Of a DNA stretch of 64,000 nt, positions 1 to 64,000 are shown piece after piece. Position 1 is the first letter of the stretch, and every line of letters begins with the position of its first letter. The position numbers and the translations under genes are program-made. Source of the stretch: an uncultured Erwinia sp. (lineage in GTDB: Bacteria > Pseudomonadota > Gammaproteobacteria > Enterobacterales > Enterobacteriaceae); NCBI GenBank assembly GCA_945290265.1, contig CALYQW010000005.1:62001-126000 (forward strand), given 5' to 3'. The notes under the pieces were generated by a model. That model made no database searches. It was not told where the DNA came from and saw only the letters and a program-made list of their open reading frames with translations.

Positions 1-1
1 T

Positions 2-1243
2 GAGATTAATACACCGGGCGAAGAGAATAGCGCCATCACGCAACTGGAGCAGGATGGTATCACCTATGCTTCATTTGCCCTTGACCAGCTGGATTATGAC
101 CTTTATTACCTGCAATTTTCTAATGCCGTACTCTGGCCGGCGTTTCACTATCGCCTCGACCTGGTGGAGTACCAGCGCGATGCCTGGGAAGGTTATTGCC
201 GGGTAAATATCCAGCTGGCGCAGCGGTTGCTGCCTTTGCTGAAACCGGACGATATCCTGTGGGTGCATGACTATCATCTGCTGCCGTTCGCCGCGGCATT
301 GCGGGCAGCGGGTGTTACCAACCGTATCGGTTTTTTTCTGCATATCCCGTTCCCATCCGCAGAGATTTTTAATACGTTGCCCTGCCACCAGCCACTGCTC
401 GAGATGCTTTGTCATTACGACCTGATAGGTTTCCAGACCGAAAATGATCGTCAGGCGCTGCTGAACAGCCTGGAGTCTGTAACGGAATTGCAGGGCGAGG
501 GGAAACAGCATCAGGCGTTTGGACAGCGCTTCAGCACCGAGGTTTACCCGATAGGCATTGAGCCGGACAGCATTAAGAAAATGGCGGAAGGGCCGATTCC
601 GGCCAAAATGCAGGCAATGAAGCGTGATCTGGGCGATGCGAAAAATATCATTGCCTGTGAACGCCTGGACTACTCAAAAGGTTTGCCGGAGCGTTTTCTG
701 GCTTATGAAGCCTTGCTGGAAAACTATCCGCAGCATCACGGAAATATTCGTTATTCTCAGATTGCGCCGACGTCGCGCGGTGACGTACAGGCCTATCAGG
801 ATATTCGTCACCAGCTGGAGACGGAAGCCGGGCGGATTAACGGCAAATATGGCACTTTGGGATGGACGCCACTCTATTACCTTAATCAGCATTTTGACCG
901 GCGGCTGTTAATGAAAATCTTCCGTCTGACCGATATCGCGCTGATTACGCCACTACGCGATGGCATGAACCTGGTTGCCAAAGAATATGTGGCGGCGCAG
1001 AACCCGGTTGACCCGGGGGTTCTGGTGCTGTCACGCTTTGCCGGTGCGGCCAATGAGCTGACCTCAGCGCTGATCGTCAATCCCTATGACCGCCACGCAG
1101 TGGCAGAGGCGTTGAACCAGGCGCTGACCATGTCACGCAGCGAGCGTATAGATCGCTATAACCAGATGATGACGGTGCTGCGTAAAAACGACATTGTCCG
1201 GTGGCGGGAAAGTTTTCTCGCCGATCTGCGTGCCCTGGTGTAG
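2..1243 (+). CDS. otsA: Trehalose-6-phosphate synthase OtsA (5' end outside window)
   Basis: OtsA joins UDP-glucose to glucose-6-phosphate to make trehalose-6-phosphate, the first step of osmotic and cold-stress trehalose synthesis in the cytoplasm. The reading frame is already open at base 2, so the gene enters from the left; about 414 codons are visible against roughly 474 in E. coli OtsA, so the first 60 or so residues are missing. Family signatures (GT20) in the visible part include [42 protein letters not shown] and [16 protein letters not shown], the last in the nucleotide-sugar binding half. The stop is TAG at 1241-1243. An ATG at 164 could be mistaken for the start, but conserved OtsA sequence lies upstream of it. 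Next gene on this strand is flhD; the uspC gene that separates otsA and flhD in E. coli is absent. Confidence 0.95.
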
Positions 1244-1599
1244 TGATTCAGGCAAGTGATATTTATGGCTGTGCAGCAGACACACTGTAACGGCTCAAGT
1301 TTACACCCTGTCACGGGCAGAGCGGGAGATGATGCCAGTAATTGTACAGATTGCTGGCTTTATCCATAACGTTATACCAATTGCAGTGGTGGAATATCGG
1401 GAGAAAAAATAAATTAAAAAAATAAAGCGCTGTCAACAATTGTCAATAACAGTAGGAAGTTATGTTAAATACCGCTATTATTAATCTCTCTGATGTAATA
1501 TCTCTTTGCATACCCCTCCTTTTCCTGTAGATAAACTACGAATTCTTTACGTAATTCAGTCACTGCCCATCAGTCAATCTATCGTAGGGTTACAATAAC

Positions 1600-1713
1600 A
1601 TGCGAAATTATATTAATGACGCAGATTCTTTCTGGAAGATATTAACGCTGGTGATTAATGCAATTATGGGCTATTTGTCTGCATTTGATATGAAATTTGG
1701 ATCATTGAGCTGA
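1600..1713 (+). CDS. Possible 37-residue peptide, unknown
   Basis: An ATG at 1600 opens a 37-codon frame ending in TGA at 1711-1713. A weak purine stretch (TAGGG) lies 10-14 bases upstream. The product would have a short hydrophobic centre (KILTLVINAIMGYLSAF), which could be a membrane segment. I do not recognise the sequence. Open frames of this length occur by chance in AT-rich DNA, so this is only a candidate; it may be leader RNA of flhDC instead. Confidence 0.2.
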   Translation: MRNYINDADSFWKILTLVINAIMGYLSAFDMKFGSLS

Positions 1714-1871
1714 AAGTTGCACCTGTAACAGGGAGCGAGCTTCCACTTTGAACTGGTGCGTTTTTAGCTTTTAACTGAGACGCAGGTTACAAAAACAGGC
1801 TTGTTAAGAATTTTTGTATTGAAATCCTGCAACTGAACTAATGGTTTTTGGGCGGAGCATGGGTAAAAAAC

Positions 1872-1885
1872 ATGATCTGGATCAA
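1872..1885. promoter_or_regulatory. FNR-like palindrome upstream of flhD
   Basis: The sequence ATGAT-CTGG-ATCAA matches 9 of 10 specified bases of the FNR consensus TTGAT-N4-ATCAA. It lies about 310 bases before the flhD start. Seen directly; a role in oxygen control of motility is inference. A single 10-base match could arise by chance. Confidence 0.35.
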
Positions 1886-2202
1886 GTTTTATCCAAAATT
1901 TTGACTCTTTTAAGTTGTATATGGAAATAAGAGGGGCTAAAGTTGCGATGTTTTCGGAATAGTCCTACCAGAGTGTTACAGAACGTCACCGACAGGATCG
2001 CGGGAGTAGATAACTGGATGGACATCAGCATCACCCGCTATAACAATTTCATGTCCTGGTTTTTTTAACTGAACCAGATAATAAAAAGTCAAGGTCTGGC
2101 CCGTGCCGCTCAGTCTTTTTAGAAAACTATGAATTTTTACCAGCGGACAGGCTAGTGGTACTGAACCATTATCTCAGGAAGTAAACTATCAGGATGAAAA
2201 AA

Positions 2203-2550
2203 ATGGATACATCCGAAGTAATTAAACATATTTACGACATCAACTTATCTTACCTGTTACTTGCACAGCAGTTGATTAATCAGGAAAAAGCTTCAGCAAT
2301 GTTCCGCCTGGGGATTGATGAACCTATGGCGGATACCCTTGCCCGACTTACTTTGCCCGAAATGGTAAAGCTGGCCGAAACTAACCAACTGGTTTGCCAG
2401 TTTCGTTTTAACGATCATACCACGATCAGCAGGTTGACCCAGGAATCACGTGTAGACGATCTCCAGCAGATCCATACCGGGATCCTGTTATCCAGCCGTT
2501 TATTACGTGAAGTTCCCGCCTCTAATGATGCGGCGAAAAAGAGGCAGTAA
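2203..2550 (+). CDS. flhD: Flagellar master regulator subunit FlhD
   Basis: FlhD pairs with FlhC in the FlhD4C2 complex, which activates class II flagellar promoters with sigma70 RNA polymerase. The protein is about 115 residues, helical, and carries the conserved blocks [40 protein letters not shown] and [14 protein letters not shown] chose the ATG at 2203 because MDTSEV aligns with the E. coli start MHTSEL and CAGG lies 9 bases before it. An in-frame ATG at 2194, with AGGAAG 12 bases upstream, would add three residues (MKK). FlhC follows after 4 bases, so the two are co-transcribed. Confidence 0.95.
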
Positions 2551-2554
2551 GTAA

Positions 2555-3133
2555 ATGAGTAACAAAAGTATTGTCCAGGAAGCGCGTGATATTCAGTTAG
2601 CAATGGAGTTGATCACCCTGGGCGCGCGTCTGCAAATGCTGGAAAGCGAAACCCAGTTGAGCCGTGGCCGTTTAATCAAATTATACAAAGAACTGCGCGG
2701 CAGCCCGCCGCCAAAAGGGATGTTGCCGTTCTCTACTGACTGGTTTATGACCTGGGAACAAAATATTCATGCCTCAATGTTCTGTAATGCCTGGCAGTTT
2801 CTGATCAAGAGTGGCTTAAGTCAGGGCGTAGATGCGGTAATTAAAGCCTACCGTCTTTATCTTGAACAGTGTCCCCAGCAGGATAATGTTCCGCTGCTGG
2901 CATTGACCCGTGCCTGGACGTTGGTGCGGTTTGTGGAAAGCGGCATGCTGGAACTGGCTGACTGTAATTGCTGCGGTGGCAGTTTTATCAATCATGCTCA
3001 CCAGCCGGCTGGCAGCTTTACCTGCAGTCTGTGCCAGCCGCCTTCTCGTGCAGTAAAAAGACGTAAACTTTCAAATATTATTGCCGATAACAGTGCACAA
3101 CTGCTGGATGAACAGATAACGCAAGCCGTTTAG
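2555..3133 (+). CDS. flhC: Flagellar master regulator subunit FlhC
   Basis: FlhC is the zinc-containing DNA-contacting partner of FlhD. At 192 residues it has the same length as the E. coli protein. The zinc site is visible as CNCC-GG about residues 137-142 and CSLC about residues 156-159, followed by the basic tail SRAVKRRK. It starts 4 bases after the flhD stop. Its last 70 bases contain a sigma28 promoter for the downstream mot operon, and a strong hairpin terminator follows the stop codon. Confidence 0.96.
3064..3090 (+). promoter_or_regulatory. Sigma28 (FliA) promoter inside 3' end of flhC
   Basis: TAAACTTT (3064-3071), an 11-base spacer, then GCCGATAA (3083-3090): 7/8 and 8/8 matches to the FliA consensus TAAAGTTT-N11-GCCGATAA at the right spacing. 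It faces motA and would start transcription near 3097, before the flhC stop codon. From memory, the E. coli motAB-cheAW promoter also lies in the end of flhC. Confidence 0.8.
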
Positions 3134-3156
3134 TGTTCGCCGAATGGAATGAATCC

Positions 3157-3187
3157 AGCAGCGACCAGTGGTCGCTGCTTTTTTTTT
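3157..3187 (+). terminator. Rho-independent terminator after flhC
   Basis: A perfect 10-bp stem (AGCAGCGACC / GGTCGCTGCT) with a 3-base loop is followed directly by eight to nine T residues. This is a textbook intrinsic terminator. It lies between the sigma28 promoter inside flhC and the motA start, so mot transcripts must read through it or begin later. Confidence 0.85.
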
Positions 3188-3265
3188 GTTCCGCAGAAAG
3201 CGAAACAACGGCGTTATCGGGATTCATCCTCCCTCTTATCACTTAGATAGAAATAAGGGTTTCTT

Positions 3266-4150
3266 GTGCTGATTATACTGGGTTATATCCTTGTCCTCGG
3301 GTCGGTGTTGGGTGGCTACGCGCTGGTGGGCGGCCATCTGGGCGCACTATATCAACCTTCCGAACTCCTGATTATCGGGGGAGCCGGTATCGGCGCATTT
3401 GTCGTTGGTAACAATGGTAAAGCAATCAAAGCAACGCTGAAGGCGTTGCCGCTGTTAATGCGTGGATCAAAGTACAACAAAGCGATTTATATGGATCTGA
3501 TGGCGCTGCTTTACCGTCTCATGGCCAAGTCACGTCAGCAGGGGATGCTTTCGCTGGAGGCTGATATCGAAAATCCACAGGAAAGCGAGTTATTTACTGA
3601 ATATCCGCGTCTGCTTGCCGATAAAAGATTAGTGGACTTCATAACTGACTATTTGCGGCTGATGATTAGCGGAAATATGAACGCCTTCGAAATCGAAGCG
3701 TTGATGGACGAAGAGATCGAAACTTACGAGCACGAGTGTGATGTGCCGGCGACTGCTCTGGCAACGGTCGGTGACTCGCTGCCAGCTTTCGGGATCGTCG
3801 CGGCAGTCATGGGGGTGGTACACACTCTGGCCTCCGCAGATCGTCCTGCCGCTGAACTGGGGGGGCTGATTGCGCATGCCATGGTGGGTACCTTCCTCGG
3901 TATTCTGTTGGCTTACGGCTTCGTATCGCCGCTGGCGGGCGTACTGCGTCAGCAGTGTGCGGAAACCACCAAGATGATGCAGTGCATTAAAACTACGTTA
4001 CTTTCCAGTCTTAACGGTTACGCGCCGCAGATTGCGGTGGAATTTGGTCGTAAGACACTGTATTCCACCGAACGTCCGTCGTTCACCGAACTGGAAGAAC
4101 ATGTGCGTAATGCCAAAAACAGTAAGCAGACATCGGATCAGGACGCATGA
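3266..4150 (+). CDS. motA: Flagellar stator protein MotA
   Basis: MotA forms the inner-membrane ring of the proton-driven flagellar stator around MotB. The 294-residue product has four predicted membrane segments (two near the N-terminus, two around residues 172-190 and 200-222) and a large cytoplasmic loop. The prolines essential for torque, P173 in DSLPAFG and P222 in FVSPL, are in place. The start is GTG at 3266, matching the E. coli MLI start; AAGGG lies about 9 bases upstream. The gene overlaps motB by ATGA. Confidence 0.96.
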
Positions 4151-5457
4151 AACATAACGACCATCCCATCGTTGTTGTAAAACGGAAAAAGGTAAAAAAA
4201 CACGAAGGATCCCATGGCTCGTGGAAGATTGCCTACGCCGATTTTATGACTGCAATGATGGCGTTTTTTATGGTGATGTGGCTGATTTCGATCTCTAATC
4301 CCAAGCAGCTGATGCAGATTGCCGACTACTTTAAAATGCCACTGAAAGTGGCGCTCACCGGCGGCGCGCGCAACAGTGACAGTGAGAGTCCGATTCCTGG
4401 TGGTGGACAGGATCCAACGGATAAAAGCGGCGAAGTGCGTAAAGAGCCTAATATCGACGAACAGAAACGGGCGCTGGAAGCCCGGCGGCTGGCGAGTCTG
4501 CGTGAACGCCTTGACCAGTTGATTGAAGCCGATCCGCGTTTGCGCGCGTTACGTCCCCACCTGCTGATTAATCTGGTGGAGCAGGGGCTGCGTATTCAGA
4601 TTATCGACAGTCAGAACCGGCCGATGTTTAAAACCGGTAGCGCAGAGGTCGAACCCTATATGCGCGATATTCTGCGGGCAATTGCACCGGTACTAAATTC
4701 GATTCCTAACCGCATCAGCCTGGCCGGTCATACCGATGATTATCCTTATGTCAGCGGTGAGCGGCTTTACAGTAACTGGGAACTCTCCACCGATCGTGCC
4801 AATGCGTCACGCCGTGAACTGGTAGCCGGTGGGCTGGATGACGACAAGATGCTGCGTATTGTTGGGATGGCTGCGACCATGAAGCTGAAAAATCGCAGTG
4901 GTGATGATGCGGTGAACCGTCGTATCAGTTTGCTGGTATTGAACCACGATACTGAGCAGCAAATTGAACGGGAAAATGGGGAAAGCGACAGTGCGCCGTT
5001 GAGCGAGCTGGATAATCTGAAATCGGTTAACGCCCCACAGCAGCCCGGCACCAGTGCCACCGGCTCAGCGACGGCGTCCCAGGCGGCAGACACTGGCGTT
5101 AATGCGTCAGCTCCGCAGCCCGCGGGTAGCGGACAGCAGAAAGCCGTATCCGCAGTCAGCACGGTTGCGCCTGTTCCGGCACGGGTAACAGCGGAAAGCA
5201 CCACAGCCTCAACCCAAGCAGCAGGCATGGCCGCAAAGGTCACTCCAACTGCGGCGGCATCAGCTGAATCACAGACGCAGTCATTGCATCGTCAAGTCAC
5301 CCGGGTTAAGTCTGACGGCACCACGACAACAGTTGTCACATTATCAGCCACTTCCGCAGTTCAGGATAATCAGTCACCAGCGGATGAACCTGCCAGCAGT
5401 GCAGTACCTGTAAAACTTTTATCTGCAGTACCGGCGGCTCAGGCCGGCAGCGATTAA
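4147..5457 (+). CDS. motB: Flagellar stator protein MotB with long C-terminal tail
   Basis: MotB is the plug and peptidoglycan anchor of the stator. A short cytoplasmic N-terminus and one membrane helix carry the proton-binding aspartate D32 in [13 protein letters not shown] periplasmic OmpA-like peptidoglycan-binding domain follows, around residues 145-265 ([25 protein letters not shown]). At 436 residues it is much longer than the roughly 308 of E. coli MotB; the excess, about residues 290-436, is a low-complexity tail rich in Ala, Ser, Thr, Val and Gln. The start overlaps motA by four bases and cheA follows after 16 bases. Confidence 0.95.
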
Positions 5458-5473
5458 CCTTCAGGGTGATACC

Positions 5474-7450
5474 GTGAGTATGGACTTTAGTGATTTTTAC
5501 CAAACGTTTTTTGATGAGGCTGATGAGCTTTTAGCAGATATGGAGCAACATCTGCTGGCGCTTGATCCACTACAGCCTGATGCAGAACAGCTTAATGCCA
5601 TTTTCCGTGCAGCTCATTCGATTAAAGGCGGAGCAGGCACCTTCGGTTTTTCAGTCTTGCAGGAAACCACGCATATTCTGGAAAACATTCTCGATGATGC
5701 TCGTCGCGGCGGAATGCAGCTGAGCACAGAAATCATCAACCTGTTTTTGGAAACCAAGGATATTATGCAGGAACAGTTAGATGCCTACAAAAACGCGGCT
5801 GAACCCGATGCGGAAACCTTTGACCGTATCTGCCGGGCTTTGCGTCAGCTGGCTCTGGAAGCAAAAGGGGTAAGTCCGGAAGCCGAACCGCAGGTAAGCA
5901 GTGCCCCAGCTGCACCCGTTGCCAGCGCAGCATCAGGCAGGCTGCGCATTCGACTCAGCAATCTGAAGCCGGCAGAGATCAAGACGATGCTGGAAGAGCT
6001 GGGCAACCTGGGGACAGTCACCGACAGTATTAAAGGTGAAAACGCACTGGAAGTCACTCTGGATACCCAGACATCCCGTGACGACATTGTGGCGGTACTC
6101 TGTTTTGTGCTGGAAGAATCACAAATCAGCTTCCCTAAACCGTCAGACCAGGCCGTTGCTGTGGCGTCAGCACCTGTGGCAGAGCCGTCCCCGGCGCCGG
6201 TTGACACCAAACCCGCACCCCGTCCCGAACCGGTGAAAAAACCGGCAGCCAAAGCCGGTGAATCAACCAGTATCCGTGTAGCAGTGGAAAAAGTTGACCA
6301 GCTGATTAACCTGGTGGGAGAACTGGTGATTACCCAGTCGATGCTGGCGCAGCGTACCGATGGACTCGATCCGGCGGTCAATGCTGAGCTGATCAATAAT
6401 ATGGCGCAGCTGGAACGTAATGCCCGCGATTTGCAGGAATCGGTGATGTCGATTCGTATGATGCCGATGGAATATGTCTTCAGCCGCTTCCCGCGTCTGG
6501 TACATGACCTGGCGAGCAAGTTACACAAAGAGGTCGAACTGACGCTGCTGGGCAGTTCAACGGAACTGGACAAGAGTCTGATTGAACGCATTATTGACCC
6601 GTTAACTCACCTGGTGCGTAACAGCCTCGATCACGGTATCGAAACCCCGGAAAAACGCCGTGAAGTGGGTAAAGCCAGCACAGGCAATCTTACCCTGTCC
6701 GCAGAGCACCAGGGTGGCAATATCTGCATTGAAGTGCGTGATGACGGCGCCGGCCTGAACCGTGAGCGTATTCTGGCTAAAGCCCGCTCCTCCGGTTTAC
6801 CGGTCAGTGACAGCATGAGTGATGAAGAAGTAGGCATGCTGATCTTTGCCCCCGGCTTTTCTACCGCTGAGCAGGTCACCGATGTTTCCGGACGTGGCGT
6901 CGGCATGGACGTGGTTAAGCGAAATATTCAGGAGATGGGAGGCCACGTTGAAATTGTCTCGAAACAGGGCAAAGGCACCACTATTCGTATCCTGTTACCG
7001 CTTACCCTGGCCATTCTGGACGGCATGTCGGTACGGGTGGCGGATGAAGTGTTTATTCTGCCACTGAATGCGGTGATGGAATCCCTGCAACCACAGGCCG
7101 AATTACTGAAAGCCCTGGCGGGGGGGGAGCGGGTACTGGAAGTGCGCGGTGAATATCTGCCGCTGGTGGAAATGTGGAATCTGTTTGACGTGCAGGATGC
7201 AAAAACTGAACCGACTCAGGGCATTGTGGTGATCCTGCAAAGCGGTGGAAAGCGCTATGCCTTGCTGGTTGATCAGCTGATTGGACAGCATCAGGTTGTG
7301 GTAAAAAACCTTGAGAGTAATTACCGCAAAGTGCCAGGGATTTCAGCTGCCACTATTCTTGGCGACGGTAGTGTGGCACTGATTGTTGACGTGAGCGCGC
7401 TACAGGCACTGAACCGTGAAAAGCGTGCGGCAGAAGCCCTCGCCGGATAA
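5474..7450 (+). CDS. cheA: Chemotaxis histidine kinase CheA
   Basis: CheA autophosphorylates under receptor control and passes phosphate to CheY and CheB. The 658 residues show the usual five domains: P1/HPt with phospho-accepting H48 in AAHSIKGGAGTFGF; P2, about 157-230, for CheY/CheB docking; Pro/Ala linkers; P3 dimer domain from about 262; P4 ATPase about 350-510 with HLVRNSLDHGIE (N box) and DDGAGL and GRGVGMDVV (G boxes); and P5 CheW-like about 515-655. The GTG at 5474 gives MSMDFSDFYQTFF, as in E. coli. A run of eight G residues lies in the P5 coding region (7120-7127). cheW follows after 21 bases. Confidence 0.97.
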   Translation: MSMDFSDFYQTFFDEADELLADMEQHLLALDPLQPDAEQLNAIFRAAHSIKGGAGTFGFSVLQETTHILENILDDARRGGMQLSTEIINLFLETKDIMQEQLDAYKNAAEPDAETFDRICRALRQLALEAKGVSPEAEPQVSSAPAAPVASAASGRLRIRLSNLKPAEIKTMLEELGNLGTVTDSIKGENALEVTLDTQTSRDDIVAVLCFVLEESQISFPKPSDQAVAVASAPVAEPSPAPVDTKPAPRPEPVKKPAAKAGESTSIRVAVEKVDQLINLVGELVITQSMLAQRTDGLDPAVNAELINNMAQLERNARDLQESVMSIRMMPMEYVFSRFPRLVHDLASKLHKEVELTLLGSSTELDKSLIERIIDPLTHLVRNSLDHGIETPEKRREVGKASTGNLTLSAEHQGGNICIEVRDDGAGLNRERILAKARSSGLPVSDSMSDEEVGMLIFAPGFSTAEQVTDVSGRGVGMDVVKRNIQEMGGHVEIVSKQGKGTTIRILLPLTLAILDGMSVRVADEVFILPLNAVMESLQPQAELLKALAGGERVLEVRGEYLPLVEMWNLFDVQDAKTEPTQGIVVILQSGGKRYALLVDQLIGQHQVVVKNLESNYRKVPGISAATILGDGSVALIVDVSALQALNREKRAAEALAG

Positions 7451-7471
7451 ATAAAGATAAAAGGTTGAACG

Positions 7472-7969
7472 ATGAATGTAATGACTGCCGCGCAGAAGCT
7501 CGCTGGCGAAACCGAAGGGCAAGAGTTTCTGATTTTTACCCTGGGAGAGGAAGAGTACGGTATTGATATTCTGAAAGTCCAGGAAATCCGTGGCTACGAT
7601 CAGGTAACCCGTATTGCCAACACACCAGATTTTATTAAAGGCGTGACTAATCTGCGCGGAGTAATTGTACCAATAATTGATCTGCGCATTAAATATGCCC
7701 AGGCCGGGGTGGAATATAACGAAAACACCGTGGTCATTGTGCTTAATCTGGAACAGCGCGTAGTGGGTATTGTCGTGGATGGCGTTTCTGATGTGTTATC
7801 TCTGACGCAGGATCAGATCCGTCCGGCACCGGAATTCGCGGTGACGATGTCAACGGAATATATGACCGGACTTGGCGCACTGGGTGAACGCATGTTAATC
7901 CTTGTGGACATTGAAAAGCTGCTGAGTAGTGAAGAAATGGCTCTGGTCGATACCTTACGTAGCTCCTGA
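7472..7969 (+). CDS. cheW: Chemotaxis coupling protein CheW
   Basis: CheW links chemoreceptors to CheA in the polar signalling array. The 165-residue protein is a single CheW beta-barrel domain with [33 protein letters not shown] and [10 protein letters not shown], and is close to the 167 residues of E. coli CheW. AAGG lies about 7 bases before the ATG. It is the last gene of the mot-che operon and is followed by a strong stem-loop. Confidence 0.97.
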
Positions 7970-7990
7970 GGTTTGTCAGTATATAAATTT

Positions 7991-8025
7991 AACCCGCAGG
8001 CAGGCTGACTATTTGCCTGCGGGTT
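7991..8025 (+). terminator. Stem-loop after cheW
   Basis: A perfect 12-bp inverted repeat, AACCCGCAGGCA (7991-8002) and TGCCTGCGGGTT (8014-8025), with an 11-base loop. There is no T-run on the plus strand, so it may be a Rho-assisted terminator or a transcript-end stabiliser between cheW and the first receptor gene. Confidence 0.5.
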
Positions 8026-8177
8026 ACAAGGATCCCTGTCAGAAAATCCTCAGTGCTAATACTGGCGAGCTTCAGGTTTGACTGACAGTTATTTTCAGGA
8101 ATTGAAACTATTGCAGGATGTTTGTCAATCAGGCCTGCATCTGTCCGGATATAGCAGATAACAGTCAAGGAAATAAG

Positions 8178-9824
8178 ATGTTTAAAAACACGAGAGTATT
8201 TACCGGCGTTATGCTGGTGCTGATCATTTTTGGTGCCTTATTATTAGCAATCAGTGGACTTTTTTATAACGCAATTAAAAACGACAAGGATAACTTCTCA
8301 GTTTCTCAGCGTTTACGCGCACAGCAAACGGAAATAAACCAGGCCTGGAATGCATTATCTCAGGCACGTACCGATCTTAACCGGGGCGCGACCTATATTC
8401 TGACCAATGGGAGTGCGCAGACGGTGGCAGAACTGGTTAACCGGGCCCGGCAATCTCTTACCGAAAGCGATAAACATTATGAACGCTGGCTGGCACTGAT
8501 CCCGATATCAGTAGGCGAGGATCAATATGACCGTGAATTACAGAAACGTTTTAAGGAATATAATAACGTTCTGCATACCCTGAGCGACGTTATCAAAAAC
8601 GGTAATGCGAGCGCCTTTATCAACCATCCTACGCAGCAGTATCAGGGCAGCTTTATACATGCGCTGGATGTCTGGAGCAAAGATCAAAATTCTCAGATTG
8701 AAAAACGTGTGGAGGAGAACATTAGTTCTTATAACCATTCTCTGATTATTGTTGGTGCTATGCTGTTGGTGACGCTGATTGTGATTGCAGGCACCTGGAT
8801 GATGATCCGCCGAATTCTTTTACATCCGCTAAGCGAAATCATGTCCTACATTGGATACATTACCAACGGCGATCTGACGCGTGAGCTGAATATCAGCGGT
8901 AAAAATGAAATGGCACAGCTGGCGTCGAGCCTGCGAGAAATGCAGCATGGCCTGGCACGTACCGTCAGTGATGTTCGTGAAGGAACCGATGCCATCTTCA
9001 GCGGTGCCAGTGAAATTGCTGCCGGCAGTAACGATCTTTCAGTGCGCACTGAACAGCAGGCCGCTTCGCTGGAAGAAACCGCCGCCAGTATGGAACAGCT
9101 GACTGCCACGGTGAAACAGAATGCCGAAAATGCCCGTCAGGCGTCATTGCTGGCCAACAACGCTTCTGAGATTGCACAGAAGGGGGGGCTGGTGGTGGAT
9201 GGCGTGGTGCAAACCATGAATGAAATTGCCGGCAGTTCGAAGAAAATCGCTGATATTACCAGCGTTATTGATGGCATTGCCTTTCAGACCAATATTCTGG
9301 CGCTGAATGCGGCGGTGGAAGCAGCGCGTGCCGGTGAGCAGGGCCGTGGCTTTGCTGTGGTGGCTGGTGAAGTGCGCAGTCTGGCACAGCGAAGCGCCCA
9401 GGCGGCGAAAGAGATCAAAGAGCTGATTGAAGACTCTGTGACCCGCGTTGACAGTGGCACCGCGCAGGTGGGCAGTGCCGGCGATACGATGGGTGAAATT
9501 GTCCATGCAGTTACCCGCGTGACCGATATTATGTCGGAAATTGCTTCGGCATCGGACGAGCAGAGCAGGGGAATTAGCCAGGTGGGTACCGCCGTCAGTG
9601 AGATGGATCGCGTTACTCAACAAAATGCCTCGCTGGTGGAAGAGTCTGCCTCTGCGGCGACATCGCTGGAAGAGCAGGCCAGCCGTCTCAGTCTGGCTGT
9701 TTCGGTGTTCCGTATTCGCGGGCAGGATCCTGCTGAGGTGAGTGCTCGTCCTGCGGTGGCGGTTTCGGCGAAGCCGGTGGCAGTCGCATCGAAGCATGAT
9801 GACGATAGTTGGGAGTCGTTTTAA
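8178..9824 (+). CDS. Methyl-accepting chemotaxis protein 1 (Tar/Tsr class, SWESF tail)
   Basis: This inner-membrane chemoreceptor has about 548 residues: TM1 near 7-30, a periplasmic four-helix ligand domain to about 188, TM2 about 190-212, HAMP, and the conserved signalling hairpin ([34 protein letters not shown]). The ligand domain keeps R64, N68, R69 and a PTQ motif but has Tyr, not Arg, at position 73. Its ligand cannot be read from sequence. The C-terminal CheR/CheB tether reads SWESF rather than NWETF. I chose ATG 8178, which has AAGGA about 7 bases upstream and aligns with Tsr and Tar; an upstream in-frame ATG at 8118 would add 20 residues that are not receptor-like. No consensus sigma28 promoter was found directly upstream. 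Confidence 0.9.
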   Translation: MFKNTRVFTGVMLVLIIFGALLLAISGLFYNAIKNDKDNFSVSQRLRAQQTEINQAWNALSQARTDLNRGATYILTNGSAQTVAELVNRARQSLTESDKHYERWLALIPISVGEDQYDRELQKRFKEYNNVLHTLSDVIKNGNASAFINHPTQQYQGSFIHALDVWSKDQNSQIEKRVEENISSYNHSLIIVGAMLLVTLIVIAGTWMMIRRILLHPLSEIMSYIGYITNGDLTRELNISGKNEMAQLASSLREMQHGLARTVSDVREGTDAIFSGASEIAAGSNDLSVRTEQQAASLEETAASMEQLTATVKQNAENARQASLLANNASEIAQKGGLVVDGVVQTMNEIAGSSKKIADITSVIDGIAFQTNILALNAAVEAARAGEQGRGFAVVAGEVRSLAQRSAQAAKEIKELIEDSVTRVDSGTAQVGSAGDTMGEIVHAVTRVTDIMSEIASASDEQSRGISQVGTAVSEMDRVTQQNASLVEESASAATSLEEQASRLSLAVSVFRIRGQDPAEVSARPAVAVSAKPVAVASKHDDDSWESF

Positions 9825-9972
9825 TTTTCTTCTTTGATAGTCTGGTCAGGGCTTTTGCCCTGGCCCTGAAAAAAACCGGCTGCATAGCCAGCAAAACCCC
9901 AGTCCCAGGGCCTGTTCTCGCCCCCTTTCCCGCGTTCAATCCACTGAATTACCCGCATTTTTAATTTAGGCA

Positions 9973-9999
9973 TTTAGTTTATTTCCCTATTTCCGATAG
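9973..9999 (+). promoter_or_regulatory. Sigma28 promoter for chemoreceptor 2
   Basis: TTTAGTTT (9973-9980), 11 bases, TCCGATAG (9992-9999): 6/8 plus 6/8 matches to the FliA consensus with exact spacing. Transcription would start near 10006, giving a leader of about 80 bases before the receptor ATG at 10088. Confidence 0.6.
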
Positions 10000-10087
10000 A
10001 ACTCGACAGGTAGCTGATTTTACCCCAGGCGGAACGCCGAACGGGCCTGTGTGCTCCCGGCATGGTCAATGAATTTTAGGAAACTAT

Positions 10088-11749
10088 ATGTTTAATCGCA
10101 TTAAAATAGTCACCAGCCTGATGCTGGTGCTGGTGATTTTTGGATCTTTGCTGGTGCTGACCGGCGGTCTGTTTTACCAGGCAGTAAAAAATGACAAATA
10201 TAATTTCCAGCTCACTCAGTCATTGAAAGAGCAGCAGAGTGAGATCAATGCGGCCTGGAATGCGCTGTCCCAGACCCGTACTGCTCTTAGCCGCGCAGCG
10301 TTACGTCAGACGTTAGATCAGAAAAACACCAGCGTGAGTGAGACTGCTGATGAATTGCTGGTTCAGGCTGCGGCCTCTTACTCACTGGCAGAAAAACACT
10401 ATGCAGTCTGGCAGACGCTGCTGGCGGCAGCAGATTTAAAAGATAACTACCTGATAGATTTGAAAAAAAAGTTTAATCATTACCATGGAGTCCTGGCAGA
10501 GCTCTTCGGCTTACTCAGAGCCGGTGATATTATTGGCTTTGTTGCCAACCCGGCTCAGCTCAGTCAGGACAACTTCCAGGCGGCGCTGGAAGCATGGACC
10601 AACGATCACCAGATACAGATTGAAGCCGCTGTGCAACAAAATCTGAGTTCCTATCATCAGTCAATTTGGATTGTAGTGAATATTTTGCTGCTCACCCTGG
10701 CGGTGATTACTGCGTTCTGGATCCTGATACGCCGGATTTTACTGCATCCACTGCAGGAAATAATGAAGCAGATTGGCTATATCAGTACCGGTGATCTGAC
10801 CAGAACGATCCCGGTGCAGGGTAACAATGAAATGGCAAAGCTGGCTGGCAGTCTGCATCAGATGCAGCAGGCGCTGATTGGCACCATCAGCAATGTGCGT
10901 GAAGGATCAGATGCTATCTGTACCGGCGTCAATGAAATTGCCGCAGGCAATAACGATCTGTCGGTGCGCACCGAAGAACAGGCGGCATCACTGGAGGAAA
11001 CTGCCGCCAGCATGGAGCAGCTGACCGCCACCGTGAAGCAGAATGCGGAAAATGCCCGTCAGGCTTCCCAGCTGGCTAACAGCGCATCAGAAATTGCGCA
11101 GAAGGGTGGCCATGTGGTGGATGGCGTGGTGCAAACAATGAACGAAATTGCCAGCAGCTCGAAGAAGATTGCCGATATCACCAGCGTGATTGACGGTATT
11201 GCTTTCCAGACCAATATCCTGGCGCTGAATGCCGCCGTTGAAGCGGCGCGTGCCGGTGAGCAGGGGCGCGGATTTGCCGTGGTGGCCGGCGAAGTTCGCA
11301 GCCTGGCGCAGCGCAGTGCTCAGGCCGCGAAAGAGATCAAAGGTCTGATTGAAGACTCGGTATCCCGGGTGGACAGTGGCACCTTACAGGTCGGCAATGC
11401 CGGTGACACTATGGGTGAGATCGTGCAGGCCGTCACCCGCGTAACCGATATCATGTCGGAAATTGCTTCGGCATCGGATGAGCAGAGCAGGGGGATTAGT
11501 CAGGTGGGTACCGCCGTCAGCGAAATGGATCGCGTGACCCAGCAAAACGCCTCGCTGGTGGAAGAGTCTACCTCTGCGGCGGCGTCGCTGGAAGAACAGG
11601 CGCATCGTCTGGACCAGGCCGTGGCTGTGTTCCAGCTGGCGCAGCAACTGGCAACCCAAGAGGTTAAACGTGAGGCAAAAGCGCCGATAGTAATAAAGGC
11701 TCCTGAACTGGCTGCTAAGTCGCAAGGTGAAAACTGGGAAGCCTTTTGA
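10088..11749 (+). CDS. Methyl-accepting chemotaxis protein 2 (Tar-like pocket, NWEAF tail)
   Basis: A 553-residue chemoreceptor with TM1 (MLVLVIFGSLLVLTGGLF), periplasmic four-helix domain, TM2 near 196-216, HAMP and the MCP signalling tip. The first ligand helix carries R64, S68, R69 and R73, the arginine and serine pattern of the aspartate receptor Tar. The second ligand segment reads NPAQL where Tar and Tsr have PTQ, so one usual ligand-contacting Thr is Ala. An amino acid or dicarboxylate ligand is plausible but unproven. The C-terminus is NWEAF, a variant of the NWETF tether for CheR and CheB. TTTTAGGAAA precedes the ATG by 4-7 bases. A FliA-type promoter lies about 90 bases upstream. 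Confidence 0.92.
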   Translation: MFNRIKIVTSLMLVLVIFGSLLVLTGGLFYQAVKNDKYNFQLTQSLKEQQSEINAAWNALSQTRTALSRAALRQTLDQKNTSVSETADELLVQAAASYSLAEKHYAVWQTLLAAADLKDNYLIDLKKKFNHYHGVLAELFGLLRAGDIIGFVANPAQLSQDNFQAALEAWTNDHQIQIEAAVQQNLSSYHQSIWIVVNILLLTLAVITAFWILIRRILLHPLQEIMKQIGYISTGDLTRTIPVQGNNEMAKLAGSLHQMQQALIGTISNVREGSDAICTGVNEIAAGNNDLSVRTEEQAASLEETAASMEQLTATVKQNAENARQASQLANSASEIAQKGGHVVDGVVQTMNEIASSSKKIADITSVIDGIAFQTNILALNAAVEAARAGEQGRGFAVVAGEVRSLAQRSAQAAKEIKGLIEDSVSRVDSGTLQVGNAGDTMGEIVQAVTRVTDIMSEIASASDEQSRGISQVGTAVSEMDRVTQQNASLVEESTSAAASLEEQAHRLDQAVAVFQLAQQLATQEVKREAKAPIVIKAPELAAKSQGENWEAF

Positions 11750-11946
11750 TCCACTGCGCAGCTAACCTCGTTGTCATGCGGCCCCGCCAGCTGTCGGGGG
11801 CCGCATGGTGGCGGGGGCTCTCTTATCAGACCATTATATTGATTATTTTCCTCTGCAGGGGGGGCGCGGAAGCATACGCAGAGGCTGCCATGCGCTGACC
11901 TGTAATAAAAAATTTTCAGCAATTTTTGATTTGGTATTGAAGCAAC

Positions 11947-11973
11947 TAAAGTTTTTCCTCCTGATGCCGATAA
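11947..11973 (+). promoter_or_regulatory. Consensus sigma28 promoter for tsr-like gene
   Basis: TAAAGTTT (11947-11954), 11 bases, GCCGATAA (11966-11973): a 16/16 match to the FliA consensus. It lies 30 bases upstream of the receptor ATG at 12004, so the leader is about 25 bases. TTGAGGAAG provides the ribosome site just before the start. Confidence 0.93.
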
Positions 11974-12003
11974 TAACCTGCGGTCTATCCATTTGAGGAA
12001 GAT

Positions 12004-13674
12004 ATGTTGAGAAGTATTAAAATAGTAACCGGGCTTCTGCTGGTCTTAGTTATTTTTGGCGTAATGCAGTTAGTAACGGGGGGGATATTTTTTAATTCAT
12101 TGAAAAATAACAATGTAAATTATAATTTAGCACGGCTTGTTGGCCAGGAACAGGCCCACCTTACCAACTCATGGATAGCGCTGGTACAGGCCCGTAACAC
12201 CCTTAACCGCGTCGGACTGCGTATGGTGCTCGACGCGAGGAATAACGGTACCGGAGATAAAAGTGACGATCTGCTCGCCCTGGCAAAAAAACAGCTGAAT
12301 ACGGTTGAAGAGGAGTTCAGTACTTACAGGAAGCTTCTGCCGGAAGAGGCGGCTAATTCTCAGGAAACCCAGGATGTCGACAAACATTTTGTGATTTTAC
12401 GTGATGCGCTGGCTGAGCTGGTGGTGATGTTGAACCGTGGCGATATAAAAGGGTTCTTCGATCAGCCAACTCAGGGATTCCAGGATGGGTTTGAGCAGGC
12501 GTACAACAACTGGGTTGCCAGTTACCATCAGCTGCTGACCGAGCACAATCATGAAAATGAGCGAAACTACCTTCAGGCAGTGTGGGTTATAGGCATTGTG
12601 TTGGTTCTGCTGGTGCTGATTATCGCGCTGGTTTGGACGGCGATGTACAAAATGCTGGTGCGTCCGCTGAAGGGGAGTATTGAACATATTCGCCATATTG
12701 CCAGTGGCGATCTGACCCGCAGCATTGATGTGGCAGGGCGCAATGAAATGAGTGAGCTGGCGGCCAGCCTGCAGGATATGCAGCAGAAACTGGGGCGCAT
12801 TGTTAGCGAAGTGCGCGACGGGTCGGAAGCGATCTACACCGGTGCCAGTGAAATTGCAGCTGGTAATAACGATCTCTCTTCCCGTACCGAGCAGCAGGCG
12901 GCGTCGCTGGAGCAGACCGCCGCCAGCATGGAAGAGTTTACCGCCACCGTGAAGCAGAATGCGGAAAATGCCCGTCAGGCGTCAAAACTGGCGCTGGAAG
13001 CGTCTGAAAGTGCTCAGAAAGGCGGAAAAGTGGTTAACAGCGTGGTCACCACCATGCAGGAAATCGCCGGAAGCTCTAAGAAGATCGCCGACATTACCAG
13101 CGTAATTGATGGCATTGCATTTCAGACCAATATTTTGGCACTGAATGCAGCAGTAGAAGCGGCGCGCGCCGGTGAGCAGGGACGAGGTTTTGCCGTCGTC
13201 GCCGGTGAGGTGCGCAATCTGGCGCAGCGCAGCGCCCAGGCGGCGAAAGAGATTAAAGGACTGATCGAAGATTCTGCTACTCGTGTCGATAACGGATCTG
13301 CACTGGTTGAAAGTGCTGGTGGCACCATGAATGAAATCCTGAATGCGGTCACCCGTGTGACCGACATTATGGGTGAAATAGCATCAGCATCCGATGAGCA
13401 GAGTCGTGGCATCGATCAGGTAGGAACTGCGGTAACTGAAATGGACCGGGTAACCCAGCAAAATGCGTCACTGGTTGAAGAATCGGCTTCGGCGGCATCT
13501 TCACTGGAGCAACAGGCCAGTCGGCTGACGCAAACTATGGCGCTGTTTCGTCTAAACCGTCAATCGTCGGGGCAGGGAGCACAACATACGCCAGGATCTG
13601 AGCAGAAAAAGCCGGTAACCGTAAAACCATCTTCGTCGGTGGCGGCGGATGACGGTAACTGGGAAACGTTCTGA
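12004..13674 (+). CDS. tsr: Serine chemoreceptor Tsr-like MCP
   Basis: A 556-residue chemoreceptor and the clearest Tsr equivalent of the three. Residues that bind serine in E. coli Tsr are at identical positions: R64, N68 and R69 in ARNTLNR, and F151, F152, D153, T156 and Q157 in [10 protein letters not shown]1 is about 7-30 and TM2 about 192-214; HAMP and the signalling hairpin follow. It ends in the exact tether NWETF, the docking site for CheR and CheB. It stands behind an exact sigma28 promoter and is followed by cheR, after a stem-loop. The serine ligand is inferred from the pocket. Confidence 0.9.
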
Positions 13675-13682
13675 TTGAGGTC

Positions 13683-13708
13683 CAGGAGCGGGAAACATCC
13701 CGCTCCTG
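13683..13708 (+). terminator. Stem-loop between receptor 3 and cheR
   Basis: A 10-bp perfect stem (CAGGAGCGGG / CCCGCTCCTG) with a 6-base loop follows the receptor stop codon by 9 bases. There is no T-run, so strong termination is doubtful; it may set the ratio of receptor to cheRBYZ mRNA. Confidence 0.45.
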
Positions 13709-13834
13709 AACCGCTTGATTTATTGATGATTGGTCTGAATGGCCGGGAAGGACGACACCGATCTGCTGACCGGTGCAGCTTCACTGGGATGTGATGCCGT
13801 TTAACGTTTATTCCGTGCTTTATCAGGGTAACAG

Positions 13835-14707
13835 ATGAAAAATTCGCCGCTTAGTGTGCCTGTACAAACTTCAACGCTGCTGACCCAAATGGTGCAGCGT
13901 TTGCCACTTTCTGATGCGCATTTCAAACGCATCAGCCAGCTTATCTACCAGCGGGCAGGTATCGTGCTGGCTGACCACAAGCGGGAGATGGTTTATAACC
14001 GACTGGTTCGCCGCCTGAGAACCCTGGGGCTGAGTGACTTTGGCCGGTATCTGGCGTTACTGGAGAACTCCCCGGGCAGCAGCGAATGGCAGGAATTTAT
14101 TAATGCGTTGACCACCAATCTGACGGCTTTCTTTCGTGAAGCCCACCATTTCCCGATTCTGGCTGAACATGCCAGCGGCCGACGTGGTGCTTACAGCGTT
14201 TGGTGTGCCGCCGCGTCTACCGGCGAAGAGCCTTACTCTATTGCGATGACACTGACGGAAACCCTGGGTAGTGGACCGGGTAAATTTCAGGTGTTCGCCA
14301 GTGACATCGATACCCAGGTACTGGAAACCGCCCGGGCAGGTATTTACCGTGAAGAACAGCTGAGCACCCTGACACCGGTGCAGCGCCAGCGCTTTTTCCT
14401 GCGCGGTACCGGACCGCATGCCGGAAAAGTGCGCATCCGACCGGAAGTTAGTTCAACGATTACCTTCGCTCAGCTCAACCTGTTAGCGAATGACTGGAAA
14501 TTGACTGGCACGTTTGACATGATTTTCTGCCGTAATGTAATGATTTATTTCGATAAAGATACGCAGGCAAAAATTTTAAGAGCCTTTATTCCATTACTGA
14601 AACCAGGCGGGTTGCTGGTGGCCGGACATTCGGAAAATTTCAGTCAGATCAGTAAGGAATTCTATCTTCGTGGACAGACGGTGTACGGGCTGACTAAGGA
14701 AAGATAA
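13835..14707 (+). CDS. cheR: Chemotaxis methyltransferase CheR
   Basis: CheR uses S-adenosylmethionine to methylate glutamates on chemoreceptors, working against CheB in adaptation. The 290-residue protein has the N-terminal helical CheR_N domain, then the Rossmann-like methyltransferase domain with [16 protein letters not shown] (SAM binding, about residues 127-142), FASDIDT and [14 protein letters not shown]. Its beta-subdomain binds the C-terminal pentapeptide of receptors such as NWETF. The stop TAA shares one base with the cheB ATG, indicating tight coupling. Confidence 0.97.
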
Positions 14708-15756
14708 TGTCTAAAATCAAAGTGTTATGCGTTGATGACTCGGCACTGATGCGTCAACTGATGACTGAGATTGTCAACAGCCATAGTGATATGGAAATGG
14801 TTGCCAGCGCGCCGGACCCTTTGGTAGCGCGTGACTTAATAAAGCAATTCAATCCTGATGTGCTGACGCTTGACGTTGAAATGCCGCGTATGGATGGTCT
14901 TGATTTCCTGGAAAAACTGATGCGCCTGCGGCCGATGCCGGTAGTCATGGTGTCATCCCTGACCGGTAATGGTTCGGAGATCACGCTGCGGGCGCTGGAG
15001 CTGGGGGCGGTGGACTTCGTGACTAAACCCTCGCTGGGGATCCGCACCGGTATGCTGTCCTACAGCCAGATGATTGCCGACAAAATCAGAACCGCTTCGC
15101 GCGCGCGTCTGCCGGCCGCGCGCCCGGCAGTGAAACCGTCGGTGCTGAAGAGCGGTCCATTACTCAGTAGTGAAAAGCTGATTGCCATTGGTGCCTCTAC
15201 CGGTGGCACCGAAGCGATTCGTCATGTGCTGGAGCCGTTACCAGCCACCAGTCCGGCGCTGCTGATCACCCAGCATATGCCGGCAGGATTTACCCGCTCC
15301 TTTGCGGAGCGTCTAAACAAACTGTGCCAGATCACGGTGAAAGAAGCGGAAAATGGCGAACGTATTTTGCCCGGACATGCCTATATCGCCCCGGGTGCGA
15401 TGCACCTCGAGTTGACCCGTAGCGGTGCAAACTATCAGGTGTTGATCACTGAAGCGCCGCCGGTGAATCGCCATCGCCCGTCGGTGGATGTGTTATTTGA
15501 TTCGGTCGCCCGTTATGCCGGTCGTAATGCCGTAGGAGTAATCCTTACTGGTATGGGTAACGATGGGGCCAAAGGTCTGCTGACAATGCGCCAGGCAGGT
15601 GCATGGACAATTGCTCAGGACGAAGCGAGTTGCGTGGTTTTTGGGATGCCGCGTGAGGCAATTAGCCTTGGCGGTGCCTGTGAAGTGGTGGACCTCCACC
15701 AGGTAAGCCAGCATATGCTGGCAAAAATTAGTGCCGGACAGTCATTACGCATCTGA
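14707..15756 (+). CDS. cheB: Chemotaxis methylesterase/deamidase CheB
   Basis: CheB removes methyl groups from, and deamidates, chemoreceptors when phosphorylated by CheA. The 349 residues comprise a receiver domain with acidic pocket and phospho-acceptor D56 in LTLDVEMP, a linker of about 25 residues, and the methylesterase domain with catalytic S164 (GASTGGTEA), H190 (ITQHMP) and D286 (GMGNDGA). It starts by one-base overlap with cheR and is followed by cheY after 36 bases. Confidence 0.97.
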
Positions 15757-15792
15757 TGCTGTCCTGCTGAACTGAATGATACTGGAGTAAAT

Positions 15793-16182
15793 ATGGCTGA
15801 TAAAAACATGCGGTTTCTGGTGGTCGACGACTTCAATACTATGCGTCGTATTGTGCGTAACCTGCTAAAAGAACTGGGCTTCAACAACGTTGAAGAAGCC
15901 GAAGATGGTCAGGAAGCACTGAACAAACTGCGGACCGGTGAGTTTGATTTCGTTATCTCTGACTGGAACATGCCGAATATGGATGGTCTGGAGCTGTTGC
16001 AGACTATTCGTGCTGACGCGACTCTCGGCAAATTACCGGTACTGATGGTGACGGCTGAAGCGAAAAAAGAAAACATCATTGCCGCCGCCCAGGCGGGAGC
16101 CAGCGGCTACGTAGTAAAACCTTTTACCGCGGCGACTCTGGAAGAGAAACTGGGCAAAATTTTCGAAAAGCTGGGTATCTAA
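15793..16182 (+). CDS. cheY: Chemotaxis response regulator CheY
   Basis: CheY carries the signal from CheA to the flagellar switch; phospho-CheY binds FliM and promotes clockwise rotation. It is a single 129-residue receiver domain with D12 and D13 (VVDDF), phospho-acceptor D57 (ISDWNMPN), T87 (MVTAEA), Y106 and K109 (YVVKPF), all at the E. coli positions. CTGGAG lies about 6-11 bases before the ATG. cheZ follows after 9 bases. Confidence 0.98.
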
Positions 16183-16191
16183 GGATCTGAA

Positions 16192-16836
16192 ATGAACGCT
16201 ATGACGAGACCAGATGTCGATCCGGCATCAGCCAAAGACATTATCTGCAAAATTGGTTCACTGACCCGGATGCTGCGTGACAGCCTGCGCGAACTGGGGC
16301 TGGACCAGGCTATTGCTGAAGCGGCTGAAGCGATCCCTGATGCCCGCGATCGTCTGGATTATGTGGTGCAGATGACCGCCAAGGCGGCCGAAAAGGCGCT
16401 GAACTCGGTGGAGGCATCTCAACCGCATCAGACACAGATGGAGATGGAAGCCAGGGATTTAAAAGCGCGCTGGGATGAATGGTTTGAGAATCCTGATGAG
16501 TTGTCTGATGCGCGCGCTCTGGTTTCGGATACCCGTAGCTATCTGGAATCTGTACCGCAACATACCGCCTTCACCAACGCTCAGCTGTTAGAGATTATGA
16601 TGGCGCAGGATTTCCAGGACCTGACCGGCCAGGTTATCAAACGTATGATGGACGTCATTCAGGAAATCGAACGTCAGCTGCTGATGGTACTGCTGGAAAA
16701 TATTCCGGATGCCGGTGTACGCAGTAAAGGCGAGAACAGCACCCTGCTGAACGGACCGCAGATTAACGCTGCGGCGCCCAACATTGTGGCGAACCAGGAT
16801 CAGGTTGACGATCTGCTCGATAGTCTCGGTTTTTAA
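16192..16836 (+). CDS. cheZ: CheY-P phosphatase CheZ
   Basis: CheZ dephosphorylates CheY and so ends the tumble signal. The 214-residue protein is mostly a long four-helix bundle hairpin; catalytic Q147 and D143 lie in [17 protein letters not shown], and the C-terminal CheY-binding helix reads [10 protein letters not shown] hairpin terminator follows. This closes the cheRBYZ set, before the flagellar export genes. Confidence 0.97.
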
Positions 16837-16854
16837 CTTACCGCTGATAAACGG

Positions 16855-16879
16855 CGGGGCAGCGCAGGCTGCCCCGTTT
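16855..16879 (+). terminator. Terminator after cheZ
   Basis: A 9-bp perfect GC-rich stem (CGGGGCAGC / GCTGCCCCG) with a 4-base loop, followed by TTTCCCC. It separates the chemotaxis operon from flhB. The T-run is short, so efficiency may be moderate. Confidence 0.65.
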
Positions 16880-16988
16880 CCCCACCCGATAACCGGAATA
16901 CCCCGCTTTTTACCCGCTTACTCTCGGCATTATCCGTTGACAAATTTGGCATGCTGTAGCGTGAAATATCGACTACAGGCAGACAGGC

Positions 16989-18143
16989 GTGTCCGACGAA
17001 CAGAGCGACGAGGATAAAACAGAATCCCCCACGGCCCAACGGCTGGATAAAGCCCGTAAAGAAGGCCAGATACCCCGATCGCGTGAGCTGACCTCGGTAC
17101 TGATGCTGGTAACCGGCTTAGCCATCCTCTGGCTGGGCGGTGAATGGATGGGCCGTAAGCTGGCGGCGCTGGTCGCTAACGGCCTGAATTTCAATCATTC
17201 GGTGGTCAGTGATACCAGCCAGATGCTGAAACAGATTGCCAGTCTGATTACCCAGGCAGTACTGGCGGTGCTGCCGATGATGGGCGGGCTGGTGCTGGTG
17301 GCACTGGCTGCGCCGCTGCTATTGGGGGGCATCAATATCAGTGGCAAATCGTTGCGTTTCAGCTTCGACAAAATGAACCCGCTGAAGGGGCTGAAGCGCA
17401 TGCTATCGGCCCAGACGGCGGCGGAACTGCTGAAAGGCATTCTGAAAGCCACCCTGGTGGCCTGCGTCAGCGGGCTGTACATCTGGCATCACTGGGATCA
17501 GATGCTGCATCTGATCAGCGAATCGCCACTCACTGCGCTGGCCGGTGCGCTGAATATGATTGCGGTGTGCAGCATTCTGACGGTTATTGGTCTCTCGCCT
17601 ATGGTGATGTTCGACGTCTTTTTCCAGCTGTACAGCTACTACAAAAAGCTGCGCATGTCGCGTCAGGATATCCGTGACGAACATAAAGAGCAGGAGGGGG
17701 ATCCGCACGTAAAAGGGCGCATCCGTCAGCAGATGATGGCCGCCGCCCGCCGGCGCATGATGGCCGACGTGCCGAAAGCCGATGTTGTGGTGACCAACCC
17801 GACCCACTACGCGGTGGCGTTGCAGTACGATGAAAACAAGATGAGCGCCCCTAAGGTGTTGGCGAAAGGGGCGGGTGAAATTGCGCTACGTATCCGCGAA
17901 ATTGCTGGTGAGCACCGTATCCCGCTGTTGGAGGCTCCGCCGCTGGCCAGGGCGCTTTATCGTCACAGTGAAATTGGCCGGCATATTCCAGGCACCCTGT
18001 ACGCAGCGGTGGCGGAAGTGCTGGCCTGGGTCTGGCAGCTACGCCGCTGGAAGCAGGAAGGCGGCCTGATCCCAAGAAAACCTAAAAATTTGCCAGTGCC
18101 TGCAGGACTGGACTTTGCTGGAGAACAGAAATCCGATGGCTAA
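16989..18143 (+). CDS. flhB: Flagellar export switch protein FlhB
   Basis: FlhB belongs to the flagellar type III export gate and switches export from rod/hook to filament substrates by self-cleavage. The 384-residue product has four membrane segments (about 33-53, 92-113, 147-167, 188-212) and a cytoplasmic domain with the autocleavage motif NPTH at N270-H273, and DEHKEQEGDPHVKGRIRQ before it. The start is GTG at 16989, giving MSDEQSDEDKTESPT as in homologues; AGACAGGC precedes it. Its end overlaps the flhA start by 8 bases. Confidence 0.96.
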   Translation: MSDEQSDEDKTESPTAQRLDKARKEGQIPRSRELTSVLMLVTGLAILWLGGEWMGRKLAALVANGLNFNHSVVSDTSQMLKQIASLITQAVLAVLPMMGGLVLVALAAPLLLGGINISGKSLRFSFDKMNPLKGLKRMLSAQTAAELLKGILKATLVACVSGLYIWHHWDQMLHLISESPLTALAGALNMIAVCSILTVIGLSPMVMFDVFFQLYSYYKKLRMSRQDIRDEHKEQEGDPHVKGRIRQQMMAAARRRMMADVPKADVVVTNPTHYAVALQYDENKMSAPKVLAKGAGEIALRIREIAGEHRIPLLEAPPLARALYRHSEIGRHIPGTLYAAVAEVLAWVWQLRRWKQEGGLIPRKPKNLPVPAGLDFAGEQKSDG

Positions 18144-20223
18144 CCTGGCCTCATTATTACGTTTACCGAACAACCTGAAGGATACACAGTGGCAGGTACT
18201 GGCCGGGCCGGTGCTGATCCTGCTGATTCTGTCGATGATGGTGTTGCCGTTACCGCCTTTTATCCTCGATCTGTTGTTTACCTTTAATATTGCGCTTTCG
18301 ATTATGGTGCTGCTGGTGGCGATGTTTACCCAGCGCACCCTGGAATTTGCGGCCTTTCCCACCATTCTGCTGTTTTCTACCTTACTGCGCCTGGCGCTGA
18401 ACGTAGCATCCACGCGTATTATCCTGATGGAAGGGCATACCGGTGCCGGTGCTGCTGGCCGGGTGGTAGAAGCCTTTGGTCACTTCCTGGTGGGCGGTAA
18501 CTTTGCTATCGGTATCGTGGTATTTATTATCCTGGTGATCATTAACTTTATGGTAATCACCAAAGGTGCCGGGCGTATCGCTGAAGTAGGCGCGCGCTTT
18601 GTACTGGACGGGATGCCGGGTAAACAGATGGCGATTGATGCCGATCTGAATGCCGGTCTGATTGGCGAAGAAGAAGCCAAAAAGCGCCGTGCTGAAGTGA
18701 CCCAGGAGGCCGATTTTTACGGTTCGATGGACGGAGCCAGTAAGTTTGTCCGTGGTGACGCCATTGCCGGGATTATGATTATGGTGATTAACGTGATCGG
18801 CGGTCTGCTGGTGGGTGTGGTACAGCATGGGATGGATGTCGGTCATGCCGCTGAAACCTATACCCTGCTGACTATTGGTGATGGTCTGGTGGCTCAGATC
18901 CCGGCGCTGGTGATTTCTACCGCGGCGGGGGTGATCGTCACCCGCGTCAGCACCGATCAGGACGTGGGTGAACAGATGGTTACCCAACTGTTTAACAACC
19001 CGCGAGTAATGCTACTCAGCGCCGGGGTACTGGGACTGCTGGGTCTGGTGCCCGGCATGCCTAATCTGGTGTTTCTGCTGTTTACCGCCGCGCTGCTGGG
19101 ACTGGCCTGGTGGATGCGTGGTCGGGCGATGAAGCCGGAAGCGATGTCAGTTCCGGAAGTGATGCTTCAACAGGATAATGGCACTGCGGTGGAAGCCACC
19201 TGGGGTGATGTGCAGCTGGAAGATTCGCTGGGTCTGGAAGTGGGCTACCGCCTGATCCCGATGGTCGATCATCAGCAGGATGGCGAGCTGCTGGGGCGTA
19301 TTCGCAGTATCCGTAAAAAATTCGCCCAGGAGATGGGTTTTCTGCCGCCGGTGGTACATATCCGCGACAATATGGAACTGACGCCGGCACACTACCGTAT
19401 TCTGATGAAAGGGGTGGAGATTGGCAGCGGCGATGCCTGGCCCGGTCGCTGGATGGCGATTAACCCTGGCACCGCTGTGGGTACGCTGCCAGGAGAAACA
19501 ACGGTGGATCCGGCCTTTGGTCTGGAAGCGGTATGGATTGACAGCGCGCTGAAAGAGCAGGCGCAGGTCCAGGGCTTTACCGTGGTAGAGGCCAGTACCG
19601 TGGTGGCAACGCACCTCAATCACCTGATTGGTGAACATGCCAGCGAACTGTTTGGTCGTCAGGAAGCGCAGCAGTTGCTGGAGCGCGTTACCCAGGATAT
19701 GCCGAAGCTGACGGAGGATCTGATCCCGGGCGTGATCACCCTGACCACGCTGCATAAGGTGTTGCAGAATTTGCTGGCGGAGCGGGTCTCTATCCGCGAT
19801 ATGCGTACCATTATTGAAACCCTGGCGGAACATGCGCCGGTGCAGACCGATCCTCAGGAACTGACTGCCGTGGTACGCGTGGCGCTGGGACGGGCCATCA
19901 CACAGCAATGGTTCCCGGGCAACGGCGAAGTACAGGTGATTGGTCTGGATACTGCGCTGGAACGCCTGCTGCTACAGGCGCTGCAGGGGGGAGGGGGCCT
20001 GGAGCCGGGCCTGGCTGACCGTTTGCTGGCCCAGGCGCAGGCCGCATTGCAACAGCAGGAAGGGCTGGGTGCGCCGACGGTGCTGCTGGTGAATCACCCG
20101 CTGCGTCCGCTGTTGTCTCGCTTCCTGCGCCGTTCGCTGCCACAGCTGAACGTGATGTCCAATATGGAGCTGACCGACAATCGCCAGATCCGTATGACGG
20201 CGACCATTGGGGGGAACGGATGA
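18136..20223 (+). CDS. flhA: Flagellar export gate protein FlhA
   Basis: FlhA is the main inner-membrane component of the flagellar export gate; its cytoplasmic ring binds chaperone-substrate complexes. From ATG 18136 the protein has about 695 residues (692 in E. coli): eight membrane segments in the first 330, including the conserved FHIPEP-family block GAGRIAEVGARFVLDGMPGK, then a large cytoplasmic domain ending LLVNHPLRPLLSRFLRRSLPQL. I chose this ATG because MANLASLLRLP aligns with E. coli MSNLAAMLRLP; a TTG at 18115 would extend it by seven residues. The start lies inside the end of flhB and the stop overlaps flhE by ATGA. Confidence 0.96.
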   Translation: MANLASLLRLPNNLKDTQWQVLAGPVLILLILSMMVLPLPPFILDLLFTFNIALSIMVLLVAMFTQRTLEFAAFPTILLFSTLLRLALNVASTRIILMEGHTGAGAAGRVVEAFGHFLVGGNFAIGIVVFIILVIINFMVITKGAGRIAEVGARFVLDGMPGKQMAIDADLNAGLIGEEEAKKRRAEVTQEADFYGSMDGASKFVRGDAIAGIMIMVINVIGGLLVGVVQHGMDVGHAAETYTLLTIGDGLVAQIPALVISTAAGVIVTRVSTDQDVGEQMVTQLFNNPRVMLLSAGVLGLLGLVPGMPNLVFLLFTAALLGLAWWMRGRAMKPEAMSVPEVMLQQDNGTAVEATWGDVQLEDSLGLEVGYRLIPMVDHQQDGELLGRIRSIRKKFAQEMGFLPPVVHIRDNMELTPAHYRILMKGVEIGSGDAWPGRWMAINPGTAVGTLPGETTVDPAFGLEAVWIDSALKEQAQVQGFTVVEASTVVATHLNHLIGEHASELFGRQEAQQLLERVTQDMPKLTEDLIPGVITLTTLHKVLQNLLAERVSIRDMRTIIETLAEHAPVQTDPQELTAVVRVALGRAITQQWFPGNGEVQVIGLDTALERLLLQALQGGGGLEPGLADRLLAQAQAALQQQEGLGAPTVLLVNHPLRPLLSRFLRRSLPQLNVMSNMELTDNRQIRMTATIGGNG

Positions 20224-20627
20224 AAGCGTTGAAATCATTACTGTGGCTGGTACTGGCGTTGCCTGGCTTTTGCCAGGCGGTTCCCGCCTCATGGAATGCC
20301 AGTAGCGGTGGCCCGCTGCTGGTTAATCGTGGCGTCGCAGCTTCGTCGCGACCGCTGGTAGCCCCGGCCGATACGCGTGGTGAGATCACCGAGGTGATCT
20401 GGCATTACCGGCTGAGCACCCCGGCACCGGCGGGGTTGTTTGTTCGCCTGTGTTCCAGCAATCGGTGCGTGCCGCTGGAAGGTGGCAGTGGGACTACCCG
20501 GGGGTTGGCTAATATCGCGGCTGACGATACGCTGCAATTCATTTTTCAGGTAGAGGGTAAGGGGCGGATTTGGCCGCAGCCGCGGGTGTTGAGTGCCGGG
20601 GTTAAGGTGAATTACGAGGCGCATTGA
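20220..20627 (+). CDS. flhE: Flagellar periplasmic protein FlhE
   Basis: FlhE is a small periplasmic protein made with the flagellar export genes; in Salmonella it is reported to limit proton leakage through the export gate. The 135-residue product has a clear signal peptide (KSLLWLVLALPGFCQA, cleavage near residue 20) and the family pairs of cysteines in LCSSNRCVPLEG. It overlaps the flhA stop by four bases and is the last gene of flhBAE. Confidence 0.93.
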   Translation: MKALKSLLWLVLALPGFCQAVPASWNASSGGPLLVNRGVAASSRPLVAPADTRGEITEVIWHYRLSTPAPAGLFVRLCSSNRCVPLEGGSGTTRGLANIAADDTLQFIFQVEGKGRIWPQPRVLSAGVKVNYEAH

Positions 20628-20988
20628 GTGTGGTTGTTTGAGCCTGGCTGTTTGTGTTTTTAAAAGCCAGGGTTTAAAGCCAGGTCAACTACGTTTCACC
20701 ATTCCGCTGCGCGGACTGGCGAGCAGGACGGCCAGTCGCCGCCGCCCTGCACCCGGGCTTGCGGCGTCACATCGCCCGCTGTCGCGGGTTCCCTCGGCTA
20801 CGCCAATTTCTGGCGGACCGGCGTGATTCGCCATCCAGGCGAAGCACGCCTCGCATCGCCGTCCCTGGCGATTCGTCCTGGAAATCGTCGTAACCTCGGC
20901 AACGTTCCTGATGCCGCCCAAAGGTCAACTGCAAAAGCCAAGTTAACGTCTAAGACCTGTGTTTGCGGTAATTGAGCCTGAAATGGAT
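20628..20988. repeat. GC-rich intergenic block, possible dispersed repeat
   Basis: About 360 bases lie between the convergent flhE and argS genes. The first part holds a hairpin, CCTGGCT (20643-20649) with AGCCAGG (20665-20671), that could end flhE transcripts. The middle (about 20691-20900) is very GC-rich with CGCC, GGCG and TCGC clusters, unlike the flanks, and is bounded by copies of GGTCAACT at 20683 and 20923. Both strands are open for 60-80 codons, but the translations are low-complexity Arg/Pro/Ser and not recognisable. The look is of a non-coding dispersed element; copies elsewhere cannot be tested here. Confidence 0.4.
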
Positions 20989-22719
20989 TTACATACGCTC
21001 TACGGTTTCAATTCCCAGGGTATCCAGACCCTGTTTCAGCATTCTGGCGGTCAGCAGTGCCAGACGCAGGCGGCTCTGTTTGGTGGCCTCATCTTCTGCA
21101 CTGAGGATCGGGCAGTGTTCATAGAATGCCGAGAACAGACCGGCCAGATCGTATAACCACGCACACATGACATGCGGCGTACCTTCGCGCGCCACCTGAG
21201 TGATGGTTTCTTCAAACTGCAGCAGACGCACCGCCAGCGCTTTTTCACGATCTTCACTGATGCGGGTGACGCCGTTAGCATCATCCAGCTCAATGCCCGC
21301 CTTGCGGAATACCGACAGTACGCGGGTGTAGGCATACTGCATATAAGGCGCGGTGTTACCCTCAAACGCCAGCATATTATCCCAGTCAAACACGTAATCG
21401 GTGGTGCGGCTTTTCGACAGATCGGCGTACTTCACCGCACCGATGCCGACGATATTGGCCAGTTTTTTCAGCTCGTCTGCCGGCATATCCGGGTTTTTCT
21501 CGCTGACCAGCGCGGTGGCGCGCTCTACCGCTTCATCCAGCAGATCGGTCAGACGAATGGTGCCGCCGGCACGGGTTTTAAACGGCTTGCCGTCTTTACC
21601 CAGCATCATGCCGAACATATGGTGCTCCAGCGGTACAGAGTCCGGCACATAACCCGCCTTGCGCACAATAGTCCACGCCTGCATCAGGTGCTGATGCTGA
21701 CGTGAATCGATATAGTACAGCACCCGGTCAGCATGCAGCGTTTCATAACGGTATTTGGCGCAGGCAATATCGGTAGTGGTATACAGGTAGCCACCATCCT
21801 TTTTCTGGATGATCACTCCCATCGGCTCGCCTTCCTTGTTTTTGTACTCATCAAGGAACACCACGGTGGCACCTTCACTTTCCGTCGCCAGCCCTTTGGC
21901 TTTCAGATCGGCGACAATGCCTGGCAGCATCGGGTTATACAGGCTCTCACCCATCACATCGTCTTCGGTCAGGGTAACGTTCAGACGCTGATAAACCTGC
22001 TGGTTCTGCGCCATAGTGATATCCACCAGACGCCGCCACATCTTACGGCAATACTCATCACCACCCTGCAGCTTCACCACATAACCGCGCGCGCGCTCTG
22101 CAAAGGCTTCATCTTCATCGTAATGACGCTTGGCTTCGCGGTAGAAGGCTTCCAGATCGGCCAGCGCCATATCTTCATGGTTTTCGTTCTGCTGCTTTTC
22201 CAGATAAGCAATCAGCATCCCGAACTGGGTACCCCAGTCGCCCACATGGTTGGCACGAATAATTTTATGCCCGATAAACTCCAGGGTACGTGCTGCCGCA
22301 TCGCCAATGATGGTGGAGCGCACGTGACCGACATGCATCTGCTTAGCCACGTTTGGCGCAGAGTAGTCAATAACAATGGTTTGTGGCGTGACCGGCGTCA
22401 GACCGAATTTATTCGCGCTAAGCGCGCCATCAATCTGCTGAGACAGCCAGGCTGGCTCGAGAAAAATATTGATAAAACCCGGTCCGGCGATTTCAACTTT
22501 ACTGGCAATAGCGGTGAGATCCAGCTGTTCCAGCACCTTTTCTGCCAGTTGTCGCGGTGGCAAGCCCAGCGTTTTCGCCACGGCCATCATGCCGTTAGCC
22601 TGGTAATCACCAAACTGAGGTTTTGCCGACTGGCGCACCTGAGGCTCACAGTCTGCCGGAGCACCCACTGCGACCATCGCCTGACGAACTTTTTCTGAAA
22701 GAAGGGCCTGAATATTCAC
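20989..22719 (-). CDS. argS: Arginyl-tRNA synthetase
   Basis: ArgRS charges tRNA-Arg in translation. The 576-residue protein (577 in E. coli) is a class I synthetase with an N-terminal tRNA D-loop domain (about 1-100), the HIGH-type ATP motif HVGHVRST at 129-136, the catalytic Rossmann domain and the C-terminal anticodon-binding DALR domain. A canonical KMSK is not seen; the E. coli enzyme, to my knowledge, also lacks it. It ends [17 protein letters not shown]. Transcription runs leftwards, convergent with flhE. Confidence 0.97.
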
Positions 22720-23077
22720 CGAGTTACCTTAATTTTGCTGAAAGCTCTGCACAGTGGCGGCCAGGTTGCCGCTGCCAGCGAAAGGGAGCCAGTCCGCCCG
22801 CGCCACTGCGTTCAAAAATAAAGAAGAAAAGTATACTGTATTTCGCACCCGCTTAGCCAGGTGTCGCAGCTACGGCAGCCTGCTATTTGGCGGCATGGAG
22901 GGGCAAAGACTCGCCATCCGGATGTGATTTGCATGTCAACTGTGTTTAACGTAATCAGAAAATTTCAGCCAGATGATATTGTTTTGGATGTCTCTGACAG
23001 CGATGATAAAGGGTTGGAAAAGTCTGAAAATAGTCTTAATTACTTATAATATTTAATAGACAAAGGAACTGACTATA
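22720..23077. other. argS upstream region and junction with AT-rich patch
   Basis: The first 140 bases are GC-rich and should hold the argS promoter. From about 22930 the composition shifts to AT-rich. A 38-codon frame from ATG 22933 to TAA 23049 (start MSTVFNVIRKF) has no ribosome site and is not recognised; it may be a gene fragment. A good ribosome site, AAGGAA (23063-23068), belongs to the following DUF3289 frame. Confidence 0.4.
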
Positions 23078-23881
23078 ATGCAACTACTGAATTGTCCACT
23101 GACTATATTTACCTCGCAAAAACGGTTCAATGATCGTAGCGCAGATGATATGAAATGTGGTGATCTTGATGAATACACGCTAAAGAATCGTTATCATCTT
23201 GGTCAGATATCTAACTACATTGACTGGGCCAGTTATAAACCCTCTTACGATCATCCCGCCACGCGACAAACTCCTGCTGTAAGTAAGGAAAAGGCGGTTT
23301 CTATATTGTTCGATGAACTAAGGGGAACGTCATGGGTTTATTCTTTTAGAGGGCCGTATAAAGGACTTATTGTGGATATGTTTAATCATATGCAGAATAA
23401 GAATGGCGTTGATTTCAGTGATATTCGTTTAAATCAGGCTTATAAGGAATTGATTGAAAGTGAGCGCTCTGAATCAAGTGTTTTAGCTGGCATGAAATTC
23501 GTACTGGATTGATTCGACTTCAAATCATCTTCATTAACAAAAGCATCATTTTCTGATGTATTTAAAACTTTGCGTTTACCAAAGTACATCCGCTGGCGTG
23601 ACTGGTTCAATGGAATGGGGATCACAGTTCATGATATAAATAGCACTGAAATAATTATTGAATCTGTTGAGGTTGAGAACAAAAAATACACTGCCGTTAT
23701 TCGGTTTAAGGCTCAGGATCATTTTGGACTGGATAGTGATGATATATTAAAATTAAAATTTAATGCCATCTCATTTTTCAGAATATGGTTTGTATTGCAA
23801 AGGTATCAGAAATTCGCATTTAAACCTTTTTTTACTAATTTTGAAGCTATTGTAGAGATAAAAGGTGATGTTAATGATTAA
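23078..23881 (+). pseudogene. DUF3289 (YPO3983-type) gene interrupted by one in-frame TGA
   Basis: The frame starts at ATG 23078 behind AAGGAA and reads MQLLNCPLTIFTSQKRFND, CGDLDEYTLKNRYHLG and FDELRGTSWVYSFRGPYK up to TGA at 23510-23512. The same frame continues without a shift to TAA 23879-23881 with the family's C-terminal half: WFNGMGITVHD, AQDHFGLDSDDI, FFRIWFVLQRY and FKPFFTNFEA. Together these make one roughly 267-codon DUF3289 protein split by a single nonsense codon. DUF3289 proteins are of unknown function and often lie near DUF943 genes, sometimes in secretion-effector neighbourhoods. The final codons overlap the DUF943 gene. A functional truncated N-terminal half, or readthrough of the TGA, remains possible. 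Confidence 0.78.
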
Positions 23882-24320
23882 AGGATGCGTAATTTTCATT
23901 ACTTTATCGCTCTGTGGTTTTTTATTATACCTGTGTTTTATTCCCGTTGAAATTATCAGGGTAGATGGGAGTATTGTTTATTTAAAACACATGCCATTTA
24001 CCAATAAAGGTAAAATTGACTGGTGGAATAAAAACAGAGAAATGTTAAAAAGAGACTATCCTGGCATAGTAAATCAAAACGATTTTAATGTGATATTAAA
24101 GAATTTCGAAAATACTGTCCGTCTGCCAGATGGAAGTAATGATGGAGATCGTGAAGATTACAATTGCTATGATGATATCAAAGGTAATGAAAACTGTATA
24201 TTTAAGCAACCGGTAGTAAGAATCAATGGCAATAGTAGTCATGGAACATTTTTTAGCCTTGACCATGAATTATACCTTCAAAAACCGGATGGGAAATTAA
24301 TATTGCTGAAATCTTATTGA
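23874..24320 (+). CDS. DUF943 family membrane-anchored protein
   Basis: A 148-residue protein with an N-terminal membrane helix (CVIFITLSLCGFLLYLCFIP) and the DUF943 blocks VEIIRVDG, LKHMPFTNKGKIDWWNKNREMLK, CYDDIKGNENC and THGTFFSLD-type GTFFSLDHELY. The family's function is unknown; members are found in enterobacteria, often beside DUF3289 genes. I chose ATG 23874 because AAAGG lies 8 bases before it; ATG 23868 would put that site only 2 bases away. It overlaps the end of the broken DUF3289 frame. The gene itself appears intact. Codon usage is AT-rich, unlike the flanking housekeeping genes, which suggests acquisition by transfer. Confidence 0.8.
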   Translation: MIKGCVIFITLSLCGFLLYLCFIPVEIIRVDGSIVYLKHMPFTNKGKIDWWNKNREMLKRDYPGIVNQNDFNVILKNFENTVRLPDGSNDGDREDYNCYDDIKGNENCIFKQPVVRINGNSSHGTFFSLDHELYLQKPDGKLILLKSY

Positions 24321-24332
24321 CCAGAAACAGTT

Positions 24333-24467
24333 ATGGTAACTCAGGGGGGGGTGATTGACAGCTGTCCGGGTGAATGTCCGGCAGCGTCGACAATAGTTGA
24401 AAATGTGTTATTAGAAGATTTTCTATTTTATTTGATTCAGGATAAAAGCAGAGGCTACGAAGACTGA
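24333..24467 (+). CDS. Possible 44-codon orphan fragment
   Basis: ATG 24333 to TGA 24465-24467 encodes MVTQGGVIDSCPGECPA and then an acidic helix-like tail (VENVLLEDFLFYLIQDK). It contains a run of eight G residues (24344-24351) near its start. No good ribosome site is present. Not recognised; it may be the remnant of a larger gene in this decayed patch. Confidence 0.2.
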   Translation: MVTQGGVIDSCPGECPAASTIVENVLLEDFLFYLIQDKSRGYED

Positions 24468-25176
24468 AAGAGTGTCTTCAAAAAGAAGAGGTATTTATAG
24501 GGAGTTGAGTTGATTTACGTAGTTTTTTTCTGGCATTATTTCGGTCTCATTAATTAAATTAATTATTTTAGGGGGTAGCTATTATGGAACATCCAGAAGT
24601 AAAGTAAGGTGATTTTATCGTTGTAGGTAAGTTGAAATGTATTATTAGATTTGTGTACGATGAACCAAAACTGGGTATCTGCAATGTCGTTTTTCACACA
24701 TCAAAACCTACAACTCATGATGTAGATTGGAATGGCGAATCTTGGGTTTTATCCGATCGGCCTGATTAAGGTGGGTGTATTTCTGTGTCAGATAAACACT
24801 ATCGCTCACTAAAAAATTGGAGTAGTTCAGAAAAGTTTATCTACGATGCTGAATATATAAAAATAACGGATGCGTAGTGATCTTATTTACTGATTCTTGA
24901 TACATGGCCATCTGATTGTGATGAGACCGTTTTTAATGGTTATGATAATCGTCACTCAGCCAGATGGTTTCTGGTGTCAGGTCAGTGGAAGGTAAAAACC
25001 ATTGGATATGAGACAGATGATTTACGACTCATTTGGAGTAACGTTAACCGGCTGAGCAGTCTTTTTTCTCAACCCGGCACTGATATGTAAATCGTAAATC
25101 TCATTTTTTGTCTGTTACAGCATGACCTTAACAAGGGTAGCGTATTAATACACCGTTTTCTTAGAGGTTTTACTTT
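24468..25176. other. AT-rich non-coding and decayed stretch before yecM
   Basis: This stretch holds the multi-stop remnant at 24584-25090 and the yecM upstream region. No intact gene longer than 60 codons is present on either strand. TTAGAGG (25160s) is the likely yecM ribosome site. Confidence 0.5.
24584..25090 (+). pseudogene. Multi-stop gene remnant of unknown family
   Basis: One frame opens with ATG 24584 (MEHPEVK) behind GGGGGTAG, stops at TAA 24605-24607, and continues in the same frame as GDFIVVGKLKCIIRFVYDEP, THDVDWNGESWVL and SDRPD to a second TAA at 24767-24769. It runs on to TAG-TGA (24875-24880) and then is open again through WPSDCDETVFNGYDNRHSAR to TAA 25088-25090. The coherent protein-like sequence across several in-frame stops, with no shift, indicates a gene (or two adjoining genes) inactivated by point mutations. 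The first part resembles small hypothetical proteins seen in enterobacterial accessory clusters, but I cannot name a family. Confidence 0.5.
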
Positions 25177-25743
25177 ATGCCTTCTTTTTCTCAGATAGCC
25201 GAACTGTCCGATCTGGTGGCCGATCTGCCGCGTTTTTCCGCTGCTCTGGAGCAACTGTCAGCGCGCTTAGGGCTGGATCTCACTGCGCTTGAACCGGATC
25301 ATATTGCCGTCAGATGCCACCAGAACACCACGGCAGAGCGCTGGCAGCAGGGGCTGTTACAGGCCGGAACGCTGTTTTCCAGCAAGCAGATTGCCGGGCG
25401 GCCCATCGCGCTGTTTGAACTGGCACAACCGCTGACCCTGTTGAACTGGCAAATCAGCGTGCTGGAATTACCCTGGCCGGGGGCGCGCCTGTATCGTCAC
25501 GAAGGCTGGGAGCATGTGGAAATTGTGCTGCGCGGTGCGCCGGAGACTCTGGCCAGCCGGGCGCTGGCGCTGATGAGTGATGATGGTTTATCACAGCAGG
25601 GCATTTCGGTAAAAAGCAGTCTGCCGCAGGGCGCAGGTGAGCGCCTGGCCAACCCGGTTCTGGCCGTCACCGACGGGCAGATCACCATTAAATTCCATCC
25701 GTGGAGTTTGCAGGAGATTGTCGCCAGTGAGCACGCCAGCTAA
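25177..25743 (+). CDS. yecM: YecM, VOC-fold family protein
   Basis: YecM belongs to a conserved enterobacterial family with a vicinal-oxygen-chelate-like fold; its biochemical role is not established. The 188-residue product matches the family length (about 190) with DHIAVRCHQNTTAERW, ISVLELPWPG, EGWEHVEIVL and ITIKFHPWSLQEIV. In E. coli yecM also lies between argS and cutC, supporting the assignment. Its stop overlaps the convergent C-S lyase gene by four bases. Confidence 0.88.
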   Translation: MPSFSQIAELSDLVADLPRFSAALEQLSARLGLDLTALEPDHIAVRCHQNTTAERWQQGLLQAGTLFSSKQIAGRPIALFELAQPLTLLNWQISVLELPWPGARLYRHEGWEHVEIVLRGAPETLASRALALMSDDGLSQQGISVKSSLPQGAGERLANPVLAVTDGQITIKFHPWSLQEIVASEHAS

Positions 25744-26885
25744 CTGAGCGCGTTAATGGCCCGGGTAAAGCGCTGCAGGGCCTGTTCCAGCAGCGCGCGG
25801 CGGCAGCCAAAATTGATCCGCACAAAACCGGGATCGCCAAAATCGGTGCCTGCCGTCAGACCCAGCCCGTGTTGTTCGAAGAATTTTGCCGGGCTGGCTA
25901 AATTGAGCTCCCGGGCGTCGATCCAGCCGAGAAAGGTGGCTTCAGGCGTGACCATATGCAGTCCGGGTAGGGCATTAATATGCGTGCTCAGCCGGTCGCG
26001 GTTAGCACGCAGATAAACCAACTGTTCATCCAGCCACGGTTGCCCGTTTCGCCAGGCAGCATCGCAGGCGACCAGCGCCAGAACGTTGGCATCCGGCACA
26101 ATCCCTTTCGCCATTTGTTGAAAGCGGGCGCGCAGTTGTGGATTAGGGATAATCGCCACCGATGCGCCAAGCCCGGCAATATTAAAGCTTTTTGAGGGCG
26201 ACATCAGCGTAATACTGCGTTGGGCAGCATCTTCGCTCAGACTGGCAAACGGAATATGCTCCACGCCGGGTTCCAGCACTAAATCACAGTGAATTTCATC
26301 GGAGCACACCAGCAAATCGTGGCGTTGGGCAAACTGCAGCTGTGCCTGTAACTCATCCCGACGATACACCGTGCCGCCGGGATTCATCGGGTTGCACAGC
26401 ATCAGCAGTTTTTCCGCCCCCGTCAGCTGTGGTGCCACTGCATCCCAGTCGGCTAACCAACGTTGCTGTGATAAACGAAGCGGTGCCGTCAACTGAGTAC
26501 GTTCAGCCATGGCGGAGGCGGTGCGAAAAGGGGGATAAACCGGTGTTGGAGCCAGGGTGCTTTGTTGTGGCTTAGTAAAGGCGCGCACGCAGAGATTCAG
26601 GCCACAGACGACGCCGGGCAGAAATACCACTGATTCCGCCGCGATCTGCCACTGATAGCGGCTGGCCATACGTTCGACTACCAGCGCTTTCAACTGATTA
26701 CTAATAACGCCATAACCAAAAACTCCGTGCTTAATACGTTGTTGCAGTGCGTCAGTGATGCAGGGCGCAGCATGAAAATCGGTATCGGCAATCCACAGCG
26801 GAAGGATATCCCGGTCACCATATTTCTGCCATTTCAAACTATCGCTGTGACGGCGGTCTATAGGTTGGTCAAAATCGAATGCCAT
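25740..26885 (-). CDS. MalY/PatB family PLP aminotransferase (cystathionine beta-lyase type)
   Basis: Fold-type I PLP enzymes of the MalY/PatB group cleave C-S bonds of cystathionine and related thioethers; E. coli MalY also represses maltose genes. The 381 residues carry LPLWIADTDFHAAPCI near the start, NPMNPGG (about 166-171), CSDEIHCDL, and the PLP lysine K232 in SPSKSFNIAG. An Arg near the C-terminus (FVRINFGC) would bind the carboxylate. The gene is not part of the E. coli cutC-yecM arrangement, so it is an insertion relative to E. coli. Substrate and physiological role are not decided by sequence; PatB-type C-S lyase is the best guess. Confidence 0.82.
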   Translation of the reverse strand: MAFDFDQPIDRRHSDSLKWQKYGDRDILPLWIADTDFHAAPCITDALQQRIKHGVFGYGVISNQLKALVVERMASRYQWQIAAESVVFLPGVVCGLNLCVRAFTKPQQSTLAPTPVYPPFRTASAMAERTQLTAPLRLSQQRWLADWDAVAPQLTGAEKLLMLCNPMNPGGTVYRRDELQAQLQFAQRHDLLVCSDEIHCDLVLEPGVEHIPFASLSEDAAQRSITLMSPSKSFNIAGLGASVAIIPNPQLRARFQQMAKGIVPDANVLALVACDAAWRNGQPWLDEQLVYLRANRDRLSTHINALPGLHMVTPEATFLGWIDARELNLASPAKFFEQHGLGLTAGTDFGDPGFVRINFGCRRALLEQALQRFTRAINALS

Positions 26886-27110
26886 GCAGGGTTTTCCCGT
26901 TACAATAAGAAATAAGTAAGAGAGGATCCTCAGCGATGCCAGAGCGCATGGCTATAGCGGTTGCATCGGAAAAATAGTAGCGACAGAGTTTATCGCGGGT
27001 CAATCCGCCAGCATAAACCTGGCGATATGCCGATGCATAAATGATGTTGGCAAAGTAAGGCCCAGGTTCATCAATAACAGTTGTTGGACCAGGCTCAAAG
27101 GAAAATATCA

Positions 27111-27866
27111 ATGCACAGACTTGAAATTTGTTGTTATGGGCTGGACTGTGCTGTTACCGCGCAGCGTGCGGGCGCAGACCGGGTCGAGTTGTGCAGTGCC
27201 CCAGCGGAAGGGGGACTGACGCCTTCTGCCGGGATATTGCTGGCAGCCCGTCAGCAGCTCACTATCCCGGTGCATCCCATTGTGCGTCCGCGCGGCGGCG
27301 ATTTTTGCTACAGTGCGTCAGAGTTTGAGATCCTCAAATCTGATATCGCCTTTATCCGCGATCAGGGATTTCCTGGTCTGGTAACGGGGATACTCGATCA
27401 GGATGGCCATATTGATCTGGCGCGTATGGAACAGATTATGCACCTCTGTCAGGGAATGGATGTCACTTTTCACCGGGCATTTGATCTTTGCCATAACCCG
27501 TATATCGCGCTTCAGCAACTGACGGATTTAGGCGTGGCACGTATCCTCACTTCCGGACAACAGCAGAGTGCAGAGATAGGCTTAGCGCTGCTGCGTGAGT
27601 TATGCGAAATCACCCCCGGGCCGATCGTTATGGCTGCAGCCGGGGTACGGTTGAGCAATATCCATAAATTCCTTGCAGCCGGCGTCAGCGAAATACACAG
27701 TTCCGCCAGTCAGCAGGTGCCCTCTGTCATGCGTTACCGCAAAGTTGGGGTATCGATGTGCTCTTCCGCCGAAAACGATGAATTTATTCATACCTGCGTT
27801 GATGCCGATATGGTTGAGGCGATGAAAAGTGCGCTGTCAGCGGTAACACCCGATCGGGTGGCATAG
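27111..27866 (+). CDS. cutC: Copper homeostasis protein CutC
   Basis: CutC is a TIM-barrel protein linked to copper tolerance in E. coli; its direct activity is unclear. From ATG 27111 the product has 251 residues with the family blocks [64 protein letters not shown] and LTSGQQ. I chose 27111 because AAAGGAAAA lies about 7 bases before it and homologues begin just before LEICCY; an upstream frame extension from 27081 adds 10 unrelated residues. A stem-loop follows the stop. Confidence 0.93.
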
Positions 27867-27873
27867 CGTTGAA

Positions 27874-27908
27874 CAGGCAAATACCGGCGAAAAACCGGAA
27901 TTTGCCTG
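27874..27908. terminator. Bidirectional stem-loop between cutC and acyltransferase
   Basis: Arms CAGGCAAATACCGG (27874-27887) and CCGGAATTTGCCTG (27895-27908) pair over 14 positions with one mismatch and a 7-base loop. It lies between convergent genes and probably ends both transcripts, although neither side has a long T-run. Confidence 0.6.
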
Positions 27909-27916
27909 CGACAGAC

Positions 27917-28936
27917 CTACAAAATCGGTCGCAATGGCTTTATTTTGTAAGCTAACCGGATACTCAGAAATGAAACGCTGAACACAATCAACGTATTAAT
28001 CAGTGGATCAATCACCGGCATATTGGTTAACACCAGACCGTACTTTCTGAGCAGCATAAAGATGGCCCAGTGGCTGAGATAAATACCAAATGAATAACGA
28101 CCGCAGGCGGTAATAAAGCCGCGTATCCGCTCAGGTAAAACGGAAAAATCAATCGCCATTATTAAATTGAACAACAGATACGAAGAAAAAAAGACCAGTG
28201 GCGTGGTATAACCGTAAAAGTACTCATTGGGCGACAGTAACTTCTTTGATACCAGCATATTGATCAGCATATTGATAGCTATAACCGCCAGGTAAAGTAG
28301 CCACCATCGCCAGTGGTTCAGTTTGCGGTACAGATAAGGGAAAGCGCAGGCATACAGTAATAACGGTGGCACGGTTAATCCAAACTGCTTAATACCCTCA
28401 AGGTATCTGAAATTGCCGTAGAAAAAATTTAACCCGGCAATCAGTGAAGGAAACAGGATAGAAAACAGAAACAGTGCCCAGAACAGATAACGGAAGCTGG
28501 CGGATCGCTCTGCGGAGAACAGGGTTACCATCGCCGGCAGGCACAGCGAGTAGCCGATAAACGCCGGCAAAAACCATAAATGGAAGGCGGTATTATTGGT
28601 AAAAGTCTTGTGCAAAAAATCCGCGAAATCATGCCCGCCCTGGCAGAGATAGTAAAATGCTGACCAGATAAGCCAGGGAATTACCAGGCGCTGTAACCGT
28701 ACTGACCAGCTTTTTTGTGACGGACAATTGAATGCGAGCCAGGCCGAAATAATAAAAAATACCGGAACGCAGAAGCGGGTCAGGGTGTAATATATGTTTT
28801 CCACCCACCACAGACTGAATTTGGTTCTTAACAGGGAGGAATCATAATAGTAGTCCATTGACATATGAATCAGTATCACTGAGAGAATGGCAATGGTTCT
28901 GAGAAATTCGATATTGAGATCTTTTTTATTCGACAA
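27917..28936 (-). CDS. Acyltransferase-3 family integral membrane protein
   Basis: A 339-residue membrane protein of the acyltransferase-3 superfamily, whose members transfer acetyl or succinyl groups to sugars of O-antigens, exopolysaccharides or other envelope glycans. The N-terminal signature LNIEFLRTIAILSVILIHMS includes the catalytic-type His; R and H residues in the next segments (SVRLQRLVIPWLIWS) and about ten hydrophobic helices follow. WecH-like proteins have this layout. The substrate is unknown. In E. coli the torYZ genes occupy this place. Codon use is moderately AT-rich, fitting a mobile envelope-modification gene. Confidence 0.8.
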   Translation of the reverse strand: MSNKKDLNIEFLRTIAILSVILIHMSMDYYYDSSLLRTKFSLWWVENIYYTLTRFCVPVFFIISAWLAFNCPSQKSWSVRLQRLVIPWLIWSAFYYLCQGGHDFADFLHKTFTNNTAFHLWFLPAFIGYSLCLPAMVTLFSAERSASFRYLFWALFLFSILFPSLIAGLNFFYGNFRYLEGIKQFGLTVPPLLLYACAFPYLYRKLNHWRWWLLYLAVIAINMLINMLVSKKLLSPNEYFYGYTTPLVFFSSYLLFNLIMAIDFSVLPERIRGFITACGRYSFGIYLSHWAIFMLLRKYGLVLTNMPVIDPLINTLIVFSVSFLSIRLAYKIKPLRPIL

Positions 28937-29394
28937 GTATCACATCCTTTACAAAGAACAAAAATAAACGTCATTCAGTCGATGGCAATCACTGCCGTTA
29001 TAAGTCGCCGCAAGGCAAATTAATCTGGCCTGAATGCCGCGTAACTATCCTGTCGGTAATTATTGGCCTGTCAGGGGTTGTACACAGGTATGCCTTTATT
29101 CCTGCTGGCAGGAAAACACGTAGTAAGTGTATTGTGAGATGGTTGTATTAAATAATTCTTGATTGCACCTCCTTGCAAAGTTAACGCTGAAAGTAGTGCA
29201 TCATCCACTTTTAAATGCGGACGTATTTGAAATAATCAATGCGAAAACCATCCTGTGCTGATTGGTACAGTTCACAACAATCAATAATAACAGAAAAATC
29301 AACAAAAAACAGATGGCAGTCTTAATTAAGGGCGGGATAAACATTCTGTCGTTTGCTGATCCCCCCAGCGAAATTACGGGGGAATCAGAACCGA
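28937..29394. other. Intergenic region upstream of acyltransferase gene
   Basis: About 460 bases, AT-rich, without an open frame of note. It must contain the acyltransferase promoter (leftwards). A short inverted repeat of C and G runs near 29359-29385 (GATCCCCCC / GGGGGAATC) may end cmoB transcripts. No tRNA or insertion sequence is visible. Confidence 0.45.
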
Positions 29395-30360
29395 TTAGGG
29401 ACGGGTAGCGACCAGTACGGCACGCAGTGGCGCAGGATAACCTTCAATGGTTTTACTGCTGTCTGCCGGGTCAAGAAACTCGGCCAGTGATTCGCTGGTC
29501 ATCCAGTCGGTACGCCGCTGTTCTGCGGTGGTGGTAATGGAGTAATCCACCACGCGCACATCAACAAAGCCGCATTTCTCCAGCCAGTTTTTCAGCGCCC
29601 CGGTGGTGGGAATACACCAGACGTTGCGCATCTGTGCATAGCGTTCACCCGGTACCAGTACCTGAAGATCGTCGCCTTCAATCACCAGCGTTTCCAGCAC
29701 CAGCTCGCCGCCACTGACCAGCTGGTTTTTCAGCTGGAACAGATGATCAAACGGTGAGCGGCGATGATAGAGCACACCCATAGAAAATACCGTATCGAAG
29801 GCTTTCAGCTCCGGCAACTGTTCAATGCCCAGCGGCAGCATATGGGCGCGCTGATCGCCGCCCAGCAGTTTACGTACCGCCTCAAACTGGCAGATAAACA
29901 GTTGCATCGGGTCAATGCCCACCGCCAGCTGCGCACCGGCACCCACCATGCGCCACAGATGATAACCACTGCCACAGCCGACATCCAGAATGGTGCGCCC
30001 GGCCAGCGGGGTGATATGCCGCAGTACCCGTTCCCATTTCCAGTCGGAGCGCCATTCGGTAGTAATCTCCACCCCGTACAGCGAGTAGGGACCTTTACGC
30101 CATGGCATCAGGTTACGCAGCAGCTTTTCGATACCGCCGCGCTGACGTTCGCTAAGCTGGCTGCTGTCCGCCGTCACGCTGTGCAGTAAATCCACGGTTT
30201 CCGGCGACAGTTCAGGCAGATGTTCAACTGAACGCGCCCAGTTTTTAAAGTGACCGTGCAGCGCTTCACGCTGCCAGGCCGCGATTTGACCGGGTAAAAC
30301 TTCCAGCCAGTGCGACAGCGGACTTTTTGCGATCAGCTGATAGAAATTTCCAAAATCCAT
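29395..30360 (-). CDS. cmoB: tRNA carboxymethyltransferase CmoB
   Basis: CmoB transfers a carboxymethyl group from carboxy-S-adenosylmethionine to 5-hydroxyuridine at tRNA position 34, giving cmo5U, which widens wobble decoding. The 321 residues (323 in E. coli) include [25 protein letters not shown], the SAM-fold motif [23 protein letters not shown] and [16 protein letters not shown]. It lies two bases after cmoA, which makes its cofactor. Confidence 0.96.
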
Positions 30361-30362
30361 AA

Positions 30363-31166
<804 letters not shown>

Positions 31167-31199
31167 TTATCTGTTGCCTGGTTGTGGCATTAGCTGCGC

Positions 31200-31595
31200 T
31201 TAATTGAGGTTAAACGCCAAATCCCACGGCAGAAATATCAGGTTGATCGCCACCATAGCTGCCAGCGACAGCAGGGTAATCACCATCGCGTTTCGCCGCC
31301 ACAGGCGGGTGCGGGTGCGAAGACCCCAGGCATGTAACAGCCGGGCTATGAAAAAAAACAGTCCGGTAATATGGATCATCCAGATATCGGCACCGTTCAT
31401 TTCCATCATCACCAGCAGGAACAGCGCCAGTGGTATATATTCCACCGCATTGCCGTGAATACGAATGGCGATCTGTAAATCTGATATACCGCCGTCCCCT
31501 AACGAAACATGATACTGCCGACGGATGCGCACCACATTCAGGGAAAACTTAATAATAAGTATTGCGCCAAGCACGACGTACAGCGCGCTGACCAT
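31200..31595 (-). CDS. yecN: YecN, MAPEG family membrane protein
   Basis: A 131-residue inner-membrane protein of the MAPEG superfamily (relatives of microsomal glutathione transferases); the function of YecN is unknown. Four hydrophobic helices and the family motif AIRIHGNAVEYIPLALFLL are clear. I chose ATG 31595, which gives MVSALYVVLGA in line with E. coli YecN; an in-frame start at 31643 would add 16 residues that are not conserved. Order yecE-yecN-cmoA-cmoB is as in E. coli. Confidence 0.88.
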   Translation of the reverse strand: MVSALYVVLGAILIIKFSLNVVRIRRQYHVSLGDGGISDLQIAIRIHGNAVEYIPLALFLLVMMEMNGADIWMIHITGLFFFIARLLHAWGLRTRTRLWRRNAMVITLLSLAAMVAINLIFLPWDLAFNLN

Positions 31596-31672
31596 AACTT
31601 TACTCCGGGATCGAGAAACAACTGTTACCAGCATAGCGGGCAATCTGAAAACTGTCGCTGTCAGAACGCAGT

Positions 31673-32497
31673 TTAGAACAGGCTTTCCTGTTCCGGCCAG
31701 GCCGGAAGTGCGGCGATTTCCGGCAGCGCCTGCTGGAGCTCAGACCAAAGATAGCGCACCAGCTGGGGCGCAAACGCCACGTCGGGAGTATGAATAAACA
31801 GCCAGGGCTGGCTTTGCTGACACCACTGCGGCAGGCGCGTCAGCCAGGCGCGGAACAGTTCCAGATTCGCCGTCGGATCGTCGCCCCCGATAAAGCGGAT
31901 CATTGGGGCTCTGGCGGTGATCACTGCATGTACCGGCAAACGCGGTTTTTTACGCTGGGCATCAATAATCGCCGGGGTGGAAGGCACTGCGCTATGGACG
32001 CCACGACTGTCGAGGATCACCCGGTTCACCTGGCGTTGCTGTAAGCCCCGGTTCAGCGCGGCTTCAGCTTCTCCTTTGGCAAAAAACTCCCGGTGGCGCA
32101 CTTCGACCCCGTACTGAAAACCCGCCGGCAGCCGCTCCAGAAATGTCCACAGGCGTGGCAGGTCGTCGGGTGCAAAAGCGGCCGGTAACTGTAACCAAAA
32201 CTGGCCGGTGCGCGCGGCCAGCGGGGCAAGCAGGTCAAAAAATTCGTGACACAGGTCATCACAGTCGCTCAGCGCTGCCTGATGACTGATGGTGGCGGGA
32301 AATTTAAAGCAGAAGCGAAAATCATCGTGCGTCATCGCGCGCCAGCGTTGCACCGTCTCCGGGCGCGGCAGTGCATACAGCGTGGTGTTGCCTTCCACAC
32401 AGTTAAAGTAGCGGGCGTAATCTTCCAGGGTCGCGATCCCCAGCTTTTTCCATTGTGGGTGTTGCCACTGGGGCAGCCCGAGATAAAGTGGCGTCAT
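31673..32497 (-). CDS. yecE: YecE, DUF72 family protein
   Basis: DUF72 proteins have a TIM-barrel-like fold; no activity is established. The 274-residue protein (272 in E. coli) has YLGLPQWQHPQW near the start, YFNCVEGNTTLYALP, FCFKFPATISH, GQFWLQLPAAF, VEVRHREFF and FIHTPDV. Divergent from aspS, with which it shares a 265-base promoter region. Confidence 0.9.
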   Translation of the reverse strand: MTPLYLGLPQWQHPQWKKLGIATLEDYARYFNCVEGNTTLYALPRPETVQRWRAMTHDDFRFCFKFPATISHQAALSDCDDLCHEFFDLLAPLAARTGQFWLQLPAAFAPDDLPRLWTFLERLPAGFQYGVEVRHREFFAKGEAEAALNRGLQQRQVNRVILDSRGVHSAVPSTPAIIDAQRKKPRLPVHAVITARAPMIRFIGGDDPTANLELFRAWLTRLPQWCQQSQPWLFIHTPDVAFAPQLVRYLWSELQQALPEIAALPAWPEQESLF

Positions 32498-32639
32498 ACC
32501 AGTTCCTTCCCTTATTCAGTCTGCGACTGTAGCCGCTGCGTCAGTGTTGCGCAACCGCAGAGTGCCGGAGTTTTAATCAGCTCCAGGCAAAAGGAGGGGC
32601 GATGGATTTTTTTCTGTGATTTTCAGCGGTGGGCGGCAC

Positions 32640-32668
32640 TTATCCTGGGCGCACTTTTCCATTATAAT
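32640..32668 (+). promoter_or_regulatory. Likely sigma70 promoter of aspS
   Basis: A perfect -10 box TATAAT (32663-32668) with a weak -35 (TTATCC, 32640-32645) at 17-base spacing. The leader to the aspS ATG would be about 88 bases and is rich in GCCGC and T-runs. Confidence 0.5.
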
Positions 32669-32762
32669 AGCCGCCATTTTTAGCCGCAGCCGCCTTTTTC
32701 TGAGCGGAAAAGCTGACAAAACAGACTGCGCCCGGTAGCGGTGAAGTTAAAAGGATATCGAT

Positions 32763-34544
32763 ATGCGTACTGAGTATTGTGGGCAGATTACTCTGTCTCA
32801 GGTAGGGCAACAGGTAACATTATGTGGCTGGGTCAACCGCCGTCGCGACCTGGGGAGCCTGATCTTTATTGATATGCGTGACCGTGAGGGCATCGTCCAG
32901 GTATTCTTTGATCCGGATTGCCAGGATGCGTTTAAGCAGGCCAATGAACTGCGTAACGAGTTCTGCATTCAGATCACCGGTACGGTTCGTGCGCGCGACG
33001 AGAAAAATAAAAACAGCGATATGGCCACCGGTGAAGTGGAAGTCCTTGCCACCGCGCTGACCATTATTAACCGTGCAGAGCCGCTGCCGCTGGACTCTAA
33101 CCATAACAACACCGAAGAAGCGCGTCTGAAATACCGCTATCTGGATCTACGTCGCCCGGAAATGGCCAACCGCCTGAAAACACGTGCGCGTATCTCCAGC
33201 CTGGTGCGCCGTTATCTCGATGATAACGGTTTCCTGGACATTGAAACCCCAATGCTGACCAAAGCCACCCCGGAAGGGGCGCGCGACTATCTGGTGCCAA
33301 GCCGGGTCCATAAGGGCAAATTCTACGCGCTGCCGCAGTCGCCGCAACTCTTTAAGCAACTGCTGATGATGTCGGGATTCGATCGGTATTATCAGATAGT
33401 CAAATGCTTCCGCGATGAAGATCTGCGTGCTGACCGTCAGCCGGAATTTACCCAGATTGATGTGGAAACCTCATTTATGACCGCCCCTCAGGTGCGTGAG
33501 ATGATGGAGCGCATGGTGCGCGGTCTGTGGCAGGAGCTGAAAGGCATCGATCTGGGTGACTTCCCGATGATGACCTTTGCCGAAGCCATGCGCCGCTACG
33601 GTTCAGATAAGCCGGATCTGCGTAACCCGATGGAATTGACCGATGTGGCCGACCTGCTGCAACAGGTGGAGTTCAAGGTATTCTCCGGCCCGGCTAACGA
33701 TGCCAAAGGCCGGGTTGCCGCGCTGCGCGTGCCGGGCGGGGCTCACCTGAGCCGTAAGCAGATTGATGATTACGCGAAGTTTATTGAGATCTACGGCGCG
33801 AAAGGGCTGGCTTATATCAAGGTCAATGAACGTGCCAAAGGTCTGGAAGGGATCACCAGCCCGGTAGCGAAATTCCTCAACGAAACCATTGTCGAAGCCA
33901 TCCTGACACGTGCCGGTGCCGCCGACGGCGATATGATCTTCTTCGGTGCCGATAAGGCGCAGGTGGTGGCGGATGCGTTGGGGGCCTTACGTTTGAAGCT
34001 GGGACGCGATCTGAAGCTGACCAACGAAGCGGCCTGGGCACCATTGTGGGTGATTGACTTCCCAATGTTTGAGGAAAACGGCGAAGGTGGCCTGAGCGCG
34101 ATGCACCATCCGTTTACGGCGCCGAAAGAGATGACCCCGGAGCAACTGCAGGCAGCGCCGGAAACCGCGATTGCCAACGCTTACGATATGGTGATCAACG
34201 GTTATGAAGTGGGCGGCGGTTCCGTGCGTATTCATAACGGTAAGATGCAACAGAGCGTGTTCAGCATTCTCGGCATCAGTGAGCAGGAGCAGCGTGAAAA
34301 GTTTGGCTTCCTGCTGGATGCGCTGAAGTTTGGTACGCCACCGCATGCCGGCCTGGCCTTTGGTCTCGATCGCCTGGTGATGCTGCTGACCGGCACCGAC
34401 AATATCCGTGACGTCATTGCCTTCCCGAAAACCACGGCGGCAGCCTGTCTGATGACTGAAGCCCCCAGCTTCGCCAATCCGGCAGCGCTGGAGGAACTGG
34501 GCATTGCGGTCACAAAAAAAGACAAGCCTGCAGAGCGTGATTAA
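32763..34544 (+). CDS. aspS: Aspartyl-tRNA synthetase
   Basis: AspRS charges tRNA-Asp. The 593-residue class II enzyme shows the N-terminal OB-fold anticodon domain ([21 protein letters not shown]), motif 2 ([18 protein letters not shown]), the bacterial GAD insertion about 290-420, and motif 3 ([15 protein letters not shown]). AAAAGGATATCGAT precedes the ATG. The stop TAA shares its last base with the nudB ATG, so the two genes are coupled. Confidence 0.97.
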
Positions 34545-34978
34545 TGACATTTAAGCATCCGGTTTCCGTACTGGTAGTGATTTATGCCAAAGATACCGGC
34601 CGGGTGCTGATGTTGCAGCGCCGCGACGATCCCACCTTCTGGCAGTCGGTGACCGGTAGCCAGGAGCAGGGGGAAGCGCTGGCAGAAACGGCTCGGCGCG
34701 AAGTGCTGGAAGAAACGGGGATTGATAGTCTGGCGGAAGATTTACCGCTGGTGGACTGTCAGCGCACCATTGAATTTGAAATTTTTCCGCATTTTCGCCA
34801 CCGTTACGCCCCGGGAACCCGCTATAACCAGGAGCACTGGTTTACCCTGGCATTACCGGCAGAGCGCGCGATTAACCTGAGCGAACATCTGGCGTTTCAG
34901 TGGCTTGATGCCGCTGCGGCGGCCGCGCTCACCCGATCCTGGAGTAACCGCCAGGCAATAACAGACTGTGTGAGCTAA
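34544..34978 (+). CDS. nudB: Dihydroneopterin triphosphate diphosphatase NudB
   Basis: NudB hydrolyses dihydroneopterin triphosphate in folate synthesis and can also act on dATP. The 144-residue Nudix protein carries the Nudix box GSQEQGEALAETARREVLEE followed by TGI (about residues 38-60), and HPVSVLVVIYAKDTGRVLML at the N-terminus. One-base overlap with aspS, the same pairing as in E. coli. Confidence 0.93.
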   Translation: MTFKHPVSVLVVIYAKDTGRVLMLQRRDDPTFWQSVTGSQEQGEALAETARREVLEETGIDSLAEDLPLVDCQRTIEFEIFPHFRHRYAPGTRYNQEHWFTLALPAERAINLSEHLAFQWLDAAAAAALTRSWSNRQAITDCVS

Positions 34979-35072
34979 TTTATTAGCTTGCAATCGTGAC
35001 TTAAGTTTAAGGTTCAGGCGCAGTCAGCGCAGCGGGATAGCCTGAACGTGATTGATTTGGAGAACAGAATTC

Positions 35073-35816
35073 ATGGCCGGACATAGTAAATGGGCGAACA
35101 CCAAGCACCGCAAAGCGGCACAGGATGCCAAACGCGGTAAAATTTTTACCAAAATTATTCGTGAACTGGTCACTGCTGCCAAGCTAGGCGGCGGGGATGC
35201 CGGTTCTAATCCGCGTCTGCGTGCCGCAATGGATAAAGCGTTATCCCACAATATGACGCGCGACACCATGAACCGTGCGATTGCGCGTGGGGTGGGCGGT
35301 GATGATGACAGCAACATGGAAACTATCATCTATGAAGGCTACGGCCCGGGCGGCACGGCGGTGATGGTTGAGTGCCTGAGTGATAACCGTAACCGCACCG
35401 TGTCTGAAGTGCGTCACGCCTTCACCAAAACCGGTGGCAATCTGGGTACTGATGGTTCGGTAGCCTACCTGTTTACTAAAAAAGGCGTGATCTCTTACGC
35501 ACCGGGTCTGGATGAAGATACGGTGATGGATGCGGCGCTGGAAGCGGGTGCGGATGACGTGGTCAGCTATGATGATGGTGCCATAGACGTATTTACTGCC
35601 TGGGAATCCATGGGGCAGGTAAAAGACGCGCTGGATGCGGCCGGCCTGCAGGCGGACAGCGCTGAAGTAACCATGATCCCGTCAACCAGGGCCGGTATGG
35701 ATGAGGAAACGGCACCTAAACTGCTGCGACTGATCGATATGCTGGAAGACTGTGATGATGTTCAGGAAGTTTATCATAATGGTGAAATTTCCGACGAGGT
35801 GGCGGCAACCCTGTGA
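35073..35816 (+). CDS. yebC: YebC family translation/transcription factor
   Basis: YebC/PmpR proteins were long annotated as transcription regulators; recent work on some members links them to relief of ribosome stalling at proline stretches. The 247-residue product begins [21 protein letters not shown] and has [21 protein letters not shown] and [14 protein letters not shown] chose ATG 35073 because GGAG lies upstream and homologues begin MAGHSKW; a TTG at 35052 would extend it by seven residues. It precedes ruvC as in E. coli. Confidence 0.95.
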
Positions 35817-35880
35817 TACCCGTGGGTATCGATTGTCGGGTAACACGTGATGCGGCGATCAGCTGGCGGGAGAGTGCCTG

Positions 35881-36405
35881 ATGGCGATTATTCTCGGTAT
35901 TGACCCCGGTTCACGCATTACCGGTTACGGCGTGATACGCCAGGTGGGGCGGCAGCTGAGCTATCTTGGCAGCGGCTGTATCCGCACCGGTGTGGACGAC
36001 TTACCTTCGCGGCTGAAGCTGATTTACGCCGGCGTCAGTGAGATTATCACCCAGTTCCAGCCGGACTTTTTCGCTATTGAACAGGTGTTTATGGCGAAAA
36101 ACGCCGATTCGGCGCTGAAGCTGGGCCAGGCGCGCGGCGCGGCGATTGTCGCGGCGGTCAATCACCAGCTGCCGGTATTTGAATATGCCGCCCGTCAGGT
36201 TAAGCAGACGGTGGTGGGGACAGGGAGTGCGGAAAAAAGTCAGGTGCAGCATATGGTGCGTACCCTGCTGAAGCTGACCGCAAAGCCGCAGGCTGACGCC
36301 GCCGATGCGCTGGCGATTGCCATCACCCATTGTCATCTCAGCCAGAATGTTCTGCGTCTGGGTGAAGGACGGTTAAACCTGGCGCGTGGGCGACTGCGTT
36401 CCTGA
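35881..36405 (+). CDS. ruvC: Holliday junction endonuclease RuvC
   Basis: RuvC resolves Holliday junctions by paired symmetric cuts. The 174-residue protein has the RNase-H-like fold with catalytic acidic residues in [21 protein letters not shown] and [11 protein letters not shown]. It sits upstream of ruvAB; a terminator overlapping a LexA box separates them, so ruvC is probably not SOS-controlled. Confidence 0.96.
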
Positions 36406-36406
36406 C

Positions 36407-36433
36407 AGGCTGGATATTCATCCAGCCTTTTTT
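36407..36433 (+). terminator. Terminator of ruvC containing the ruvAB LexA box
   Basis: Stem AGGCTGGA / TCCAGCCT (8 bp) with a 6-base loop TATTCA and six T residues after it. The same palindrome contains CTG-GATATTCATC-CAG, so one sequence serves as RNA hairpin and, in DNA, as a LexA operator. Confidence 0.8.
36410..36425. promoter_or_regulatory. LexA (SOS) box upstream of ruvA
   Basis: CTGGATATTCATCCAG fits the LexA consensus CTG-N10-CAG with an AT-rich centre. It lies 66 bases before the ruvA start. The E. coli ruvAB operator has nearly the same sequence. It implies DNA-damage induction of ruvAB. Confidence 0.85.
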
Positions 36434-36491
36434 ATGATATAACGCTGCATATTCCAATTTTTCCCATCTGGTCTGATTAAAGGAAGCGAAT

Positions 36492-37106
36492 GTGATAGGT
36501 CGTCTGAGAGGCATAATCCTGGAGAAACAGCCGCCCGTGATGTTGATTGAAGCCGGTGGCGTGGGCTACGAAGTGCAGATGCCGATGACCTGTTTTTATG
36601 AACTGGCAGAGGTTAATCAGGAAGCGATTATCTTTACTCATTTTATCGTGCGTGAGGATGCACAGCTGTTGTTTGGTTTTAACACTAAGCCTACCCGCGC
36701 GCTGTTCCGTGAACTGATTAAAGTGAACGGCGTCGGACCAAAGCTGGCGCTGGCGATCCTGTCCGGGATGTCGGCGCAACAGTTAGTGACCGCCGTCGAG
36801 CGTAGTGAAATTGCCGCGCTGGTGAAGCTGCCGGGGGTGGGTAAAAAAACCGCGGAACGTTTGGTCGTGGAAATGAAAGACCGCTTTAAAGGGATGCATG
36901 GCGACCTTTTTGCCACGGACGAACCTTTTGCCCTGACCAGCGAAGTAGCACCAGCCACAGAAAATGATGCAGAAGGTGAAGCGGTAGCGGCGCTGGTGGC
37001 ACTGGGCTATAAGCCGCAGGAAGCCAGCCGGATGATCAGCAACGTGAGCAAAGCGGGTGTTGACTGTGAAACGCTGATCCGTGAAGCGCTGCGCGCGGCG
37101 TTGTGA
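36492..37106 (+). CDS. ruvA: Holliday junction branch migration protein RuvA
   Basis: RuvA tetramers hold the Holliday junction flat and load RuvB. The 204 residues form an OB domain ([23 protein letters not shown]), a helix-hairpin-helix DNA-binding domain ([32 protein letters not shown]) and a C-terminal RuvB-binding domain after an acidic linker (about 150-204). The start is GTG at 36492, with AGGAAGCG about 6 bases before. ruvB follows after 8 bases. Confidence 0.96.
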
Positions 37107-37114
37107 GGTAGAAC

Positions 37115-38119
37115 ATGATTGAAGCCGATCGTCTGGTGTCCTCCGGGGTGATCAGTGAAGAAGAAATCATTGACCGCGCCATCCGGCCGAAGCTGCTGAC
37201 CGAGTATGTCGGGCAGCCGGTGGTGCGTGAGCAGATGGAAATCTTTATTAAAGCGGCGAAAATGCGCGGTGATGCGCTGGATCATCTGCTGATTTTTGGT
37301 CCGCCGGGGCTGGGGAAAACCACCCTGGCGAATATCGTCGCTAATGAGATGGGCGTCAATCTGCGTACCACTTCCGGCCCGGTACTGGAAAAAGCGGGCG
37401 ACCTGGCGGCCATGCTGACCAATCTCGAACCCCATGACGTGCTGTTTATTGATGAGATCCATCGCCTGTCCCCGGTGGTGGAAGAGGTGCTGTATCCGGC
37501 AATGGAAGACTATCAACTGGATATTATGATTGGTGAAGGGCCGGCGGCGCGCTCCATTAAGCTGGATCTGCCGCCCTTTACCCTGATTGGTGCTACTACC
37601 CGCGCCGGCTCACTGACCTCGCCACTGCGCGACCGCTTTGGCATCGTGCAGCGTCTGGAGTTTTATCGTACCGAGGATCTGCAGCATATTGTCGGTCGCA
37701 GCGCTGGCTGTCTGGGGCTGCCGCTGAGTGATGACGGGGCGCTGGAAATTGCCCGCCGGGCACGCGGTACGCCGCGTATTGCCAACCGCCTGCTGCGCCG
37801 GGTGCGTGATTATGCCGAGGTGAAGGCGGCCGGGGTGATGAGCGGGGACGTCGCGGCCAGCGCGCTGGATATGCTGAATGTGGACAGCGAAGGCTTTGAT
37901 TATATGGATCGCAAGCTGCTGCTGGCGATTATCGACAAGTTTACCGGCGGCCCGGTCGGCCTGGATAACCTGGCGGCGGCGATTGGTGAAGAGCGGGATA
38001 CCATTGAAGACGTGCTGGAACCGTTTCTGATCCAGCAGGGCTTTATTCAGCGCACCCCGCGTGGACGCATTGCCACGCAACATGCCTACCGCCATTTTGG
38101 TATTACCCGCGAAGAGTAG
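37115..38119 (+). CDS. ruvB: Holliday junction helicase motor RuvB
   Basis: RuvB is the AAA+ hexameric motor that drives branch migration with RuvA. The 334 residues include Walker [12 protein letters not shown] (about 62-72), Walker [10 protein letters not shown], sensor 1 GATTRAGSL, Arg finger region SPLRDRFG, and a C-terminal winged helix ([14 protein letters not shown]). Length and motifs match the family closely. It ends convergent with znuB, 44 bases away. Confidence 0.97.
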
Positions 38120-38163
38120 TCAGCGCAAGGATGCGGCGTCCGGGACGCAGCATCGTTCAGCGA

Positions 38164-38949
38164 TTATCCCGCGTTCTTTTTAACCATGCTGAGAATAAAC
38201 AGCAGTGCGGAGCTCAGCACCACCGATGGCCCGGCCGGCGTATCGTAAAACGCAGAAAAGGTCAGTCCCATCGTCACCGACAGCATCCCCACCAGCACTG
38301 CCACCCAGGCCATTTGCTCCGGCGAGCGGGCAAAGCGGCGTGCGGTAGCAGCCGGTATAATCAGCAGCGAGGTGATGATCAGCGCGCCGACAAACTTCAT
38401 GGCAACGCCGATGGTCAGGGCGGTGACCAGCATCAGGATCATTTTAGTGCGCTGAATATTAATGCCGTCAACCTGCGCCAGTTCCGGGCTGAGGGTGATC
38501 GACAGCAGCGCACGCCACTGCCATGCCAGCAGAAGCAGTACCACGCTGACGCCAGCGGCTATTACCCACAAATCTGCCGGAGTGACCGCCAGCAGATCGC
38601 CAAACAGATAGGCCATCAGGTCGACTCGCACATTGGACATCAGGCTGACTACTACCATCCCCAGCGACAGCGCGCTGTGCGCCATAATGCCCAGCAGGGT
38701 ATCTATTGCAAGATGCGGGCGGCGCTCCAGCCAGACCAGCACCAGTGACAGCAGCAGGGTCACGGCAATAATCGCGTAAAACGGGCTGACGTTCAGCAGC
38801 AGGCCAAAGGCAACCCCAAGCAGTGAGGCATGGGCAAGGGTATCGCCAAAGTAGGACATGCGCCGCCATACCACAAAAGAGCCAAGCGGGCCGGCTGCCA
38901 GAGCCAGTAATATCCCCGCCAGCCAGCCTGGCAGTAATAATTCAATCAT
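38164..38949 (-). CDS. znuB: Zinc ABC transporter permease ZnuB
   Basis: ZnuB is the membrane channel of the ZnuABC high-affinity zinc importer. From ATG 38949 the product is 261 residues, the E. coli length, with about seven to eight membrane helices and family blocks [50 protein letters not shown]. Longer in-frame starts exist up to 39135 but add non-homologous sequence that overlaps znuC. The ATG lies 8 bases inside the end of znuC. Confidence 0.95.
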
Positions 38950-39700
38950 GGTGGCTGGCTCCCTTACGCAAAATAATATGCCCCTGAAGATCGTGACGAT
39001 GATTATGGTTGTGACGATAAATCGCCAGCTGTTCGGCCCCCTGGCGGCCAAACATGGAGATAAATTCCGGGTGACGCGACACCACCTCCGGGGTACCGGA
39101 ACAGCAGATATGGTGATTAAGGCACAATACGTCATCGGTTTTCGCCATCACCAGATGCAGATCATGCGAAACCATCAGCACGCCGCAGTTAAGTTCATGG
39201 CGTAACTGGTTGATTAAATCATACAGCGCCACCTGGCCGTTAACGTCTACTCCCTGGGTGGGCTCATCCAGCACCAGCAGCTGTGGTTGATTGAGCAGGG
39301 CACGCGCCAGCAGGACGCGTTGCATCTCCCCTCCGGAGAGTTTTTGCAGTGGGTAATTCAGCAGATGTGCCGCCTGAACCCGTTCCAGCGCCGGTAAAAT
39401 ATCCGCCTGTCTGACGTTGGGTCGCAGACGCATAAAGCGTCCCACCGTCACCGGTAGCGTGCTGTCGAGGTGAATTTTTTGCGGCACATAGCCGGTTCGC
39501 AAAGCAGCAGGGCGTTCCAGGGTGCCGGCTGTGGGAGCCAGCAGCCCGAGTACCACTCTGACCAGCGTCGATTTACCGGCACCATTCGGTCCCAGCAGGG
39601 TAAGGATACGACCGGGTTGCAGCGTCAGCGAGATATCTGACAGCACGCGCCGTTGACCAAAATTGACTGAAACCCGTTTTAAAGAAATCAAAGTTGACAT
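38942..39700 (-). CDS. znuC: Zinc ABC transporter ATPase ZnuC
   Basis: ZnuC powers zinc uptake. The 252-residue ATPase shows Walker [12 protein letters not shown], signature [16 protein letters not shown], Walker [13 protein letters not shown] and the His-loop region VSHDLHLV, with a His-rich tail (HNHNHRHD) that may bind zinc. Divergent from znuA across a Zur palindrome and overlapping znuB by 8 bases. Confidence 0.96.
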
Positions 39701-39717
39701 AGCAATTACAACTTGCA

Positions 39718-39750
39718 GAAGTTTTATTATGTTATAATATCACAAACTTC
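39718..39750. promoter_or_regulatory. Zur operator between znuC and znuA
   Basis: A palindrome with core GTTATAATATCAC (39731-39743) and outer arms GAAGTTT (39718-39724) and AAACTTC (39744-39750). The core closely matches the enterobacterial Zur box (TGTTATANTATAACA type). It sits 17 bases from znuC and 25 bases from znuA, so Zur with zinc would repress both directions. Confidence 0.85.
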
Positions 39751-39775
39751 TTTCACTCTGACGGAATGACGCATT

Positions 39776-40723
39776 ATGTTACATAAAAAAAAACCACGCC
39801 GTTTAGCCGCGTTGACTGTTGCACTCAGTGCCTTACTGGCAAGCCCTGTTCAGGCTGCAATTGTGGCCTCTCTCAAGCCGGTTGGCTTTATTGCCGCTGC
39901 GATTGCCGACGGTGTCACCCCGGTCGAGATACTGCTGCCGGATGGCGCGTCAGAGCATGATTATGCTTTGCGCCCGTCAGACGTAAAACGTTTAAAAAAC
40001 GCGAAGTTAGTGGTATGGGTTGGCCCGGAAATGGAAGCGTTTATGACCAAATCCGTGGCGGCGGTTGCGGCAAACAAAAGTGTTGAAATGAATAGCCTGC
40101 CCGGGGTAAAAAAGCTGCTGGTTGCCGGTGAAGATGATGATGATGAAATCCCGCAAAATAGCGATGAAAGTGCTGCTTCAGATCATCATCATCATCATCA
40201 CGGACAGTACAATATGCACCTGTGGATGTCCCCGAAGATTGCAAAAAAGACGGCGGTTGCAATTCATGCAAAATTATTGGAACTTATGCCGCGTCAGAAG
40301 GACAAACTTGATGCCAATCTTCAGCAGTTTGAAGCCGATTTGGTATCGACCGATCGGGAGATTGGTCAACAGTTGGCTCCGGTAAGGGGGAAAGGGTACT
40401 TTGTTTTTCACGATGCTTACACCTACTTTGAAAAACACTACGGTTTGACGCCTACTGGCCATTTTACCGTAAACCCGGAAATCCAACCCGGCGCGCAGCG
40501 TTTACATGAAATCAGAACAGAGCTGGTTGAGCATAAGGCGGAATGCGTCTTTGCTGAGCCACAATTCAGGCCAGCCGTAATTGATGCTGTTGCCCGGGGG
40601 ACACAGGTGCGTTCGGGCACACTGGATCCATTGGGAACCGCAATCACGCCGGCACGTGACAGCTATGTGAAATTCCTCTCACAGCTGTCCAGTCAGTATG
40701 CGAGCTGCCTGAAAGGAGATTAG
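39776..40723 (+). CDS. znuA: Periplasmic zinc-binding protein ZnuA
   Basis: ZnuA captures zinc in the periplasm and delivers it to ZnuBC. The 315 residues begin with a signal peptide (about 1-27, ending SPVQA). The cluster A-I metal fold follows: H61 in [11 protein letters not shown], His in MHLWMSP, His in FHDAYTYF, and the C-terminal disulfide Cys pair. The typical charged His-rich loop is present around residues 118-143 (acidic EDDDDE and a run of six to seven His). Divergent from znuCB, Zur-controlled. Confidence 0.96.
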
Positions 40724-40735
40724 AGGAATTATTTA

Positions 40736-42061
40736 GTGCAGCAGATAGCCCGCGCTGTCGCCATGGCGTTTAACAATTTACCCCGCCCCCACCGAGTAAT
40801 GTTGGGGGCGCTTACCGCAGTAACTTTGGTCGTTTCAGTCTGGCGACCCCATGTTTATCATTCGGATGCTGAAAGCCAGATGGTGAAAACCATCGAACTG
40901 GATAAAGACGGACTGCGTACCTTATTGCCTGAATCCAGTGAGCCTATTGACCAGGACAGCCCATCACCGGACGAGGATACCCCTAAGGATGAGCTGGATC
41001 AGGATGTCGCGGAAGACAGCGGCAACCATGAATACGTGATCTCATCCGGTGATACCCTGAGCAGCGTACTTAATCAGTATGGCATCGATATGTCAGATAT
41101 CAACCAACTGGTCAAAAGTGATAAAGAGCTGGCTAATCTGCAAATCGGCCAGCAGATATCCTGGACAATGAACGCCGATAGTCAGCTGGATACCCTGACC
41201 TGGGAACCCTCACGCCGTGAAACCCGCACTTATCAGCGCAGTGGTGACAGCTTTAAAATGTCTTCGGACATGCTGAAGGGCGAGTGGCAGAACAGTGTTC
41301 TGCAGGGTGAAGTGACCGGCAGTTTTGTCAGCAGTGCGCGTCAGGCCGGGTTGAGCGGTAGTGAAATCAGTGCGGTGATCAAATCACTGCAGTGGCAGAT
41401 GGATTTCCGCAAGCTTCGCAAAGGCGACCAGTTCGCGGTACTGATGTCACGTGAGGTTCTGGAGGGCAAAAGCCACCAGAGCGAACTGCAGGGCGTGCGC
41501 CTGCGCAGCGGCGGCAAAGATTACTATGCGTTCCGTGCTCAGGACGGTAAGTTTTATGATCGCACCGGTTCGGGACTGGCACGTGGCTTCCTGCGTTTTC
41601 CTACCGCAAAACAGTACCGCGTATCTTCTAACTTTAACCCGCGCCGCGTAAATCCGGTCACCGGTCGTATTGCGCCACATAAAGGCGTGGATTTTGCCCT
41701 ACCGCTGGGAACACCGGTGCTGGCCGTGGGCGATGGTGAAGTGATTGTCTCCAAACGCAGCGGTGCGGCGGGTAACTATGTTGCTATTCGTCATGGCCGT
41801 CAGTATATGACGCGCTATATGCATATGAAAAAACTGCTGGTTAAGCCGGGGCAGAAGGTGAAGCGCGGCGATCGTATTGGTCTGTCGGGCAATACCGGGC
41901 GTTCAACCGGTCCGCATTTGCATTTTGAAATCTGGATCAATAATCAGGCGGTAAACCCATTGACGGCTAAGTTGCCGCGTATGGAAGGGTTGACGGGCGC
42001 CAAACGCAGCGCTTATCTGGCCCAGGTTAAAGAGAGTCTGCCGCAGTTGCGTTTTAAATAA
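40736..42061 (+). CDS. mepM: Peptidoglycan endopeptidase MepM
   Basis: MepM (YebA) cuts D-Ala-mDAP crosslinks so that new peptidoglycan strands can be inserted. The 441-residue protein has an N-terminal membrane anchor (MLGALTAVTLVVSVW), a LysM/OapA-like domain (YVISSGDTLSSVLNQYGID, about 98-116), and a C-terminal M23 peptidase domain with zinc ligands in PHKGVDFALP and TGPHLHFEIW. The start is GTG at 40736, 12 bases after znuA, with AGAGGAAT upstream; MQQIARAVAMAFNN matches E. coli. In E. coli lpxM follows; here 9 kb of fimbrial DNA intervenes. Confidence 0.95.
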   Translation: MQQIARAVAMAFNNLPRPHRVMLGALTAVTLVVSVWRPHVYHSDAESQMVKTIELDKDGLRTLLPESSEPIDQDSPSPDEDTPKDELDQDVAEDSGNHEYVISSGDTLSSVLNQYGIDMSDINQLVKSDKELANLQIGQQISWTMNADSQLDTLTWEPSRRETRTYQRSGDSFKMSSDMLKGEWQNSVLQGEVTGSFVSSARQAGLSGSEISAVIKSLQWQMDFRKLRKGDQFAVLMSREVLEGKSHQSELQGVRLRSGGKDYYAFRAQDGKFYDRTGSGLARGFLRFPTAKQYRVSSNFNPRRVNPVTGRIAPHKGVDFALPLGTPVLAVGDGEVIVSKRSGAAGNYVAIRHGRQYMTRYMHMKKLLVKPGQKVKRGDRIGLSGNTGRSTGPHLHFEIWINNQAVNPLTAKLPRMEGLTGAKRSAYLAQVKESLPQLRFK

Positions 42062-42096
42062 CTGACGGCCGTCGGCAAGGCGGCGATGGTTGATGT

Positions 42097-42125
42097 AAGG
42101 CCTGAATTTTTATGCAGGCCTTTTT
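42097..42125 (+). terminator. Terminator after mepM
   Basis: Stem AAGGCCTG / CAGGCCTT with a 10-base loop, followed by TTTTT. Good intrinsic terminator 36 bases after the mepM stop. Confidence 0.75.
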
Positions 42126-42873
42126 ATGTTTTCACTCTCCTTCCTGAATGCTTCTGCCGAACAGGCAGTATCGTCGTATGCCTCAATAACATCAATTTAC
42201 CCCTTTTCGGGTGATGCCCGGCAGAGTGAGTAGGGGACATAGATTATGTCCCTTATTTTATTGTGTCACGTTAGGATGGTTAACAGGTAGTATCACACGC
42301 ATCGCTTTATGTTAAAGCCGTGAGCAGTAACTGTTGCAGTAAAGTCACGATTGCTGAAAACGGCTGGCATGATTTACCGGGCCTCTGCGTATATATCCTG
42401 CCTCAGAAGAGTTTTGCAGACTTTATTTACTTTCAATAACACAATTTAACCTCATGCTGGATTTAGATCTGCGGCAGGTTTTCGTAACAGCTTTAATTTA
42501 TTATAAATTTTCACTTTCTAACGATTAGACCTGCGACAGAAAATATTTTACATAAAATTTAAAAATTAATTTTCGATAAGTTACTTATCATGGCTGATTC
42601 TTTTAAATATATTTCTAAAATCTGACTTACATCTTAATGTGAGTTTTGATTCTTAATTGCTTTAAAATCAATGGCTTGAGTTGTCTTTCTCAGTCAGGTT
42701 ATGGGTTTTATCTATTTTTTTTAGCGTAATTGATCAAAAAAAAATGGTGACTTAAGACTTAATTAGCTTAAATTAAGTGTAGAGGATACAGCATAATTCC
42801 CTTGCGACAAGTATACACGGCTTCGCTGGGTAATTTCGATCCTGGATTAAAGCACAGATTGGTTATTTGCGAT
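42126..42873. other. AT-rich regulatory region before the fimbrial locus
   Basis: About 750 bases without a gene, becoming strongly AT-rich from 42420 on. It carries a perfect inverted repeat CTTAATT (42758-42764) / AATTAAG (42771-42777) and a further CTTAATT at 42652-42658 followed by GCTTTAAA. The motif CTTAATT recurs upstream of the second subunit gene (44326, 44473). These may be sites for the membrane regulator encoded at 49986-50831; this is inference. Confidence 0.45.
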
Positions 42874-43581
42874 ATGGCTTTATTAAAAAAGCAAAAGTCC
42901 TCCATAATCATTTCGTTTGTGTTAATGTATGGCGTGACTTTTACCGCTACCGCTGGTAATTTTGAGGTTCAGGTTAAGGGTACTATCATACCGACAGCCT
43001 GTAGCCCGAATTTATCCAATGGTGGCGTCATTAATTATGGAGCGATCCCTCTTTCACGCCTGTCGGAAACGGATTATACGGTGCTGGATGAAAAGGAAAT
43101 GAATTTTGATATCAACTGCCATGCACCGGTAAGACTGGCATTGAAAGTTATTAACGCTCGCCCGGGGTCGGTAGCGGGTACCAGTGAAACCTACACCGGT
43201 TTTGGTGTATCACCCGTGAAACGTCTTTTTGGCAGAGCCGGGGTGGGTGTTGCCGGACTGGGAATGGTAGGTAATGCCAAAGTGGGTGGCTATGGCATGC
43301 GTATTTATCCTGGCAGTATTACCTCGGATAACGGCACTATACAAGCCATCACCCGTGAAGGTAACCGTCTCTGGCGTAAAGGCGATGCGGGCTCGTTGTT
43401 CAGCACGGATGCTCCACGTATGGATTCCTGGGCCAACCGGCGTTCGCTGATCCCACTGGCCGTGAGCCGGGTGTCCGGTAAACTCAGTGTACAGGCTTAT
43501 ATCAATAAGGCTTCTGAGCTCGATCTTAGTAAGGAAGTTAACATGGATGGTGTGACCACCCTGGAACTTTTCTATCAATAA
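42874..43581 (+). CDS. DUF1120 fimbrial subunit-like protein (first copy)
   Basis: A secreted 235-residue protein with an N-terminal signal (SSIIISFVLMYGVTFTATAG) and the DUF1120 pattern: VQVKGTIIPTACSPNLSNGG, VINYGAIPLSRL, the paired Cys (ACSPN and FDINC), GKLSVQAYINKASELDLSKE and a C-terminal TTLELFYQ strand typical of pilins exchanged by chaperones. DUF1120 proteins occur in E. coli gltF/yhcF-type fimbrial clusters. I chose ATG 42874; it has only a weak ribosome site, and an in-frame TTG at 42802 is possible but less signal-like. About 40% similar by eye to the second copy at 44662. Likely a structural or variant subunit. Confidence 0.75.
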   Translation: MALLKKQKSSIIISFVLMYGVTFTATAGNFEVQVKGTIIPTACSPNLSNGGVINYGAIPLSRLSETDYTVLDEKEMNFDINCHAPVRLALKVINARPGSVAGTSETYTGFGVSPVKRLFGRAGVGVAGLGMVGNAKVGGYGMRIYPGSITSDNGTIQAITREGNRLWRKGDAGSLFSTDAPRMDSWANRRSLIPLAVSRVSGKLSVQAYINKASELDLSKEVNMDGVTTLELFYQ

Positions 43582-44661
43582 CAGATGTAATGCCCGGGGG
43601 CAGGTAAGACCAGTATCCTGTACCTGCAGATATCACGGATGGGAAATCAACCCATCGGATGGGATATATCTGAGCATGCTTATTCTGTTTCCCCAGCATA
43701 CGGCTCGCAATGTACTGGCTTAACAGTAGTCATTAACCTACCTTTATCACGCCTCGGCAGAGTTTAACCTGACGCTAATCAAATATCGCTGCCATGGATG
43801 AGGTGAAATAAGGTGCACATGCGTGTTCATCAGATTCTCCAGGCGTTGCAGCGGGCTTCCAGCGATGCTCCCTTGTGCAAATGACTGTGACGGAATTGGT
43901 CGGGTAATCGATTACGGATCGGCGATCCCTCGGCCAACGTTATACCACTATCACAGAAAATCCTCGGTCTGCCGTATAACGATGACTGAACATCGCCAGC
44001 AGCCAGTATATTGCCGGGTCAACACCTGACCTTGAATACACATCCTTGAAATGCCCGGCACGATCATTCTTCTCTGCACACAGTCAATGCAACCACATCA
44101 GGCACCAGTTTCCGGTGAAAACTTTTGTCTTAGCAGCTGCACTTGTCTGTGCCATTCTGGTAAAAAAAAAGATATGGAAATGCAAGCGAGCTTGCCATTA
44201 AAACTCATCATTACCCGGAATATGACCTGTAAATCTAATATGAACTCGGGCGCTGTATAATCATTTTTTTAACCTGTTAGTCACAATCTTTGTTCTTTCC
44301 TGCCTGGCTAAATTGCTAAATTTGACTTAATTAATGGTGCGTGACCACATTTCCTGTCTGTTTTAACCGCGAAAATGATTTTGGATTAAAGATATAAAAC
44401 CATGATAATCAATAAGATAAATAGAGTATATTGCGTTTAAAGACCAAGAAAATGTCGTTTCTCTAAATACAGCTTAATTGATCTAATAAATCTGGTGTTA
44501 CATTCATCTACATCTCTAATATACAGCCAGCCATCGTACATTCGGTTCATCCTGTTTTAACTGATGGCAGTTTTCCTTGAACAACTTGAACAAGATGATT
44601 CATGGGAAGTAGGTTTGAATTTTTATTTGAATAAATCATAAATAAAAGGGAGTTGTTAGAT
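43582..44661. other. Spacer between subunit genes with decayed DUF1120 remnants
   Basis: About 1.08 kb with no intact gene. A 7-bp stem (GCAGGTA 43600-43606, TACCTGC 43621-43627) follows the first subunit. A frame around 43823-44029 contains CANDCDGIGRVIDYGSAIP, which recalls the DUF1120 Cys-plus-DYGAIP block. Around 44118 a GTG begins a signal-peptide-like segment (MKTFVLAAALVCAILV) that soon loses frame. From 44240 the DNA is AT-rich and holds CTTAATT at 44326 and 44473, the probable promoter region of the second subunit. Confidence 0.5.
43823..44029 (+). pseudogene. Degenerate DUF1120 fragment
   Basis: In this 68-codon frame PCANDCDGIGRVIDYGSAIPRPTL aligns by eye with TACSPNLSNGGVINYGAIPLSRL of the neighbouring subunit, including the Cys and the (I/V)xYGxIP core, but the rest of the domain is lost. 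It suggests that a third subunit gene once stood here and decayed. Alternative: chance similarity of a short stretch. Confidence 0.35.
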
Positions 44662-45363
44662 ATGAACGCAACAAAAAGTATTCTCGCTTTGATTATCCTC
44701 AGTACCTGTGGTGCTATGACCACAGCGCATTCTGCCCCTGTGGACGTTAAAGTTATCGGGACTATTACCCCAGCCTCTTGTCAGGCGCAATTGGATTCCG
44801 CTGGTGTGGTTGACTACGGTATTATTCCTTCTATCACTCTGTCAAAAACGGACTATACGGTACTGAGTGAAAAGCAATTAGGATTCAATATCACCTGTGA
44901 AGCTCCGGCTAAAGTCGCAATTAAAGCGACTAATGGCCGTATGAATACCCTGGCTGGTGCTACCGAGGGACCTGCCGGTTTTGGTAATTCTCCGGTAACC
45001 GGTCTGTTTGGTGATCCGGGTAGCCTCGGGGTTGCGGGTCTGGGATTAGCTGACGGATTCCCTATCGGTGGTTACGCTATGCGTGTTGATCCTGCGTCGG
45101 TCACTGTGGATGGTAAGTCAGCGGATTCCATAGAACGTAATGGTGCCAGCGCATGGACAAAAGCCGCCACAGGTTCAATGTTCAGCATCAGTACTCCGCG
45201 CCAGAACAGTTGGGCTGACAGTGGTACGCTGGCACCCGTTGCCTTTCAGAACTTAACCGGCAAGTTAGGCGTACAGGCGTATATCAATAAAGCGTCTCTA
45301 CTTGATCTGACCCATGATATTCAGCTGGATGGTTTGACCAGTATCGAACTGATTTATCTCTGA
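44662..45363 (+). CDS. DUF1120 fimbrial subunit (second copy, likely major)
   Basis: A 233-residue exported protein: signal peptide (SILALIILSTCGAMTTAHSA), then VDVKVIGTITPASCQAQLDSAG, VVDYGIIPSITLSKTDYTVL, FNITCEAPAKVAIKA, GGYAMRVDPASV, GKLGVQAYINKASLLDLTHD and the C-terminal strand LTSIELIYL. This is a full DUF1120 domain. ATG 44662 has GGGAG 9 bases upstream; an in-frame TTG at 44653 is a poorer choice. It is directly followed by a strong hairpin and then the chaperone gene, the usual order for a major pilin. Role as the shaft subunit is inference. Confidence 0.8.
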   Translation: MNATKSILALIILSTCGAMTTAHSAPVDVKVIGTITPASCQAQLDSAGVVDYGIIPSITLSKTDYTVLSEKQLGFNITCEAPAKVAIKATNGRMNTLAGATEGPAGFGNSPVTGLFGDPGSLGVAGLGLADGFPIGGYAMRVDPASVTVDGKSADSIERNGASAWTKAATGSMFSISTPRQNSWADSGTLAPVAFQNLTGKLGVQAYINKASLLDLTHDIQLDGLTSIELIYL

Positions 45364-45418
45364 TTGATTTGTCAATTCGCTGAAAAGTAACGGGCACACA
45401 AGTTCTGCCACGCCTAAC

Positions 45419-45444
45419 AAGGTCAGGCATTTATGCCTGACCTT
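45419..45444 (+). terminator. Hairpin between subunit and chaperone genes
   Basis: A perfect 11-bp stem (AAGGTCAGGCA / TGCCTGACCTT) with a 4-base loop ends 10 bases before the chaperone ATG. Only three T residues follow, so partial termination or mRNA protection is likely. In several fimbrial operons such a hairpin keeps subunit mRNA more abundant than chaperone-usher mRNA. Confidence 0.6.
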
Positions 45445-45454
45445 TGAGTGAGAC

Positions 45455-46159
45455 ATGGATATGTTGTTGAAATTTATATTGCGATTCACCGTGCTTGGAG
45501 GGTTGTTAGCGGCTTCTGCGGCTAATGCAACCGGAATCCTCCCCGAAACATCGGTGGTTATCGTGGAAGAGGCTGATGGTGAGGGATCCATTAACCTAAA
45601 AAACACGGACAGTTACCCGGTACTGTTGCTCACCACCATACTGGATATTCGCGACGATCATGCCAGCCTGCTAACCGCTACTCCACCGGCAGCAAGAGTT
45701 GAACCGGGAAAAGTGCAGAGTGTACGTTTCCTGCTGACAGATAAAACGCCGTTGAAAACCGAACGTTTAAAGCGTGTCACCTTTGAAGGTATTCCCCCTC
45801 AGAAACAAGGCCAAAATGAAGTCCGCATGATGATTCGCCAGAACCTGCCTGTGCTTATTCGTCCTGCAGGTTTGGCACGTGATGCTCAACCCTGGAAACG
45901 CCTGGTATGGCGTAAAACGGGTCAGGCATTACAGGTTTCCAACCCGTCAGCCTATGTTGTCAGGCTGTCCCAGCAGGTGGTGGGTCAGCCTGGCAATCAA
46001 AGCTGGACGCTACCGGAAGCCTATATCCTGCCCGATCAGACGATAACCCTGAGTTCTCAGTCGGCGCAGTCAGTGGCAACGCTAACTAAGGTGACGCTCT
46101 CTCCGGCGACCACCTGGGGTTACACAGTTAATGAATATACTGCGGACATTACCAATTAG
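45455..46159 (+). CDS. Periplasmic fimbrial chaperone (PapD-like, YhcA type)
   Basis: The chaperone caps pilin subunits in the periplasm by donor-strand complementation and brings them to the usher. The 234 residues have a signal peptide (LRFTVLGGLLAASAANA) and two Ig-like domains: GSINLKNTDSYPVLLLTTI, RVEPGKVQSVRFLL (the edge-strand region), NEVRMMIRQNLPVLIRPAGL, and a C-terminal domain with NPSAYVVRLSQQVV. ATG 45455 and ATG 45461 are both possible starts; GAGTGAGAC precedes them. The usher begins two bases after its stop. Confidence 0.9.
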   Translation: MDMLLKFILRFTVLGGLLAASAANATGILPETSVVIVEEADGEGSINLKNTDSYPVLLLTTILDIRDDHASLLTATPPAARVEPGKVQSVRFLLTDKTPLKTERLKRVTFEGIPPQKQGQNEVRMMIRQNLPVLIRPAGLARDAQPWKRLVWRKTGQALQVSNPSAYVVRLSQQVVGQPGNQSWTLPEAYILPDQTITLSSQSAQSVATLTKVTLSPATTWGYTVNEYTADITN

Positions 46160-46161
46160 TT

Positions 46162-48567
46162 ATGCTGTTGAAGCGAAATTACCGGGTATTGCGATCGTTT
46201 GCCGTATTCAGTGTCCACAGCTGGCTGCTCCTGGCGCTCTGCGCTGCAGGCCGTGTCTGTGCTGACGGGCACGTTGAATTTGATCAGCAGATGTTGCAAT
46301 CGCTGGGCGTGGATAAAAAGGTGGCCTCAACTTTCAGCGAGGCGCCGCGCTTTATGGCAGGTGAAACCAGCGTAGCGCTATACGTCAATGGGGTTAACCG
46401 AGGCCGTGCAGAAGTGAAGTTTAATGATAACGGACAACTCTGCGTGACAGCGGATTTTTTGTCTCAGGCCGGACTGATAACTCCCGACGGCTTTGATGCC
46501 CGGACTGACTGTTCGCTGTCTGGCGCATTCTGGCCGCAGGCTGAAATCACGCCCGCGCCTGACCAAAATCGGCTTGATCTGGTGCTTCCGCAAAAATTTC
46601 TGCTGCCGGAAAACGATCCGGCGGCAGATTACTGGACACATGGTGGAAGGGCTGGGTTGATAAATTACGTTGCTCAGTATATGACCTCGTATGGTCGAGG
46701 CATATCTACCGATTTTATCCAACTTGGCAGCGAAGCCGGATTTAACCTCTCTGACTGGATAGTGCGTAGCCGCCAGCAGTTGTCGCGGATGAACGACGAG
46801 GCTCGTTTTGACAGCCAGGGAATATGGGCGCAGCGCAGCTGGAGCAGGATACGTAAGGTGATGCAACTCGGGCAAATAAACATGAGTAATGCCGGACGGG
46901 TGCTGGGAGTACAATTTACCCCTGAGGACGCGTTGCTGATCCGAGACCACAGCCCGGCATTGGTTGAAGGAATAGCGGACAGCCAGTCGGTGGTGGAAAT
47001 ACGCCAGGCGAATGTGCTGCTTTACAGCACCACGGTGCCTGCCGGTCCTTACAGTTTGAGCCATTTTCGCATGCTCAATACCCGAACGGATCTGGTAGTC
47101 AAAGTCACCAATAGCGAAGGCACAGAGCGGGAATTTGTCGTACCGGCATCAACCTTTCTGCAGAGGAATCTGACTGCTCCGGAACTGGCATTTGGCCTTG
47201 GTCGTACCGACCAGCAGGGGAGCGGTGTAAAACCGATGGTGGCGATGCTGGAAGGGGGATATGCACTGGGCGAATTATCGCTGATAAGCGGTTCATTGCT
47301 GGTTTCCTCACCGTACAGCATGCTTGAAACTAACTTCACCAGCCAACTTTTTCGTCCCTGGACGTTCAGACAGTACAGCACCTTCAGTCACGATAGTGAG
47401 CACCATACTCAGGGCATACAAAGCGGAGCAGAGGTAAGCTGGACAGCCACTGAACGGCTGACTTTGGGCGCAGAACTGCGGATACAGAGTACCGGTTATC
47501 GTGAGTTTTATGATGCGTTGCAGCGGCAGCCGCTCGAAACCCCAGGGATGAGTCGCAACCAGCTGGGATTGAGCGTTGGTTGGGATGCGCGCAGTGTTGG
47601 TAATCTGTCTCTTTCGGCGGGGCGCAGTAGCTACTGGGGAGGAAGCCACGCCGATTACGTGCGCGCTGGCTGGACTAAAGCATTTAACGGTGTGCTGATC
47701 TCTGCCAGCCTGGCGCGTAATACCCGCCCGGACGGCAGTGGGGGAGAAAATCTATTCTATCTGACCCTAAGTATGCCTTTGAGCAAAGGGAATATCAGTA
47801 GTTATATTAATAGCGGTGCTGGACAGGATCGTGTTGGAACCCGCTGGAGCCAGCGTTACAGCCAGGATCGCGGGTACAGTCTGTCGGGAGAGCGGAATCT
47901 GCGTAGCGATCAGAACAGTATCAGCGCCACCGGTGATATGGTTACCTCGCTTAGTCAGCTATCAGCAGGGGTCAGTGCAGGCAACAAACGCTCAACCACC
48001 TTGAATGCCAGAGCCAGTGGAGCAATTGTGGCACATGCGGGAGGGGTTACCCTGTCACCTTATCAGGTGGGAGATACCTTCGGCATTGCCCGGGTTGGCA
48101 ATGAAAGTGGTGTCCGGCTGCAGACCCCTTCCGGCCCGACATGGACGGACTGGCGTGGTTATGCAGTGGTGCCCGGATTAAAAGGATTTAAAAAAGCGGT
48201 GGTACAAATCGATGGCCGCAGCCTCGATAAAAGCATTGATATTGCCAATAGCTGGCAACAGGCTATGGCGGCGCGTGGTTCTGTTACCCGTATCGATTTT
48301 ATGGTAGTTCATAATCGCAGAGTGCTGGTGGGGTTAAAGGATCTCCAGAGTAATCCGATCGCCCGGGGTGCCAGCGTGTTTAACGAGCAGGGAGAGTTTG
48401 TCACGATAACCGGCGAACGCGGACAGACATTTATCCCGGATGCGGACGGAAAAAATCATTATGAAGTTCAGGTATCCGGCAGGACGTTGTGCCGCTTTAG
48501 TTTGCAGTTACCGGAAAAAGCCCCGAGCGGGGAACTGTATGAAACCGCTGACAGTGTGTGTCATTGA
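46162..48567 (+). CDS. Outer-membrane fimbrial usher
   Basis: The usher is the outer-membrane channel and assembly platform of chaperone-usher fimbriae. The 801-residue protein has a signal peptide (about 1-35), an N-terminal chaperone-binding domain with VEFDQQMLQSLG, the beta-barrel with plug (VEIRQANVLLYSTTVPAGPYSL, LRIQSTGYREFYDALQRQP), and C-terminal domains with a Cys pair (RTLCRFSLQL, DSVCH). It is somewhat shorter than the 830-870 of many ushers but all parts are visible. Most similar in style to YhcD-type ushers. Co-transcribed with the chaperone. Confidence 0.9.
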   Translation: MLLKRNYRVLRSFAVFSVHSWLLLALCAAGRVCADGHVEFDQQMLQSLGVDKKVASTFSEAPRFMAGETSVALYVNGVNRGRAEVKFNDNGQLCVTADFLSQAGLITPDGFDARTDCSLSGAFWPQAEITPAPDQNRLDLVLPQKFLLPENDPAADYWTHGGRAGLINYVAQYMTSYGRGISTDFIQLGSEAGFNLSDWIVRSRQQLSRMNDEARFDSQGIWAQRSWSRIRKVMQLGQINMSNAGRVLGVQFTPEDALLIRDHSPALVEGIADSQSVVEIRQANVLLYSTTVPAGPYSLSHFRMLNTRTDLVVKVTNSEGTEREFVVPASTFLQRNLTAPELAFGLGRTDQQGSGVKPMVAMLEGGYALGELSLISGSLLVSSPYSMLETNFTSQLFRPWTFRQYSTFSHDSEHHTQGIQSGAEVSWTATERLTLGAELRIQSTGYREFYDALQRQPLETPGMSRNQLGLSVGWDARSVGNLSLSAGRSSYWGGSHADYVRAGWTKAFNGVLISASLARNTRPDGSGGENLFYLTLSMPLSKGNISSYINSGAGQDRVGTRWSQRYSQDRGYSLSGERNLRSDQNSISATGDMVTSLSQLSAGVSAGNKRSTTLNARASGAIVAHAGGVTLSPYQVGDTFGIARVGNESGVRLQTPSGPTWTDWRGYAVVPGLKGFKKAVVQIDGRSLDKSIDIANSWQQAMAARGSVTRIDFMVVHNRRVLVGLKDLQSNPIARGASVFNEQGEFVTITGERGQTFIPDADGKNHYEVQVSGRTLCRFSLQLPEKAPSGELYETADSVCH

Positions 48568-48888
48568 GCAGATTAATTAATGCAGCGTCAAAAAGCACTC
48601 AATATATTTAATCAGAGTAGGGTGCTACAGGCGGCATTATAACGCTCAGCCTTGGCGTGTTATTTAAAACCGGTTGTTCTTCTGGTTGATTAACTTTTTT
48701 GCCGTTAACCATAACGCTGGACGGTATGGCAATCATCAAACTGGTCTATTTCTGACCCGGCATTCACCCGCCTGGATGCCCAATAATCGGGTTAATCGGG
48801 GGGAGCTTTTACACTAAGGTCAGGAAGTCTTGACCTTATCCGGCCCGTCACCGGATCTCTGTAACGGACGACAGGAACAAACAACGTG
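48568..48888. other. Spacer between usher and minor subunit gene
   Basis: About 320 bases with no recognisable gene. The length suggests a lost or internal regulatory segment. AGGAA (48873-48877) is the ribosome site of the next gene. Confidence 0.4.
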
Positions 48889-49464
48889 ATGAAACCAATG
48901 CTATCGATCGCTTTGCTGTCAGCAGCGTTAACCGCCGGCGCGACAGAACCGGTTAACGGTAATGTAGCGGTTATGGAATCTGCTGGTGAGTGTGTTATCC
49001 ATGTGGCGCGTGAAGAAATAGAGTATGGCGTGATGACCAACTGGCAGCTGCAGAAAACCGATAAACCGGGGGTGCTGACGCCGGGTGAACGCACCGTCCC
49101 GGTTACCGTGACCTGTGCCCACAGTCAGCCCTTTAATCTGCGTCTGTCAGGTGAACGTAATGCACGCGGTCAACTGCGTTATGGCCGTTATGGCTGGATG
49201 CGGGTGCAAATCACCAATCTGCATCTGGACGGTAAGTCGGTGAGTTTTGCGTTACGTGGGGGGCAGGGCGACAACCGACAGCTGGTTTTCGGTTCGGCTG
49301 TGCTGCATGAGGACAGTATAATTACCCCCTGGATGGATGGTCATGCTGCCAGGGGGCGAACCATGGCCTTTGAAATAGTGCTGGAGCCGCGTGTTGCCGA
49401 AGGTAACAGCTCCGTGAGTGCACCGGATGTGAGTGAAGGAAGTATACGCCTGACTCTGGAGTGA
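48889..49464 (+). CDS. Fimbrial minor subunit/tip candidate
   Basis: A 191-residue exported protein with a short signal peptide (MLSIALLSAALTAGA). A Cys pair frames the pattern GECVIHVAREEIEYGVMTNWQLQ ... VPVTVTCAHSQPFNLRLSG, as in the first half of pilin-like DUF1120 domains, and the C-terminus SVSAPDVSEGSIRLTLE could be a donor strand. GTG 48886 is immediately followed in frame by ATG 48889, and AGGAA fits either. Lying after the usher, it may be a tip adhesin or anchor; no lectin-type domain is obvious. Could also be an unrelated periplasmic protein. Confidence 0.6.
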   Translation: MKPMLSIALLSAALTAGATEPVNGNVAVMESAGECVIHVAREEIEYGVMTNWQLQKTDKPGVLTPGERTVPVTVTCAHSQPFNLRLSGERNARGQLRYGRYGWMRVQITNLHLDGKSVSFALRGGQGDNRQLVFGSAVLHEDSIITPWMDGHAARGRTMAFEIVLEPRVAEGNSSVSAPDVSEGSIRLTLE

Positions 49465-49485
49465 GAAAAATCACCCTGATTGCGT

Positions 49486-49989
49486 TCAGTCATACTGGCA
49501 ATAGAATATCGGGAAATTGTCTTTGATGAAGAAGATCCCATCTTTGATGGTACGGATGCTAAACCAGGCGCTGTCTTCCACAGGATTGAAGAACACCGGC
49601 AGGATATTGCTGACGGTTTGATTGATTTCAGCATGATCACTCAGATTATCCTTGCTAAACTTTGTGATCTTCACATGTTTAAACAGAGAAACAGAGTCAT
49701 CGCTTTCAAATTCAAATTCGATGCGTCGATTGACCGAGGCGGTATAAACCTCTTTTTCATACACCGGGCCGGTTAACATCACAGTTCCCTGATTATCTTT
49801 TACTCTGATGCCGGCAATCAGCGGGATACTGAGTTCGGGAGTTTCAAGGCGGAATGCTGCCTGACACTGATAGTTTTTTCGCGGTAAGTTCTCATAGCTG
49901 GCGGACCAGTGATGATCGATATGAACTACCACGGCGAAATAAAGGATTAACATAATGATATTAGCCAGATCGATAATCCTGTTTTTCAT
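49486..49989 (-). CDS. PsaF/ToxS-like membrane accessory protein
   Basis: A 167-residue protein with one N-terminal membrane helix (IIDLANIIMLILYFAVVVHID) and a periplasmic domain with two cysteines, C42 (NYQCQAAF) and C164 (FYCQYD). Size, topology, and position directly after a membrane-bound winged-helix regulator resemble PsaF, MyfF, YqeJ and ToxS-type partners that stabilise or sense for the regulator. Sequence alone does not prove the family. It overlaps the regulator stop by ATGA and ends 22 bases from the convergent minor-subunit gene. Confidence 0.65.
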   Translation of the reverse strand: MKNRIIDLANIIMLILYFAVVVHIDHHWSASYENLPRKNYQCQAAFRLETPELSIPLIAGIRVKDNQGTVMLTGPVYEKEVYTASVNRRIEFEFESDDSVSLFKHVKITKFSKDNLSDHAEINQTVSNILPVFFNPVEDSAWFSIRTIKDGIFFIKDNFPIFYCQYD

Positions 49990-50831
49990 TTATCCCCCTG
50001 TGAAAAATATTCCGATATGCAGGAAAGACTATTATTTTTTTCTGCGGAGCAATACATTGCAGAACTGGTAATGATACTCTCGAAAAGCGTGATATAGGTA
50101 TTGTCATAGCTTTTACAGACCGATGCTTCCTTACGCAGAAAGCGGTTGCGGATATCTATCTGACCGGCATTGTTATTAACATAAAGGGCACAATGCTTAT
50201 CATTTTTTTTATACAGAACATAATTACGGAAAAGCGGTGAAGTTGACAACACTGTTGGATCGCGCTGATAGCTATATTTGATAAAAATACCGGAAAGTAA
50301 AAATGCAAATAACCACACCGGTAACCAGATTTTTTTAACGTTTTTTGGATCGCTCGTAAGCGAGACGGTCTGAACCCGGCTGATCCTGACGGATGGAGAA
50401 TATCTTTCCGTGCTTAACCTGCTGCTTTCCTCTGATGGGGTTAATGGCGATGCCACCACTGAAGTCACGTTGATACCCGCAGGAATAGTCAGACCGACCC
50501 GCTTGGTGGTAATGATAATATCTCTGCCGGGCAGGAATTCAGCCAGTGCCTTACGTAATATGGAGATATTCTGATAAAAAGTGTTGGGAGACACCACCAG
50601 TCCCTGGGCACCCCAGGCAAATGCCATTATCTCGCGTTGTGGGACCAGTTCCCCCTGGCGCTGTAGCAATATCTCCAGGCAACGAGCAGCGGCGGTGAAT
50701 AAAGAGGTTTCACGTTCATCAGTGCGCGAACGTAACAAATGACTGTCAGGATGAAATTCCAGTTCGTTACAAATTAAATAAATCTTTTGCAACTCATTGT
50801 CATTGCTAATTATTATTCCATTATCAAACAT
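49986..50831 (-). CDS. Membrane-anchored winged-helix regulator (ToxR/PsaE/CadC type)
   Basis: A 281-residue transcription regulator. The N-terminal OmpR-type winged helix (about 15-105) includes EFHPDSHLL, RCLEILLQRQGELVPQREIM, FYQNISILRKALAEF and IITTKRVGLTIP. A Ser-rich linker leads to one membrane helix (IWLPVWLFAFLLSGIFIKYSY, about 168-188). The periplasmic domain has four cysteines (HCALY, VCKSY, YCSAE, LSCIS), possible disulfides. This layout is that of ToxR, CadC and PsaE. I chose ATG 50831; an in-frame TTG at 50843 adds four residues. Its position beside a fimbrial operon makes local control likely, as psaEF does for psaABC. Target and signal are inferred. Confidence 0.78.
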   Translation of the reverse strand: MFDNGIIISNDNELQKIYLICNELEFHPDSHLLRSRTDERETSLFTAAARCLEILLQRQGELVPQREIMAFAWGAQGLVVSPNTFYQNISILRKALAEFLPGRDIIITTKRVGLTIPAGINVTSVVASPLTPSEESSRLSTERYSPSVRISRVQTVSLTSDPKNVKKIWLPVWLFAFLLSGIFIKYSYQRDPTVLSTSPLFRNYVLYKKNDKHCALYVNNNAGQIDIRNRFLRKEASVCKSYDNTYITLFESIITSSAMYCSAEKNNSLSCISEYFSQGDK

Positions 50832-51263
50832 AATATCTATCAAAATTCCATGTCAATGACAAATAGCCGGTAATATTTAGAAAGATTCAAGTCTTTACCG
50901 GTTAAATACTACCTTGTCCGAGTAAATGTGCGTGTTAATAGATAAATGCAATTTTAAATATCGCCTTAACCGCAATACATTATAATCTCAATAATATATT
51001 CATCAACATTATTAGAGTATTCCCGGCGCAATTAATTAACATAAGTGCACATGATGGCGCCACACAATTTTCGCTGCCGCCTCTCACCGTTCGTTATGTG
51101 CTGTTCTTTTATCCATTGCGCTACGCACCAGCCCGGATCGTCCTGGTTAGCGCGGCGGCGGGGCGCTACTGGCACACTGGCCGCTGACGATGCCGGATGA
51201 CTAAACCATTGCAAAATTGTCTGTCACCACTATCATTAGCCGGTGATTGTCAGAGGCGAGTGC
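50832..51263. other. Divergent promoter region between regulator and lpxM
   Basis: About 430 bases, AT-rich next to the regulator and more balanced before lpxM. It marks the right edge of the fimbrial island. No direct repeats or integrase were found at the edges. Confidence 0.45.
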
Positions 51264-52235
51264 ATGGAAAACAGTAAAAAAAGTCACGCAGAGTTCATTC
51301 CTGCGTTTAAAGCGTCATTTCTACATCCTCGTTACTGGGGCAACTGGCTGGCGATAGGCTGTTTTGCCTTACTGGCTCTGGTGCCGGTGACAGTACGCGA
51401 TCCTCTGCTGGCACGGTTAGGTAAGCAAGTAGGCAGGCTGGCGAAAAGTGCCCGCCGGCGCGCACAGATCAATCTGTTCTACTGTCTGCCGCAGTTAAGT
51501 GATCAGCAGCGAGAAGAGATTATCGACAGGATGTTCGCCACCGCCCCTCAGGCGATGGTCATGATGGCTGAGCTGGCGCTACGCCCTAAGCGTGCGCTAA
51601 AACGTGTCCACTGGCATGGACGTGAGCAAATTGATCAGCTGGCAGAACGCGGAGAAAATGTGATTTTTCTGGTGCCGCACGGCTGGGCGGTGGATATCCC
51701 GGCGATGGTGCTGGCCTCCCAGGGGCAGAAGATGGCGGCGATGTTTCATAATCAGCGTAATCCGGTGATGGACTATATCTGGAATGCGGTACGCCGTCGT
51801 TTTGGTGGCCGGATGCATGCCCGTAATGATGGGATTAAACCTTTTATCAGTTCGGTGCGTCAGGGTTACTGGGGGTACTACCTTCCTGACCAGGATCATG
51901 GTGCTGAGCACAGTGAATTCGTTGACTTTTTTGCCACCTACAAAGCGACCTTACCGGCGCTTGGCCGTCTGATGAAAATATCTCGGGCAAAAGTGGTGCC
52001 ACTGTTTCCGGTGTATGACAGTAAAACCCACAGCCTGGACATCTGGCTGCGTCCGTCGATGGACGACCTGGCGGAAGCGGATGATGTGACGCTGGCGCGC
52101 CGTATGAATGAAGAAGTCGAGATCCTGGTCGGGCCGAACCCGGAACAGTACACCTGGATCCTGAAGCTGTTAAAAACCCGCAAACCGGGGGATATTGAAC
52201 CTTACCAGCGTGACGATCTCTACCCGAAAAAATAG
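51264..52235 (+). CDS. lpxM: Lipid A myristoyltransferase LpxM
   Basis: LpxM (MsbB) adds the last acyl chain to Kdo2-lipid A at the inner membrane. The 323 residues have an N-terminal membrane anchor ([17 protein letters not shown]) and the catalytic HX4D motif in [14 protein letters not shown], with [14 protein letters not shown] and [20 protein letters not shown] 51264 gives [13 protein letters not shown] in line with E. coli; a GTG at 51243 would add seven residues. In E. coli it follows mepM and precedes pykA; both neighbours are displaced here. Confidence 0.94.
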
Positions 52236-52241
52236 CTATTA

Positions 52242-52266
52242 AAACGGGGAGCCCGGCTCCCCGTTT
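52242..52266. terminator. Bidirectional terminator after lpxM
   Basis: Perfect 11-bp stem AAACGGGGAGC / GCTCCCCGTTT with a 3-base loop and A/T flanks on both sides. It separates lpxM from the convergent exporter gene. Confidence 0.75.
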
Positions 52267-52357
52267 AATTAACTTAATCCTGTTCTTTTCGCTAATCCCC
52301 GGCTTCCGAGCCAGTCCTGGCTTTTAACAACACACAAAGCGCAGCGCCTCAGCCCAT

Positions 52358-53587
52358 TTACACCTTCACCACCTGTGAACGCCGCCGCCACTCACGTAAA
52401 AACGCCATCAGCAACAGCCACCAGACTATCCCACAGGCCAGGTTAACCACGCTAAAACCACGCGTACCGTCGCTGAAATAACTGTACTTCGCCAGCTCGA
52501 TCCCCAGGGCAAACACCAGAATACTCACCATGCCCAGCATCGCCGCCACGCTACCTTTACCCGCATCGCTGGAAAACAGCGTCAGCCGATAAAGCCCGGC
52601 ATTCACCAGCCCGGTACCGAAGCCATAAATGCTTAACCCGGCGGTCAGCCACAAATAATTGTGCTTATCCAGCAGGGTAGCCACACAGGCGATAATCAGC
52701 CCCAGCAATACCGGCCACATGCCGAGGCGTATTGGACGATCCACCGGCACACGGGTTGCCAGCTTACCCAGCGTCAGGTTACCGACAATCATGGCGATAA
52801 ATACCGGCAGCTGCAGCAGGGCGTAATCGAGACGGCTCATCCCGGCTTCATGAATCAGGATCACCGGTGACAGCGCTACCCAGGCAAGACAGGGGATGGT
52901 CACCAGGCCAATTGCGATGGAGCCGGCCAACACCTGACGGTTACGCAGCAGCGCCAGATAGCCGCCGGCCAGTGACTTCAGGGACAGCGAAACCTGGCTA
53001 TCGCCGGCGGTTTCCGGCATGGTGCGCCATAATCCCAACAGGGCCAGGGCGCTGACGCCACCAAACAACAGAAACATGGTACGCCAGCCGCCGATCTCAA
53101 GAAACGCGGCACCGGCCAGCGGTCCGGCCAGCGGTGCCAGCAGGGCCACATTGGCCATCAGTGCCATAATTCGCACGCTGCGCGCTTCGTCAAAGGCTTC
53201 CTGGATCGCGGCATAGCCCACGGCCCCGATAAAGCACAGGCTGGTGCCCTGTAAAAACCGCAGCAGAACAAACTGTTCAATGCTGGCAATCCAGTTGGTA
53301 GCGAGACAGGTCAGAATAAAAAAGGTTACGCCACCCAGTAGCACCGGACGGCGGCCAATCTTATCGGACAGCGGACCCAGCAGCCATTGCAGCACCATTC
53401 CCCCCATCAGATAGGCGGTCAGGGAAGCGGATACCCATTCCGGCCCAACGTTAAATTCTTGGGTGACCATCAGCATACCCGGCTGGATCATGTCATGGGC
53501 GATGTAGGTAGCAAATTCAAACAGAACCAGCGACAGCGGAAAAATATACGACCGCCTGCCGCCAGCTCCCGGAGTTAATGACGCCAT
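52358..53587 (-). CDS. dfoS: MFS exporter, MdfA-like, DfoS candidate
   Basis: A 409-residue major facilitator with about 12 membrane helices. It is strongly MdfA-like: LFEFATYIAHDMIQPGMLMV with the two acidic residues E24 and D32 of the multidrug pocket, LQWLLGPLSDKIGRRPVLLGG (motif A) and RFLQGTSLCFIGAVGYAAIQ. It lies downstream of dfoJAC on the same strand, the place of the permease dfoS in Pantoea dfoJACS clusters, so siderophore export is the favoured role. A terminator separates it from dfoC. The alternative is a general drug exporter (mdfA/cmr). Confidence 0.75.
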   Translation of the reverse strand: MASLTPGAGGRRSYIFPLSLVLFEFATYIAHDMIQPGMLMVTQEFNVGPEWVSASLTAYLMGGMVLQWLLGPLSDKIGRRPVLLGGVTFFILTCLATNWIASIEQFVLLRFLQGTSLCFIGAVGYAAIQEAFDEARSVRIMALMANVALLAPLAGPLAGAAFLEIGGWRTMFLLFGGVSALALLGLWRTMPETAGDSQVSLSLKSLAGGYLALLRNRQVLAGSIAIGLVTIPCLAWVALSPVILIHEAGMSRLDYALLQLPVFIAMIVGNLTLGKLATRVPVDRPIRLGMWPVLLGLIIACVATLLDKHNYLWLTAGLSIYGFGTGLVNAGLYRLTLFSSDAGKGSVAAMLGMVSILVFALGIELAKYSYFSDGTRGFSVVNLACGIVWWLLLMAFLREWRRRSQVVKV

Positions 53588-53636
53588 TGAGGCTCCTTCC
53601 AGTGATCCCCACGTTCAGTCTCTGCCAGCGGGGAGA

Positions 53637-53671
53637 AAAATAAAAAGCGCAGCCGCGATGGCGACTGCGCT
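53637..53671 (-). terminator. Terminator between dfoC and the exporter
   Basis: On the minus strand AGCGCAG and CTGCGCT pair over 7 bp with an inner CGC/GCG extension across one mismatch, followed by TTTTTATTTTT. It should stop or reduce dfoJAC transcription before dfoS. Confidence 0.7.
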
Positions 53672-53693
53672 GAGTGCTGCATTATAGAACGAA

Positions 53694-56045
53694 TTAGCGG
53701 TAAGCTGCGATAGGGTTAATCAGGGTTCCTGCAAACTTGAGGTTTTCTGCCGGATCGGCCAGATTGATCATCTGCTGGTTGTTCGCCAGCTGCAGTCGGT
53801 TCAGACAGGAGAGTTCAAACTCGTGACCGAACAGATCGTAACGGGCAAACTTCTCTGCCAGCTGCGGATGCGCGCGCTGATAGTCATGCACGCAGGCGGC
53901 AACTGCCTGCCAGAAGTCGGCCTGCTTCAGGGTGCCGGACTCATCCAGAATGGCACTGATAAAGCGGAAAATGCAGTCAAACACATCGGTGAAAATGGAC
54001 AGCAGCTTCAGCTGTTCCGGCACATCCACCGCCAGTCTTTCGACCTTCTCCGGCAGCACCGCATCCGGGTTCATTACCGCGATCTCTTCGCCGATATCCT
54101 TCATATAGGCTGCCACCGGCACGTTATTTTCCAACAGCATAATCAGGTTTTCACCATGTGGCATAAACACCAGATCGTGCTGATAGAAGCAGTGCAGCAG
54201 CGGGCTGAGGTAACAGCGCAGATAGCGGGCAACCCACTCGACGGCCGGGAGACCGGAGGCAGCAATCACTGCCGGTAACAGTCCCTGCTGCTGCGGATCG
54301 ATATGCAGGAAAGAAGCCATGGTCATCAGGCGCTGATTGGGCTGCAGATCGGCCATCGGGTTGTCACGCCACAGCGCGGCAAACATCTTTTTATAGGCGG
54401 AATCACCGCTGATAGCCTGCTCGAAATAGTGATTATGATACCCGATCGCCGCCACTTCGCGCAGAATTCGGAAGTTGCACTGCTGCAGCCAGCTGTCTTT
54501 TTCCACCAGACGCTGCAGCCACTGATTAATTGCCGGCGTGGTGGCCATATAGTAAGGCGACAGCCCGCGCATAAAGCCCATATTCAGTACCGACAGCGCG
54601 GTTTTGACATAGCGTTTGGTCGGCTGACTGCGGTTAAAGAAGGTGCGGATCGACTGCTGTGCCTGGTAGACATCATCACCGTTGCCCAGCCAGATAATAT
54701 TATGGCTGGCAATATCGGCAGCAAACACCGTCAGCAGTTTGTTATACCACTGCCACGGATGCACTGGCATAAACAGATAATCTTCACGCTTAACCCCGGC
54801 CTTATCCAGCTGCTGATTAAAGTGGGCTACGGTGTCATCGCCCAGCTCATCGCGCATCAGCTGCTGATAGTTAAGCTCATCAATACTGGAGAAGTGCGCA
54901 TTGCGCAGATGCACCGCGACCCACACCAGGTTGATCGGTGCCGCCGCTTCCGGCGCATAGGCCAGATAATCGCGGGCATCAAAGCCAATACGTCCGTTGT
55001 TGGCCACAAAGCAGGGATGGCCTTCAGTCATGGCCGCTTCAATGGTCTGGAAATCGGCACGTACCAGGTCGGCACTGTTACTGGCATTTTTTTGTAGCTT
55101 AAACACGCTGCTGCACAGCGTGCTGCTAATCTCTTCCATATAGGTTGCCAGCATATTGGCCGGGATACCGATCTGCTGGCTGAACTCGACGATAAACTGC
55201 ATCGCATCCAGCGCCAGCGGGTTGCCATTCTCGTGTTTGCTCAGCGAAGCGGCATCCACGGCCCAGTGATCCAGCGCCAGGCGGCGGGCACGGAAATGAT
55301 ATTCTGCCTCGCCGCCGGGTACGCTCAGGGCATAACGGTCTTCACCCAGTTCACGCGGGGTGATAATGCGTTCATGAGCAAATTCCGCAATGGCTTTGCG
55401 GATCAGCAGACGGTTGGCCTGCGCCCAGTTATCGCCAGTCAGATGACGGCCTTTAAGTTGTTCAGAAGTCGAGCTCATGGTTAACCTATCCTGTTTCAGG
55501 GCCTGTTGATAATCTTCGCGCTGGCAGAACGCCAGCCAGGCGATTTTGTGTCCCAGATCGATCTGGTGCTGGTACTGAAAGCCGGCGCGCTTGTTTAACA
55601 GGTGAATTTTACTGTTGCGGGCATCCGGCTCTACCACCACCCGCTGTACCTCAGGCAGGCTGAAAAGGTAGTCCATTACCAGGGTAAAGACCTGCCAGCT
55701 GAACTGACGCATTGGCCGGGTGGCCGGTGCAATCAGAATATGCATGCCGCAGTCACCTTCTGCTGCGGGATAAAATTTACCGATCTCCTCGTCCGCCGGG
55801 CGATAGCGCTCCACTAAAAACACCGGTTCGCCATCACAGCAGCCAATCAGCGCGCTCTGCGCATCGTGCTGCTGCAGCTGCTGATAAAACTGCGCTACCT
55901 GCTCCAGACTGTCGTTCTGCATGCCCCAGAAACGGGCATAATCCTGGGTGACCCAGCGGTGGATCAGCGCATCGTCCGCCCGCGTCATCGGGCGTAAAGT
56001 AAACAGACCGCTCGCGCGTTCGGCCTGAAAAAGCGGTTGTGTCAT
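53694..56045 (-). CDS. dfoC: Desferrioxamine synthetase DfoC (acyltransferase-NIS synthetase fusion)
   Basis: DfoC acylates N-hydroxycadaverine with succinyl-CoA and then joins and cyclises the units with ATP to give desferrioxamine E. The 783 residues are a fusion: an N-terminal GNAT-type acyltransferase (about 1-180, HILIAPATRPMRQFSWQVFT) and an IucA/IucC-family NRPS-independent synthetase (about 190-783, GHPCFVANNGRIGFDARDY, FMPVHPWQW, SLTPYYM-type GLSPYYMATTPAI, MPHGENLIMLLENNVP). An internal Met near residue 188 marks the domain boundary. It starts one base after the dfoA stop. Confidence 0.93.
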   Translation of the reverse strand: MTQPLFQAERASGLFTLRPMTRADDALIHRWVTQDYARFWGMQNDSLEQVAQFYQQLQQHDAQSALIGCCDGEPVFLVERYRPADEEIGKFYPAAEGDCGMHILIAPATRPMRQFSWQVFTLVMDYLFSLPEVQRVVVEPDARNSKIHLLNKRAGFQYQHQIDLGHKIAWLAFCQREDYQQALKQDRLTMSSTSEQLKGRHLTGDNWAQANRLLIRKAIAEFAHERIITPRELGEDRYALSVPGGEAEYHFRARRLALDHWAVDAASLSKHENGNPLALDAMQFIVEFSQQIGIPANMLATYMEEISSTLCSSVFKLQKNASNSADLVRADFQTIEAAMTEGHPCFVANNGRIGFDARDYLAYAPEAAAPINLVWVAVHLRNAHFSSIDELNYQQLMRDELGDDTVAHFNQQLDKAGVKREDYLFMPVHPWQWYNKLLTVFAADIASHNIIWLGNGDDVYQAQQSIRTFFNRSQPTKRYVKTALSVLNMGFMRGLSPYYMATTPAINQWLQRLVEKDSWLQQCNFRILREVAAIGYHNHYFEQAISGDSAYKKMFAALWRDNPMADLQPNQRLMTMASFLHIDPQQQGLLPAVIAASGLPAVEWVARYLRCYLSPLLHCFYQHDLVFMPHGENLIMLLENNVPVAAYMKDIGEEIAVMNPDAVLPEKVERLAVDVPEQLKLLSIFTDVFDCIFRFISAILDESGTLKQADFWQAVAACVHDYQRAHPQLAEKFARYDLFGHEFELSCLNRLQLANNQQMINLADPAENLKFAGTLINPIAAYR

Positions 56046-56046
56046 A

Positions 56047-57336
56047 TTAATTCTCTGAAGTAGCCGGGAATGTCTGGAACGCGATACGGCGTTCTACCGG
56101 ATAAACCTCTTTGCCCAGCATCTCGCGGATCACAACGGAATTACGGTAGCAGGCCATGCCGAGGTCCGGCGTCACAAAGCCGTGGGTATGCAGTTCAGCA
56201 TTCTGCACAAAAATCCGGTTTTCAAAGTCAATGCTGTAATTGCGCTGGACGTCGTAGCGTCCTTTCTCATCCCAGCGCAGGCGCTGGCTGATGCCTTCAA
56301 TAAACTGCGGGGTGCGATAACAGTAGCCGGTGGCAACCACCAGCCCCTGGCTGCGGCGGGTGTAAGGCTGATCCTGCTCCTGATGGTGCAGCGACAGCTC
56401 AAATTCGCCCTGCGGCAGCCAGCGCAATCCGGTCAGCTCTGAATGGGTAAACATATTCACATTCAAATCACCGTCCAGCTGTTTTACGTACATCAGATCA
56501 AAAATGTCATTGATCAGTGAGCTGTTGATGCCCTTATACAGATTCTTGTGCTGTGAATTAATCTGGTCACGTTTGGTCGCCGGCAGCTGGTGAAAGTAGT
56601 CCACCCACTCGGGGGAAGTCATTTCCAGCGTCAGTTTGCTGTACTCCAGCGGGTAGAAGCGCGGGGCGCGGGTGATCCAGTTAAGCTGGTAGCCATAGCG
56701 ATCGATATCCCCCAGCAGATCGTGATAAATTTCCGCCGCGCTCTGTCCGCTGCCCAATACAGTGATTGACTGCTGCTGCTGAAGCTGTGCTTTATCACGC
56801 AGATAATCACTGGAGTGGGTCAGGCGTGAGCGATGTGGCTGCGCGCATTCGGGCAGCCAGGCCTGTGGCCCGGTGCCGACCACCAGTCGGCGGGTCAGCC
56901 ACTGCTGTGATGCGCCGCTCTGAGTATCGACGCTTCTCAGGCTGTAACACTGCTGCTGCTCATCCCAGCGGACTTCCTCTACCCGGGTATTCCAGCGCAG
57001 GTTACTCAGTTCGCTACAGGCCCACTGGCAGTACTGGTTATACTCTTTACGCATCAGGAAAAAGTCTTCGCGAATATAGAACGAATACAGCTTTCCTTTC
57101 TGCTTCATATAATTCAGCAGACTGTAACGACTGGTGGGATCGGCCAGGGTCACCAGATCGGCCATAAACGGGGTCTGCAAATGAGCACTTTCCAGCATCA
57201 TGCCGGTATGCCAGTCGAACCCGCTATTTTGATCGAGAAAAATCCCGTCCAGTTCGGTTAGTGGCTCCGTCAGGCAGGCCAGCCCAAGGTTAAACGGGCC
57301 AATGCCAACGCCGATAAAGTCGTAAATTTTACTCAT
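56047..57336 (-). CDS. dfoA: Cadaverine N-hydroxylase DfoA
   Basis: DfoA is a flavin-dependent N-monooxygenase (lysine/ornithine hydroxylase family) that hydroxylates cadaverine. From ATG 57336 the protein has 429 residues: FAD site GVGIGPFNLGLA, substrate/active region MMLESAHLQTPFMADLVTLADP, NADPH site TVLGSGQSAAEIYHDLL and the C-terminal ATGY motif VVATGYCYRTP. AAAAGGAAAAC precedes this ATG and homologues begin there; an in-frame start at 57372 would overlap dfoJ and adds 12 non-family residues. It follows dfoJ by 20 bases. Confidence 0.93.
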   Translation of the reverse strand: MSKIYDFIGVGIGPFNLGLACLTEPLTELDGIFLDQNSGFDWHTGMMLESAHLQTPFMADLVTLADPTSRYSLLNYMKQKGKLYSFYIREDFFLMRKEYNQYCQWACSELSNLRWNTRVEEVRWDEQQQCYSLRSVDTQSGASQQWLTRRLVVGTGPQAWLPECAQPHRSRLTHSSDYLRDKAQLQQQQSITVLGSGQSAAEIYHDLLGDIDRYGYQLNWITRAPRFYPLEYSKLTLEMTSPEWVDYFHQLPATKRDQINSQHKNLYKGINSSLINDIFDLMYVKQLDGDLNVNMFTHSELTGLRWLPQGEFELSLHHQEQDQPYTRRSQGLVVATGYCYRTPQFIEGISQRLRWDEKGRYDVQRNYSIDFENRIFVQNAELHTHGFVTPDLGMACYRNSVVIREMLGKEVYPVERRIAFQTFPATSEN

Positions 57337-57356
57337 GCTCGGTTTTCCTTTTGCTC

Positions 57357-58874
57357 TCAGGCTTGCAGCCATTCACGTCCGTAATGCACCATCAGTGCGA
57401 TAATATCCTGCAGATCGGCTTCACTGGTGCCGGGGTTCAGCAGGGTAAACTTCAGATACTGGCGACCGTGGACTTTGGTACCGGCGATCACCGCATTGCC
57501 GGAACGGAACACCGCTTTACGTACTGCCGCATTCAGCTCATCCAGTCGCTCATCGCTTAAGCCAGCCTTTGGCACGATGCGGAAAATCTGGGTGCTCAGT
57601 TCGGGCGCGTGCAGCACTTCAATCTGCGGATGATCCAGCAGCAGCTGGTGCAGTTGTTGGGTGCGTTCAATCAGTCCGTCGAAGGCCTGGCCGAGGGTTT
57701 CCGGACCCATAATGCGCAGGGTCAGCCACATTTTCAGCGCATCGAAGCGGCGGGTGGTTTGAATACTTTTGTTCACCAGGTTCGGTGTGCCTTCCTGATG
57801 GGCGCTCAGTGGATTCAGGTAATCCGCGTGGTGGGTGACATGACGCAGGTTATGGGCATCGCGCACCATAAAGGCGCCGCAGCTGACGGTCTGGAAGAAA
57901 GATTTGTGGTAGTCCACGGTGACGGAATCAGCCAGCTCAATACCGTTCAGACGATGGCGGTGCTGCTGCGACACCAGCAACCCACAACCGTAAGCCGCAT
58001 CCACATGCATCCACAGGTTATAGCGGCGACTGATGGCGGCAATGTCGCGTAACGGGTCGATGCTGCCAAAGTCGGTGGTGCCGCTGGTGGCCACCACGGC
58101 AATCGGGATCAATCCCTGTTGCAGGCACTGCTCAACTTCGTGCTCCAGCTGGCTGGCATCCATACGGAACTTCGCATCACAGCTTACGGTGACCACGGCA
58201 TCATAACCGAGACCGAGAATGGCTGCCGATTTCTGGATACTGAAATGGCTGATTTCAGAAGTAAAAATACGCCACTTACTGGCTTCCGGCGGCAGCCCGC
58301 ACTGTTTAATCGGGCGGTCGGGATAGCGTGCTGCGCTCCAGCTGTCGCGTGCCAGCAGCATCGCCATCAGATTTGACTGAGTCCCGCCACTGGTGAAGAT
58401 ACCGTCAGCACTGGCAGGTAAACCGCAGCGTGCCAGCGTCCAGTCAATTACTTTCTGTTCAATCAGCGTGGCACCCGCGCTCTGATCCCAGGTATCCACC
58501 GAGCTGTTTACCGCCGCCATCAGTTGTTCTGCCAGCAGGGAGGGCAGGGCGACCGGACAGTTGAGGTGGGCAACATATTTAGGGTGATGGAACCAGACGG
58601 CATCTTTCAGCCACAGCTGTTGCAGTTCGGCCAGGGCAGTCGTTTCATCGCCCAGCGGCTGATTGAGGTCAACGCTGCTGAAGGCCGGAGCCAGTTCTTT
58701 TGGCAGGATACCACTGAAAGGCTTCTCTACGGTGGCTACGGTGCTGCGAATTAATTCAAGCGCCTGCAGAGTTTGCTGTGACAGCGCGTCTAACTGGCTA
58801 TCGTTAAAGATAAAATCGTCTGGTGAACGTGCAGTTTCCGCAATTGACCGTTCGGAAAACAAAGAGTGAGCCAT
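57357..58874 (-). CDS. dfoJ: Lysine decarboxylase DfoJ (PLP, group II)
   Basis: DfoJ decarboxylates lysine to cadaverine, the backbone of desferrioxamines. The 505-residue group II PLP decarboxylase has FHHPKYVAHLNCPVALPSL, FTSGGTQSNLMAMLLAR, HVDAAYGCGLL and the PLP lysine K324 in TVDYHKSFFQ. It is first in the dfo operon and is preceded by a TATAAT promoter overlapping Fur-like sequences about 215 bases upstream. Wider relatives decarboxylate diaminobutyrate or aromatic amino acids; the dfoA and dfoC neighbours decide for cadaverine. Confidence 0.92.
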   Translation of the reverse strand: MAHSLFSERSIAETARSPDDFIFNDSQLDALSQQTLQALELIRSTVATVEKPFSGILPKELAPAFSSVDLNQPLGDETTALAELQQLWLKDAVWFHHPKYVAHLNCPVALPSLLAEQLMAAVNSSVDTWDQSAGATLIEQKVIDWTLARCGLPASADGIFTSGGTQSNLMAMLLARDSWSAARYPDRPIKQCGLPPEASKWRIFTSEISHFSIQKSAAILGLGYDAVVTVSCDAKFRMDASQLEHEVEQCLQQGLIPIAVVATSGTTDFGSIDPLRDIAAISRRYNLWMHVDAAYGCGLLVSQQHRHRLNGIELADSVTVDYHKSFFQTVSCGAFMVRDAHNLRHVTHHADYLNPLSAHQEGTPNLVNKSIQTTRRFDALKMWLTLRIMGPETLGQAFDGLIERTQQLHQLLLDHPQIEVLHAPELSTQIFRIVPKAGLSDERLDELNAAVRKAVFRSGNAVIAGTKVHGRQYLKFTLLNPGTSEADLQDIIALMVHYGREWLQA

Positions 58875-59085
58875 ATTACCTTACCTCGTAAATTGTCTGA
58901 CACGGTTTGCCGGTGACAGGGAAAAACGGTGCCACTGATAGTGAATGGTCATCAGTTAGTTATGTTTATGTATTGTCAGGGTCACAGAAATCACATGACG
59001 TGATATTAACTATTGAGCTTTGGCTTCATTTGGCTGATATTCGCTTTCTCCCCGGTGATACAGGTTCCCTGGCTACCTTAAGAAT

Positions 59086-59123
59086 CGGAATGAGATTATA
59101 AATAGGAATGATTTGCATTCAAT
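59086..59123 (-). promoter_or_regulatory. Fur-like boxes over the dfoJ promoter
   Basis: On the minus strand -35 TTGAAT (59122-59117), a 16-base spacer and -10 TATAAT (59100-59095). The promoter overlaps two GGAATGA repeats (59087 region and 59105) and the inverted repeat GAATG-ATTT-GCATTC (59106-59120), which partly fits the Fur consensus (AATGAT and CATT blocks). Iron repression of dfo is expected from siderophore biology; the site itself is a moderate match. Confidence 0.6.
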
Positions 59124-59241
59124 AAGATTCTTCCAGGATAAATCGTATTAGAGTTACTTATGGTATTTTTGTGATTTTCATCACAAAAAACAAATAATGC
59201 TGATGCAATCACTGTAAAAAAAAGGCAAGGGCGGGATAGAG

Positions 59242-59265
59242 AAAAATGCGGGCCGTCAGGCCCGC
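59242..59265 (-). terminator. Terminator of pykA
   Basis: Read on the minus strand: GCGGGCC-TGAC-GGCCCGC, a 7-bp perfect stem with a 4-base loop, followed by ATTTTTC. It lies about 20 bases after the pykA stop. Confidence 0.75.
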
Positions 59266-59285
59266 TGAGAAGGGAAGTGCGGCGC

Positions 59286-60767
59286 TTACTCTACGCGCAA
59301 TACGCGGCTGGTATTAGTGGTACCGGTGGTGCCCATCACATCACCCTGGGTGACGATCACCAGATCGCCGGAGACCAGGAACCCTTTATCCCGTAACAGG
59401 CTGACGGCATGATGCGCGGCGGCCACGCCATCACTGGCGCTGTCGAAAAACACCGGGGTTACGCCACGATACAGTGCGCTCTGGCTCAGGGTGTGCGTAT
59501 GGCGCGACAGAGCAAAAATAGGCAGGCCTGAGGTAATCCTTGACGTCATCAGTGCCGTGCGCCCGGATTCAGTCATGGTGATAATCGCCGTCACGCCCTG
59601 CAGATGATTGGCGGCATACATCGCTGACATGGCAATTGCCTCTTCCACATTATCAAACTGCACATCCAGACGATGTTTGGAGACATTAATACTGGGGATC
59701 TTTTCTGCGCCAACGCAGACCTTTACCATGGCGGCAACGGTTTCTGCCGGATACTGCCCGGCGGCGGTTTCGGCAGAGAGCATTACGGCATCAGTACCAT
59801 CCAGCACCGCATTGGCGACATCCATCACTTCCGCGCGGGTAGGCATCGGATTGGTAATCATCGATTCCATCATCTGGGTTGCGGTAATCACCGCACGGTT
59901 CAGCTGACGCGCACGGCGGATCAGGGCCTTCTGGATCCCCACCAGCTCCGGATCGCCAATTTCAACCCCGAGATCGCCACGGGCGACCATCACCACATCG
60001 CAGGCGAGAATAATATCGTCCATCGCCTCCTGACTGGCGACCGCTTCAGCACGCTCCACTTTAGCGACAATTTTCGCCTCACAACCAGCCTCCTGCGCCA
60101 GACGACGGGCGACATGCAGGTCATCACCACAGCGGGGGAAGGACACTGCCAGATAATCAACGCCGATCCGCGCGGCGGTGACAATATCAGCCCGATCTTT
60201 GTCGGTCAGTGCTTCCGCTGAAAGCCCGCCGCCCAGTTTATTGATGCCTTTATTATTGGACAGCGGCCCACCGACGGTCACATTGGTAAACACTTTGCTG
60301 CCCTCAACCGTCAGCACCTTTAACTGTATCCGGCCGTCGTCCAGCAGCAGAATATCCCCCGGCACCAGGTCGGCTGGCAGGTTTTTATAATCAATACCAA
60401 CTCTGGTTTTATCGCCTTCACCTTTACCCAGGGTGGCATCCAGCATAAAACGGTCGCCAACGTTAAGGAAAACCTTGCCTTCTTTGAAGGTCGACACGCG
60501 GATTTTCGGTCCCTGTAAATCACCCAAAATTGCAATATGGCGACCCAGCTTAGCGGCAATTGCGCGCACTTTTTCTGCCCGCTGCAGATGATCTTCCGGG
60601 CTGCCGTGCGAGAAATTCAGGCGCACCACGTTGGCTCCGGCAGCGATAATTTTCTCCAGATTATTATCGCGGTCGGTGGCTGGTCCGAGGGTAGTGACAA
60701 TTTTGGTGCGCCTTAAACGTCGGGAAGCCGATTTGGGGATGACAGAGTGCAATGGTGAACTGTTCAT
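59286..60767 (-). CDS. pykA: Pyruvate kinase II PykA
   Basis: PykA makes pyruvate and ATP from phosphoenolpyruvate at the end of glycolysis. The 493 residues contain [23 protein letters not shown], the catalytic-lysine region [24 protein letters not shown] and the signature [11 protein letters not shown]. It carries about 13 extra N-terminal residues ([13 protein letters not shown]) relative to E. coli PykA; ATG 60767 has AAAGG about 9 bases upstream, so the extension is probably real. In E. coli a divergent hexR follows; here pykA faces zwf directly. Confidence 0.95.
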
Positions 60768-61170
60768 TATCAGGCCTTTAATTATTTATTTTATCAGATG
60801 GTTACATGAAAACAGCCGCCGGTATGCTGGCACCTGTGATGACTGGAGGCCCGGTGTACTGGCTCAGGCCAGAGGGAAATTTCCGCAATTCTGCACTATG
60901 CCATAATATCTGAACTTTCAGCCAGAGCGGGCAACTGGCTCATTGTGGTATTTTAGCCTCAGAGAGAAAAATTGTTCAGTGAGCGTGCAATTTGTCAATT
61001 ATTAAAGCATTGATTTAGTACATTGTGCCAGAGCGTGCCGGTGCGGTTTACGGCGACCTGTCAAAAGCAGTACATTGTATTACAACAGCATCATAATAAG
61101 AGTCTGTCCACTGTAGTAGTTGCAGGTGTGCATCTGCAGGGCGGGCGTTTCCTGCAACGAGGAGAATGAA
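60768..61170. promoter_or_regulatory. Divergent pykA-zwf promoter region, hexR absent
   Basis: About 400 bases with no gene. AGTACATTGT occurs twice (61017-61026 and 61069-61078), 52 bases apart, and the second copy runs into the palindrome TTGTATTACAA (61075-61085). A stretch near 60985-61008 (GTGCAATTTGTCAATTATTAAA) is reminiscent of SoxS/MarA-type sites but not a clear match. The E. coli hexR gene normally in this interval is missing. Confidence 0.45.
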
Positions 61171-62646
61171 ATGGCGGTTACACAAATAGCCCAGGCATGC
61201 GATCTGGTGATTTTCGGTGCCAAAGGCGACCTGGCTCGCCGAAAACTGTTACCCTCCCTGTACCAGTTAGAGAAAGCGGGCCAGATTCATGAAGATTCGC
61301 GCATTATTGGTGTAGGCCGTGCCGACTGGGATAAAGCGGCTTATACCAAAGTGGTACGTGAAGCGCTGGAAACCTTTATGAAGGAGAAAATCGATGAAAC
61401 GCAGTGGGATAAACTCAGTAGCCGTCTCGATTTCTGTAACCTCGATGTTAATGAAAGCAGCCATTTCCCGCGTCTGGGCAAGATGCTTGACCAGAAAAAA
61501 CGCGTCACCATCAACTACTTTGCAATGCCACCCAGCACCTTCGGCGCTATCTGTAAAGGACTGGGCCAGGCGAAGCTGAATGCCTCACCTGCACGCGTCG
61601 TAATGGAAAAACCGCTGGGTACCTCGCTGGTGACCTCGCAGGAAATCAACGATCAGGTTGGCGAGTTCTTTGACGAAAGTCAGGTGTTCCGCATCGACCA
61701 CTATCTGGGCAAAGAGACGGTACTAAACCTGCTGGCGCTGCGTTTCGCCAACTCGCTGTTTGCTTCCAACTGGGATAACCGCACCATCGATCATGTGCAG
61801 ATCACGGTATCGGAAGAAGTGGGGATTGAAGGGCGCTGGGGCTACTTTGATAAAGCTGGTCAGATGCGTGACATGATCCAGAACCACCTGCTGCAGGTGC
61901 TGACTATGATTGCCATGTCGCCACCGGCTGATCTCTCTGCGGACCGTATCCGTGATGAAAAAGTAAAAGTACTGCGTTCACTGCGTCGCATCGACCATAC
62001 TAACGTGCGCGAAAAAACCGTGCGTGGTCAGTACACCTCTGGCTTTGTGCAGGGTAAAAAAGTGCCCGGCTATCTGGAAGAAGAGGGTGCGAACAAATCC
62101 AGTAACACTGAAACCTTCGTGTCTATCCGTGTGGATATTGACGACTGGCGCTGGGCGGGAGTGCCATTCTATCTGCGCACCGGTAAACGTCTGCCAAGTA
62201 AATGTTCTGAAGTGGTGGTTTACTTTAAGAGCCCGGCACTGAATCTGTTTAAAGAGTCCTGGGAAGAACTGCCGCAGAACAAGCTCACTATTCGTCTGCA
62301 GCCGGACGAAGGGGTAGAAATCGAGGTCCTGAATAAAGTCCCGGGACTGGATCACAAACATAACCTGCAAACCACTAAGCTGGATTTAAGTTTCTCGGAA
62401 ACCTTTAACCAGTCGCATCTGGCGGATGCCTATGAGCGTTTGCTGTTGGAAACCATGCGCGGCATTCAGGCGCTGTTCGTGCGCCGTGATGAAGTGGAGG
62501 AAGCCTGGAAGTGGGTGGATTCCATTATGGAAGCCTGGGCGGCGGATAAAGAGGCACCTAAGCATTATCAGGCCGGGACCTGGGGTCCGGTGGCCTCAGT
62601 GGCGATGATTACGCGTGACGGGCGTTCGTGGAACGAAATTGAGTAG
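61171..62646 (+). CDS. zwf: Glucose-6-phosphate dehydrogenase Zwf
   Basis: Zwf oxidises glucose-6-phosphate to 6-phosphogluconolactone and makes NADPH, opening the oxidative pentose phosphate path. From ATG 61171 the product is 491 residues, the E. coli length, with the nucleotide site VIFGAKGDLARRKLLPSL, the active-site block RIDHYLGKETV and EKPLGTSL. ACGAGGAG precedes the ATG; an in-frame upstream ATG at 61120 adds 17 non-homologous residues. edd and eda, which follow in E. coli, are absent. Confidence 0.96.
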   Translation: MAVTQIAQACDLVIFGAKGDLARRKLLPSLYQLEKAGQIHEDSRIIGVGRADWDKAAYTKVVREALETFMKEKIDETQWDKLSSRLDFCNLDVNESSHFPRLGKMLDQKKRVTINYFAMPPSTFGAICKGLGQAKLNASPARVVMEKPLGTSLVTSQEINDQVGEFFDESQVFRIDHYLGKETVLNLLALRFANSLFASNWDNRTIDHVQITVSEEVGIEGRWGYFDKAGQMRDMIQNHLLQVLTMIAMSPPADLSADRIRDEKVKVLRSLRRIDHTNVREKTVRGQYTSGFVQGKKVPGYLEEEGANKSSNTETFVSIRVDIDDWRWAGVPFYLRTGKRLPSKCSEVVVYFKSPALNLFKESWEELPQNKLTIRLQPDEGVEIEVLNKVPGLDHKHNLQTTKLDLSFSETFNQSHLADAYERLLLETMRGIQALFVRRDEVEEAWKWVDSIMEAWAADKEAPKHYQAGTWGPVASVAMITRDGRSWNEIE

Positions 62647-62680
62647 GGGGCGCTGAGCGCTTAGCTTTTTTGTATTAATA

Positions 62681-62707
62681 AGCCTGCATTGTGATGCGGG
62701 CTTTTTT
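62681..62707 (+). terminator. Terminator after zwf
   Basis: AGCCTGCA / TGCGGGCT stem (8 bp with one G-T pair), 6-base loop, then six T residues. A smaller GCGC-TGA-GCGC hairpin followed by TTAGCTTTTTT (62650-62670) precedes it. Confidence 0.8.
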
Positions 62708-62785
62708 ATTGGTTTTTAAAGCACAAAACACAAAGCCAAACCAGGCCCCGCGCCCGGCGGGATCCACCAGGGATCCGCCTGGCGT

Positions 62786-63964
62786 CTACCCGCTGACCTG
62801 TACTGCGTTCGCGGCAGTAAGTGCGCGGGTGACCGCCGTGTCCGTATCACTGGCAGTTGCCAGGGCTACCCCCAGGCGACGCTGGCCGCGAATTTCCGGT
62901 TTACCAAACAGACGCAGCTGAATACCGGCACCCAGTGCGGCCGACAGGTTGCCGAAGCACACGTCATCGCTGTCCAGCTCCGGCAGGATCACCGCCGAGG
63001 CTGCTGGCCCGTACTGGCGGATCTCGCCCACCGGCAGACCGAGAAATGCCCTTACATGCAGCGCGAACTCGGAAAGATCCTGCGAAATCAGCGTAACCAT
63101 CCCGGTATCGTGCGGACGCGGCGAAACTTCGCTGAAAATGACCTCGTCGCCACAGACAAACAGTTCAACGCCAAATAACCCTTTCCCTCCCAGCGCTGTC
63201 ACCACCTTTTCAGCAATCTGTTGCGCACGCTGCAGCGCCAGCGCGCTCATCTGCTGCGGCTGCCAGGACTCACGGTAGTCGCCATCCTGCTGACGGTGTC
63301 CGATTGGCGCGCAGAAGTGAATACCGTCCACAGCGCTGACGGTGAGCAGAGTGATTTCATAATCAAATTTCACCACGCCTTCAACAATCACCCGTCCCGC
63401 ACCGGCACGTCCACCCTGCTGGGCGTAGTGCCAGGCCGCTTCCAGCTGCGCCACTTCATGGATCAGGCTCTGACCTTTACCGGAAGAACTCATCACCGGC
63501 TTAACAATACAGGGCAGGCCAATGTCTGCCACAGCGGCCAAAAACGTGGGATGGCTGTCAGCAAAGTGATAGTCAGATGTGGGCAGATCCAGCGTTTCTG
63601 CTGCGAGGCGACGGATACCTTCGCGGTTCATGGTAAGTTGTGCGGCGCGGGCGGTGGGCACCACATTTACCCCCTGCGCCTCCAGCTCAACCAGCGTCGC
63701 GGTGGCAATGGCTTCAATTTCCGGCACCACAAAGTCCGGCTTCTCCTGCGCAATCAGTGCCGCCAGCGCCGCACCATCCAGCATATTAATTACATGGCTG
63801 CGATGCGCAACATGCATCGCAGGCGCACCGGCATAGCGGTCAACCGCTATCACTTCAACCCCCAGGCGCTGGCATTCCAGTGCCACCTCTTTGCCCAGTT
63901 CCCCGGAGCCTAACAGCATTACGCGGGTCGCTGCAGGACGCAGCGCGCTACCTAAAGTTGTCAT
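62786..63964 (-). CDS. purT: Formate-dependent GAR transformylase PurT
   Basis: PurT makes formyl-GAR from GAR, formate and ATP, an alternative to PurN in purine synthesis. The 392-residue ATP-grasp enzyme has [20 protein letters not shown], the ATP-binding [13 protein letters not shown] region, [28 protein letters not shown] and the C-terminal [20 protein letters not shown]. Convergent with zwf. AGGGTG precedes the ATG. The E. coli order places eda next to purT; here zwf is next. Confidence 0.96.
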
Positions 63965-64000
63965 AATATCACCCTGAACAGATGGAAAACGCGCCGGCAG

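Follow-up and report, generated by a model that had tools for sequence, protein, structure and literature searches.

A predicted beta-clade fimbrial island between mepM and lpxM of an uncultured Erwinia sp., with a co-component regulator pair and a 20-bp candidate operator

Seven open reading frames were found between mepM (end 42,061) and lpxM (ATG 51,264) in the window, that is, the whole stretch of 64,000 nucleotides that was analysed. The source is a plant-associated bacterium with a genome of 3.44 Mb. The frames are open and stand in the order given by a preliminary description of this DNA: two genes for DUF1120 pilins come first, then those for a chaperone, an usher and a minor subunit of the YhcE type, and last, in convergent orientation, a regulator pair, here called REG and PART. 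That description had claimed that fimbrial genes with DUF1120 subunits form an island at this place together with their own two-gene membrane regulator, and had asked for a profile search; DUF1120, PapD_N, Usher and Trans_reg_C were all found by Pfam, and these matches, the gene order and a match to ToxR bore the claim out. The features, as predicted, are listed here.

42063..51206, no strand: whole island, inserted after mepM and ahead of the lpxM promoter region (empty site in relatives and pairwise alignment)
42723..42742, + strand: 20-bp element AGCGTAATTGATCAAAAAAA, candidate operator, its first base 151 bp ahead of the gene a ATG
42874..43581, + strand: DUF1120 pilin gene a (Pfam DUF1120 4.5e-15; alignment)
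44471..44490, + strand: 20-bp element AGCTTAATTGATCTAATAAA, candidate operator, its first base 191 bp ahead of the gene b ATG
44662..45363, + strand: DUF1120 pilin gene b (Pfam DUF1120 2.2e-15; low-confidence model)
45455..46159, + strand: periplasmic PapD-type chaperone (PapD_N 8.7e-24; NF007392 / PRK09918 306 bits, cut-off 183)
46162..48567, + strand: outer-membrane usher (Usher 1e-69; PRK15304 546.7 bits, below the cut-off of 723; usher tree)
48708..48749, + strand: putative DUF1120 relic, 14 residues resembling the C-terminal end of DUF1120 proteins (26.5 bits)
48889..49464, + strand: minor subunit of the YhcE family (kin in 25 of 26 DUF1120 loci; profile match to K-12 yhcE)
49486..49989, - strand: PART, one membrane helix and a periplasmic lipocalin-like domain of the ToxS/VtrC/FidL kind (model, Foldseek, YqeJ profile)
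49986..50831, - strand: REG, ToxR-like winged helix, membrane helix and periplasmic domain (ToxR and YqeI profile matches)

Both pilin genes start with ATG, and the same frames open also at TTG 42,802 (gene a) and TTG 44,653 (gene b); the minor-subunit frame opens also at GTG 48,886 and the REG frame at TTG 50,843.

The mepM-lpxM junction was compared in 36 congeneric relatives, 7 of which yielded no locus. In all 29 loci examined the junction was empty and mepM and lpxM were neighbours, with a gap of about 130-190 bp and a single case of 625 bp, so the claim that 9 kb intervenes between normally adjacent genes was confirmed. Homology to the relatives ends at about the mepM stop codon and restarts at about 51,207, and the insert therefore spans approximately 42,063-51,206, boundaries that come from pairwise alignment and are precise to a few bases. 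The remaining 51,207-51,263 is, judging from this alignment, the lpxM leader, and a promoter-like site of lpxM lies at 51,209-51,236, just after the homology restarts. The position of this site was the sole result taken from the promoter and terminator scans, which returned 17 sites against a shuffle mean of 13.5 and 11 against 9.1, respectively. A search of the island for a fim-type invertible switch gave only imperfect inverted repeats in distant pairs, and no candidate switch.

The chaperone is predicted to be of the YhcA type, with a score above the cut-off of PRK09918, which we take to be the YhcA profile. In a quick usher tree the usher grouped with YhcD and further ushers of DUF1120 loci: 26 rows including K-12 YhcD shared one side of a 100% branch, the only two outside rows being ushers of adjacent other operons. 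The minor-subunit family profile matched K-12 yhcE fragment 1 at 6.9e-22, and the minor subunit scored 43 bits against PRK15301 (cut-off 226). Neither the minor subunit nor PART had a significant Pfam match, the former reaching SCPU at 0.056. The largest subunit product among the long frames of the island has 235 aa from its ATG, and the remaining long frames are the chaperone, the usher, the regulator pair and frames overlapping genes; a two-domain tip adhesin was not found among them. By these comparisons the island is assigned to the beta clade of chaperone-usher fimbriae, of the Yhc/Stj kind. The clade is described in excerpts of PMC5216030, PMC3373541 and PMC9238391, and was stated in 2012 to be without structural or functional information (PMC3373541, excerpt). 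DUF1120 was present in 26 of 26 Yhc-like loci compared and a YhcE-type gene in 25 of 26, so the earlier suggestion that DUF1120 subunits set this island apart from named fimbriae did not hold: DUF1120 pilins are the rule in fimbriae of this kind. An usher scan of named genomes returned no finds, and no text pairing DUF1120 with fimbrial was found in the open-licence literature.

The E. coli Yhc fimbria (gltF-yhcA-yhcD-yhcE-yhcF) resembles the island in its DUF1120 subunits, YhcA chaperone, usher, YhcE-family protein and lack of a tip subunit (PMC5216030, excerpt). Unlike Yhc, the island has two DUF1120 genes ahead of the chaperone, a YhcE-type gene that is intact and last, and an attached co-component pair; none is annotated within the 15 kb examined near K-12 yhc. 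According to an excerpt of PMC5216030, an ETEC strain deleted for yhc adhered to Caco-2 cells no differently. Stj of Salmonella, with usher StjB, is the sole beta-fimbria of subsp. enterica in excerpts of PMC9238391 and PMC3373541. The island was likened to Stj through profiles: PRK15302 and PRK15304 were the best NCBIfam matches of its DUF1120 proteins and usher, at scores below the curated cut-offs (usher 546.7 of 723 bits). Both profiles presumably derive from the stj locus.

Both DUF1120 genes exceeded the Pfam cut-off, and the penultimate Tyr was invariant in 21 of 21 aligned DUF1120 proteins. With regard to an incomplete Ig-like fold as in pilins, the model of gene b was built from 3 sequences and had a pLDDT of only 51; the best 16 Foldseek PDB matches of this low-confidence model were all chaperone-usher pilus entries (E 0.03-0.43). 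Profile search of the PDB gave no significant match for the DUF1120 or the YhcE-type profile, FimG (E 0.19) ranking after a xylanase (0.17) for the former. Between usher and minor subunit, a stretch of 14 residues scored 26.5 bits, against a largest score of 20.8 bits in 300 control stretches, and is interpreted as the relic of a third DUF1120 gene, which the preliminary description had missed. We also suspected by eye a decayed third copy in 43,582-44,640. This was rejected: frameshift-tolerant scores of 37, 41 and 47 with three queries were reached or passed by 97, 53 and 11 of 240 control stretches, and the best piece by DUF1120 profile had 17.0 bits (null median 16.5).

This pair was found in one other genome, that of Erwinia piriflorinigrans, which has the nearest orthologue and keeps pair and fimbria together (identity 65% for the chaperone, 59% for the usher, 46% for REG and 41% for PART) on an island at another genomic site. 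Codon comparison between the two species showed 34-40% identity at third positions and 63-80% at second positions, with no inner stops, and the seven proteins therefore look constrained. This bears on whether, in a small genome, the island has been decaying to a remnant whose fibre is no longer made. The relic would fit such decay, as would the 1-kb gap between the DUF1120 genes and the 318 bp that separate usher and minor subunit, where many relatives have about 10 bp; but none of the seven frames is interrupted in either species and codon-position bias is strong, and we regard a remnant as very improbable.

REG and PART overlap by 4 bp (49,986-49,989). REG matched Pfam Trans_reg_C at 2.2e-7, and its profile matched V. 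cholerae ToxR (3.7e-19) and CadC (9.4e-6) in the PDB. A hydropathy peak at residues 168-186 (1.75 on the Kyte-Doolittle scale) indicates a single membrane helix, and periplasmic Cys214, 239, 261 and 271, near the C-terminus, were at least 90% conserved in a 14-row alignment. The PART model (pLDDT 87) has one helix followed by a domain with eight strands and a further helix, and its Foldseek ranks 1-5 were ToxS and VtrC chains (ToxS 3.2e-4, VtrC 1.2e-3); by sequence, no similar solved structure was found. Cys42 and Cys164 of PART were invariant in alignments of 22 and 36 rows. When five K-12 proteins were tested with Z set to 4300, the REG family profile matched YqeI at 5.3e-68 and the PART family profile, whose members judged by eye probably include near relatives of YqeJ, matched YqeJ at 3.6e-36. 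Pfam FidL_like matched 1 of 22 PART family members (E 0.005) and did not match PART of the window. From sequence and model, the pair is classed among the co-component cassettes of YqeI/YqeJ-FidL kind, in the VtrA/VtrC superfamily. A partner gene was present in 62 of 80 named REG loci (56 by a strict adjacency rule) and in 41 of 60 short-flank loci, and was missing from 18 and 19, respectively.

The fimbrial neighbourhood of the pair was also compared. Among DUF1120 loci, a REG/PART-type pair was found in 3 of 26. The third of these (L108) has a REG unrelated to the others, with p-AU 0.006 against one clade in a quick tree with long branches, so that such pairs have apparently been recruited twice. 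Among named REG loci, a chaperone or usher gene lay in the flanks of 64 of 80, and of 59 of 70 when only loci flanked by 8 kb or more on each side are counted, as against 0 of 40 control stretches of 20 kb at fixed coordinates; of the 41 REG clusters formed at 60% identity, 31 had chaperone-usher neighbours. Of the 64 relatives with a fimbrial neighbour, 37 were divergent, 17 lay downstream of that neighbour on the same strand, 8 were convergent and 2 arranged otherwise. The pair in the window is convergent, at the 3' end of the fimbrial genes. The preliminary claim of a self-contained regulated module thus stood in part: the pair is absent from most homologous fimbrial loci (23 of 26, within the flanks examined), but the regulator family does sit by chaperone-usher genes and mostly does not have unrelated neighbours.

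These counts also bear on whether the pair is a passenger from a roaming family of sensor cassettes which controls genes elsewhere, its fimbrial proximity arising from shared insertion hot spots. The 23 pair-less DUF1120 loci agree with this, as do an IS-like frame (7689-8897, recognised by eye) that separates pair and operon in E. piriflorinigrans (L099), and the position of the closest REG outside the two Erwinia genomes (L120) among autotransporter genes. The 59 of 70 full-flank loci against 0 of 40 controls argue otherwise, and the orthologous pair and fimbria have stayed together at 41-65% identity despite the different island site. We consider a passenger improbable, and the pair probably switches the fibre genes on.

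A 20-bp element, AGCKTAATTGATCWAAWAAA, which the preliminary description had also missed, precedes both DUF1120 genes and also the E. piriflorinigrans orthologue, at a different distance from the start codon at each of the three sites. A 13-mer was defined on the two sites of the window and then sought in E. piriflorinigrans, where it occurred without mismatch exactly once in 20.9 kb, 290 bp upstream of the DUF1120 gene. The 20-mer, whose K and W letters derive from the three sites themselves, fits all three genes with 0 mismatches; at the 46 other DUF1120 genes that score over 150 bits, no match had fewer than 6. Both whole genomes contained only these three sites with 0-1 mismatch. Two-mismatch matches occurred once each in the E. 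piriflorinigrans genome, a control stretch and the DUF1120 locus L107; the last lies about 4.9 kb from the first DUF1120 gene there. As far as searched, no genome other than the two that carry this pair has the 0-mismatch promoter element, which again speaks against a passenger. The element is the best candidate operator. It could instead be the site of another regulator or part of a core promoter, kept by descent, with REG acting elsewhere or by another sequence. It is AT-rich and its distance to the genes varies; no copy turned up at the REG promoters, where 5 and 7 mismatches were counted, or at L108 (at least 6), which has its own unrelated pair. However, unlike the site of a global regulator, it has no further 0-1 mismatch copy in either genome, and at the second, pair-less DUF1120 locus of E. 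piriflorinigrans it had at least 6 mismatches. On balance we hold this alternative account of the element to be rather unlikely, with a real minority chance.

Our preferred reading, which we think probable, is a horizontally moved beta-clade fimbria whose REG/PART cassette senses a cue, binds the 20-bp element and turns on the operon. Counting against it are the 23 pair-less DUF1120 loci, the unrelated REG and missing element at L108, the varying distances and the two-mismatch copies of the element, its absence from the REG promoters, the convergent placement of the pair, shared by 8 of the 64 relatives, and the REG loci that lack a partner. With families, gene order, insertion and element taken from sequence comparison and structure prediction, we infer sensing, pairing, element binding and direction of control as follows. 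The two DUF1120 pilins and the YhcE-type minor subunit would cross the periplasm on the YhcA-type chaperone and be exported through the usher to give a thin fibre that lacks a two-domain tip adhesin. The lipocalin-like periplasmic domain of PART would pair with the cysteine-bearing periplasmic domain of REG and sense a cue in the periplasm, which by analogy may be a lipid, a bile-like compound or pH; it would also protect or activate REG. The cytoplasmic ToxR-like domain of REG would then bind AGCKTAATTGATCWAAWAAA ahead of each DUF1120 gene and switch the operon on.

Known pairs offer parallels. YqeI/YqeJ, GrvA/FidL and MarT/FidL regulators share with REG a ToxR-like domain, a membrane helix and periplasmic cysteines, and their YqeJ/FidL partners share with PART the adjacent gene, a lipocalin-like fold and two conserved cysteines (PMC9214523, excerpt). 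According to the same excerpt, MarT/FidL acts on the MisL autotransporter, GrvA on LEE-dependent adherence, and YqeI/YqeJ lies by the ETT2 remnant; unlike these, the pair in the window adjoins a beta-fimbria. PsaE/PsaF and MyfE/MyfF of Yersinia, likened here by description, are also two-gene membrane regulators of a chaperone-usher adhesin, and PsaF is a pH sensor that stabilises PsaE (excerpts of PMC8407435, PMC9820224 and PMC10269533). Psa, unlike the island, is a single-subunit fibre (PMC9820224, excerpt).

In the paper that defined the co-component family, the targets given for single pairs include adhesins (pH 6 antigen, MisL), but the words fimbria and usher are absent from its main text; in the open-licence literature searched, no paper was found that ties the YqeI/FidL branch in general to chaperone-usher loci. 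More tentatively, and as a possibility we would not yet favour, the YqeI/FidL-type family may mainly provide adhesin operons, and chaperone-usher fimbriae most of all, with a dedicated and swappable sensor cassette, each copy being coupled to a short operator private to its operon; here this would be the 20-bp element, duplicated so that both DUF1120 pilin genes respond to the sensor. The position of this branch beside chaperone-usher loci gives predicted targets for dozens of unassigned sensor pairs. What is new at this locus is the 20-bp element ahead of the DUF1120 genes: for a little-studied kind of fibre, a short DNA tag suggests where the sensor may act, and since the candidate operator of this candidate switch has no site elsewhere in the genome, control of a beta-fimbria becomes directly testable.

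The ORF listing and Pfam searches bore out the reading frames, families and gene order that the preliminary description had given for the mepM-lpxM interval: two DUF1120 genes (a and b), a chaperone, an usher and a minor subunit (191 aa counted from ATG), with two overlapping genes, REG and PART, on the opposite strand.

42,063 to 51,206 (approximate): the island
42723..42742: candidate operator ahead of DUF1120 gene a
44471..44490: candidate operator ahead of DUF1120 gene b
49486..49989, minus strand: PART, a gene for a partner protein with a predicted lipocalin-like domain
49986..50831, minus strand: REG, a ToxR-like membrane regulator gene
52358..56045, minus strand, 3' of lpxM: genes for an apparent MFS transporter and for a 783-aa protein that resembles a DfoC-like fusion of acyltransferase and NIS siderophore synthetase

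Of 36 congeneric relatives, seven yielded no locus; in the 29 loci that could be examined, mepM and lpxM were adjacent every time. The fimbrial island with a regulator pair at this site is confirmed by ORFs, Pfam and empty sites together. Homology to these loci stopped at about the mepM stop codon and resumed at about 51,207, and the lpxM promoter-like site was kept intact at the island border. No tRNA was found within the window, and no integrase or transposase was recognised when the island ORFs were read by eye.

The NCBIfam matches point to a fimbria of the beta type, the chaperone matching the YhcA profile PRK09918 above cut-off and the usher matching the stj usher profile PRK15304 below cut-off. 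Published accounts place Yhc (PMC5216030) and Stj (PMC3373541, PMC9238391) in the beta clade, describe both as having no tip or typical adhesin (PMC5216030, PMC3373541, PMC9238391), and report unchanged adherence after yhc deletion (PMC5216030). Across 26 DUF1120 loci (24 fetched around related ushers, the window and K-12 yhc, with L115 truncated by its contig end), one to four DUF1120 genes, a chaperone and an usher were recurrent, and the small minor-subunit family was present in 25, being absent from L138. Its profile matched the first fragment of K-12 yhcE (6.9e-22), so what had been called a further subunit-like gene can now be named as an intact YhcE homologue. Pilins end in alternating hydrophobic residues with a penultimate tyrosine; DUF1120 proteins also had C-terminal alternating hydrophobic residues, and the penultimate tyrosine was invariant (21/21 aligned). 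A DUF1120 model from three sequences was poor (pLDDT 51), and its best 16 PDB matches were all chaperone-usher pilus entries (E 0.03-0.43). We take DUF1120 as this clade's own pilin and not, as had been proposed, as a substitute for ordinary pilins.

REG/PART is a co-component system, a class defined by Kinch and colleagues (PMC9214523), and belongs to its cysteine-bearing FidL/YqeJ branch. Against PDB, the REG profile matched ToxR (3.7e-19) and CadC (9.4e-6); the confident PART model (pLDDT 87) began with one helix, after which came a domain built of eight strands and one helix, and Foldseek ranks 1-5 were ToxS and VtrC chains. YqeI and YqeJ were among five K-12 proteins tested (Z set to 4300) and were fetched after profile building. 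YqeI was matched by the REG profile at 5.3e-68, although the profile members, judged by eye, seem to include its near relatives; YgeH was also matched (2e-12), and YqeJ was matched by the PART profile at 3.6e-36. The iterated PART profile found a partner gene in 62 of 80 named REG loci (best 80 of 126) and 41 of 60 short-flank loci; where it was missing, REG was short in many.

Judged by its company, the REG family is a predicted adhesin regulator. In a named-genome scan with the REG alignment, of which the best 80 of 126 loci were analysed, chaperone or usher genes occurred at 64/80 loci and at 59 of the 70 loci whose flanks reached 8 kb or more on both sides, compared with 0/40 control stretches (same profiles, 20 kb each, fixed coordinates, 20 genomes, every genome with a REG match at 1e-10). 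Within the same best 80, the link was kept in 31 of 41 clusters holding a full-flank member at 60% identity and in 18/22 at 50%. A Pfam check of six of the 11 full-flank loci lacking such genes, with large proteins picked by eye, found other adhesin systems at three of the 11, namely autotransporters at L226 and L231 and an usher of the CS1 type at L207. Beyond the two Erwinia genomes, the nearest REG/PART (L120, G060:C13) lies among autotransporter genes, like MarT/FidL beside MisL. A second pair in the window's own genome (G000:C13, L134 9385-10807), whose REG is 37% identical over query residues 18-132, had no chaperone-usher matches within 20 kb and an invasin-type inverse autotransporter gene about 6.5 kb off. 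Chaperone-usher genes also accompanied a REG/PART pair in a record titled Chryseobacterium (L246), where contamination of the assembly with enterobacterial DNA is possible.

The proposal of a self-contained module with its own regulator stood in part: a DUF1120 fimbria with an attached membrane regulator is present and the pair family keeps adhesin company, but co-occurrence is not general, since REG and PART were found in 3/26 DUF1120 loci (the window, E. piriflorinigrans L099, which is the same as L170, and L108). On the usher tree the trait needed two changes, matched or beaten by 32/500 label shuffles, and the REG tree rejected monophyly of the three regulators (p-AU 0.006; a quick tree with long branches in play). 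Recruitment of unrelated pairs therefore appears to have happened twice, both times at the operon 3' end. L118 had a ToxR-like gene without partner. Small winged-helix proteins (125-131 aa, without evident membrane helix) were seen upstream of DUF1120 genes in L106, L107, L108 and L111; such soluble proteins would be another kind of local regulator.

A repeat search of the window placed one copy of a 27-nt direct repeat (81% identity) upstream of each DUF1120 gene. Its 13-nt core, AGCKTAATTGATC, had no other zero-mismatch copy in the window; the 20.9 kb read from E. piriflorinigrans contained exactly one, located 290 bp upstream of the DUF1120 gene there. The 20-nt element had 0 mismatches at these three DUF1120 genes, and 46 further DUF1120 genes each showed 6 or more. 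Among sites ahead of 215 other ORFs, a single one had 2 mismatches and all others at least 5. In both whole genomes, sites with 0-1 mismatch occurred only at the three genes. Whole-genome search of E. piriflorinigrans gave a single further site, with two mismatches. Across the 3.8 Mb of fetched loci, two mismatches were seen at three sites: that E. piriflorinigrans site, a second in L107, about 4.9 kb away from the DUF1120 genes there, and a third in a control stretch. The element is likely a REG operator; it is possible that it was conserved by descent as a site for another protein. By eye, the aligned upstream regions were little conserved outside it, and of the two DUF1120 fimbrial loci of E. 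piriflorinigrans (L099 and L100) only the REG/PART-bearing one had it.

The orthologous E. piriflorinigrans island, with its pair, lies at another genomic site, with mepM and lpxM as direct neighbours in that genome (L158), so the island and REG/PART have moved together. In that island an IS-like ORF separates the fimbria from the pair, which is on the same strand as the fimbrial operon. Between usher and minor subunit of the window island, a 14-residue DUF1120 C-terminal relic scored 26.5 bits (null maximum 20.8, n = 300); in some relatives (L101, L136) a DUF1120 gene occupies this position, so the pilin array has probably shrunk. No description of a beta-fimbria with an attached co-component sensor was found in the searchable literature, and the island adds to the beta clade a new member that carries such a sensor.
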